37,655 nt of DNA from positions 1 through 37,655 of the forward strand of contig JAFUNP010000019.1 of NCBI GenBank assembly GCA_017473015.1, written 5' to 3'. This document shows, in pieces, positions 1-37,655 of the stretch; within the stretch, counting starts at the first letter, position 1; every line of letters begins with the position of its first letter. The notes below the pieces were generated by a model. It had not been told where the DNA came from. It did no database searches and worked only from the letters and a program-made list of their open reading frames with translations. Origin of the DNA: Oscillospiraceae bacterium (GTDB lineage Bacteria > Bacillota > Clostridia > Oscillospirales > Ruminococcaceae). The translations under genes were made by a program, and so were the position numbers.

Positions 1-12
1 GGAGGTGCAATT

Positions 13-417
13 ATGAATATTTTAAACGACATTAAACTTCTGCGTGAACTTGATACACTGCGCAATGAATACGACAGTGCATATCTGAATTTAAAAAGAA
101 ATATTTCTTCTGCATATCAGATGTATCTTGTTCAGAAAGCCGAAACAGATTTCAGAAATAAAAATCTGGACAGTTTCAGATGTTACCTTGTGGATGACCA
201 CACTAAAAATCGGTTTGCAGCCTATTGCGGTGTTGATTCCGGTGAAAGAATTTACTACATGATTAAGAATACCGAAGACTTCGGAATGGTCTTTGTAATG
301 GGTAAAAACAATATTGTTGTTTCTCAAAAGCCATTTTTTAATGAAGATACTGTTTTGGATATTCTTTTCACTTTTGAACTGCAGATGACTCTTTGTAGTC
401 CTGACGATATTTATTAA
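13..417 (+). CDS. Small protein of unknown function, 134 aa
   Basis: I do not recognise this protein. The ATG follows a GGAGG at the very start of the window, so the gene is complete but its promoter lies outside. The N-terminal 50 residues are charged and helical-looking, with repeated Leu/Glu/Arg; the rest alternates aromatic and hydrophobic residues as in a small mixed alpha/beta domain. There is no signal peptide or membrane segment. It ends one base pair before the ribosome site of the HNH gene, so the two are probably cotranscribed. The region is AT-richer than the rest of the window, which suggests acquired DNA. Confidence 0.6.
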   Translation: MNILNDIKLLRELDTLRNEYDSAYLNLKRNISSAYQMYLVQKAETDFRNKNLDSFRCYLVDDHTKNRFAAYCGVDSGERIYYMIKNTEDFGMVFVMGKNNIVVSQKPFFNEDTVLDILFTFELQMTLCSPDDIY

Positions 418-431
418 GGAGGTATATTACT

Positions 432-782
432 ATGAATTTTAACTTCGATAATTATTTCTTTGATAAAACCCGGCGCAATGAATTCAGTGACAACGATTCC
501 TGCCGTATGGCTGCATTCTTTGTACAGGATGGCAGGTGCTATGTTACCGGTATGATTTTACGCTCCGGTGAAAGACAGCTTCACCACCGCTTGCCAAAGA
601 GCAAAGGCGGCAAGGACACTCCGGAAAATCTGATTTTCCTTGAAAGCAGAGTGCATAAGATGGTGCATACCAGAAACTATGATGAATACTGGACTCTTGA
701 GAAAGAACTTAACCTGACAGATGCACAGTCCAAAATGGTGGAACAGCTCCGTTATGAAGCCGGCAGTTGCTTCTATGTGTAG
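432..782 (+). CDS. HNH-domain protein, 116 aa
   Basis: A short HNH-nuclease fold is visible: a knuckle around Cys36 (CYVTG), a His pair at 51-52 (QLHHRLP), Asn66 in the ENL motif and histidines 75 and 79 (VHKMVH). This resembles the HNH tail of group II intron reverse transcriptases (C-x-V-T-G ... HH-x-x-P-x-x-x-GG-x-D ... NL ... VH-x-x-x-H). Here it stands alone with about 30 unrelated N-terminal residues and no reverse transcriptase. Function is inferred: metal-dependent DNA nicking or cleavage. The second Cys of a zinc knuckle is missing. The ribosome site AAGGAGG overlaps the preceding stop. The partner genes on both sides are unknown, so the target cannot be guessed. Confidence 0.75.
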   Translation: MNFNFDNYFFDKTRRNEFSDNDSCRMAAFFVQDGRCYVTGMILRSGERQLHHRLPKSKGGKDTPENLIFLESRVHKMVHTRNYDEYWTLEKELNLTDAQSKMVEQLRYEAGSCFYV

Positions 783-794
783 GGAGGGGTGTAT

Positions 795-1358
795 ATGAAT
801 GAGTTTCTGACGATGCTGGTGTTTGAATCAGCAATACTCAACAACTACAAAATCAAAGGCTTTGAGCATATGGATATTGACAGGATTAAACTGTTTCTCT
901 TTCCTGAAGAAGACAAACTGACACCTGTTGCTGTACTGATGACCAGATTCAATCAGATTGTACATATTTCAAGTTTCGGGAACAGATGGAATATCAGTAC
1001 CGCAAATACTGATTTAGGCGAACTTAAAGAACTGTTCTTCCGTGAACTTTACAGCTATATGAGCATATTCACCCACAGCAATGAAAACTTTAATATGAAG
1101 CTTATCCATATTGCAAGGGAGATGGCTGATAATCACAAGATGCAGTTTACCTGCACATCAAAGGACTTTCATAACTATGTGCTTACAGTGACAGTAGAGC
1201 ACCCGGATAAAGAAAGCCATGTTATCGGCAGAGAAATATTCACCTGTGACAAAGTAACTTTCGATAGCCTGCTTGAAAAGGTTACTGAAACAGGAAACAG
1301 AATATGGAATAAGTATATTGAATGGCAGCCGTATGCTTATGCTACAGAGAGGAGGTAA
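795..1358 (+). CDS. Unknown protein, paralogue A of a tandem pair, 187 aa
   Basis: Unrecognised. I chose the ATG at 795, seven bases after GGAGG, over an in-frame GTG at 789. It shares a common architecture with the next gene: an FGNRW motif (FGNGW in the neighbour), then L-x-x-L-K-x-x-F-x-x-E-x-Y-x-x-M-x-x-F-x-H, a K-L-I-H strand, and a late F-T-C-D-x-x-T-F-x-x-L segment before a helical tail. This is a tandem duplication that has diverged. No signal peptide or catalytic motif is apparent. Its last codons contain the ribosome site of the next gene, indicating translational coupling. Confidence 0.65.
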   Translation: MNEFLTMLVFESAILNNYKIKGFEHMDIDRIKLFLFPEEDKLTPVAVLMTRFNQIVHISSFGNRWNISTANTDLGELKELFFRELYSYMSIFTHSNENFNMKLIHIAREMADNHKMQFTCTSKDFHNYVLTVTVEHPDKESHVIGREIFTCDKVTFDSLLEKVTETGNRIWNKYIEWQPYAYATERR

Positions 1359-1363
1359 CAGCT

Positions 1364-1936
1364 ATGATTAGACCCAATGTATCGATTTTATCGCTCAGTA
1401 TGAATTTTTCAGGTGATGATAAATTCAATCTTCTTGAGATATATGACGTTACAGGGGTAGATTACCTTGTAAATATGGCAGATGAGAAAAACATCATCAG
1501 CACCTGTATTTTCTTCAGTAAAAATGACCCGCCTTTCAAGCTGCTGACCTTTGGCAACGGCTGGAAGCTTACTCCAGGTATATCACTGGACAGGCTGAAG
1601 AGAATGTTTCTGGAGGAGGTATACACAATGATGTATACCTTCTCCCACCGCAGGAACAGTGTAAGGTTCCGCCTGGTACATACACATATTGTACTGGAAA
1701 ACGGAGAAAAGTTTTACATCTATGCAGAGTCTTTTGACTGCAAGGAGTTTATTATTAATGTAAGTCTGTGCAATGATGAAACGGAAGAAGAAACCACTGT
1801 TGCAGCCGGCACATTTACTCTGGAAGACAGGACATACTCAGGGCTTGTGAAAAAGGCAAGCGAAGAAGCCGATAAGATGCTGGATAAGCTTTTCGACTTT
1901 GAAAAATATTTAAGAACAGGAGATTTTACCAAATGA
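1364..1936 (+). CDS. Unknown protein, paralogue B of a tandem pair, 190 aa
   Basis: Unrecognised homologue of the preceding gene, with matching FGNGW, LDRLKRMF-x-E-x-Y-x-MM-x-TFSH, FRLVH and FTLEDRTY segments in the same order. The start at 1364 is preceded by GAGGAGG that overlaps the upstream stop; an upstream in-frame ATG at 1322 lies inside the previous gene and lacks a ribosome site. Acidic residues cluster in the last third. Possibly both paralogues form a heteromer; that is inference from adjacency and shared fold only. Confidence 0.65.
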   Translation: MIRPNVSILSLSMNFSGDDKFNLLEIYDVTGVDYLVNMADEKNIISTCIFFSKNDPPFKLLTFGNGWKLTPGISLDRLKRMFLEEVYTMMYTFSHRRNSVRFRLVHTHIVLENGEKFYIYAESFDCKEFIINVSLCNDETEEETTVAAGTFTLEDRTYSGLVKKASEEADKMLDKLFDFEKYLRTGDFTK

Positions 1937-2178
1937 ATGACATGGAGAAATGGATTATAAACCTTTATTACAAATACCCGGACAGATTCGTTATATACGA
2001 GGAAAACAGCAAAAGCACTGACAGTTGCAAGGCATACACAATCATTGGTGTAACCAAAAGCCTTCTCAGTATATCCGCCTTAATCTATATCAATGTATAT
2101 GGTATTGTTGAAAAGATTGAAAAGGCTATGGTTATTGATGCCAAGGCATACTTTGAGTCATTGGATAAAAGTGCTTAA
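1933..2178 (+). CDS. Small protein of unknown function, 81 aa
   Basis: The start codon overlaps the upstream stop (ATGA), with AGGAG about ten bases earlier, so it is the last gene of the five-gene unit. The sequence has a basic/aromatic start, a short hydrophobic stretch around residues 44-58 too weak for a confident membrane span, and a charged tail. No family recognised. A strong terminator follows directly. Confidence 0.55.
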   Translation: MNDMEKWIINLYYKYPDRFVIYEENSKSTDSCKAYTIIGVTKSLLSISALIYINVYGIVEKIEKAMVIDAKAYFESLDKSA

Positions 2179-2197
2179 CCCTCTTTGAGAGTAACTG

Positions 2198-2227
2198 AAC
2201 TGCAGGTGTATAGCCTGCAGTTTTTTT
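2198..2227 (+). terminator. Intrinsic terminator of the five-gene operon
   Basis: Nine-base stem AACTGCAGG / CCTGCAGTT with a 7-nt loop, followed by a T run. It closes the operon ending at 2178. Confidence 0.85.
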
Positions 2228-2264
2228 ACTTAAGTACAGGAATTTTCAAAAAATGATTAATATT

Positions 2265-2304
2265 AAAAAAAAAAAATCCTCTGCCATTTTTATACGGCAG
2301 AGGA
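2265..2304 (-). terminator. Intrinsic terminator facing left
   Basis: Stem TCCTCTGCC / GGCAGAGGA (2277-2285 with 2296-2304). The run of twelve A on the plus strand at 2265-2276 is the U tract for leftward transcription. No intact minus-strand gene lies upstream of it within the window up to 2790, so it may serve a lost or very short transcript. Confidence 0.7.
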
Positions 2305-2790
2305 CATATTTATACATTTTTAAAAATATATAAGTTGCTGTAAAAGACTCTTGGGTTGAGTTGTAATCGCTTTTTTGCAAGGGCCATCAAGGGGCCACCT
2401 ATCCGTTAAAACATATCAGTTAATAACAATTTGCATGATTTTGAAAATCCGTGCAAACCCTTTATTTTAGCGGGTTTATCAAACTTTGAGGAGATATAAT
2501 AAATTATATGAAATTGGCACTTATACTTCAATACCCAGTTTCATATATTAATCCTCCTTGTCAGAAAACCGCCCTCTGCGGAATTTCTGTTTCTTATTTG
2601 TTTAGATATGAACATAATTATCTAATATATAATAATACACTATTTTTGTCAAAAAGTCTATAAAGAGCCGTGCAAAATAATGGCTGTATATGGGATAAGG
2701 GCAGAGAGACATTTTCAGGCCGCTTATGCAGCCCTGGATGACGGCTTTGACAAAGGCTGCAGGTCTGCTGTAGAATATCCCCAAGAGGTG
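2305..2790. other. Gene-free stretch with element-like debris
   Basis: About 490 bases without a convincing gene. It holds two GGGCCA repeats (2379-2400). It also holds an inverted repeat ATATGAAATTGG (2506-2517) / CCAGTTTCATAT (2535-2546) and, on the minus strand, a perfect AAGGAGG (2553-2559) eight bases before an ATG that opens only seven codons, MKLGIEV (2544 to 2521). This may be the start of a decayed gene whose terminator survives at 2265-2304, or a leader peptide. The stretch separates AT-rich unknown genes from ordinary chromosomal genes and could be an element border; I found no clear attachment repeat. Confidence 0.35.
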
Positions 2791-2795
2791 GAAAT

Positions 2796-3104
2796 ATGGC
2801 AGCGAAAAATACCGATGACGTTATTTACGAAATACTTTCCGTGGTGGCGGAAATACCGGCAGGCTGTGTGGCCACCTATGGCCAGCTTGCCCGCCTTATC
2901 GGCCGTGAGAAAAATTCCCGACTGGTGGGCAGAGCAGTGAAAATATCCTCTCTTTACGGTGAGTTTCCCTGTCACCGTGTGGTGAACCACGCCGGTCGTC
3001 TGGTGCCCGGATGGGATGAACAGTATCGGCTGCTGAAACAGGAGGGCGTCACCTTCCGCGACGAAACCCATGTGGATATGAAAAAGCATCAGTGGGATGT
3101 ATGA
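2796..3104 (+). CDS. MGMT-like DNA alkyltransferase family protein, 102 aa
   Basis: Corresponds to the C-terminal DNA-binding and active-site domain of O6-alkylguanine-DNA alkyltransferases. The IPAGCVATYGQLA helix region is at residues 20-32, the arginine-finger segment SRLVGRA at 41-47, and the acceptor motif PCHRVV has Cys59. Short alkyltransferase-like proteins often replace this Cys with Trp or Ala; here it is kept, so real alkyl transfer is plausible. The usual N-terminal MGMT domain is absent. Expected role: removal or flagging of O6-alkylguanine in DNA. The start follows AAGAGGTGG. It is monocistronic and convergent with the next gene. Confidence 0.88.
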   Translation: MAAKNTDDVIYEILSVVAEIPAGCVATYGQLARLIGREKNSRLVGRAVKISSLYGEFPCHRVVNHAGRLVPGWDEQYRLLKQEGVTFRDETHVDMKKHQWDV

Positions 3105-3136
3105 AAAGACAGCTGTAAATAATATGCATCTATACA

Positions 3137-3174
3137 ATAAAATCCACGGTAACATCTGTTACCGTGGATTTTAT
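3137..3174. terminator. Bidirectional terminator, 18-bp perfect stem
   Basis: Arms 3137-3154 and 3157-3174 are perfectly complementary around a 2-nt TC centre. The ends are AT-rich, so it can stop both the MGMT-like gene and the convergent flavin/ferredoxin gene. Confidence 0.85.
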
Positions 3175-3200
3175 TTACGATATATCAAGGATGGTTAATA

Positions 3201-3899
3201 TCATTTTGTTTCCAGCAGGCTGGTCATGGCTGTACCGGCCAGAGGGCATTTTGTATAGCAGATACCGCAATCGTCGCAGTCCATGTAGCGTATGTAATAT
3301 TTCCCGTCATCACCCTGGTGGATAGCTTTTTCCACACAGTTTGCCTGGCACTCGCCACAGCCTATGCACCGGTCTGTGATTTTATAGGTCATAGGCAGTT
3401 TTTCCATTCCGCCAAAAGCAAAGCGCATACGGCGTATTCTTTCTTCGGCGTACAGGTGAAACATTTCTCCTTCGCCTTTTTCCAGCTTATACAATACCAT
3501 TATACCGGGATTTTTGCGGTACATTTTGACAGTGCCGGGATTCAGTTTGAAAAATTCGTCCCATACCCATCTGTCATCTGTCACATCTTTTACCCATGCA
3601 CGGATTTTCAGCGCATATTTCATATCCACAGTTGTATTGAGAACTATTTCCGGCCTTTCACACAGCTGTTTGTAAAAAGGCTTGCCCTTTGATGTCATAA
3701 AATACAGATTTCCGTCCGGCAGCAGGTTAAAGTCTATAACTCTGTTTTCCGGCTGGCCGTTGTTTACAGTAGCTGTAGGCATAAAGCGCACTTTATGTAC
3801 CAGTTCAAAGGCTTTTGCCACCACTTCTTCATCTGTGTTTTCATCAGTGAGTCCCCACAGAATATCGTTTACTTCCCATGTCAGATTTCTTGTATTCAT
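3201..3899 (-). CDS. Pyridoxamine-5'-phosphate oxidase-like flavoprotein with C-terminal 2[4Fe-4S] ferredoxin domain, 232 aa
   Basis: Residues 1 to about 150 form a split-barrel FMN-binding domain of the PNPOx-related family (VRFMPTATV, NRVIDFNLLPDG, LYFMTSKGKPFYKQL). The C-terminus carries two ferredoxin motifs: CIGCGECQANC-V-E-K, and CDDCGICYTKC-P, in which the second cluster set is complete. Together they suggest an anaerobic flavin-dependent reductase fed by ferredoxin-type clusters; substrate unknown. The ATG at 3899 is preceded by AAGGAG at good spacing and is preferred over a GTG 18 bases upstream. Cytoplasmic, no signal peptide, transcribed alone. Confidence 0.85.
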   Translation of the reverse strand: MNTRNLTWEVNDILWGLTDENTDEEVVAKAFELVHKVRFMPTATVNNGQPENRVIDFNLLPDGNLYFMTSKGKPFYKQLCERPEIVLNTTVDMKYALKIRAWVKDVTDDRWVWDEFFKLNPGTVKMYRKNPGIMVLYKLEKGEGEMFHLYAEERIRRMRFAFGGMEKLPMTYKITDRCIGCGECQANCVEKAIHQGDDGKYYIRYMDCDDCGICYTKCPLAGTAMTSLLETK

Positions 3900-4044
3900 A
3901 ATATCGCTCCTTTTCACCTTTTTATATGCATTTTATTATAATCCCTGATATACATATCTTCAATTGACTGTTACGACTAATATTTTCCTGCAATTTTATG
4001 CATTTTGTCAAACTTTTAACATATCTTTTGACTGGATTATCTGT

Positions 4045-4073
4045 TTGCCACCAATGGTAATATATGATAAAAT
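4045..4073 (+). promoter_or_regulatory. Candidate sigma-A promoter for the phosphatase gene
   Basis: TTGCCA (4045-4050), 17-nt spacer, TAAAAT (4068-4073), about 25 bases before the start codon. Confidence 0.5.
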
Positions 4074-4098
4074 TTTATAAAAGAGAGGGAGTGAAAGG

Positions 4099-4746
4099 AT
4101 GAGCACCTATTGCATTTCTGATATTCACGGTGAATATGACAGATATATAAAAATGCTGCAGCTGGTTGATTTTTCAGCTGACGACACCATGTATATCCTG
4201 GGTGATGTGATAGACCGTGGCCCTGACAGCATAAAGCTGCTGGAAGATATTATTGCCAGACCAAATGTACATATGCTTCTGGGTAACCATGAACAGATGT
4301 GCCTGGATACGCTGGGGCCTGTGCCGGAATTCGGTGCCCGCCAGCTGTGGCAGTCCAACGGCGGTGGCAAAACCCGCAGCCGGCTGCTTTATGTGTGTAC
4401 TCTGCCTCAGCGCGGAAAAATACTGCGTTTTATGGCTGGTTTGCCGGAGTTTATGGACATCACTGTGAATGGCAGGCGTTTTCATCTGGTACACGGCTAT
4501 CCCGGTGATGACCGCCACCGGCGTCTGTGGGGCCGTCCTGCACCCTACCGGCCGCCGCCACTGGAAAATTGTACTGTCATAATCGGCCATACACCCACAT
4601 CGCTGATATCGGGCGATGATAAAACACCGTTATCTATATGGCACGGTAACGGTGTAATCTGCATAGACTGTGGCTGTGGTCACAAAACAGACCTGCGCCG
4701 CCTGGCCTGCCTGCGACTGGAGGATATGGCAGAGTTCTATGTATAA
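4099..4746 (+). CDS. Metallophosphoesterase, PrpE/serine-threonine phosphatase type, 215 aa
   Basis: Calcineurin-like metallophosphoesterase of the bacterial PPP type (lambda phosphatase, PrpE, ApaH-like group). Signature blocks are in order: ISDIHGEYD (D-x-H, residues 7-15), LGDVIDRGPDS (GDxxDRG, 35-45), LLGNHEQM (GNHE), then a later LVHGYPG and IIGHTPT that supply the remaining metal-binding histidines. These coordinate a two-metal centre for phosphoester hydrolysis. Substrate could be a phosphoprotein or a small nucleotide; sequence alone does not decide. Start follows GAGAGGGAG. Single-gene unit. Confidence 0.88.
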   Translation: MSTYCISDIHGEYDRYIKMLQLVDFSADDTMYILGDVIDRGPDSIKLLEDIIARPNVHMLLGNHEQMCLDTLGPVPEFGARQLWQSNGGGKTRSRLLYVCTLPQRGKILRFMAGLPEFMDITVNGRRFHLVHGYPGDDRHRRLWGRPAPYRPPPLENCTVIIGHTPTSLISGDDKTPLSIWHGNGVICIDCGCGHKTDLRRLACLRLEDMAEFYV

Positions 4747-4860
4747 ATATCAGCTCCTACTGTCCTGTGCAGATGGATTTCGGGATGAATACAGACCACT
4801 GTGCTGACAGGATAACGGTGGCAAATCAGGACAATGCCTGTCTTTTCGTTTATAAGAGCT

Positions 4861-4895
4861 GCCCCGTAATGCACTGCACCACGGGGCTTCGTTTA
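4861..4895. terminator. Terminator between convergent genes
   Basis: Stem GCCCCGT (4861-4867) / ACGGGGC (4881-4887) with a 13-nt loop, then TTCGTTT. Lies between the phosphatase gene and the oppositely oriented dCMP deaminase gene. Confidence 0.65.
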
Positions 4896-4907
4896 TTTAA
4901 TTATATA

Positions 4908-5396
4908 TCAGTAATTGAAAATGCCTTCCAGGCTTTCATCATTGTCAATCCATTCGCTGGCCACATCAATTACACGGTACTCTGTGGCAGAGTCACGGAT
5001 AACCACTGTTTTGATACCGGCATTGATTATCATTCTTTTGCACATGGAACAGCTGTTGGAATTTTTGATATATGAACCATCGCTGGCTTCCTTGCCCACC
5101 AGGTACATTGTGCCGCCTATCATTTTGTCACGGGATGCGGAAATAATGGCGTTTGCCTCTGCGTGAACACTGCGGCACACCTCGTATCTTTCACCGCGTG
5201 GAATATTCAGCTCTGTTCTCACACATTTGCCCATGTCACAGCAATTTTTTCTGCCGCGCGGCGCGCCTACATAGCCTGTGGAGATAATTTCATCGTTTTT
5301 TACTATAATTGCTCCGTAGTTTCTGCGCAGACAGGTACCACGGCCGGAAACAGCCTCTGCAATATCCAGATAGTAATTTATTTTATTCTGTCTCAT
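4908..5396 (-). CDS. Deoxycytidylate deaminase (ComEB-type), 162 aa
   Basis: Deaminates dCMP to dUMP for thymidylate synthesis. Zinc site: VHAEANA (His78, catalytic Glu80) and S-C-S-M-C (Cys116, Cys119). The N-terminal RGTCLRRNYGAIIV segment and the insert with NCCDMGKC are typical of the dCMP deaminase/ComEB family. The usual Pro before the first zinc Cys is Ser here. I start at the ATG at 5396, eight bases after GGGAG; the family normally begins a few residues before this segment, so the 9-residue longer reading is unlikely. Divergent from the cytidine deaminase gene cdd, another pyrimidine-salvage function. Confidence 0.9.
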   Translation of the reverse strand: MRQNKINYYLDIAEAVSGRGTCLRRNYGAIIVKNDEIISTGYVGAPRGRKNCCDMGKCVRTELNIPRGERYEVCRSVHAEANAIISASRDKMIGGTMYLVGKEASDGSYIKNSNSCSMCKRMIINAGIKTVVIRDSATEYRVIDVASEWIDNDESLEGIFNY

Positions 5397-5477
5397 AGCT
5401 TTTTCTCCCATAAACAAATTCATCTTCTTACATTTTAAAATAATTCATACAAATAATCAATAATATTTAATTAAAAA

Positions 5478-5506
5478 TTGAAAAACCACTGTGTATTTGG
5501 TATGAT
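5478..5506 (+). promoter_or_regulatory. Promoter of cdd-ksgA
   Basis: TTGAAA (5478-5483), 17-nt spacer, TATGAT (5501-5506), upstream of the cdd ribosome site AAAGGAG. Confidence 0.6.
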
Positions 5507-5527
5507 ATAAATAATATATAATATTAA

Positions 5528-6821
<1,294 letters not shown>

Positions 6822-6827
6822 TTATCA

Positions 6828-6858
6828 AAGTACAGCTGCATTGCGGCTGTACTTTTTT
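6828..6858 (+). terminator. Terminator of cdd-ksgA
   Basis: Stem AAGTACAGC / GCTGTACTT (6828-6836, 6846-6854) followed by a run of T. Confidence 0.88.
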
Positions 6859-6888
6859 AAAATTTTACAAAAAATACTGAAAAAACTA

Positions 6889-6925
6889 TTGACATTTAAT
6901 GCTTAATGGTATATTATATCATTAA
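6889..6925 (+). promoter_or_regulatory. Strong promoter with dyad, superoxide reductase gene
   Basis: TTGACA (6889-6894), 17-nt spacer, TATTAT (6912-6917). An interrupted dyad TTAATG (6903-6908) / CATTAA (6920-6925) straddles the -10, in the position of a repressor site. A redox regulator such as PerR is possible, but the dyad is not a textbook PerR box. Confidence 0.7.
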
Positions 6926-6976
6926 AGGATAAATCCAACCGAAAAATATAAAATTATGAATAACAAGAGGTGTACT

Positions 6977-7360
6977 ATGAAAGAACTTAGATTTGAATAC
7001 TGCGAAATCTGCAAAAAAATGCATCTGGTAGTTGATGACAAAGCTCCAAAAACAATGTGCTGCGGTCAGCCAATGAAGGTACTGACAGCCAACACAGTTG
7101 ATGCCGCCAAAGAAAAACATGTTCCTGCTGTTGAACTGGGCGCAAACGAAATAAAAGTGCATGTTGGCGGCGTAACACATCCAATGACAGAAGAACACCA
7201 CATCGCATTTATTGCTGTACTGTTCGAAGACGGCAGCTACGCACTGAAAAACCTTGACCACACAGGCGAACCTACAGCTGTTTTCCCTGTAGGTGCAGTA
7301 AAACCTGTAGCAGCTTACGAATTCTGCAACCTGCATGGTCTGTGGAAAGCTGAATTTTAA
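6977..7360 (+). CDS. Desulfoferrodoxin-type superoxide reductase, 127 aa
   Basis: Reduces superoxide to hydrogen peroxide in anaerobes without producing oxygen. The N-terminal desulforedoxin-like FeS4 centre has Cys9, Cys12, Cys28 and Cys29 (C-x2-C ... CC). The catalytic square-pyramidal iron site has His48 in EKHVP, His68 in THPM, His74 in TEEHH, Cys117 and His120 in CNLHG. This is the two-centre (2Fe) class, full length. ATG at 6977 follows AAGAGG; an upstream in-frame ATG at 6956 has no ribosome site. Monocistronic. Confidence 0.94.
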   Translation: MKELRFEYCEICKKMHLVVDDKAPKTMCCGQPMKVLTANTVDAAKEKHVPAVELGANEIKVHVGGVTHPMTEEHHIAFIAVLFEDGSYALKNLDHTGEPTAVFPVGAVKPVAAYEFCNLHGLWKAEF

Positions 7361-7390
7361 TTCTCAACCTTCTTAGTATTTGTTTATATA

Positions 7391-7427
7391 GCCGGCACTC
7401 TGCGTAACAGCAGGGTGCCGGCTTTTA
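7391..7427 (+). terminator. Terminator of the superoxide reductase gene
   Basis: Twelve-base GC-rich stem (7391-7402 with 7411-7422, one G-T pair) and T-rich tail. Confidence 0.88.
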
Positions 7428-7526
7428 TATCAACAATTAAGCATTTGAAAAGGTTAGCAACAGAAAAATTATAAAAGTTAAGAAATGTACCACTATAAAC
7501 CTTAATAAATAAAGTTAAGTTTAATG

Positions 7527-7555
7527 TTGATTTTTCTAAAATAAGATGATACAAT
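7527..7555 (+). promoter_or_regulatory. Promoter of the DUF2130 gene
   Basis: TTGATT (7527-7532), 17-nt spacer, TACAAT (7550-7555). Confidence 0.65.
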
Positions 7556-7594
7556 ACGGATATGACAGATGAGAACTGATAAAGGAGAAGCAAT

Positions 7595-8872
7595 ATGCAA
7601 GAAATCAGATGTCCCAGATGCGGCGAGGTGTTCCAGGTGGACGAATCCGGCTATGCCGCCATCGTGAAACAGGTGCGCGACAAGGAGTTTGAAAAAGAAA
7701 TCTCCGGCAGGGAAGCAGCCTACCGTAATGAAAAGCAAATCGCCGTGGAAATGGCTGTGACAAAAGCAGAGGCGGAAAAGGACAGAATCATCGCCGAGCT
7801 GCATTCAAAAATCAAAAGCGGCCGGATGGAAAAGCAGATTGAGATAGAAAAAGCTGTTTCTGAAAAGGACCGCCTGCTGGCGGACAAAGAGCTGGAAATA
7901 ATCCGTCTGAAAAATGAAATAGAAATGACGAAATCTGCCACAGAGCTGCGTATCAAGGACTCTGTGCAGGAAAAGGACACCGCTATTCTGGAACTGAAAA
8001 ACAGGATAGAACTCAGCAGTGCCGAATGGGAGCTGAAAGAAAAATCTCTCCGGGAAAGACATGCTGACGAAATCAGGCGAAAAGACGAAGAAATTACATA
8101 TTACAAGGATTTCAAAGCCAGACAGTCTACAAAAATGATTGGTGAAAGTCTGGAACAGCACTGTGAGATTGAATTCAACAAACTGCGCGCCACCGCTTTT
8201 CAGAATGCTTATTTTGAAAAAGACAACGATGTGAAAACCGGCAGCAAAGGGGACTATATCTACAGGGAAAAATCCGAGGACGGCGTGGAATTTATTTCCA
8301 TTATGTTTGAAATGAAAAACGAAATGGACACCACTGCCACCAAACACAAAAACGAAGATTTTTTCAAAAAGCTGGACAAAGACAGAAAAGAAAAGGGCTG
8401 TGAATATGCTGTGCTGGTTTCCATGCTGGAGGCCGACAACGAATATTACAACAGTGGCATTGTGGATGTGTCGTATAAATATAAAAAAATGTATGTTATC
8501 CGTCCGCAGTTTTTTATCCCTATTATCACTTTGCTGAGAAATGCTGCTGCCAACAGTCTGAAATACCGCCGTGAACTGGAAGTCATCAGAAACCAGAATA
8601 TCGACATAACCAATTTTGAAGCAGACATGAATGAATTCAAGGATAAATTTTCCCGCAATTTCAGAATTGCCAGCGATAAATTCAGAACAGCCATCGATGA
8701 AATAGACAAAACCATTCTCCATCTCCAGAAAACAAAGGAGGCTTTGCTCTCCTCTGAAAACAACCTGCGTCTGGCAAACAACAAGGCCGAAGACCTGACA
8801 ATCAAGCGTCTTACACGCAACAATCCGACCATGGCCGCCAAATTCGCTGAACTGGAACAGAATAAGGATTAG
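7595..8872 (+). CDS. DUF2130-family coiled-coil protein, 425 aa
   Basis: Matches the layout of the DUF2130 family: a short N-terminal CPRCG zinc-ribbon-like start, a long charged coiled coil (about residues 20-185, rich in E-K-D-R-L), a globular DUF2130 core (about 185-340, with [59 protein letters not shown]) and a second helical tail. The core has been compared to nuclease folds of the restriction-endonuclease type (the E-x-K in FEMKNE fits), but function is not established. Start follows AAGGAG. A decayed gene fragment lies directly downstream. Confidence 0.85.
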
Positions 8873-8879
8873 AGTGAGT

Positions 8880-9030
8880 ATGGATATAAGAATATTGCAT
8901 CTGCTGGAAGGGCCAGACATGCGGAAGGACTCACAGTGATTATTGATATGTTCAGAGCATTTTCAATGAAATGATATTTGTTTGATATGGGTGCCAGGCA
9001 AATCCGACCTGTGGGAACTGTTGAAGGTGA
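8880..9030 (+). pseudogene. Decayed fragment of a ComB-type 2-phosphosulfolactate phosphatase gene
   Basis: The ATG at 8880 opens MDIRILHLLEG, then the frame breaks at GGGCC near 8919. Reading on in the shifted frame gives ARHAEGLTVIIDMFRAFSM, a stop at 8970-8972, and then YLFDMGARQIRPVGTVEGE. That is the N-terminal third of the ComB phosphatase family (A-E-G-x-x-V-I-I-D-x-F-R-A ... G-A-x-x-I-x-P-V-G-T). One apparent single-base deletion plus an in-frame stop, and loss of the remaining two thirds, mean it cannot be functional. Confidence 0.75.
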
Positions 9031-9093
9031 GAACACAGTTCGCCTCTACAACAAATTATTACTTTTCCGCGATGGTTTACTGCAGTATCATAC

Positions 9094-9136
9094 AGAAAAC
9101 AACAACAGCCTCCTTTTCCGGGAGGCTGTTGTTGTT
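9094..9136 (-). terminator. Terminator of the aldo/keto reductase gene
   Basis: Perfect 16-base stem (9098-9113 with 9121-9136) around a 7-nt loop, with a T-rich tail in the leftward direction. The stop codon of the gene lies at the base of the stem. Confidence 0.9.
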
Positions 9137-10317
9137 TATCCGAACAGATGGAATTTTTCCACCGCTTTTCTTACAAAGCGGTATGCCGGTATTTCCATTT
9201 CTTTTTCCAGAATTTTCAGTTCTTTGCGTATTTCAATTGCCTGTGGACAGTGCTTTTCACATTTGCCGCAGTTTATACAGTTGGATGCCGCCGAAGATTT
9301 TTGTCTCAGGGCGGTGTTCATGGCGTATTCCACCAGCCCCCAGAATCTGCTTTCGGTGTAGCAGCGGTTATATGCCGCAAAGCATCCCGGTATATCCACA
9401 CCGGCAGGGCAGGGCACGCAGTAACCGCAGCCTGTACAGCCCACTTTCATTTTCCGGTTTATGGCAGTCACCACCTGCTGCAGCATCTGCTGGTCTGCAT
9501 CGGTCAGCTGGCCCGGCTGTGCTGTGGATGCAGTGTTTATATTGTCCTGCACCATTTCCATGCTGTTCATACCGCTCAGCACACAGGTCACCCGGGGTTG
9601 GTCATACAGCCAGCGGAATGCCCACTGTGCCGGGGTGTACTGTACCGGATGGGATGCAAATATTCGCTTTGCTTCTTCCGGCAGTTTGTTTACCAGCTTT
9701 CCGCCGCGCAGAGGCTCCATTATAAACACCGGTATGCCTTTGCTGTATGCATATTCCAGACCTCTGCGGCCGGCCTGGGTGTTTTCGTCCATGTAATTGT
9801 ACTGTATCAGACAGAAATCCCAGTCGTACCGGTCAATCAGCTGGCAGAACATATCGCTGTTGCCATGGTATGAAAAGCCTATCTGTCTTATTTCCCCGGA
9901 ATGTTTTTTCTCCTGTATCCAGTCTTCTATGCCCATGGCTGTCAGCTTTTCCCACGCCGCCACATCACCCAGCATGTGCATCAGATAATAGTCGATGTAA
10001 TCGGTGCGCAAGCGTTTCAGCTCCTCATTGAACAGCTTTTCTGCGCCGTCACGGCTTTTTATAAGATAATGGGGCAGTTTTGTGGCTATATTTATCTCTT
10101 TTCGTATGCCATTCTTTTCAAAAATTTCACCTATAGCACTTTCGCTTCCGGGATATATGTAAGCGGTGTCAAAATAGTTTACCCCTGCTTTGTATGCCGC
10201 CATAATCTGCTTTTCCGCTTCGGCTTTGTTTATAATTCCGGCGGTCCGGGGCAGGCGCATACAGCCAAAGCCCAGCAGGGAAATATTATTTCCGTATTTA
10301 TCCTGTCTGTAATTCAT
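9136..10317 (-). CDS. Aldo/keto reductase with C-terminal 2[4Fe-4S] ferredoxin domain, 393 aa
   Basis: N-terminal 290 residues are an AKR TIM barrel: LGFGCMRLPR, FDTAYIYPGSE (Asp and Tyr of the catalytic tetrad), ATKLPHYL (Lys) and YYLMHML (His). The C-terminus has CTGCGYCVPC-P and CINCGKCEKHC-P, the cluster motifs of the ferredoxin-fused AKR family common in anaerobes. Expected: an NAD(P)H- and ferredoxin-linked oxidoreductase; substrate unknown. Start at 10317 follows AGAGGTAG; the longer reading (75 bases upstream) lacks a ribosome site. Monocistronic. Confidence 0.9.
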   Translation of the reverse strand: MNYRQDKYGNNISLLGFGCMRLPRTAGIINKAEAEKQIMAAYKAGVNYFDTAYIYPGSESAIGEIFEKNGIRKEINIATKLPHYLIKSRDGAEKLFNEELKRLRTDYIDYYLMHMLGDVAAWEKLTAMGIEDWIQEKKHSGEIRQIGFSYHGNSDMFCQLIDRYDWDFCLIQYNYMDENTQAGRRGLEYAYSKGIPVFIMEPLRGGKLVNKLPEEAKRIFASHPVQYTPAQWAFRWLYDQPRVTCVLSGMNSMEMVQDNINTASTAQPGQLTDADQQMLQQVVTAINRKMKVGCTGCGYCVPCPAGVDIPGCFAAYNRCYTESRFWGLVEYAMNTALRQKSSAASNCINCGKCEKHCPQAIEIRKELKILEKEMEIPAYRFVRKAVEKFHLFG

Positions 10318-10515
10318 ATATCTACCTCTGTCTGATGATTGTATTTCATTATATACCACCTGTTGCCACAGGGCAATATGGTTGTTTGGCACTTTATGGG
10401 AATTTGTATTTTATATGGCCCGAAGTGCTGAATAGTACAGGAAACCCATCCTCTACGCGGAATGGCTAAAATGGTTCTTTACAGCAACGAAAACACAGCC
10501 AATATTATTTGCTCA

Positions 10516-10543
10516 AACAAAAACCCACCGGAGTCCGGTGGGT
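10516..10543 (-). terminator. Terminator of the SsuABC/TauABC-type operon
   Basis: Stem ACCCACCGG / CCGGTGGGT with a 3-nt loop, followed leftward by TTTTTGTTTG. Between 10318 and 10515 I see no gene. Confidence 0.85.
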
Positions 10544-10556
10544 CATTACAATGTTT

Positions 10557-11129
10557 TTAAATATAAACCACATCTGCGCCCAGCAGCCGGGCGTCTTCTT
10601 CATCATGGGTGATTACCAGCAGCATTCTGCCGTCCAGATTGTCTTTCACCCGGTTTATTACCTGTGCTCTTGTGGCATCGTCCAGTCCTTTGAAAGGTTC
10701 GTCCATCAGAACTATATCAGACCGGTTTACCATTGCGCGCATTATGGCTACACGGCGTTTCTGTCCACCGGACAGCTCTGTTACAGGGCGGCGGATTTCG
10801 TCTTCCTCCAGTCCCACAGACAGCAGCAGCTCTGTCAGTCTGTCTTTGTCCGGATTGTCCTGCACAATGGCCAGGTTCATCAGTGCAGACAGCTCTTCAC
10901 ACAGTCTGTCCTCCTGGAATACAGCGGAAAATTTTTGGCCCTCTGTGCCGGTTATTTCTCCGCTGTCAGCCTTTATCAGCCCCATAATAATGGAAAACAG
11001 GGTAGTTTTGCCCCGGCCGGAAGCGCCCATAAAGCACACAGTCTTTTCGTCTGTGATATTCAGACTGAAATTTTCCAGCACAGGTGTGCCGTCATAGCTT
11101 TTGTAAAGGTTTTTTATCTCTATTCTCAT
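10557..11129 (-). CDS. ABC transporter ATPase, nitrate/sulfonate/taurine type, 190 aa
   Basis: Energises the permease encoded just upstream. Walker A GASGRGKTT, Q-loop region, signature LSGGQKRR, Walker B IVLMDEP and switch His in VITHDEED are all present. It ends a few residues after the switch, so it is shorter than the usual 250-residue SsuB/TauB ATPases and lacks the C-terminal extension. Start at 11129 follows GGGGGA. Last gene of a three-gene operon (binding protein, permease, ATPase). Confidence 0.9.
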   Translation of the reverse strand: MRIEIKNLYKSYDGTPVLENFSLNITDEKTVCFMGASGRGKTTLFSIIMGLIKADSGEITGTEGQKFSAVFQEDRLCEELSALMNLAIVQDNPDKDRLTELLLSVGLEEDEIRRPVTELSGGQKRRVAIMRAMVNRSDIVLMDEPFKGLDDATRAQVINRVKDNLDGRMLLVITHDEEDARLLGADVVYI

Positions 11130-11140
11130 AATATTCCCCC

Positions 11141-11899
11141 TTACAGAAAGCCTTTTGTTATTTTGTCGTTTATTTTTGACAGCAGCCACAGAAAGCCTTT
11201 TTCCACCACAAAGCTGATTAAAACTATTACCACAGTCCAGGCAAACATCTGGGCTGTTTCCATATACAGCTTGGTTTCGTACAGCCGGTTACCCAGTGAG
11301 CCGGACGGCATACCGATTACCTCGGCTGCGATGCCGCTTTTCCAGCACAACCCCAATGAGGTGGTACATGCGGCTATAAAGTAAGGCAATACCTGAGGCA
11401 GATATATGTACAGAATCTGCTTTTTCGCGGACAGTCGGAAAACCTTCGCCATTTCCAGCAGATTTTTATCTACCCGCAGCAGTCCCTGCAGCATGTTGTT
11501 GTATACCACAGGCAGCACCATCAGGAATGAAATACAGATGGACAGGTTGCCCCCACGCACCCACAGCAGTAAAAGAATGATAAAGGAGGCCACCGGCACA
11601 GCCTTTATCACACTGAACAGGGGGGACAGCAGGTCTTTCACCGGTGTGAATGCAGCAGACAGCACCGCCAGTACCACGCCCCGTAACACAGCCAGAGTAA
11701 AGCCCAGCATTATGCGTGTCAGCGAAAAAGCTATAGTATGCCAGAACGCCGGCTGGCCCATAAGGTCAGTCAGCGCACGGAAAGTGGCGGCAGGGGAGGC
11801 CAGCAGCACTTCTTTGCCGATTTTCATCGCCATCAGCTGCCACAGGGCCACCCAGAATATTACGCCATATAATTTTTTGATTTTTTCTTTAACCCACAT
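11141..11899 (-). CDS. ABC transporter permease, nitrate/sulfonate/taurine type, 252 aa
   Basis: Inner-membrane permease with about six hydrophobic segments. The cytoplasmic coupling segment EMAKVFRLSAKKQILYIYLPQV fits the BPD_transp_1 family (EAA motif). The GTP/ATP partner is the next gene. The ATG at 11899 lies within the end of the binding-protein gene (11-base overlap), so translation is coupled. An ATG 27 bases upstream is possible but would extend the overlap. Substrate undetermined. Confidence 0.9.
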   Translation of the reverse strand: MWVKEKIKKLYGVIFWVALWQLMAMKIGKEVLLASPAATFRALTDLMGQPAFWHTIAFSLTRIMLGFTLAVLRGVVLAVLSAAFTPVKDLLSPLFSVIKAVPVASFIILLLLWVRGGNLSICISFLMVLPVVYNNMLQGLLRVDKNLLEMAKVFRLSAKKQILYIYLPQVLPYFIAACTTSLGLCWKSGIAAEVIGMPSGSLGNRLYETKLYMETAQMFAWTVVIVLISFVVEKGFLWLLSKINDKITKGFL

Positions 11900-12896
11900 A
11901 GTAGAAACCGTCGTCAGGCATTGCACCGCCTACGGCAGCAGGGTTGGCATCGAAGAGTACCTGGCAGTAGTTTTCTACCAGAGATTTCATTTCTTCGCCT
12001 GTCACACATGTGATATTGCACTGTGGGATAGCTTTTTTGGCCAGAGGTTCTTTTGCTACAATACCGTATTCAGCAACCCATGCAGCTGCTTCTTCCACAT
12101 TTGCTGTCACATATTCAGCAGATGCCTGATAGTCTTTCAGGAATACATCAAAAGCGTCTTTGTTTGCTTCGATAACTTCTTTTCTTGCTACCATAACGCC
12201 TGTAATCATTTTCTGGTCAGATACTTTGGACCATTCTTCTGTCATATCCAGACAAACTTTTACATTTTCGTTCTGTGCCATAACAGCTGTTACATATGGC
12301 TGTGGCAGCATTGCGATTACTTCGCCTTCTGCGCTGGCCAGCAGTGCGCCAACTTCTGTAGCTTCGCTCTTGAATTCGATAGTTACGTCGTTGTCAGGGT
12401 CAATACCGTTCTGCTGCAGGATGAAGCGCAGGGAGTATTCAGGTGTTGTACCTTTACCTGTTGTGTAAATTGTTTTGCCTTTCAGGTCGGCTACAGACTG
12501 TACGCTGTCACCTGTCTGTACCATGTACAGAACACCCAGTGTGTTAACAGCTACTACCTGTACAGCGCCTTCTGTTTTGGCGTACAGTGTGGCAGCTACG
12601 TTTGCAGGTACAGCTGCCATATCCAGCTGACCCTGAATCAGCAGAGGGTTGATTTCCTGTGCTGTGCCGTACATTGTCACATTGTAGATGTTGCCTTCAT
12701 AAGCTTCGTCAGCGTTGTTTGCTTCAGCGTCTTTCATCAGCTTTGTCATACCCATTGTTGTAGGGCCTTTCATACCGGCGATTGCATATGTAGCTGCTGT
12801 CACTTCAGGAGTCTGTTCTGCTTCAGTGCCACCGCATGCTGTGAACACAGACAGGCACATAACCATTGCCAGTGCAAGACTTAAAATCTTTTTCAT
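11889..12896 (-). CDS. ABC transporter substrate-binding lipoprotein, SsuA/NMT1-like, 335 aa
   Basis: Lipoprotein signal peptide MKKILSLALAMVMCLSVFTAC with lipobox Cys21, then a type II periplasmic-binding fold with the family pattern of NMT1/SsuA-like proteins (GQLDMAAVPANVAATLY; ADLKGKTIYTTGKGTTPEYSL). The ligand is not readable: SsuA/TauA/ThiY relatives bind sulfonates, nitrate or pyrimidine precursors. First gene of the operon and preceded by a Crp/Fnr-like activator site in ideal position, so expression probably answers to redox state, nitrogen oxides or a related signal. Confidence 0.9.
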   Translation of the reverse strand: MKKILSLALAMVMCLSVFTACGGTEAEQTPEVTAATYAIAGMKGPTTMGMTKLMKDAEANNADEAYEGNIYNVTMYGTAQEINPLLIQGQLDMAAVPANVAATLYAKTEGAVQVVAVNTLGVLYMVQTGDSVQSVADLKGKTIYTTGKGTTPEYSLRFILQQNGIDPDNDVTIEFKSEATEVGALLASAEGEVIAMLPQPYVTAVMAQNENVKVCLDMTEEWSKVSDQKMITGVMVARKEVIEANKDAFDVFLKDYQASAEYVTANVEEAAAWVAEYGIVAKEPLAKKAIPQCNITCVTGEEMKSLVENYCQVLFDANPAAVGGAMPDDGFYYVG

Positions 12897-12947
12897 AATA
12901 GTATATCCTTTCTCTATCGCCCCTCAGGGCGTTGTTTGTGCTATTAC

Positions 12948-12990
12948 ATTGTAACACAGCACACATATATAATCTGTTGCTATAGCAACA
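12948..12990 (-). promoter_or_regulatory. Crp/Fnr-type operator at -41.5 and -10 of the transporter operon
   Basis: A perfect 16-base palindrome TGTTGCTATAGCAACA at 12975-12990. Reading leftward, the -10 is TACAAT at 12953-12948, which puts the start of transcription near 12941 and the palindrome centre exactly 41.5 bases upstream, the class II activator position. No good -35 is present, as expected for an activator-dependent promoter. Palindrome form (GTTGC-N4-GCAAC) fits Crp/Fnr-family proteins; the regulator is not in the window. Confidence 0.72.
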
Positions 12991-13053
12991 TTTTTCGCGA
13001 ACATTGTTAATTTTTAGTCAAATTAAAACTGCCCAACTACCCAAACCTCCGTA

Positions 13054-13082
13054 TTGATTTAAAATAATTAAAATGATATACT
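13054..13082 (+). promoter_or_regulatory. Promoter of tRNA-Ser
   Basis: TTGATT (13054-13059), 17-nt spacer, TATACT (13077-13082), fifteen bases before the tRNA. Confidence 0.7.
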
Positions 13083-13096
13083 TATATAGTAAACAT

Positions 13097-13188
13097 GGAG
13101 GCGTACTCAAGTGGCTTAAGAGTCCGGATTCGAAATCCGGTAGGGTAGGTTTCCTATCGCAAGAGTTCAAATCTCTTCGCCTCCGCCA
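13097..13188 (+). tRNA. tRNA-Ser(CGA)
   Basis: Acceptor arms GGAGGCG / CGCCTCC, discriminator G, encoded CCA (13186-13188). Anticodon stem CCGGA / TCCGG with loop TTCGAAA gives anticodon CGA (13131-13133), reading UCG. The long variable arm is typical of class II tRNA-Ser, and the T loop is GTTCAAATC. Confidence 0.97.
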
Positions 13189-13189
13189 G

Positions 13190-13218
13190 AAAACCCTGCA
13201 CCGCCGCAGGGTTTTCCT
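13190..13218 (+). terminator. Terminator of tRNA-Ser
   Basis: Stem AAAACCCTGC / GCAGGGTTTT (13190-13199, 13206-13215), T-rich tail, two bases after the CCA. Confidence 0.85.
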
Positions 13219-13279
13219 TTTGTATGGATAATTTCCTGTGTATATGCTATAATCAGATTAATAAAACCGGGAGGACATT

Positions 13280-13879
13280 ATGAGAAAAAGCAGAGGAGTA
13301 AACAGAAAAAGACTGATACCGCTGGCGGCCATGGTTGCTGTGCTGGCTGTGCTGGCTTTTGTCCAGGGCAGTCTGGGGTTCAGGACAGCCTATGTAATAA
13401 AAACTGTATCAGATGCTGATATGGTGCTGATGGAGGGCACTCCCGTTGTGATAAGAGACGAAACTCCGCGAAAAAACGCTTTTGAAAAATATTCCACAGG
13501 GGATAAAATTCTCCTGGTAACTGATGCTGTTGCGGAAAGCTGGCCCGGCCGTGCTGCTATGCATTGGTGTGTAAAGCTGGATGGTGGCGATTACACCGCT
13601 ATTCCACAGGATATCCGCACCGCACTGAAAGAGTTGGGCTACACCATTGTGGGCGAAATCCTGCTGAATGATGAAAAAGCCGCACCTATACTGGCAGAAT
13701 ACCGGCCGGAGATTGAGTTTATCGAAAAACGGTGTGGTAAAGAAATAGCGATAATTGATGACATCACCATGGATATAATCAAAACCCAAGCCGCCATGCA
13801 GCTGGATAACAAAGATTACCGCTTCGGAGAAATGATGACTGCCTTTGCCGAAAGCATCAGCGGAGGAGAAGCTGTATAA
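13280..13879 (+). CDS. Membrane-anchored protein of unknown function, 199 aa
   Basis: A basic N-terminus followed by one hydrophobic segment (about residues 12-30, LIPLAAMVAVLAVLAFVQG) suggests an uncleaved signal anchor, with the remaining 165 residues outside the membrane. The exposed part is charged and has no motif I recognise; a small SH3-like beta region around residues 65-100 is conceivable. Start follows GGGAGGA; a TATAAT (13248-13253) with weak -35 lies upstream. Transcribed alone. Confidence 0.7.
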   Translation: MRKSRGVNRKRLIPLAAMVAVLAVLAFVQGSLGFRTAYVIKTVSDADMVLMEGTPVVIRDETPRKNAFEKYSTGDKILLVTDAVAESWPGRAAMHWCVKLDGGDYTAIPQDIRTALKELGYTIVGEILLNDEKAAPILAEYRPEIEFIEKRCGKEIAIIDDITMDIIKTQAAMQLDNKDYRFGEMMTAFAESISGGEAV

Positions 13880-14016
13880 ACATACAGAAATAATCAGAAC
13901 ACGGCACTGAGCTTTCCTGCAGCAACTTTCTGTCAGATAAAAACTGCAGCGTTTCACAACGGTATTATATGCCGGCAGATATTATGCAACAGCGGCCGTA
14001 CCGGAAGATACGAGAT

Positions 14017-14050
14017 AAATACAGACCTGTGCCAACAGGTCTGTATTTTT
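14017..14050 (+). terminator. Terminator of the membrane-anchored protein gene
   Basis: Fourteen-base stem (14017-14030 with 14035-14048), 4-nt loop, T run. Between 13880 and 14016 I see no gene. Confidence 0.88.
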
Positions 14051-14197
14051 GTTATCGTTGGGGATGCCACATCTGTAAATAAGTACAAAGATGTGGTTAT
14101 CAATACTATTTGTCGTGATTTTTTAAGCGATATGCAAAATTTGTGAGAGAAAACACAGCCAATTATTGTTTTATTTAATAAAAAATTTACAAAAGTA

Positions 14198-14226
14198 TAT
14201 ACATAATTGATTTTTTGAGTTATAAT
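14198..14226 (+). promoter_or_regulatory. Promoter of the Asp23-DAK2 operon
   Basis: TATACA (14198-14203), 17-nt spacer, TATAAT (14221-14226); about 100-base untranslated leader before the ribosome site AAAAGGAG. Confidence 0.55.
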
Positions 14227-14328
14227 ATAAAAGATTATTATGGGTTTGTACGCCCTTGATTTAATTAAAAAAGTAAAATAAATAGCAAATTCTACAGCAT
14301 TAAGTTTGCAGAAAAGGAGCTTTTTGTT

Positions 14329-14682
14329 ATGATTAAAATTTATAATCCAATGGGCCAGGTGAGCCTTACAAACGATTATTTCGCCAGCCTGGTAGGCAAT
14401 GCCATCACAAGCTGCTACGGCGTTGCAGGCATGAGCACTTCCGGTGCAAAAGACAGTCTGAAAACTATGATTTTCGGCAAGGACATCCCGGACAGAGGCG
14501 TGGTTGTAAACGTAGAGGATGAACAGCTGGTTATCGATTTGCACATCAAGGTTACTTATGGTGTAAACATTGCCACAATCGTGGACAACATCAAAGAAAG
14601 AGTTGCCTATGCCGTGGAAAATGCTACAAATCTTAAAGTAAAAAGAATCAATGTTTCAGTAGACGATATTATTACAGAATAA
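14329..14682 (+). CDS. Asp23/Gls24 (DUF322) family protein, 117 aa
   Basis: Small alkaline-shock/envelope-stress family protein. Family signature: an opening strand GQVSLTNDYFASLVGNAITSCYGV, a glycine-rich middle, V-D-L-H-I-K-V-T-Y-G-V-N-I, and a helix IKERVAYAVE followed by V-K-R-I-N-V-S-V-D. In Firmicutes a member of this family very commonly precedes the DAK2-domain gene, as here. Precise role is unknown; some members anchor at the membrane via partner proteins. Cotranscribed with the next gene, spacing 22 bases. Confidence 0.9.
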   Translation: MIKIYNPMGQVSLTNDYFASLVGNAITSCYGVAGMSTSGAKDSLKTMIFGKDIPDRGVVVNVEDEQLVIDLHIKVTYGVNIATIVDNIKERVAYAVENATNLKVKRINVSVDDIITE

Positions 14683-14704
14683 TTCATATTTTTTGAGGTG
14701 ACAA

Positions 14705-16375
14705 ATGATTACTGGTAAAATACTGCGTGATGCCATCATTTCCGGTGCCAACGCAATTATCAACAACAAAACAACAGTTGACGAACTGAATGTATTCCCT
14801 GTACCGGACGGTGACACAGGTACAAACATGTCCATGACTATCGGCGCTGCCAAAAAAGACCTGATGGCTATGGGCGATGACTGCACAGTAAGCCAGGTGG
14901 CTTCCACAGCTGCCAGCTGTATGCTGCGCGGCGCACGCGGCAACAGTGGTGTTATTTCTTCCCTGCTGTTCCGTGGTTTTTCCAAAGCACTGAAAGACAA
15001 AACAACTGCTGATGCTGCTGACCTGAAAGCAGCACTGAGAAAAGGTGTTGACTCCGCATACAAAGCAGTTATGAAACCTACAGAAGGTACAATCCTGACA
15101 GTAGCCCGTGAAGCTTGTGAAAAAGCAGAAAGCATGGACGAAACAGACATCGTTGCTCTGTGGACTGCAGTGGTTGAAGCTGCAAAAGTTTCTCTGGCAA
15201 ACACACCTGAGCTGCTGCCTGTACTGAAAAAAGCCGGCGTTGTTGACGCAGGCGGTCAGGGTATCATCTTCGTATTCGAAGGTATGCTGAAAGTATTCAA
15301 AGGCGAAGGCATGATTGAAGCAGCAGAAGAAAAGAAACCTGCTCCGGAAGCTTTTGAAGCAAAAGGCGTTTACTCCAAAGACCTGGAAAAAACAGCTGAA
15401 AACGGCTACAACACAGAATTCATCGTTCACAAAAACGAAAAAGCAAGCGCTGAAAAACTCCGCGCTCTGCTGGAAATGATTGGTACAAACGTAGCTGTTG
15501 TAGACGACGAAGGCCTTATCAAATGCTATGTTTACACAACAAACCCAGGCAAAGCTCTGACAGAAGCTGTGAAACATGGCAATATGACACATATCAAAAT
15601 CAAAAATGTGAACCAGGCTCTGGCAGACTTGGTTGCAAAAGGTGAAAGCCTTGCAAAACAGGCCAGCGAAGCAAACAGCGACGAACAGTTCAAATATGTG
15701 GCTGTTGACGAAGATGTAAAATTCGGCTTTGTTGCAGTAGCAGCAGGCGAAGGTCTGGAAAATATGTTCCGTGACCTGGGTGTTGACGCTGTGGTTACAG
15801 GCGGTCAGACAATGAACCCATCCACAGAAGACATCCTGCGTGCAGCACAGTCTGTACCTGCAAAAACAGTTTTCGTTCTGCCAAACAACAAAAATATTAT
15901 CATGGCTGCAGAACAGGCTGCAAAACTGGCTGACAGAGAGCTGATTGTTCTGCCTACAAGAACAGTACCACAGGGTATGACAGCTATGCTGAACTTTGAC
16001 CCTGAAGCATCTGCAAACGACAATGCTGTTACAATGGGCATGGCTGCAGAAGGCGTTCAGACAGGTTCCATCACATTCGCCGCCAGAAATTCCGACTTTG
16101 AAGGTCACAAAATCAAACGCGGCGACATTCTGGCTATGGAAAACGGCAAGCTGGCATTTGTAGAAAAAAATGTGGAAAAAGCTGCAGTTAAACTGACAAA
16201 ACAGATGATGAACCGTGATTCTTCTTTCATCACAATCATCTACGGCGAAGGCATCTCCGGTGAAGAAGCTGAAGCAGTAGCAGAAGAAGTAAGAAAACGC
16301 GCACCAAAAACAGCAGAGGTTACCACACTGGAAGGCAACCAGCCTGTTTACTACTATCTGATTTCTGTTGAATAA
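14705..16375 (+). CDS. DAK2-domain protein, FakA/YloV-type fatty-acid kinase subunit, 556 aa
   Basis: N-terminal DAK2 (DhaL-like) ATP-binding kinase domain, residues 1 to about 200, with the hallmark FPVPDGDTGTNMSMT (the Asp residues hold magnesium-ATP) and GARGNSGVI. The middle and C-terminal domains follow the YloV/FakA pattern. FakA with a fatty-acid carrier FakB phosphorylates exogenous fatty acids for phospholipid synthesis; no FakB (DegV) gene is in the window. Translation starts after GAGGTG. Strong Ala/Lys/Glu/Thr codon uniformity suggests high expression. Full length for the family. Confidence 0.92.
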   Translation: MITGKILRDAIISGANAIINNKTTVDELNVFPVPDGDTGTNMSMTIGAAKKDLMAMGDDCTVSQVASTAASCMLRGARGNSGVISSLLFRGFSKALKDKTTADAADLKAALRKGVDSAYKAVMKPTEGTILTVAREACEKAESMDETDIVALWTAVVEAAKVSLANTPELLPVLKKAGVVDAGGQGIIFVFEGMLKVFKGEGMIEAAEEKKPAPEAFEAKGVYSKDLEKTAENGYNTEFIVHKNEKASAEKLRALLEMIGTNVAVVDDEGLIKCYVYTTNPGKALTEAVKHGNMTHIKIKNVNQALADLVAKGESLAKQASEANSDEQFKYVAVDEDVKFGFVAVAAGEGLENMFRDLGVDAVVTGGQTMNPSTEDILRAAQSVPAKTVFVLPNNKNIIMAAEQAAKLADRELIVLPTRTVPQGMTAMLNFDPEASANDNAVTMGMAAEGVQTGSITFAARNSDFEGHKIKRGDILAMENGKLAFVEKNVEKAAVKLTKQMMNRDSSFITIIYGEGISGEEAEAVAEEVRKRAPKTAEVTTLEGNQPVYYYLISVE

Positions 16376-16389
16376 TCAATATGAATAAT

Positions 16390-16422
16390 AAAAGACAAGG
16401 TGAAATCACCTTGTCTTTTTTG
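16390..16422. terminator. Bidirectional terminator between DAK2 gene and feo operon
   Basis: Thirteen-base stem AAAAGACAAGGTG / CACCTTGTCTTTT with a 4-nt loop and T run to the right; A-rich left side also fits leftward termination of the feo operon. Confidence 0.88.
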
Positions 16423-16431
16423 TTTCTGTAT

Positions 16432-16581
16432 TTACTGCTGATTTGCGTTGCAGTGAGCGCCGCAGCTGCCACAGTTGTGTGAACAGCCGGCACAGCCGCC
16501 TTTTTTGTGGTCGCGGTACAGGCTGCGTACAGCCAGTGCCACCACTATACCCAGCACAGCCAGTACTATAAAGTCTCCCAT
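16432..16581 (-). CDS. FeoB-associated Cys-rich membrane protein, 49 aa
   Basis: A single membrane segment (GDFIVLAVLGIVVALAVRSLY) followed by a basic linker and a cysteine-rich tail: C-A-G-C-S-H-N-C-G-S-C-G-A-H-C. Small proteins of this form are found directly after feoB in many Clostridia. They probably sit at the cytoplasmic exit and bind or hand over ferrous iron; this role is inferred from position and cysteines. Start at 16581 follows GGAGG, 41 bases beyond the feoB stop. Too short for many gene callers. Confidence 0.85.
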   Translation of the reverse strand: MGDFIVLAVLGIVVALAVRSLYRDHKKGGCAGCSHNCGSCGAHCNANQQ

Positions 16582-16622
16582 AAAGGACCTCCGTTTATTT
16601 AATTTTATTATTTCTTTCTGCT

Positions 16623-18770
16623 TTAAGGCTGATAGCCTTTGCGGAATGTGAGGTATACCAGCAGTGCCAGCACAGCGGCAGCAGCAACTGTCCACATACC
16701 AACTGTAGCTTCACCTGTAATCAGGCCAGCAAACTGGTATACAATCATGGATATGGCGTAAGCAAAACCGCACATATATGCGATTGTACCCACAGTCCAC
16801 TTCATATCGCCCATTTCTCTGCGGATAGCACCCATAGCGGCAAAACAAGGGGCGCACAGCAGCTGGAAAATCATAAAGCTGTATGCTCTTACAGGGCCGA
16901 AATCGCTGGCAATCATTGTCCAGATTTCATTGCCTGATTCGCTGAGCTCACCGGCAAAGTTGTACAGCGTACCGAATGTCATAACAACCTGTTCTTTGGC
17001 AATCAGACCTGTGAATGTGGCAACTGTGGCTTTCCACGCCATGTCACCGGCCCAGCCCAGAGGATAGAAAATCCATGAGATTGTTCTGCCGATGTCGGCC
17101 AACAGGGAAAGGTTGGAATCTTCCACTGCCATAAACATACCGTCCACAAAACCGTATGTCTGTAAAAACCACAGCACGATGGAGGACAGCAGAACGATTG
17201 TTGTTGCTCTTTTTACAAAGTCCATACCTCTGTCATATGTAGAACGCAGAACATTTCTTGCGCTTGGCAGATGGTATGCAGGCAGTTCCATTACAAATGG
17301 AGCAGGACGGCCTGCAAAGGTTTTGAATTTTTTCAGGATAACACCGGACACAACCACTGCGGCCACACCGATGAAAAATGCACTTGTTGCCACCAGAGGT
17401 GAATTGCCGAATACCGCACCGGCAAACAGACCGATGATAGGCATTTTGGCACCGCAAGGGATAAAGCCTGTGGTCATTACTGTGATTTTTCTGTCATTTT
17501 CCTGTTCGATTGTACGGCTGGCCAGAATACCAGGTACGCCGCAGCCTGTGGCAACCAGCATAGGAATGATGGATTTGCCGGACAGACCGAATTTTCTCAG
17601 AATTCTGTCCATAATAAAGGCCACACGGGACATATAACCCACATCTTCCAGAATGGACAGCAGGAAGGAAAGCACCAGAATCTGTGGTACAAAGCCCAGT
17701 ACAGCGCCAACGCCGGCCACAATACCGTCCATAACCAGACCGTACAGCCAGCCGCTTACACCCAGAGATGTGAGAATGCTGTCAAACAGTCCCGGTACCC
17801 ATTCGCCGAAAAGTACATCATTTGCCCAGTCAGTACCCATTGTACCGATGGAGAATGAGAAGGAACCCATTGCGATGGCGTACATCAGGAACATAACACC
17901 TGCGAAGATTGGCAGTGCCAGAATTCTGTTTGTAACGATTTTATCAATTTTACCGGAAAGTGTCAGGTCGTGTTTGCCACCCGCTTTTTTCACTGAACGG
18001 CTGCATACATCACCTATATATGTATAACGGCTGTCAGCCACAATGCTTTCAGCATCATCGTCCATTTCAGCCTCACAGTCACGGATGTGCTGTTCCACAT
18101 GGGTCAGTACTTCTTCCGGCAGATTCAGTTCAGAATGGATAACCTCGTCGCGTTCAAACAGCTTGATGGCGTACCAGCGCAGGTAATTGTTGTCCACCAC
18201 ATTTTCGATGGATTCTTCAATGTGTGCCAGTGCGTGTTCCACACCACCCTTGAATACATGCGGCACATCGCCGTGGGTGTGGTTTTTGGCCAGCTCCACC
18301 GCTTTTTCAGCGGCTTCCATACAGCCTTCGTTTTTCAGTGCGGAAATCTCCAGCACAGGACAGCCCAAAGCCTTGCTCAGCTTTTCCACATCAATGTTGT
18401 CGCCGTTTTTGCGGACCAGGTCCATCATATTTACTGCTATAACCACAGGATGACCCAGGTCCAGCAGCTGTGTGGTCAGGTACAGGTTTCTTTCAATGTT
18501 GGTGCCGTCGATGATGTTCAGGATTGCGTCAGGGTGCTCGTTTACCAGATACTGTCTGGTTACCACCTCCTCCGGTGAGTATGGTGACAGAGAGTAAATA
18601 CCCGGCAGGTCCTGTATGATTACATCTTTCTGACCTTTCAGTGTGCCTTCTTTCTTTTCTACAGTTACGCCCGGCCAGTTGCCTACGTACTGGTTAGAGC
18701 CGGTGAGAATGTTGAACAGCGAGGTTTTGCCACTGTTGGGGTTACCGGCCAATGCAATTTTTATACTCAT
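16623..18770 (-). CDS. feoB: Ferrous iron transport protein B, 715 aa
   Basis: N-terminal G protein domain: G1 GNPNSGKTS (residues 8-16), G3 DLPG, G4 NMMD, G5 SALKNEG. A helical insertion follows (about 170-270), then a C-terminal membrane part with two Gate-type repeats, including the conserved ATGCGVPGIL and FIPCGAKMPI cysteines thought to line the pore. Imports ferrous iron across the cytoplasmic membrane. Start ATG preceded by AGAGGAAG. Cotranscribed with feoA upstream and the Cys-rich protein downstream, under two palindromic operators. Confidence 0.97.
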   Translation of the reverse strand: MSIKIALAGNPNSGKTSLFNILTGSNQYVGNWPGVTVEKKEGTLKGQKDVIIQDLPGIYSLSPYSPEEVVTRQYLVNEHPDAILNIIDGTNIERNLYLTTQLLDLGHPVVIAVNMMDLVRKNGDNIDVEKLSKALGCPVLEISALKNEGCMEAAEKAVELAKNHTHGDVPHVFKGGVEHALAHIEESIENVVDNNYLRWYAIKLFERDEVIHSELNLPEEVLTHVEQHIRDCEAEMDDDAESIVADSRYTYIGDVCSRSVKKAGGKHDLTLSGKIDKIVTNRILALPIFAGVMFLMYAIAMGSFSFSIGTMGTDWANDVLFGEWVPGLFDSILTSLGVSGWLYGLVMDGIVAGVGAVLGFVPQILVLSFLLSILEDVGYMSRVAFIMDRILRKFGLSGKSIIPMLVATGCGVPGILASRTIEQENDRKITVMTTGFIPCGAKMPIIGLFAGAVFGNSPLVATSAFFIGVAAVVVSGVILKKFKTFAGRPAPFVMELPAYHLPSARNVLRSTYDRGMDFVKRATTIVLLSSIVLWFLQTYGFVDGMFMAVEDSNLSLLADIGRTISWIFYPLGWAGDMAWKATVATFTGLIAKEQVVMTFGTLYNFAGELSESGNEIWTMIASDFGPVRAYSFMIFQLLCAPCFAAMGAIRREMGDMKWTVGTIAYMCGFAYAISMIVYQFAGLITGEATVGMWTVAAAAVLALLVYLTFRKGYQP

Positions 18771-18792
18771 AATTCTTCCTCTGGATTTACAA

Positions 18793-19014
18793 TTATTCTA
18801 CTTCTATCATTTCGGCGTCAGCTTTACGCAGTGTCAGTTCATAGCCGCGAACTGTCAGCTCCATAGGGTCACCCAGAGGTGCCACTTTGCGCACATAAAC
18901 TTCCACTCTCTTGGTTATGCCCATATCCATGATGCGGCGTCTTACCGGGCCGTCACCATGCAGCTTTACCACTGTGGCTGCGCCGCCTACCTTTATATCT
19001 TTCAGTGTTTTCAT
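18793..19014 (-). CDS. feoA: Ferrous iron transport protein A, 73 aa
   Basis: SH3-like cytoplasmic partner of FeoB: LKDIKVGGAATVVKL at the start, then RRRIMDMGITKRVEVYVRKVAPLGDPMEL and a Y-E-L-T-L-R-K ending. The ATG at 19014 is preceded by AAAAAGGAGA; a longer reading would run into the operator region. First gene of the feo operon. Confidence 0.93.
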   Translation of the reverse strand: MKTLKDIKVGGAATVVKLHGDGPVRRRIMDMGITKRVEVYVRKVAPLGDPMELTVRGYELTLRKADAEMIEVE

Positions 19015-19057
19015 CTGTATTCTCCTTTTTACTACAAGAAAATAACTTCCTGCAAAA

Positions 19058-19117
19058 CAGTTAGTATACTCTAACTGTTGCATAAGTTAGTATATACTAA
19101 CTTATATGATATGTCAA
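19058..19117 (-). promoter_or_regulatory. feoA promoter with two GTTAG-N6-CTAAC operators
   Basis: Leftward promoter TTGACA (19117-19112), 17-nt spacer, TATACT (19094-19089). Operator 1 is a perfect 24-base palindrome at 19082-19105 with core GTTAGTATATACTAAC (19086-19101), covering the -10. Operator 2 is GTTAGTATACTCTAAC at 19060-19075, with flanks CAG/CTG, over the transcription start. A weaker third half-match (GTTTG-N6-CTAAC) lies at 19136-19151. The arrangement is that of an iron-responsive repressor (DtxR/MntR- or Fur-like); the regulator gene is not here. Confidence 0.88.
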
Positions 19118-19187
19118 TATTTTACAGCGTATTTTGTTTGATTTTGCTAACTTTTGTCCTGTAAGCCTATTGTTATATATACAAATA

Positions 19188-19212
19188 AAAAAAGACCGCC
19201 ATAGAGGCGGTC
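19188..19212 (-). terminator. Terminator of the cyclophilin gene
   Basis: Stem GACCGCC / GGCGGTC (19194-19200, 19206-19212) with a run of T leftward. Confidence 0.88.
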
Positions 19213-19225
19213 ATATTATATAAGA

Positions 19226-19795
19226 TTATTTCCATGTCCGTGGTATCCAGCCATGGTCCATTTTTACAGGCTCCGGATAGGTTTTGCCATAAAGCTCCAG
19301 CACCACTTTTTCTATTATCTGTGGCTGTACCGGAGTATCCACTATATAGTCAGGGTAAGCGGTCTTAACTGGTGTGGTTTCTACCTTTTCCAGACGGTAA
19401 ATTTCGTCCATTCCTTCAATTACTCTGCCGAATACCGGATAGATGCCTTTGTGTTCAGGGCAGTCTTTCAGAGGGAAAAACGGTTCGCAACCGGCGTTGC
19501 CCTGTTCGCCATAACCGCCCATACATACACAGCCCGGGTGAGAATCCAGCGGTTCTATCTCAGGGTGCAGGTCCGCTTCGCGGGGTATAAGATACTTGCA
19601 TTCTTCGCGGTCAAAGGCGGTATAACTGAAATCCACCCATTTTCCCGGTACTATGCGCTGAATGGCGTGGCCGTCCAGGCAGCCTTTCTGCACACAGCTG
19701 ATAAAGCTGTTCACTGTATTTGGTGCGGCATCAGGCAGCAGTTCTATCACTATGCGACTGCCGTTTGCCATATGGAATGTTGCTGTAGGGTTCAT
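19226..19795 (-). CDS. Cyclophilin-type peptidyl-prolyl cis-trans isomerase, 189 aa
   Basis: Proline isomerase of the cyclophilin fold: MANGSRIVIELLPDAAPNTVNSFISCVQKG opening, then PGCVCMGGYGEQGNAGCEPFF and HKGIYPVFGRVIEGMDEIYRLEKVET. The core Arg-rich F-H-R-V-I segment is present as HAIQRIVPG, with the usual Phe-His replaced by Ala-Ile. Cytoplasmic (no signal peptide). The C-terminal extension (QPQIIEKVVLELYGK and beyond) is slightly longer than in the minimal cyclophilins. Weak ribosome site AGGCAGG. Confidence 0.88.
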   Translation of the reverse strand: MNPTATFHMANGSRIVIELLPDAAPNTVNSFISCVQKGCLDGHAIQRIVPGKWVDFSYTAFDREECKYLIPREADLHPEIEPLDSHPGCVCMGGYGEQGNAGCEPFFPLKDCPEHKGIYPVFGRVIEGMDEIYRLEKVETTPVKTAYPDYIVDTPVQPQIIEKVVLELYGKTYPEPVKMDHGWIPRTWK

Positions 19796-19918
19796 AATCT
19801 TACCTGCCTTTCATTTTATATCTAAAGTATACTCTTTTTGCGGCGTATTCTCAATAATATATTGAAATAAAGGCGGTTTTGGTGCTACTATAGTGGAAAA
19901 GGAAGAGGAGGACATATT

Positions 19919-20296
19919 ATGGAATTTACACAACTTCTGAAAACAGCTCAACAGACCCTGAATCCCCGCCAGATGGAAGACTCCGCCTATGCAGGTCAGG
20001 TGGCTGCGGCACTGGTTACGGACAAAGGCAATGTATACACTGGCGTGTGCATAGATGTACCCTGCAGCATGGGCTTCTGCGCAGAGCATGCCGCCATTGC
20101 GGCTATGGTAACTGCCGGGGAAAACAGGATAGAAAAGATAGTAGCAGTAAACACCGACGCCGGTATAGTGTCCCCTTGTGGCAGATGCAGGGAGTTTATG
20201 TATCAGATTTGCCATGAAAACCTTAAAACCGAAATAATGCTGTCCTCCGGCGTATATACACTGGCCGACCTTCTGCCCCATATCTGGACAGAATAA
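19919..20296 (+). CDS. Second cytidine deaminase-like protein, 125 aa
   Basis: Zinc-dependent deaminase fold: C-A-E-H (Cys54, Glu56) and PCGRCRE (Cys87, Cys90). It lacks the APYS-x-F substrate motif of the true cytidine deaminase encoded at 5540-5971, and is shorter. That places it nearer to blasticidin-S deaminase-like or other orphan members of the cytidine deaminase superfamily. Substrate unknown. Ribosome site GAGGAGG. Monocistronic, convergent with spoVT. Confidence 0.85.
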
Positions 20297-20379
20297 GGGA
20301 TAGGACGGCAAAAATACTTTTCTGACTGGGAATATACTGAGATGCTGCAATTCTCACTACAGTAATCAAAATACAGAAA

Positions 20380-20415
20380 AACCGGCCTGTGAGCAGTTAC
20401 AGACCGGTTCGTTTT
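20380..20415. terminator. Bidirectional terminator
   Basis: Stem AACCGGCCTGT / ACAGACCGGTT (20380-20390, 20399-20409, one mismatch), T-rich to the right and A-rich to the left, between the convergent deaminase-like and spoVT genes. Confidence 0.8.
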
Positions 20416-20430
20416 TATGATGCTGTGTTT

Positions 20431-20970
20431 TCAGCTTTCCAGATTGCCTGCCAGCAGAGTGGCTGTCAGCACCAGCAGTTTTTTCTGTGTTTCGGTCAGA
20501 GTCTGACCGTCTTCAGCCAGCAGTGCCACCACGCCGGCACAGTCCCCTGAGGATATAATCGGTGTCACGCCAACCACTGCGGATTGTGCCCCGTGGTGTG
20601 TGTATATGTTTTTTTCGCCGGGAAACTGTTTGAAATATGACATTCGTGAGGATATTATTTCCTCTATTTCCCCGGTTATAGGGCTGCCCAGCGCCTCTTT
20701 TCGCCCCGGTCCGCCAAAAGCTACCACACTGTCCGTGTCACATACCGCACAGCACAGACCACTGACTTTGTACAGGCTGTCGGCATAACTCCGGCTGAAA
20801 TTTGACAGTTGTGCCATCATAGAATACTTTTTCAGCACAATTTCGCCGCTGTGTTCTGTAAATATTTCCAGCGGGTCCCCTTCCTTCATTCTCATAGTGC
20901 GGCGTATTTCTTTTGGGATAACTATTCGCCCCAGGTCATCTATTCTTCTCACAACTCCTGTTGCACGCAT
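20431..20970 (-). CDS. spoVT: Stage V sporulation protein T, AbrB/GAF transcription factor, 179 aa
   Basis: N-terminal AbrB-type DNA-binding swapped-hairpin domain (MRATGVVRRIDDLGRIVIPKEIRR, residues 1-50) followed by a GAF-like domain (about 57-179). Length and N-terminus match SpoVT, which modulates forespore gene expression late in sporulation. Preceded by AAAGGAGA. This is the best single indication that the host sporulates or derives from a sporulating line. Confidence 0.93.
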   Translation of the reverse strand: MRATGVVRRIDDLGRIVIPKEIRRTMRMKEGDPLEIFTEHSGEIVLKKYSMMAQLSNFSRSYADSLYKVSGLCCAVCDTDSVVAFGGPGRKEALGSPITGEIEEIISSRMSYFKQFPGEKNIYTHHGAQSAVVGVTPIISSGDCAGVVALLAEDGQTLTETQKKLLVLTATLLAGNLES

Positions 20971-21036
20971 ATATATAATCTCCTTTATTCATAGCTTATG
21001 AAAATAGTATTTACCGTAAAGGAAGATTTATGCAGG

Positions 21037-21070
21037 TAAAAAAACAGGCGGACCGCTTTTCCGCGGTCCG
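21037..21070 (-). terminator. Terminator of the ABC half-transporter pair
   Basis: Stem CGGACCGC / GCGGTCCG (21049-21056, 21063-21070) with a leftward T run; 24 bases after the last stop. Confidence 0.88.
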
Positions 21071-21093
21071 TCCGTTTCGTATATTTGAGGAGG

Positions 21094-22785
21094 TTATGGT
21101 TTTATAAATTCTTTTGTGCCCTTACCCTCTGCCAGGCGCACAATTGCTGTGCAGTCTGTCAGTGTGGACGGGCGGTGTGATACTATCAGCACCATTTTGT
21201 CGCTGCATTCTTCACGCAGTGTCTTCAGCAGTTCTTTCTCATGGAGAATATCCAGGCTGCTGGTAGGTTCGTCCATTACAATTACATCAGGGTTGGTAAT
21301 CATTGTACGGGCGATGCCTATTCGCTGTTTTTCACCACCGGACAGCCTGCTGCCCATGTTGCCCATTTCTGTATCATATCCCTGTGGCAATGTGGCAATA
21401 AAGTCATGGATACCGGCGCGTTTGGCTGCCAGAACGATTTCTTCCATTGTGGCATCAGGTTTACCTATGGCAATATTCTGTGCGATTGTGCCCCCGAACA
21501 GGAAGGTATCCTGTTCCAACACCGCTATACGGCTGTGCATTTCGTCCGGGTCGGTGTCGCGTATATCAACACCATTGATAAGTATTTCGCCCCTTCTGAC
21601 ATTCCAGAAATGGAGCAACAGTCGGAGAATAGTGGATTTACCGATACCGCTTTCACCCACGATGCCGATTTTTTCATTGCCGCTGATTTCCAGGTTAAAG
21701 CCGTCCAGAATTTTCTTTTCTTCATCTGTATAGTAGAATACCACATTTCTGAACTCTACCTTTTCTATTTTGCCCACCTTTATGGGGTTTTCAGGTTTTG
21801 TCACTTCCGGCACAGTATCTTCCAGTGTGAATACACGCTCAGCAGCGGCGTAGGTTTCCAGCAGGCTGGATACTACCATTGTCAGTGACTGTGTTGATGA
21901 GAATGAGGCTGTGGCCATAAATGAAATTATGATTGTACCGGCAGGGTTTGTGGTACCCCGTGCTGCCAGGTAGCTGGCTACAGCGATAATGGCAATTCTG
22001 GCCAGATATACAAAAAATGTCGGTGCGCTGGATACCAGCTGTTTGTGCAGTGTCAGCCCATGGGCGGCGCGGTTTACCTTATCGTTTGTCTCCAGCACCA
22101 TATTCAGTCGTTTCTGACCAAAGTCAAAAACCTGAATATCCTTAAGCCCATAAATACTTTCCAGTACCTGTGATTTTAATTTGCCCAGATGCACACGGTA
22201 GTCAACACCCACATTTCTGCCCAGTTTTACAGAAACCAGCGGGAAGATAATGCTGATAATCAGATAAATAGGCAGCAGCACCCATGCAAACATAGGATTT
22301 ACCCTGAAAGCTATTGCCAGTGTGGTGCATGGCAGGATAACAACGGTGAACATAGGACCGATTGTATGGGCAAAGAAGAATTCTATTGTTTCAATATCAG
22401 ATACGGCGATATTCATAATATCGCCTTTTTCCCTGTCCATCAGACAGGCCGGTGCCAGTCTGCGTATAACATTGAACAGGTCAACACGCATATATGCCAG
22501 CAGACTGTATGCCCCTGCATGAGATACCACACCCTCGGTGTAACGGCATGCCACAATCAGCGCTGCACACAGTGCCATCAGTCCGCCGTAAAGCAGGGCA
22601 GAGCCATTCAGATAACCGGCTGCATTGAGCAGCATCATGGCCCCAAAACCCATCAGCCCCATCTGTGACAGGTTGCCTATAATACTGGCCAGGGTTGAAA
22701 TTGTCAGCTCTTTTTTTACAGGAGCAGCTATTTTCAGCAGTCTTACAGTCATTTCTCCTATGGAATATTTAAACTTTTTAGCCAT
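21094..22785 (-). CDS. ABC half-transporter (membrane plus ATPase), second of a pair, 563 aa
   Basis: Six-helix type IV ABC membrane domain (residues about 15-310), then an ATPase domain: Walker A GESGIGKST, signature LSGGEKQR, Walker B VIVMDEPTS, switch His in VSHRPSTL. The start lies eight bases inside the preceding gene (ATGGCTAA overlap), so it forms a heterodimer with that product. Family is exporter-like, but iron-regulated pairs of this architecture (YbtPQ, IrtAB) import ferric siderophores. With an operator of the iron type and a divergent AraC regulator, import of a metal chelate is plausible; export of a metallophore is the alternative. Confidence 0.88.
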   Translation of the reverse strand: MAKKFKYSIGEMTVRLLKIAAPVKKELTISTLASIIGNLSQMGLMGFGAMMLLNAAGYLNGSALLYGGLMALCAALIVACRYTEGVVSHAGAYSLLAYMRVDLFNVIRRLAPACLMDREKGDIMNIAVSDIETIEFFFAHTIGPMFTVVILPCTTLAIAFRVNPMFAWVLLPIYLIISIIFPLVSVKLGRNVGVDYRVHLGKLKSQVLESIYGLKDIQVFDFGQKRLNMVLETNDKVNRAAHGLTLHKQLVSSAPTFFVYLARIAIIAVASYLAARGTTNPAGTIIISFMATASFSSTQSLTMVVSSLLETYAAAERVFTLEDTVPEVTKPENPIKVGKIEKVEFRNVVFYYTDEEKKILDGFNLEISGNEKIGIVGESGIGKSTILRLLLHFWNVRRGEILINGVDIRDTDPDEMHSRIAVLEQDTFLFGGTIAQNIAIGKPDATMEEIVLAAKRAGIHDFIATLPQGYDTEMGNMGSRLSGGEKQRIGIARTMITNPDVIVMDEPTSSLDILHEKELLKTLREECSDKMVLIVSHRPSTLTDCTAIVRLAEGKGTKEFIKP

Positions 22786-24538
22786 TGAAAACACTCTCCT
22801 CTCCCTGTTTTTCCAGCAGTGCCTGTTCTTTTACCAGCTGACTGTACAGGCCGCCATTGGTCATCAGCTGTGAGTGGTCACCGCTTTCGGCTATTTCGCC
22901 GGCAGACAGCACATAAATTTTGTCCGCATTTTCTATGGTTGACAGACGGTGGGAAATGATAATCAGCGTTCTGGTCTGTGCCAGTTCATTGATACAGTTC
23001 CATATTTCTCTTTCGCTGTCTATATCAACACTTGATGTGGATTCATCAAAAATAATGTATTCGGCCTTACACAGCAATGCTCTTGCTATGCCTATTTTCT
23101 GTCGCTGACCGCCTGACAGCTTACCGCCGGCATCGCCTACCTGGGTGTTCAGTCCCTCAGGCTGCGCTTTTACCCATTCAGCCAGACGCACATCCTCCAG
23201 TGCTTCCATCAGCTCTGCATCTGTGGCATCCGGCGCGGCTATACGCAGATTTTCTGCCACTGTGCCGCTGAACAGGCTTACCGACTGAGGTACCATAATA
23301 ATTCTTTTTCGCAGTTCGTTGGGCTTTATAGATGTATAATCTCTGCCTTCAATGGTAATTTTACCTTCTTTCAGGTCAAAAAATCTCATCAGCAGACCGG
23401 CAATGGTACTTTTGCCACAGCCGGACAGACCTACCAGCGCAGTCACTTTGTCTTTTTCTATATCAAGGGAAACACCTTTCAGTGCAGTGCTTCTTCCTTC
23501 ATAAGAGTACACAGCATTTTCGATGCGTATACCGTTAAAAGTGTTCTTCTCTACAGGAATGTCAGGGTTGTACGGTCTGGTTGTATCGATTTCCAGCAGT
23601 TTTTCCACCTTGTCTGCGGCAGCCACACCTGTCAGCGCAGAGTGTGTGGCATTCATCAGGGCGCGCAGTGAGCTGAAAAAGCTGTGGGACAGCAACAGTA
23701 CCATCAGAGCACCGCCAAAGTCCATCTGACCGCTGGCCAGCTGGTTGAATGCTATTATAGCTGCCAGTACCACAGTGGAATAAATCATGCCGTCTGTCAG
23801 CAGGAATGATGAAAAGTTTACCACCATAACATCCATTACTTTGTTGTTAAAATCAAAGGACTTTTCGCTGAGGACTTCTGTTCTGGCATCGTCCTGACCA
23901 TACAGCTTAAGTGTGGTCAGTCCCTGGACACTTTCCAGGTAGTAGCCTGTCAGATTTTCAAGGCTTTTCCAATATTCTGTTTTCTTTTCATCTATCTTTT
24001 TGCGGAACACATTGTTTATCGGAACAATAACCACAGCCACCACCAGCAGGATAATTGCGGTCAGCGGCGAATATTCTCTGATTCTGCCATAAAGATAAAA
24101 CGGTGCAATCAGGCAGTAAATCAGACCAGGCAGATATTTGCTGTAGTAAACCTGCATGGATTCCACAGCATCCACACTGGCTGTAATGGCGGACACAGGG
24201 CCTATTTTTTCGATATTGCCTACATCCAGCGCCAGTGCTTTTGCAAATATATCTGCGCGCAGGCTGGCTCTTGCTTTCGCTGTGCAGCGGTATTCCGCTT
24301 CACCTGTCAGCAGTTCTGCGGTCAGCATTACAGCGGCTGTTACCAGTGCAGACAGCACTGCGCCGCCGGCATCAGCAGCAGTCATGGTCGGGGAAGCAAT
24401 GTTCCCCAGAAATCCGGAAATAATCTGCGCAAACTGTGCGGTGCCCACCAGGGTTATCAGCTTTAACCCTACGATTGCACCAATCCAGCCCCACAAACCT
24501 CTGGACATACGGATAAGAGTTTTATTGAGCAGTAACAT
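22778..24538 (-). CDS. ABC half-transporter (membrane plus ATPase), first of a pair, 586 aa
   Basis: Same architecture as its downstream partner: a six-helix membrane domain (about 1-310) and ATPase domain with Walker A GLSGCGKST, signature LSGGQRQK, Walker B IIFDESTSS and SHRLSTIENAD. In the signature the canonical Arg is Lys-like (QRQK), which may weaken one ATP site and leave an asymmetric heterodimer. The membrane half resembles CydD/CydC-type and YbtP/Q-type proteins. The gene is the first of the leftward unit whose promoter carries GTTAGC-N4-GCTAAC. Confidence 0.88.
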   Translation of the reverse strand: MLLLNKTLIRMSRGLWGWIGAIVGLKLITLVGTAQFAQIISGFLGNIASPTMTAADAGGAVLSALVTAAVMLTAELLTGEAEYRCTAKARASLRADIFAKALALDVGNIEKIGPVSAITASVDAVESMQVYYSKYLPGLIYCLIAPFYLYGRIREYSPLTAIILLVVAVVIVPINNVFRKKIDEKKTEYWKSLENLTGYYLESVQGLTTLKLYGQDDARTEVLSEKSFDFNNKVMDVMVVNFSSFLLTDGMIYSTVVLAAIIAFNQLASGQMDFGGALMVLLLSHSFFSSLRALMNATHSALTGVAAADKVEKLLEIDTTRPYNPDIPVEKNTFNGIRIENAVYSYEGRSTALKGVSLDIEKDKVTALVGLSGCGKSTIAGLLMRFFDLKEGKITIEGRDYTSIKPNELRKRIIMVPQSVSLFSGTVAENLRIAAPDATDAELMEALEDVRLAEWVKAQPEGLNTQVGDAGGKLSGGQRQKIGIARALLCKAEYIIFDESTSSVDIDSEREIWNCINELAQTRTLIIISHRLSTIENADKIYVLSAGEIAESGDHSQLMTNGGLYSQLVKEQALLEKQGEESVFNG

Positions 24539-24564
24539 AATAGTTTCCTTTGTAGTTTTAATTG

Positions 24565-24617
24565 GTTAGCTAATGCTAACTGATAATCAGTTTAGCACTG
24601 TTTTCCATATTAGTCAA
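24565..24617 (-). promoter_or_regulatory. Promoter and iron-type operator of the half-transporter pair
   Basis: Leftward TTGACT (24617-24612), 17-nt spacer, TAAACT (24594-24589). Just downstream of the -10 is the operator GTTAGCTAATGCTAAC at 24565-24580, over the transcription start. Overlapping it is a second, distinct palindrome AACTGATAATCAGTT (24578-24592) across the -10, possibly a site for another factor. Confidence 0.85.
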
Positions 24618-24667
24618 TCGCAAATCAGAAAAATCAATGGATAAAACACTTTTTCAGTTTATATCAG

Positions 24668-24722
24668 TTGACAAATAAACCATAATCGGCTTATAATCCA
24701 AATATAGTTAGCGTGTGCTAAC
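24668..24722 (+). promoter_or_regulatory. Promoter and iron-type operator of the AraC regulator gene
   Basis: TTGACA (24668-24673), 18-nt spacer, TATAAT (24692-24697), then operator GTTAGCGTGTGCTAAC at 24707-24722 covering the start of transcription. A GTG at 24715 lies inside the operator and is therefore not the translation start. Confidence 0.87.
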
Positions 24723-24750
24723 TGCAAACAAAAAGCAAAAGCGTGATTTT

Positions 24751-25728
24751 ATGACAGATGAAAAGAAAAATTTATTTATAACTGACAGAAAAAAAGAAGT
24801 TCTGCCTGACGGTGGCATACGAACATCTATGATGACAGAAAAAGGGGATATACGGCAGACAAAATACTGCGTATTTCCGGGGATAAACCTGTTTTACAAC
24901 GATATACATATTTCCAACAGCTACGGTAAAGCAAAGCAGGGACTGGACAATATATTTGAAATAAATCACTGCCGTGAAGGCAGACTGGAGTGCCATGTAG
25001 GCGATGAGTATTTCTATATTTCGCCGGGAGATATATCCATGCACCTGATACACAGTGTGGACCGCCGGGAAAGCTTTCCTACCAGCCATTATCACGGTGT
25101 CACCGTGCAGATTGACCTGAATAAATGCCCTGCATCCCTGACTGAATTTCTGCCGGATATAAACGTAAAGCCTGCACAGATAGCAGAAAAATTCGGACTG
25201 CAGAACAAAAATTTTTACATTCTTCGTCGGATGCCGGAAATTGAGCATATATTTTCAGAACTGTACAAAGCACCCGAAACGGTGAAAAAAGGATATTTCA
25301 GTCTGAAAATACTGGAGCTGATGTTGTTTCTTGACGGCATCAATCCCACCGTGGAGCAGAATGAAGCGGTGTCAATATCCGGTGTACAGGCAAGCACTGC
25401 CCACGAAATAAGCAGATACATAAACGCCAATCTGGACAAAAAACTGACACTGAAGGAACTGTCAGAAAAATTTGATATATCTGTTTCATATATAAAGAAT
25501 ATTTTCAATGCAGTATATGGTATGAGCGTTACAAAGTATATACGCAGCCAGCGTATATCACAGGCTGCTGCCTTGCTGGAAAAAACCGACCGAACAGTAC
25601 TGGATATATCCGGTCAGCTGGGGTATGAAAACAGCAGTAAATTTGCAGCGGCTTTCCGCAGAGTGATGGGCGTAAGTCCTGCCCAATACCGAAAAAGAGG
25701 CTTCAACAGCAGAAAAGAGGATGTCTGA
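24751..25728 (+). CDS. AraC-family transcriptional regulator, 325 aa
   Basis: N-terminal sensor domain with cupin-like features (ISPGDISMHLIHSVDRR, about residues 85-105) and C-terminal double helix-turn-helix of the AraC type: LTLKELSEKFDISVSYIKNIFNAVYGMSVTKYI and VLDISGQLGYENSSKFAAAFRRVMGVSPAQYR. I start at the ATG at 24751 because an earlier in-frame GTG is inside the operator. Such regulators activate iron-acquisition genes when their chelate is present (YbtA, AlcR). The gene is divergent from the half-transporters and next to the nitrogenase-like operon, which it probably activates. Its end overlaps its own terminator. Confidence 0.9.
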   Translation: MTDEKKNLFITDRKKEVLPDGGIRTSMMTEKGDIRQTKYCVFPGINLFYNDIHISNSYGKAKQGLDNIFEINHCREGRLECHVGDEYFYISPGDISMHLIHSVDRRESFPTSHYHGVTVQIDLNKCPASLTEFLPDINVKPAQIAEKFGLQNKNFYILRRMPEIEHIFSELYKAPETVKKGYFSLKILELMLFLDGINPTVEQNEAVSISGVQASTAHEISRYINANLDKKLTLKELSEKFDISVSYIKNIFNAVYGMSVTKYIRSQRISQAAALLEKTDRTVLDISGQLGYENSSKFAAAFRRVMGVSPAQYRKRGFNSRKEDV

Positions 25729-25748
25729 TACAGGCATCCTCTTTGTGT
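25714..25748 (+). terminator. Terminator of the AraC regulator gene
   Basis: Stem AAAGAGGATG / CATCCTCTTT (25714-25723, 25735-25744) enclosing the stop codon; T-rich tail. Confidence 0.8.
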
Positions 25749-25753
25749 CTGTA

Positions 25754-25829
25754 TGGAGTGAAAAATATTTTTTTGGAGTAGAAAGCGACATTATGGATTG
25801 ATATACTGTAAAGGTATCCAGCGGGATAC
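25754..25829 (+). promoter_or_regulatory. Direct and inverted repeats before the nitrogenase-like operon, candidate activator sites
   Basis: TGGAGTGAAAA at 25754 and TGGAGTAGAAA at 25774 are direct repeats 20 bases apart, on the same face of the helix, as AraC-family dimers like. GTATCC (25814-25819) / GGATAC (25824-25829) is an inverted repeat. I see no good -35, consistent with activator dependence. Confidence 0.5.
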
Positions 25830-25847
25830 ATTTTATTTTAAAGTGAG

Positions 25848-25863
25848 GTTAGCGTATGCTAAC
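25848..25863 (+). promoter_or_regulatory. Iron-type operator of the nitrogenase-like operon
   Basis: GTTAGCGTATGCTAAC: half-sites identical to those at the half-transporter and AraC promoters. It lies 11 bases before the AGGAGG of the NifH-like gene. Confidence 0.88.
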
Positions 25864-25889
25864 TTGCATATAAAACAGGAGGATATATA

Positions 25890-26642
25890 TTGAGAAAAAT
25901 AGCTATCTATGGCAAAGGCGGTATCGGTAAATCAACCACCACATCAAACCTTTCCGCTGCTCTTGCCAATAAAGGATATAAAGTTATGCAGATAGGCTGC
26001 GACCCTAATGCAGACTCTACAAAAAATCTGATGAAAGGCAAAAGAATTCCTACTGTTCTGGAGCAGATAAAGGCAAAAGGCGAGGACCTGACACTGGAAG
26101 ACATAGTATTTGAAGGTTATGCCGGTGTGCTGTGTGTGGAGTCCGGCGGTCCTACACCGGGTGTGGGCTGTGCCGGCAGAGGCATTATCTCTGCCTTTGA
26201 AAAGCTGGAAGAGCTGGACGCCTTTGGCAGATATAAACCGGATATTGTTATATACGATGTTCTGGGTGACGTTGTGTGCGGTGGTTTTGCAATGCCTATC
26301 CGCGGCGGCTATGCCAAAGATGTTTATGTGGTTTCATCCGGTGAAATGATGTCACTGTATGCAGCCAACAATATTGCAGCAGCTATCCGCAACTTTGGCA
26401 AAAGAGGCTATGCCCAGCTGAAAGGTCTTATCCTCAACGCCAAAAACATTGAAAATGAAATTGAAATTGTAAACAAGGCGCTGGAAGAAATCGGCACAAC
26501 AATGGTGCAGTATATTCCGCGTTCACCTGAAATTCAGGAAGCTGAAAATCAGGGCGGCACAGTGTTTGAATTCCTTACAGATTCACATATGCAGTCTGTT
26601 TACAATCAGCTGGCAGATAAAATTATCAGCCGGGAAGAATAA
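25890..26642 (+). CDS. NifH-like iron protein (nitrogenase-type reductase component), 250 aa
   Basis: Homodimeric ATPase that passes electrons from a bridging [4Fe-4S] cluster to a NifDK-like partner. Walker [10 protein letters not shown] (residues 8-16), switch [10 protein letters not shown] with Asn40 where nitrogenase NifH has Lys, cluster ligands Cys94 (GVGCAGRG) and Cys130 ([13 protein letters not shown]), switch II D-V-L-G-D-V. At 250 residues it lacks the long C-terminus of true NifH. The start is TTG at 25890, seven bases after AGGAGG, because no ATG fits. First gene of the operon; no nifB, nifE/N or nifV is near, so it is not molybdenum nitrogenase. Confidence 0.95.
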
Positions 26643-26665
26643 ATCAATACACAGGAGAAACTATT

Positions 26666-27655
26666 ATGAAAAAACTTTTATCACTTATGCTGGCTCTTGT
26701 AATGTCAGCCAGCCTTTTCACAGCCTGCTCCGCACCTGATACCGAAGCAGAAACAGAAACAACAAAATTCACTCTTACATACCCTGAATCCATGACAGCA
26801 CAGGGCTATGAACCACTGGTGCTGGATGAAGCGCCATCCAGAATCGCATGCACATCCACATCTCCAGTTCTCACACTGGATGCCATGGGTGCATCCCTTA
26901 TAGCTATTCCATCTTCCACAGCCACAAAACATATTGTTGATGCCAACCCTGATATGACAATTCTGAAAAGCCTGATGAGCGATGAATTCAACATTGAAGA
27001 CGTGGTTGCACTGAACCCTGACCTGGTTATCCTGGCTGCTTCTTATAAAGATTCTCACGGTGCTACACTGGAAAGCCTGGGTATCAATGTTTACTACCAG
27101 GCAGCAGGTCACGGCGTTTCCTATGAAACAGTAAAAGAAGAATCCATGTGTCTGATTGACGCATTTGCAATCGATGAAGAAAGTAAGGCAAAAGCTGATG
27201 CGCTGAAACAGAGCTTTGCAGATATTGAAGACAAATGCGAAACACTGGCAGCAGCAAATGAAGGTAAAAAAATCATGGTTCTGCAGGCAGGCGGCCCTAC
27301 ACAGGTTTACGGCCAGACATCCGGTGGCACACTGGGCTCTATGCTGAATATGCTGGGCTTTGAAAATGTGTCTGACTCCACAGCCGCTGCATCAATGTTT
27401 GCAATCGACTATGAAACTGCACTGGTTGACCAGCCAGAAATGCTGGTTATTGTAGGCTCCGGTGATGCCGCTGCTTCAAAAACACTGATGGGCCAGATTA
27501 TTGAGTCCAACCCTGCATACTGGAACGCTATGACAGCTGTAGCTGAAGAAAACATTATGTATCTGGGCAGAGAATACATTGCTGTGTATGGCATCGGCTA
27601 TGTAGATGCACTGGAAACTCTGGCAACAGAAGTAGAAACATTTTACGCAGAATAA
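26666..27655 (+). CDS. Iron-chelate/cobalamin-type ABC substrate-binding lipoprotein (FecB-like), 329 aa
   Basis: Lipoprotein signal peptide with lipobox LFTAC (Cys21), then a type III (BtuF/FhuD-like) two-lobe fold: SRIACTSTSPVLTLDAMG, NIEDVVALNPDLVILAA, and a C-lobe ending in GIGYVDALETLATEVE. These proteins bind ferric siderophores, heme or cobalamin for FecCD-type permeases. The ligand is not fixed by sequence. Placed between the NifH-like gene and its permease and ATPase, it ties the nitrogenase-like enzyme to uptake of a metal chelate. Confidence 0.92.
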   Translation: MKKLLSLMLALVMSASLFTACSAPDTEAETETTKFTLTYPESMTAQGYEPLVLDEAPSRIACTSTSPVLTLDAMGASLIAIPSSTATKHIVDANPDMTILKSLMSDEFNIEDVVALNPDLVILAASYKDSHGATLESLGINVYYQAAGHGVSYETVKEESMCLIDAFAIDEESKAKADALKQSFADIEDKCETLAAANEGKKIMVLQAGGPTQVYGQTSGGTLGSMLNMLGFENVSDSTAAASMFAIDYETALVDQPEMLVIVGSGDAAASKTLMGQIIESNPAYWNAMTAVAEENIMYLGREYIAVYGIGYVDALETLATEVETFYAE

Positions 27656-27664
27656 GGGTAAAGT

Positions 27665-28708
27665 ATGGCAAAAAAGCTTAAAAGAAACCGGGGCAGCGTA
27701 AAGCTGCTCCGCGTTGGTTTATTATGGACTTTTCTGATAGTGATGATAACAGTGCTGTCACTTGTTGCTGTGAATATAGGCAGTGTGAAATTTCCTGTAT
27801 CACAGATTTTCAAATCCGTATTTTCTGACCGGTCACTCCTTACAGATGAGCAGGCAGTAATCAGGACCATTGTTATGAACCTGCGCCTGCCCCGTGTGAT
27901 TATAGCCATTCTCATAGGTGCCTGTCTGTCAGCGTCAGGGGCACTGCTGCAGGCGGTAATGCGCAACCCTCTGGCAGACCCGGGCTCCATCGGCGTTTCA
28001 GCCGGTGCAGGCACAGCGGCCATCACAGTGCTGCTGATTTTCCCAAATATGACCACAGCACTGCCTGTGTTTGCATTTGTGGGTGCGGCCTTTGCCTGTG
28101 TGCTTATCTATCTGCTGGCCTGGCAGGACGGTGTAAGCCCTGTGCGAATTATTCTTGCAGGTGTGGCAATCAACTCTGTACTGGGTGCATACAACTCCCT
28201 GCTGCAGCTGATGAACAGCGACAATCTGACAGGTGTGCTGGCATTTATGAACGGCAGTCTGGCAGGTATGTCCTGGACACATGTACGCACCATAATCATC
28301 TATTCTGTACTGGGTATTGCCCTGGCTATGCTGTGCATCCGCCATGCCAACGCCCTGCAGCTGGGGGACGAAATGGCAAAAAATCTGGGTGTGCGTGTAA
28401 ACGCTGCCAGAATTGCCCTGTCTGCTGTATCCGCCTTTCTGGCAGCTGCCACAGTATCTGTGGTTGGTATGATAAGCTTTGTAGGGCTGGTGGTACCGCA
28501 TATTTCCCGTATGCTGGTGGGCTCTGACTATAAGGTAATGCTGCCTACATCTGTGCTGATGGGCAGTGTGACTTTGCTGGTGGCAGACACCATAGGCCGC
28601 ACCATAGTGCCGGGCATGGAAATCCCTGTGGGGATAATTATGTCTGTGTGCGGCGGTCCTTTCTTCCTGTATATGCTGAGAAAGAGAGGTAAATACAATG
28701 AAGGCTGA
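27665..28708 (+). CDS. FecCD/BtuC-type ABC permease, 347 aa
   Basis: About ten hydrophobic segments with family marks: RLPRVIIAILIGACLSASGALLQAVMRNPLADPGSIG near residues 77-113 and LVVPHISRMLVGSDYK near 277-292. Imports ferric siderophores, heme or cobalamin. Single gene for the homodimer. Begins ten bases after the lipoprotein stop and overlaps the next gene by 11. Confidence 0.95.
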   Translation: MAKKLKRNRGSVKLLRVGLLWTFLIVMITVLSLVAVNIGSVKFPVSQIFKSVFSDRSLLTDEQAVIRTIVMNLRLPRVIIAILIGACLSASGALLQAVMRNPLADPGSIGVSAGAGTAAITVLLIFPNMTTALPVFAFVGAAFACVLIYLLAWQDGVSPVRIILAGVAINSVLGAYNSLLQLMNSDNLTGVLAFMNGSLAGMSWTHVRTIIIYSVLGIALAMLCIRHANALQLGDEMAKNLGVRVNAARIALSAVSAFLAAATVSVVGMISFVGLVVPHISRMLVGSDYKVMLPTSVLMGSVTLLVADTIGRTIVPGMEIPVGIIMSVCGGPFFLYMLRKRGKYNEG

Positions 28709-29504
28709 CAATAACGCAATCAAGGTTCATCTGGTGGCTGATTCTCTGGAAATCGGCTACGGCGACCATGTAATCGTAGAAAATATGGATGTGGAAATAC
28801 GCAAAGACCGTATCACCACCATCATCGGGCCAAACGGCTCCGGCAAATCCACCGTGTTGAAAGCCATAACACGCCTTATCCGCTATCAGAAAGGCAGTGT
28901 AATGCTGGATAACAGAGACATTCTGACAATGAAGCCAAAGGAGTTTGCCCGCATTATCGGCGTGCTGCCACAGGTGCACAGCGCCCCTGCTGATTTCAGG
29001 GTAAAGGAGCTGGTGAGCTACGGCAGAATGCCACACCAGAAGCTGCTGGCCGGTCTGAACGCAGAAGACGAAAGAATTATAAAATGGGCTATGGAGGCCA
29101 CAGGCACCTGGCAGTTCAGGGACAAATCCATTTTTGAAATCTCCGGTGGTGAACGCCAGCGAGTATGGATTGCCACTGTTCTGGCACAGCAGCCGGAAAT
29201 ACTGTTCCTTGACGAGCCTACCACCTATCTGGATATAGCACACCAGCTGGACACAATGGCTCTGGTAAAAAGGCTGAACAGGGAAACAGGCATAGGCGTG
29301 GTTATGGTTCTCCACGACCTGACACAGGCTCTGGAAATCAGCGACCATATAATAGTTATCAAAAACGGCAAAAAATACAGTGAAGGCACACCACAGCAGG
29401 TTATCACCCCACAGATGATGAAGGATGTTTACGATGTGGACTGTGACATCATTACTGTTCCCGGCAGAGAAAAACCGCTGATAGCATATAAACAATTAGT
29501 ATAA
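28698..29504 (+). CDS. FecE/BtuD-type ABC ATPase, 268 aa
   Basis: Walker A GPNGSGKST, signature ISGGERQR (Ile instead of Leu), Walker B ILFLDEPTTYLD, switch His in LHDLTQ. Energises the preceding permease. The stop at 29502-29504 adjoins the ribosome site of the NifD-like gene. Confidence 0.95.
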   Translation: MKADNNAIKVHLVADSLEIGYGDHVIVENMDVEIRKDRITTIIGPNGSGKSTVLKAITRLIRYQKGSVMLDNRDILTMKPKEFARIIGVLPQVHSAPADFRVKELVSYGRMPHQKLLAGLNAEDERIIKWAMEATGTWQFRDKSIFEISGGERQRVWIATVLAQQPEILFLDEPTTYLDIAHQLDTMALVKRLNRETGIGVVMVLHDLTQALEISDHIIVIKNGKKYSEGTPQQVITPQMMKDVYDVDCDIITVPGREKPLIAYKQLV

Positions 29505-29518
29505 TGGAGATATATAAT

Positions 29519-30823
29519 ATGGGTTTAAACGGCAATGAAATGATAAGTAAAATGAAGCGTTTAAGTCAGGTATCCAATATGAAACAGGTAAAACCTCTTT
29601 CATATGCACTTTTTCCGGGGTATCACTGCCCGCTGATGGGTGCAATGCTGACCATAAAAGAGATAGACAATTCTGTTATGGTGGTAATAGGGCCTGACGA
29701 ATGCGCTTACTATACAAAAATGGCCACATCCGGCGGCAATATGAGGGCCAACGGCTGTGAAATAGTGTCTGTTGTTCTTGACCAGCACGATGTTACTTTC
29801 GGCTGTCAGGAAAAAATGGACGAAGCCTTTGAAGAGCTGATGGAAGAATATAACCCGCAGGCGGTGTATCTGGTAACCACCTGTGTGGTAGAGGTTATCG
29901 GCGATGATATTGACGCCATGGCACGGGGTTATTCCCGCCAGTATGGTCTGCCTGTGATTGTTGTTCATGCAGAAAACTTCAAGACAGACGACCACCTGCC
30001 AGGCATTGAGCACACAATGGACGCCAGCATTGACATTATGGAAAAACAGGAAATCACAGACACTGTAAATGTGCTGGGTCTGCGCCTGGGGGATTTTACA
30101 AAATCAGAAGCCTACCGCTTTATATCTGAAAGCGGCACAGCTGTGGCTATGATGCTACCGGGCAAATCTTCCGCACAGCAGATAAAAACAGCACCACAGG
30201 CAAAATGCAATATTGTGGTGCATCCTGTGGGACTGCCCCTGGCAAAGGAAATGGAAGAAAAATTCGGCACACCGTATGTGGTGTTTGAACGCTACAGCGA
30301 CTCGGACAGAATTTATGACTGCTACAAACAGCTGTTTGAAAAACTGGAAAAGCCAATGCCACAGGAGATTGATGAACTGTATGCCGCTGCAAAAGAAAAG
30401 ACAGCCAGCGCACAGCAGGCGCTACGGGGCAAGACATATATCAGCGGCAATACCGCCTTGTGCAACTATGAGTTTCATCTGTTCCTTGCAGACAAGCTGG
30501 GCATGACACCGCTGCTGCTGCAGATTTCTGACCTTGATGCAGACAGTGATGAATTCAGGGCACAGTTGCTGAAAAAACGGGACCCTTATATAACAAGAGC
30601 CGCAAACATCGGTGCTATGCAGTACCTGTACCCAATTCTGAAACCGGATTTCAATATGGGTGCCGGCAATTCTGTGGAAATGCGCAGAAACGGCATTGCA
30701 ACAGTGCGCATGATGGGTGCATACAACACTCTGGGTTTTGAAGTGTCCGACCTTGTTGTCCGTGCCTTTATAATGGCAGAAAAAGAATTACAGATGATGA
30801 AAAACGGAGGTATACACAGATGA
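29519..30823 (+). CDS. NifD-like nitrogenase component 1 subunit, 434 aa
   Basis: Oxidoreductase/nitrogenase component 1 fold. Three cysteines align with the P-cluster ligands of NifD: Cys37 (PGYHCPLMGA), Cys62 (GPDECAYYT) and Cys122 (TTCVVEVIGDDI). The FeMo-cofactor Cys region reads VVHPVG with no cysteine, and the cofactor His segment is absent, so FeMo-co binding is unlikely. I use the ATG at 29519 after GGAGA; an in-frame ATG at 29504 has no ribosome site. Overlaps the next gene by four bases (ATGA), consistent with an obligate heterodimer. Confidence 0.92.
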   Translation: MGLNGNEMISKMKRLSQVSNMKQVKPLSYALFPGYHCPLMGAMLTIKEIDNSVMVVIGPDECAYYTKMATSGGNMRANGCEIVSVVLDQHDVTFGCQEKMDEAFEELMEEYNPQAVYLVTTCVVEVIGDDIDAMARGYSRQYGLPVIVVHAENFKTDDHLPGIEHTMDASIDIMEKQEITDTVNVLGLRLGDFTKSEAYRFISESGTAVAMMLPGKSSAQQIKTAPQAKCNIVVHPVGLPLAKEMEEKFGTPYVVFERYSDSDRIYDCYKQLFEKLEKPMPQEIDELYAAAKEKTASAQQALRGKTYISGNTALCNYEFHLFLADKLGMTPLLLQISDLDADSDEFRAQLLKKRDPYITRAANIGAMQYLYPILKPDFNMGAGNSVEMRRNGIATVRMMGAYNTLGFEVSDLVVRAFIMAEKELQMMKNGGIHR

Positions 30824-32055
30824 GTTTATGTAGATTTTACCCTGCTCCATCAGATAGAATGGCCATTATCTGGTCACTTATGCCGGTAAAGAATGCAGTT
30901 GTTCTGGAATACGGCCCTGCAGGCACAACACATTTTGGCGGCGGTCTGTACAGTTCTTTCGGCATTGAACTGGGCAGGACACTGTACACCACCCACATCA
31001 GTGAAGATGATGTAATTATGGGTGATGTTTCCCGTCTGGAAAATGCCATCCGCGAAGTGGATGCCGCATATAATCCGGAAATTATTTTCGTGGTGGCTTC
31101 TGCCGTTATTGCCGTTATTGGCACAGATATTGCCGGTGTGTGCCGGTATATGCAGGAGGAAGTGAATGCCCGACTGATTTCCTTTGAAGAAGGGGGCTTC
31201 CGCGGTGACTACACCTACGGTCTTAAATCTGTTTACCGTATGCTGGCAAAAGAAGTTGTACAGCCAACTGATGAAAAGGAAAAGGTTTTCAATATTCTTG
31301 GCGCTTCCCTGGGTGCATGGCGCATGCGCAGCGATGTGTGGGAAATACAGCAGCTGATGAAAGAGGCCTTTGGCTGGGACTGCCACTTTGTAATGGGTAT
31401 GGAATGCAATGTGGAAGATATTGAAACTGCAGGCAAAGCAGCAGTAAATCTGGTTATCAGAAATGAAGCATTGCAGGCGGCCGAAATAATAAAAGACAAA
31501 TGCGGCACCCCTTATGTTTACGGTGCACCATATGGCTACAAAGGCACTCTGGAATGGCTGAAGCAGATTGCACAGGTTATCGGCCAGGAAATCAACCCTG
31601 CACTGGTAAAACGTCTGGAAGAAAAAATCAGGCGCCTTATGCCTATGGGAGGTCCTATGGCAATGGGTCTGACAAGAGAAAAGCCAAAGGCATATCTGCA
31701 GGCTGATTATGACACTCTGCTGGGCTTTAAACAGGCAATGACAGAGCTGGATATTGATGTGGCCGGTATGATATGCAGCCACAGTCTGAAAAGCATTGAA
31801 GTGGCTGACCGGCAGATTAAGCATTATCCAAAGGAGAAAGACAGAATCAATCTGTTCAAATCAGTGAAAAACCGGTGGTGCCTTGGCAGTGAAGAAATGG
31901 AAAGGTACTGTGGGGAGGATAACTGTTTTACACTTATCAGCGCTCCTTTCGTTTCCCGTTCACAGACAGCAACACACCTGCCGTTTATGGGCGAAAAGGG
32001 CATGGACTATCTGGTTGAGCTTAAAAGCGGACTTAACAGAAAAATCAATATATAG
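30820..32055 (+). CDS. NifK-like nitrogenase component 1 subunit, 411 aa
   Basis: Same fold family as its neighbour. The positions equivalent to the second and third P-cluster cysteines are Thr36 (YGPAGTTHFG) and Ala (VVASAVIAVIGTDI); only Cys4 (SLCRFYPAP) could serve as a ligand. Combined with three cysteines in the NifD-like partner, this predicts a single asymmetric [4Fe-4S] cluster at the interface, as in BchNB (three Cys from one subunit, one ligand from the other). GGAGG lies nine bases before the start. Final gene of the operon. Substrate unknown. Confidence 0.9.
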   Translation: MSLCRFYPAPSDRMAIIWSLMPVKNAVVLEYGPAGTTHFGGGLYSSFGIELGRTLYTTHISEDDVIMGDVSRLENAIREVDAAYNPEIIFVVASAVIAVIGTDIAGVCRYMQEEVNARLISFEEGGFRGDYTYGLKSVYRMLAKEVVQPTDEKEKVFNILGASLGAWRMRSDVWEIQQLMKEAFGWDCHFVMGMECNVEDIETAGKAAVNLVIRNEALQAAEIIKDKCGTPYVYGAPYGYKGTLEWLKQIAQVIGQEINPALVKRLEEKIRRLMPMGGPMAMGLTREKPKAYLQADYDTLLGFKQAMTELDIDVAGMICSHSLKSIEVADRQIKHYPKEKDRINLFKSVKNRWCLGSEEMERYCGEDNCFTLISAPFVSRSQTATHLPFMGEKGMDYLVELKSGLNRKINI

Positions 32056-32060
32056 CAAAA

Positions 32061-32088
32061 AACACAGCTTAACCGCTGTGTTTTTTTA
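32061..32088 (+). terminator. Terminator of the nitrogenase-like operon
   Basis: Stem AACACAGC / GCTGTGTT (32061-32068, 32075-32082) with T run, six bases after the stop. Confidence 0.9.
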
Positions 32089-32095
32089 CTGATTA

Positions 32096-32141
32096 TTGAC
32101 TACAATCAAAAACAGAATTATAATAGTAAGCAGAAGCTAAC
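32096..32141 (+). promoter_or_regulatory. Promoter and iron-type operator of the methyltransferase-hydrolase unit
   Basis: TTGACT (32096-32101), 17-nt spacer, TATAAT (32119-32124), then operator GTAAGCAGAAGCTAAC at 32126-32141 (one mismatch to GTTAGC-N4-GCTAAC) over the transcription start. A separate, equally iron-type control point within the locus. Confidence 0.85.
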
Positions 32142-32163
32142 CTGTTATCACAAGAGGTGCAAT

Positions 32164-32808
32164 ATGAAAAACAACGAAAAAGATTTTGTGAAACTGTCAG
32201 AAAAATGGTTTGACAATCAGGCCAGAACATATGATGAAACAGACACCATACTGTATTCAAAATACGGCAAAATCAGCTGTAAGAACATCTATGATTATCT
32301 GGCAGACAAAGAATATGATACACTGCTGGATGTGGGCTGTGGCACAGCGTATCTGATTGACCTGCTGGTGCAGACACACAGTGCAAAGCATACAGGGCTG
32401 GATTTATCTTCTGAAATGATAAAACAGGCACAGAGCAAAAATATACCAAATACAGAATTTGTGGTTGCCCGCTCAGACAATATGCCTTTTGCTGACAATA
32501 CTTTTGATGTTGTCACCTGTTCACAGAGCTTTCATCACTACCCGGATACAGATAAAGCCATGCAGGAGGCACTGCGCGTGCTGAAGCCGGGTGGGTTATA
32601 TATCCTGTCTGACACAGGCGTAGGCTTTTTCAAAGATTTTGGTGTGATGGTAGATAATTTTGTATACAGATATTTCAGCAACACAGGAGACTGCAATGTG
32701 TCCTATCTGGAAAAATCCATCCGTGACCTGGAACGCAACGGTTTCGAAATAATAAAAGGCGAAAAAGTTACCACATTTATCTATACAATCGTGGCAAGAA
32801 AGAAGTGA
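32164..32808 (+). CDS. Class I SAM-dependent methyltransferase, 214 aa
   Basis: Motif I LLDVGCGTAYLIDLL (about residues 56-70), acidic GLDLSSEMI, then FDVVTCSQSFHHYPD and EALRVLKPGGLYILSD. This is the UbiE/COQ5-like Methyltransf_11 pattern for small-molecule substrates. Cytoplasmic. Under its own iron-type operator, with the hydrolase gene overlapping its stop, so it likely modifies a ligand processed by the upstream system. Possible jobs: methylating a released organic fragment, or maturation of a metallophore. Confidence 0.92.
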   Translation: MKNNEKDFVKLSEKWFDNQARTYDETDTILYSKYGKISCKNIYDYLADKEYDTLLDVGCGTAYLIDLLVQTHSAKHTGLDLSSEMIKQAQSKNIPNTEFVVARSDNMPFADNTFDVVTCSQSFHHYPDTDKAMQEALRVLKPGGLYILSDTGVGFFKDFGVMVDNFVYRYFSNTGDCNVSYLEKSIRDLERNGFEIIKGEKVTTFIYTIVARKK

Positions 32809-32816
32809 GTTATTTT

Positions 32817-33713
32817 ATGACACTGGCAGAATTGAATGTAAAAGCAGAATGGGAATATTACAATACTGTTGCCCCTTTTAAAACTTTTCTGATTGACGGA
32901 AACGAGATGAAATACCGCTATTATCAGAAAGAAAATTCTAAAGCAACTATTGTTGTTTTAGCCGGCGGTTCAGGTCTGGCAGACGGTTTTTTCCTGTTTC
33001 TGCGCAGCCTGATGGACAGATATTCCCTTATAACAATACCTTATCCCCTGTTCTGCAAGGACAATAACCGGACCGCAGATGCTATCGCAGAACTTATACG
33101 ATATTTAAAAGCAGAAAATGTGTATTACTGGGGCCAGTCCTACGGTGGCCTGTTGGCGCAGATTATTGCCAAAAGGCATCCTGATGTTGTCAACGGACTG
33201 CTGCTGACCTCCACTGCTTCTTTCTCAACAGAGCTGACTTTCCAGGGCATGAAATGCCTTGTGAATATGATAAACGAAGAAAAAGAAGCAAAGCGTGTGG
33301 CAAAATACCAGAAAATGCCTTTAAAGCTGGCTATGGCTATGTTTCCGCTGATGTTCAAACCACATCTGCATGGCGACAAAAAGGCCTATGCCACAATAAA
33401 AGAGCTGATAAAAATTCTGGAGCCGCAGATGAGCAAAGACCACTTTGTACATATGACACATCTGCTGGGGGATTTGAGAAATCATTTCGGTATGTACAGT
33501 AAAAAGGATTTTGAATATTTAAAAGGCAGGGTTCTGATTATCGAGCCAAAGGACGATACAACCTTTACAGTTGACATCAAAACCGCTTTGTTCAATATGA
33601 TGCCACAGCCACAGGTAATTGATGAGGTGGACGGCGGACATCTGGCCATTATGTTCAATCCAGATGGCTATATTAAGCTGATTGATGATTTTATATCCGG
33701 AACCGGAGAATAA
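32817..33713 (+). CDS. Alpha/beta hydrolase, 298 aa
   Basis: Serine hydrolase fold: oxyanion region VVLAGGSGLADG, nucleophile elbow GQSYGG, acid in IIEPKDDTTF and His in DGGHLAIM. A lid-like helical insert lies between about residues 145 and 215. Substrate unknown; siderophore esterases are one precedent for such a neighbour of iron transporters. The start is uncertain: ATG at 32817, or GTG at 32805 overlapping the methyltransferase stop; neither has a strong ribosome site. Confidence 0.88.
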   Translation: MTLAELNVKAEWEYYNTVAPFKTFLIDGNEMKYRYYQKENSKATIVVLAGGSGLADGFFLFLRSLMDRYSLITIPYPLFCKDNNRTADAIAELIRYLKAENVYYWGQSYGGLLAQIIAKRHPDVVNGLLLTSTASFSTELTFQGMKCLVNMINEEKEAKRVAKYQKMPLKLAMAMFPLMFKPHLHGDKKAYATIKELIKILEPQMSKDHFVHMTHLLGDLRNHFGMYSKKDFEYLKGRVLIIEPKDDTTFTVDIKTALFNMMPQPQVIDEVDGGHLAIMFNPDGYIKLIDDFISGTGE

Positions 33714-33717
33714 CGAT

Positions 33718-33749
33718 AAAAGCCGGACTGAAAAACAGTCCGGCTTTTT
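33718..33749 (+). terminator. Terminator of the methyltransferase-hydrolase unit
   Basis: Thirteen-base stem AAAAGCCGGACTG / CAGTCCGGCTTTT with a 5-nt loop and T run. Confidence 0.92.
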
Positions 33750-33835
33750 GTATATATTGAATTGACAATTTTCTGATAATGTCAGATTTGCTTTATATAA
33801 AAAAACAAATCCGAGCCCTTCCTATATGACAAAAT

Positions 33836-33885
33836 AAAAATGGCAGGTCCGTATGGACCGGCCATTTTTATGGTGCGCTAGAAGG
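33836..33885 (-). repeat. Hairpin plus duplicated tRNA-Arg 3' end
   Basis: Hairpin with arms 33836-33850 and 33855-33869 (one bulge each), then TGGTGCGCTAGAAGG (33871-33885), identical to the last 15 bases of tRNA-Arg at 34052-34066. The same order (hairpin, tRNA end) recurs at 34018-34066. Between the copies lies 8-base inverted repeat CGAAAAAT / ATTTTTCG (33898-33905, 33922-33929) and no gene. Could be a decayed second tRNA, or a tRNA-end repeat left by an integrated element. Confidence 0.6.
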
Positions 33886-34017
33886 TAAGTGACACCCGAA
33901 AAATACGAGCCGCAGGCGACAGATTTTTCGATGGTGGAACTTATGCAAGCGAAGGCAGCTTAATGCCTGAGTCGCAGACGAGAAAGAGTCCCGTGCCATT
34001 AATATCTGATTAAAAAT

Positions 34018-34049
34018 AAAAACGGCCAGTCCTTTCGGACTAACCGTTT
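34018..34049 (-). terminator. Terminator of tRNA-Arg
   Basis: Stem AAACGG ... AGTCC / GGACT ... CCGTTT with an internal mismatch, just downstream of the tRNA in the leftward direction; T run leftward. Confidence 0.75.
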
Positions 34050-34051
34050 CT

Positions 34052-34128
34052 TGGTGCGCTAGAAGGGACTCGAACCCCTGACCTCTTGATTCGTAGTCAA
34101 GCACTCTATCCAGCTGAGCTACTAGCGC
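34052..34128 (-). tRNA. tRNA-Arg(ACG)
   Basis: Read leftward: acceptor GCGCTAG / CTAGCGC, discriminator A, encoded CCA. Anticodon loop CTACGAA in stem CTTGA / TCAAG gives anticodon ACG (wobble A, presumably modified to inosine), reading CGU and CGC codons. T arm GGGTTCGAGTCCC. Confidence 0.97.
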
Positions 34129-34141
34129 TAATGCACTAATA

Positions 34142-34170
34142 ATATTACCATCAGAATGGTGATTTGTCAA
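34142..34170 (-). promoter_or_regulatory. Promoter of tRNA-Arg
   Basis: Leftward TTGACA (34170-34165), 17-nt spacer, TAATAT (34147-34142), about 14 bases before the tRNA. A hairpin of perfect 13-base arms (34195-34207, 34214-34226) further upstream may end the glycosyltransferase transcript, though no U run follows. Confidence 0.85.
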
Positions 34171-34240
34171 GTATTATTTTGCATTTTTTTAGCTTTTACA
34201 GGCAAAAATTTACTTTTGCCTGTAAATTTTCATCTTTATT

Positions 34241-35950
34241 TCAGTTATTTGCGTATTTTTTCACCAGATAATAGTAATAGCTGTTTATCTGCCCTGCTGT
34301 TACAGTGTTTTCACCATCGGGGTTGTAGGTCAGTTCGGCTTCGCCCAGCGGTTTCAGGTCAGCCATAAACTGTTTCAGTGCGCCGATATTTTTCAGATGA
34401 CCTATATCCGCCTGTACATATTCTTCCCATTTTGAAATCTCGCTGCCATGAACAGTAAACACCATATTTTCATCATACAGCATTATTCTGTCATATACCC
34501 GGTATTCTTTCTCTCTTTTCTTTGCGGCGGCCTCATCTGCAGGATAGCCGAACAGACTCATGGCGCGCGAAATATCCGGTGTGTACCGGTTGATACGGCT
34601 GCCTTTTGCCATAAATTTCAGCCACATTGCCCAGTCTTCGTCACCGCCTATATCTTCACGCATACCGCCCCGTTTTTCATACATTTCCCTGCGGAACATG
34701 GCGCATGGCATAGGTATGCGGCATTTTACGCACATATCCATCAGTGTGATATGGTCAAACAGTATAGGATAGGTTTCTTCCACTGTGAACTCATACGGGT
34801 CGGTGGAGATAATATTGGTTTTGTATGCCATACCGCCGCTGATTACCAAGTCGGCTTCGGGATGCTTATCAAACCAGTGAAGGAATGTATTCACAAAGTC
34901 AGGATAGAAATAATCGTCATCATCCAGGAAACAAACCATATCGCCTGTGGCTTTTTCTATGCCTATGTTGCCTGCCCTGCCTCGGCCCACATGGTCATAA
35001 GTAGGATAATATTTTATTGGCAGGTCTGCAAAATTTTCCTCTATCATCTGCTGTGCTGTAGGCTGACCGTCTTCTACCACAATAATTTCCAGATAGCTAT
35101 AAATCTGGTTTCTCAGACATTCCAGGGTTCTTTTCAGCACTTGTGGTCTGTTGTGGGTGCGCACAATCACAGACACTTTGTAGTGGTGGACAGGCCGTTT
35201 TACAGCCACCTCACCACGCCATGGACCAAAATGCTCTGAAAAATCCGCAATGCTGTAATCGTCGGTTTTCACAGGGCGGAAGTTTCTTTTTTCCAGGAAA
35301 TGAGTCATATACAGTGCCCGCATTTCTTTTCTCACGCCAGGGAAATGGCGTGGGTTTTTCAGCTTCCGCATATACTCTTGCTGCATCTGCGGATAATGTT
35401 TCCACTTGATTCCCAGGAACAGTCTTTCGTAGGCTTCGCGGATATACCGGTGTTTTTCATCCACCGTTTTTTCCCAGTACACGCTGGCTTTGGGGCAATA
35501 CTGCAGCTTGTAACCGGCGGCACGCAGTCTCCAGGACAGGTCAATATATGCCAGCACATCCATTCTCTGGTCAAAACCGCCCACTTTTTCCAGCGCTTCG
35601 CGTTTTATAACCACCGCACCGGCTGTCAGGGCTGTGGTTTCCAGGGTTACAGGGTCAAAATGGCGGCCAGTGGCCACAGGCCAGCAGTGCATTTCAAAAG
35701 CTGCCACATTATCGGCGGCACGCCGTATATACTCATCTATTGCCGGCAGGGATTCGTCACTGATTTCAGCGCCCTTCTCCAGAAAAACCACATATTCACT
35801 GTTGCCTTTCACAGCACCTGTGTTAAAATCCGCTATTCTGTTGCCTGTGGCTTCCACCTTTATCAGCTGATGGGAATCAACTAACGGACAGGATAATTTA
35901 TTATTATCGGTTATAACCACAATATCATAACTGTATCTGAATTTACTCAT
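34241..35950 (-). CDS. Two-domain family 2 glycosyltransferase, 569 aa
   Basis: Two GT-A-like halves. The C-terminal one (from about residue 255) is clearly functional: VSVIVRTHNRPQVLKRTLECL opening, EIIVVEDG, and the acidic donor motif VCFLDDDDYFYPDF, followed by GGDEDWAMWLKF. The N-terminal half (1-250) shows the remains of another GT domain (VVITDN, GGFDQRMDVLAYIDLSWRLRAAGY) without a clear DxD. Similar two-domain proteins build cell-surface polysaccharide. Start after AGAGGTG. Divergent from another GT2 gene; together a small surface-glycan unit. Confidence 0.9.
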   Translation of the reverse strand: MSKFRYSYDIVVITDNNKLSCPLVDSHQLIKVEATGNRIADFNTGAVKGNSEYVVFLEKGAEISDESLPAIDEYIRRAADNVAAFEMHCWPVATGRHFDPVTLETTALTAGAVVIKREALEKVGGFDQRMDVLAYIDLSWRLRAAGYKLQYCPKASVYWEKTVDEKHRYIREAYERLFLGIKWKHYPQMQQEYMRKLKNPRHFPGVRKEMRALYMTHFLEKRNFRPVKTDDYSIADFSEHFGPWRGEVAVKRPVHHYKVSVIVRTHNRPQVLKRTLECLRNQIYSYLEIIVVEDGQPTAQQMIEENFADLPIKYYPTYDHVGRGRAGNIGIEKATGDMVCFLDDDDYFYPDFVNTFLHWFDKHPEADLVISGGMAYKTNIISTDPYEFTVEETYPILFDHITLMDMCVKCRIPMPCAMFRREMYEKRGGMREDIGGDEDWAMWLKFMAKGSRINRYTPDISRAMSLFGYPADEAAAKKREKEYRVYDRIMLYDENMVFTVHGSEISKWEEYVQADIGHLKNIGALKQFMADLKPLGEAELTYNPDGENTVTAGQINSYYYYLVKKYANN

Positions 35951-36024
35951 AGCAATTCACCTCTATTGCAAGTATACTAAATAATGTTATAATTATCAAG
36001 AAAGAACAGTTTCAAGGAGATATT

Positions 36025-37017
36025 ATGAAAGTAAGTATAATCGTTCCTGTTTACAACACCGCCATTTATCTGGACCGCTGTATGGACAGCCTGGTAAACC
36101 AGACACACAAGGATATAGAAATCATCCTTATAAACAACGGCAGCACCGACTACAGCCGGCAGGCCTGCCGGTGGTGGTGCGAAAAGGATGACCGCATAAA
36201 ATATTTTGAAAAAGAAAACGACCACAGCCCGTCCGGTCCACGCAATATGGGTCTGGACAACGCCACAGGGGAGTACATCTGCTTTGTGGACAGCGATGAC
36301 TGTGTTTCGCCTCTCTATGTGGAAAATCTGCTGAAAATGTGTACAGAAAACGATGTGAAGCTGTCCGTGTGCGGTTTTCTGCAGAACGACGAAACCACAC
36401 CACTGGAAATGATTCCCGTGCCTCTGCGCCTGTATAACACAGAGGTTATCCCCCAGCGCGACTATTTCCTGCGCCTGTACACACCGATGGAGGTTGTGTA
36501 TGTGGTGGTGTGGGGCAAAATGTACCATCGCAGTATTTTTGAAACACTGCGTTTTGAAACAGGCAAGCTGAACGAAGACGAGGGCATTATCCATCATATC
36601 GCATCCCAGTGCGAAAATGTGGCCGTCTGCTACGAACCGCTGTACTTTTACACCAGAAGGGAAGGCAGCATTATGAACACCGCCGGTTTTTCTGAAAAAC
36701 TGCTGGATATTTTTCTTTTCCTGTCTGACAGAATGGATTATTTCACAGCACAGGGCTGGCACGACCTTGTTTTCCTGACAATGAAAAACTATCTGGTGAA
36801 ATGTCTGGAACTGTACAATCTTATCAATGATACCACTGCTGACGGAAGTATGTATAAAAACCATCTGATGCAGATGTATAAACAGACGCTGGCACAGGCA
36901 AAAAAATGCCCTGTAAAATCAAAGAAATTCCTGCTGAAAATGGATTATTACTCTCTGTTCCCGGCAAAATTCCGGGGCACAGACAGAGCGCAGTTCCTTT
37001 TCGGCGAAAACCGGTAA
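36025..37017 (+). CDS. Family 2 glycosyltransferase, 330 aa
   Basis: GT-A domain: VSIIVPVYNTAIYLDRCMDSLVNQ, EIILINNGSTDYS, GPRNMGLDNATGEYICFVDSDDCV (DxD donor/metal motif). C-terminal 150 residues are helical and of the kind found in WcaA-like bacterial enzymes. Transfers a sugar from a nucleotide donor to a surface polymer or lipid; acceptor unknown. Start after AAGGAGA. Next gene follows 18 bases on. Confidence 0.92.
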   Translation: MKVSIIVPVYNTAIYLDRCMDSLVNQTHKDIEIILINNGSTDYSRQACRWWCEKDDRIKYFEKENDHSPSGPRNMGLDNATGEYICFVDSDDCVSPLYVENLLKMCTENDVKLSVCGFLQNDETTPLEMIPVPLRLYNTEVIPQRDYFLRLYTPMEVVYVVVWGKMYHRSIFETLRFETGKLNEDEGIIHHIASQCENVAVCYEPLYFYTRREGSIMNTAGFSEKLLDIFLFLSDRMDYFTAQGWHDLVFLTMKNYLVKCLELYNLINDTTADGSMYKNHLMQMYKQTLAQAKKCPVKSKKFLLKMDYYSLFPAKFRGTDRAQFLFGENR

Positions 37018-37035
37018 ATTCAGGAGAAACACACT

Positions 37036-37290
37036 GTGAACACTTATAAAGAACGAATTCTGGAATGTATTGATTATCTGAACTCTGTCCGCTTTCCCTG
37101 TGAAGACTGGAAAGAAGACAAAAAATACTTTGACAGTCTGGAGGCTGAATTTTCAGCAGAAGCAGAGGACGCAGAGACACAGGCTTTGCTTGAAACACTG
37201 AAAAAGCTGATAAATGACAAACGCAACCACAGCCTGGATATGAACAAAACAACAGAAGAACTGTATGCCGGGTGGAACGACTGGTTTTAA
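37036..37290 (+). CDS. Small protein of unknown function, 84 aa
   Basis: GTG start ten bases after CAGGAGA. Entirely soluble, acidic and helical in appearance (repeated E/K/L), with no motif I recognise. Spacing suggests cotranscription with the preceding glycosyltransferase. No homologue comes to mind. Confidence 0.5.
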   Translation: MNTYKERILECIDYLNSVRFPCEDWKEDKKYFDSLEAEFSAEAEDAETQALLETLKKLINDKRNHSLDMNKTTEELYAGWNDWF

Positions 37291-37396
37291 CCCGGGTGTG
37301 CTGACAGCGCCTTTGCACACAGTCTACGGTCCGTGGATTGCGGCTTTCTCTCCGGAGATATACAATTAATCCATAAATACAGACAGGAGAGAAAAT

Positions 37397-37534
37397 ATGG
37401 ATTGTATAAAAACAGGCAGACTGATAGCCAGCCTGCGCAATGAAAAAGGACTGACACAGAAAAACATAGCCGACGCTCTGGGTATACAGAGCAAAACCGT
37501 GTCCAAATGGGAATGTGGAGTTTCCCATAGTTAA
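37397..37534 (+). pseudogene. Truncated XRE-family helix-turn-helix protein, 45 codons
   Basis: MDCIKTGRLIASLRNEKGLTQKNIADALGI followed by Q-S-K-T-V-S-K-W-E-C-G is a clean XRE DNA-binding helix-turn-helix. The usual KWE-x-G-x-x-x-P-D segment that should follow breaks off: after KWECG the frame runs through V-S-H-S into TAA at 37532. With only the HTH it is probably a truncated gene, or less likely a tiny regulator. Preceded by GGAGA. Confidence 0.65.
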
Positions 37535-37598
37535 AGATACCACACTATAACCCACGCTTACATTACTTCCAAACGATACTATTTTGGAGGTAAACCCT

Positions 37599-37655
37599 AT
37601 GAAACACCTTATATCCTGCGAATATAACTTTGATAACTGCTGTGTGGAGCTGAAA
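37599..37655 (+). CDS. Start of a further gene, cut by the window edge
   Basis: ATG at 37599, nine bases after GGAGG, opens MKHLISCEYNFDNCC and continues open to the end of the window (19 codons). Too short to classify. Confidence 0.4.
   Translation, partial: MKHLISCEYNFDNCCVELK

Follow-up and report, generated by a model that had tools for sequence, protein, structure and literature searches.

A nitrogenase-like operon with iron-type operators as a candidate heme acquisition module of strict anaerobes

Introduction

A stretch of 37,655 nucleotides from an Oscillospiraceae bacterium (the window) carries a six-gene operon in which a nitrogenase-like enzyme is combined with its own importer. 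With a probability of about 0.58, we consider this operon to be an iron-controlled module of strict anaerobes for the acquisition of heme, or of a close iron tetrapyrrole, in which the nitrogenase-like enzyme would free Fe(II). What is read directly from sequence comprises the genes and how well they are conserved, the operators, the pattern of cluster ligands and, for some relatives, the neighbouring heme-uptake genes.

Why would such a module matter? Heme is abundant in the gut, and to our knowledge the extraction of its iron by strict anaerobes that are devoid of known heme-breaking enzymes is poorly known. Members of the nitrogenase superfamily serve in nitrogen fixation, in the synthesis of pigments and cofactors and in sulfur scavenging. 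If the proposal is true, a catabolic role would be added to this superfamily, and Group IV genes that lack a function in the literature found, the earliest of it from 2012, would gain one. A literature search, with subscription journals and most preprints lying outside its coverage, yielded no function for the gene set among the papers listed; the word nitrogenase is absent from the main text of a study on iron regulation in C. difficile (PMC6311696) and occurs 0 times in a heme review (PMC12670364).

Organization of the locus

Six overlapping or tightly spaced genes at 25890-32055 encode NifH-, NifD- and NifK-like subunits (H, D and K) around a FecB/FecCD/FecE-type importer. Open reading frames and Pfam matches agree with the initial annotation, which had described a nitrogenase-like trio interleaved with transporter genes. 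The features are as follows, with scores in bits given against the cut-off of the model.

21094..22794, minus strand, CydC-like ABC half transporter (TIGR02868 CydC, 314.9/329 bits)
22778..24538, minus strand, CydD-like ABC half transporter behind the exact operator at 24565-24580 (TIGR02857 CydD, 361/435 bits)
24715..25728, plus strand, AraC-type regulator next to the operon, with its own exact operator at 24707-24722 (HTH_18, 1.6e-21)
25848..25863, no strand, operator GTTAGC-N4-GCTAAC, an exact palindrome upstream of the H gene, where the initial annotation had let the locus begin
25890..26642, plus strand, H, NifH-like Fe protein of 250 aa with a TTG start (PF00142, Fer4_NifH, 2.3e-98)
26666..27655, plus strand, FecB-type substrate-binding lipoprotein (Peripla_BP_2, 2.1e-21)
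27665..28708, plus strand, FecCD-type permease (PF01032, 5.4e-91)
28698..29504, plus strand, FecE-type ATPase (PF00005, ABC_tran; FecE, 276/375 bits)
29504..30823, plus strand, D, NifD/NifE-like subunit of 439 aa (PF00148, Oxidored_nitro, 2e-57)
30820..32055, plus strand, K, NifK/NifN-like subunit of 411 aa (PF00148, Oxidored_nitro, 1.5e-63)
32057-32086, terminator-like stem between K and the methyltransferase
32096-32124, promoter-like site between K and the methyltransferase, 11/12 consensus positions
32126..32141, no strand, operator with one mismatch (GTAAGC-N4-GCTAAC) directly after the promoter-like site and before the methyltransferase
32164..32808, plus strand, SAM methyltransferase with its own operator (Methyltransf_11, 1.6e-27)
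32805..33713, plus strand, alpha/beta hydrolase in a unit with the methyltransferase (Abhydrolase_1, 1.3e-8)

Because the terminator-like stem, the promoter-like site and the one-mismatch operator (together 32057-32141), consensus matches known from sequence and not from transcripts, part K from the methyltransferase, the locus reads as six plus two genes, and the single operon of all eight genes that had been proposed was dropped. Methyltransferase and hydrolase probably form a second unit separate from the six-gene operon. Both lie outside the conserved core: when the neighbours of the relatives' loci were clustered, relatives of the methyltransferase appeared in 7 of 105 stretches and the hydrolase was absent from the 45 largest clusters. 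They were therefore given up as core partners, and of the suggested co-occurrence of eight genes it is the six-gene core that recurs. For the pair of ABC half transporters, a YbtPQ-like label was replaced by CydDC-like after family-model scoring, a likeness scored among the relatives for the first half transporter of locus L162 only.

Among 81 relatives' loci compared by tblastn the order H-permease-ATPase-D-K is collinear in 65, and in 60 of these 65 a match to the binding protein lies between H and the permease, which answers the call for a count of how often the nitrogenase-like and transporter genes occur together. These tblastn counts were used for all six core genes, as longest-ORF counts run low in GC-rich loci, where antisense frames are picked; the heme-marker counts given below remain longest-ORF based. 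AraC-like genes are found at 39/81 loci. None of 15 congeners has a match to D at 1e-10. A sister branch on a Sporomusa plasmid combines H, D and K with two permeases, a siderophore-type TonB receptor and a PF00756 esterase.

Relationship of the subunits to known nitrogenase-like proteins

All three subunits remain below the cut-offs of the NCBIfam models against which they were scored. H is matched best by CfbC (348/402 bits), followed by NifH (340/394) and BchL (222/345). D and K miss the nitrogenase cut-offs (75/654 bits for D with nifD, 28/427 for K with nifK), and their best model is NifE, far under its cut-off (105 and 127/505 bits for D and K, respectively); BchB (59 and 85/490) and CfbD (49 and 41/268) score lower. 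D and K themselves are the two PF00148 matches of the window genome; besides H, PF00142 matches one more gene, weakly (32.9 bits) and away from the locus.

D has Cys42, Cys67 and Cys127 at the P-cluster positions, aligned with the three cysteines of BchN and kept in 48/48 aligned rows. In K all three P-cluster cysteines are replaced: Asp12 stands in the NifK Cys70 column (50/55 rows), Thr36 in the column of Cys95 and of BchB Asp36 (55/55 rows) and alanine in the third. The initial annotation had noticed that the FeMo-co cysteine is missing, and indeed the NifD Cys275 column of D reads His, while the second ligand, His442, is gone as well (Leu). In the alignments the D/K ligand pattern is closer to DPOR than to nitrogenase. 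The recommended subunit phylogeny, a quick build with midpoint root and with the Bch rows on long branches, places D and K each on a separate branch that excludes the Nif, Mar-like and Bch proteins. The tree has no CfbD row; a screen of 119 genomes of the phylum for a reference gave none above cut-off. By this tree D and K represent a distinct nitrogenase-like branch.

Iron-type operators

The exact palindrome GTTAGC-N4-GCTAAC is present in 11 copies in the 1.97 Mb genome, as compared to about 0.1 expected from base composition, and three of these copies lie in the window (25848-25863, 24707-24722 and 24565-24580). Operators with 0-1 mismatch are found upstream of feoAB, which a gene for a DtxR-type repressor adjoins, of a unit with a flavodoxin, and of ZIP and CobW genes. 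Among the relatives, a DtxR- or Fur-type operator with at most two mismatches precedes H in 40/68 loci versus 18/468 control upstreams (Fisher 4e-28, too small a p-value because some loci are near-copies). The iron control claimed for the locus is upheld by the exact operator, the regulon with feoAB and the operators of the relatives, and the six-gene operon is predicted to be under iron-type control. The ZIP and CobW genes behind such operators would also be compatible with a metal other than iron.

Which ligand is imported?

The permease of the window fits the FhuB, BtuC and FecD models about equally and always below cut-off (BtuC, 248/461 bits), and is thus not specific among hydroxamate, B12 and citrate transporters. 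For the binding protein the best NCBIfam match is IsdE (1e-15), but at 58/299 bits, and in the PDB siderophore and iron-complex proteins (2e-8 to 7e-6) rank ahead of IsdE (0.004). The IsdE methionine is present (position 104) and the histidine absent, a combination shared by 15 further rows of the window type; we take this Met and His to be the heme ligands of IsdE. Some relatives look different. IsdE is the top family for three of the five relatives' binding proteins scanned (L162, L163 and L173, 239-268/298.65 bits); all three retain both residues of the pair, as is also seen when L173 is aligned to S. aureus IsdE, whereas the binding protein of L141 has no IsdE match at 1e-12.

Heme is the likely ligand because some relatives sit among NEAT, SrtB, IsdE, HugZ, ChaN and TonB genes and beside an FldH-type heme flavodoxin. 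With our own profiles, NEAT proteins were detected in 6/81 loci, class B sortase in 3/81, HugZ-like proteins in 7/81, TonB receptors in 6/81 and ChaN in 1/81, every HugZ and TonB match being under its cut-off; heme markers besides the flavodoxin occur in only 18/81 loci. TonB model scores cannot tell heme receptors from B12 receptors: in the Phascolarctobacterium receptors the TonB-B12 models come near or above TonB-hemin, and one receptor best fits B12. A flavodoxin is found in 23/81 loci, two of which (L110 and L138) have matches without the aligned cap. Its nearest PDB structure is FldH (8G64), whose heme iron ligand is His134 (PMC10404700), and this column holds His in all 28 flavodoxin matches reaching it (of 32). 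HutW exceeds its cut-off in 1/33 carrier entries, which include two genomes twice (L113/G971 and L165/G380); in the window genome (G000) the best HutW match reaches 158/400 bits. A search of the window genome found neither a NEAT protein nor an FldH-type flavodoxin.

Within the class, NEAT proteins above cut-off occur in 17/382 sampled genomes and, leaving the window genome aside, in 3/8 carriers (Fisher 0.004, the denominator being approximate), a comparison made with genomes of the class and not with FecCD-type operons in general; one of the three (G434) has a weak match distant from the operon. Over all carrier entries NEAT is present in 12/41, several of which were chosen with NEAT already known. 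The proposal of a metal chelate or tetrapyrrole as ligand gains from the relatives, whose neighbours favour heme, and is weakened by the missing IsdE His of the window protein. The heme evidence derives from relatives, and the window binding protein fits siderophore-type structures better than IsdE.

Proposed mode of action and alternatives

How could such a module work? The importer would carry an iron chelate, heme or a close iron tetrapyrrole, into the cell. H would act as ATP-driven Fe protein feeding the D/K component, which may hold one [4Fe-4S]-like site, bound by the three cysteines of D and by a fourth ligand that is not a cysteine, and would reduce the imported chelate with low-potential electrons. 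Fe(II) would then be set free, most simply as a ring at the porphyrinogen level can no longer hold the metal. Heme as ligand in the organism of the window, the reduction of the ring and the release of iron are all inferred.

Alternatively, the substrate could be ferric siderophores or other ferric chelates, with the heme neighbours reflecting clustering of iron genes in some lineages. This is rather unlikely; in its favour are the unspecific permease, the binding protein nearer to solved iron-complex and siderophore proteins than to IsdE, and the Sporomusa sister branch, whose esterase belongs to a family that includes siderophore esterases. However, a six-gene ATP-driven nitrogenase-like machine would seem to exceed the need of ferric reduction, and NEAT, SrtB, IsdE and FldH-type flavodoxin genes recur beside the conserved operon. 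A corrinoid that is reduced or stripped by the enzyme, as the BtuC-like permease score and the TonB-B12 scores in Phascolarctobacterium would allow, is improbable, since the NEAT, HugZ-like, ChaN and FldH-type partners favour heme and the operators are of iron type.

Two further readings concern the enzyme more than its ligand. A NifEN-like scaffold or metal-insertion device fed with metal by the transporter corresponds to a guess made in PMC3464626 and to NifE being the best model for D and K; yet no client metalloenzyme is prominent among the large neighbour clusters, NifE Cys275 is missing and PF00148 is limited to D and K in the genome, making it very improbable. Sulfur acquisition of the kind served by Mar or Isr, which according to PMC11423573 and PMC12552129 are Group IV nitrogenase-like enzymes with genes of their own, had been named initially as an alternative and finds little support in the neighbourhood: among the 45 largest clusters just two, of MetB-like and MalY-like PLP enzymes assigned by eye, would fit (3/105 stretches each). 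A radical-SAM gene was found neither in the operon nor among the large neighbour clusters, the six-Cys P-cluster and the Cys/His cofactor ligands are missing and the operators are iron-type, so that this reading is hardly credible.

Returning to heme acquisition by a nitrogenase-like enzyme, a broader generalization is tentative, at somewhat less than even odds. The operon may represent a new class of heme processing, in which a nitrogenase-like, ATP-dependent and oxygen-free reductase drives the ring past the level at which it holds iron and, in many carriers, is partnered by a flavodoxin that binds heme. It could be the strict-anaerobe counterpart of IsdG in clostridia from the gut and the environment, in Negativicutes and in some spirochaetes, and the sister branch may treat other imported ferric chelates.

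Comparison with known systems

DPOR and COR (BchLNB and BchXYZ) perform ATP-driven tetrapyrrole reduction, and the locus resembles them in the three cysteines of the N/D subunit and in a non-cysteine at the Cys95 position, as in BchB. It differs from DPOR in K, with Thr in the BchB Asp36 column and Asp in the Cys70 column, and from both in its separate tree position and in that no chlorophyll genes were seen. CfbCD reduces a Ni-tetrapyrrole, and CfbC is the best-scoring model for H; however, the locus has two subunits, D and K, with the low CfbD scores given above. Mar and Isr are likewise Group IV H-D-K enzymes, but the locus lacks a radical-SAM gene in the operon, the six-Cys P-cluster and the cofactor ligands.

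Closest by description, though compared without alignment, is a NifEN-like group of Clostridium botulinum and Alkaliphilus, which likewise has H, a transporter ATPase, a D with three P-cluster Cys, a K with none of them and clostridial carriers, and for which neither a function nor iron control nor heme neighbours are mentioned in the accessible text of PMC3464626. The proximity of NifEN-like genes to ABC transporters in clostridia was pointed out in that paper, together with the guess that metal is transported there for the assembly of a cofactor (Dos Santos 2012, PMC3464626). Of the initial statement that no characterised relative has such a transporter set, the part on function stands as far as the papers listed go, but the ABC-transporter neighbourhood was already reported there.

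Finally, the Isd and Hmu heme-uptake systems (HmuW-HmuF or HmuS) share with the operon an importer and, in some relatives, NEAT/SrtB or TonB parts and an FldH/HmuF-type flavodoxin. The difference is that the position of IsdG, HmuW or HmuS is occupied by a nitrogenase-like enzyme, which in strict anaerobes would take the place of the oxygen-dependent heme oxygenases of Isd systems.

Gene layout

The gene families assigned by the initial annotation were borne out by protein family profile matches, and the operon and its surroundings are arranged as follows.

Features of the operon region
21094-24538, minus strand: CydDC-like ABC transporter pair with an exact operator, adjoining the operon
24565: exact operator preceding the CydDC-like pair
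24668-24697: 12/12 promoter-like site ahead of an AraC-type gene
24707: exact operator just after this site, preceding the AraC-type gene
25848: exact operator preceding H
25890-26642: H
26666-27655: binding protein
27665-28708: permease
28698-29504: ATPase
29504-30823: D
30820-32055: K
33718-33748: terminator-like stem closing the methyltransferase-hydrolase pair

From H to K the first two intergenic gaps are 23 and 9 bases long, and the remaining junctions are overlaps of 11, 1 and 4 bases. The operon had originally been drawn with eight genes, but a terminator-like stem, an 11/12 promoter-like site and a one-mismatch operator lie between K and the methyltransferase-hydrolase pair. In this stretch terminator-like sites exceed the shuffle mean (6 vs 1.6); promoter-like sites show no such excess (4 vs 4.9). 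The window genome, given as 99% complete, has no PF00148 match besides D and K. A separate ABC transporter set, with binding protein, permease and ATPase read by eye, lies at 10557-12896 on the minus strand.

Distribution and conservation

With D as query at 1e-10, 17 of 198 genomes match, comprising the window genome itself, two strong matches (1e-126 or better) and 14 distant ones, and none of 15 congeners. A D profile at 1e-40 finds 7 of 396 genomes in the family, 9 of 391 in the class and 11 of 398 in the phylum, the window genome counted each time and the sister branch accounting for three matches each in class and phylum. Scanning 84,980 species, one genome each, yielded 84 relatives, of which 80 were kept; the carriers are Lachnospiraceae and other Clostridia, Clostridium and its kin, Phascolarctobacterium, Alkaliphilus, Tissierella and spirochaetes. 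The nitrogenase-like and transporter genes, which the initial annotation had treated as one unit, do occur together elsewhere: in 65 of 81 loci (80 relatives and the window) H, permease, ATPase, D and K stand in this order on a single strand and within 9 kb, 60 of these 65 with a binding-protein match between H and permease. As to the other 16, a contig end lies within 5 kb of D in 11, the transporter stands ahead of H or behind K in three (L119, L161, L165), and no permease match was found in two (L150, L176). D is split across two frames in one carrier (L101/L185, 4074-5730) and K in another (L175, 4838-6060), through draft-assembly errors or decay.

Iron-type control

The operator GTTAGC-N4-GCTAAC occurs in 11 exact copies in the 1.97 Mb genome, where about 0.1 would be expected. 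Of the eight copies outside the window, two precede a unit with a flavodoxin, one each lies upstream of a ZIP transporter, a pyruvate-formate-lyase-like protein, a Trep_Strep membrane protein, an HMA-domain protein and a second CydD-like gene, and the last is at C3:34859. Each of feoA, feoB and CobW has a one-mismatch site upstream; next to feoAB lies a gene for a DtxR-type repressor. Since ZIP and CobW carry operator sites, room is left for metals besides iron. The iron-type operators proposed earlier are upheld beyond the exact box before H: at up to two mismatches, 40 of 68 loci have a GTTAGC-type, that is DtxR-type (27), or a Fur-type (13) box upstream of H, never both, compared with 18 of 468 other upstream stretches from the same loci (Fisher 4e-28, an overstatement because some loci are near-copies). 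Provided that both motifs are correctly interpreted, repressors of two unrelated types would converge on one operon across the relatives.

A FeoB-like gene read by eye (16623-18770, minus strand) has three degenerate operator-like sites upstream (19060-19151), two of them GTTAGTATA-type and not GTTAGC-type. Genes related to the operator-bearing CobW-type GTPases of the window genome (C32, L048) lie near the operon in L134 (4312-5256) and L157 (12463).

Cluster ligands and phylogeny

Cys42, Cys67 and Cys127 of D align with the cluster cysteine columns of NifD and BchN, and every one of the 48 aligned D rows has them. At the three NifK cysteine columns the window's K has Asp12 (Asp in 50 of 55 K rows), Thr36 and an Ala; Thr36 and His38 are invariant (55/55). 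The three-cysteine pattern of D together with the non-cysteine columns of K speaks for a single [4Fe-4S]-like cluster held, as in DPOR, by three cysteines and a different fourth ligand, and against a P-cluster and FeMo-co. In a 67-row tree the D rows form one branch with the sister-branch D rows (support 100) and the K rows a separate one (support 91), neither of them including Nif/Vnf, Mar-like or Bch rows. The unassigned pair of L059 falls inside the D and K branches with Treponema rows. In L059 (7635-13729) HypF- and HypC-like genes, recognised by eye, come after H and two PF00148 proteins, a set resembling the hydrogenase-maturation group of PMC3464626.

Heme or another iron chelate as ligand

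What does the transporter import? Heme markers accompany the operon in several relatives. Our own profiles find NEAT proteins in 6 of 81 loci, three of these with a class B sortase, and HugZ-like genes in seven of 81. On scanning, NEAT matches were returned for proteins of L142, L160, L162 and L165, one L142 protein just below cut-off, and in genome searches NEAT passed its cut-off in the L156, L160 and L163 genomes. L165 has a neighbour gene whose product carries NEAT domains along with Shr-like hemoglobin-interacting ones. In L162 (Alkaliphilus transvaalensis) the genes run from H through permease, ATPase, D and K to a flavodoxin, an IsdE-like protein, NEAT, sortase B (237 of 154 bits), a CydD-like gene and a second ABC half transporter, with an IsdC match below cut-off. 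The two HugZ-like proteins that were scanned scored under cut-off (134 and 94 of 240 bits); one of these loci, L142, is nearer to the window's proteins. TonB receptors flank the operon in Phascolarctobacterium, a genus whose D and K fall together with those of the window in the 67-row tree, and L140 adds a flanking ChaN heme-binding protein (PF04187, 184 bits). All receptor matches were below cut-off: the best NCBIfam model was TonB-hemin for L119, L121 and L132, hemoglobin/transferrin for L135, and a B12 and a general model for the two of L140.

The aligned binding proteins fall into two types. Those of L162, L163 and L173 match IsdE (239-268 of 298.65 bits); that of L141 gives no IsdE match at 1e-12. 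The L173 protein aligns with the solved S. aureus IsdE (3.5e-44), placing Met82 and His235 at its Met and His positions, which bind heme in IsdE. Among 26 aligned binding proteins, a subset of those found, IsdE-type rows have the His in 10/10 and the Met in 7/10, window-type rows in 0/16 and 13/16. The window's protein has Met104 and lacks the His; its best PDB match is an iron-complex protein (2e-8), along with siderophore-type proteins, IsdE reaching 0.004.

The operon-attached flavodoxins are closest to FldH of Fusobacterium (8G64; L162 6e-28, L118 3e-11), with 32 matches in 31 of 105 stretches, some repeating a genome. All 28 rows that extend to the column of His134, the heme ligand of FldH, have His there. 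FldH is a paralogue of HmuF, each binds FMN and heme, and both hand heme to HmuW for anaerobic breakdown (PMC10404700). E. coli CydDC is reported as a heme transporter (PMC10374445). The window genome's second, operator-controlled CydD-like gene is 47-58% identical to operon-side genes in L147, L150 and, among the loci with NEAT and sortase B, L162 and L163. The CydDC-like pair of the window perhaps transports heme, porphyrin or a thiol.

Genome searches found neither NEAT nor an FldH-type flavodoxin in the window genome. Sister-branch H-D-K genes are joined to an importer in L200 (Sporomusa termitida plasmid pSPTER, 4179-12310) and followed by one in L205 (Treponema saccharophilum plasmid pTS1, 8944-15240). 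On pSPTER the neighbours are a siderophore-type TonB receptor, two permeases and a PF00756 esterase. Because the window genome lacks NEAT and the FldH-type flavodoxin, because its binding protein lacks the IsdE His and matches other solved proteins better, and because of these siderophore-type neighbours, an imported iron chelate is the firmer reading for the whole group, heme being most firmly grounded for its Clostridium-Alkaliphilus part.

Proposed mechanism and known systems

In the likeliest scheme, heme would first be imported and, in many carriers, delivered by the FldH-type flavodoxin. H would then feed electrons to the D cluster, driven by ATP, the ring would be reduced in steps and Fe(II) would be lost from the reduced ring. 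The proposal that the ring is taken beyond the porphyrin level rests on the established inability of porphyrinogens to hold metal ions and on the fact that the tetrapyrrole enzymes of the superfamily reduce rings.

The known anaerobic heme routes comprise ring opening by radical-SAM enzymes (HutW/ChuW/HmuW) and the de-chelatase HmuS (PMC12583661). HutW is over cut-off in one of 33 carrier entries (31 different genomes). In P. faecium, which carries the H-D-K operon as well, a HutW gene over its cut-off lies 0.3 kb from a further flavodoxin homologue (L188, L221), as hmuF adjoins hmuW; if both are real, one organism would have two anaerobic heme routes. In Acidaminobacter sp. JC074 (L170, 726-1994) a HutW-type radical-SAM gene, by position the match of 235 bits under the 400 cut-off, stands some 4.6 kb ahead of H and may encode a further anaerobic heme enzyme of this neighbourhood.

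The initial annotation knew of no characterised relative linked to such a transporter and iron-type operators. Among the papers listed in literature searches, titles and abstract openings yielded no function, heme link or iron operators for the gene set, but the neighbourhood itself was already on record: PMC3464626 describes clostridial NifEN-like genes beside ABC transporters, with three cysteines in D and none in K, and suggests metal supply for a cofactor as the role of the transporter. We propose that this nitrogenase-like kind here has a new job.
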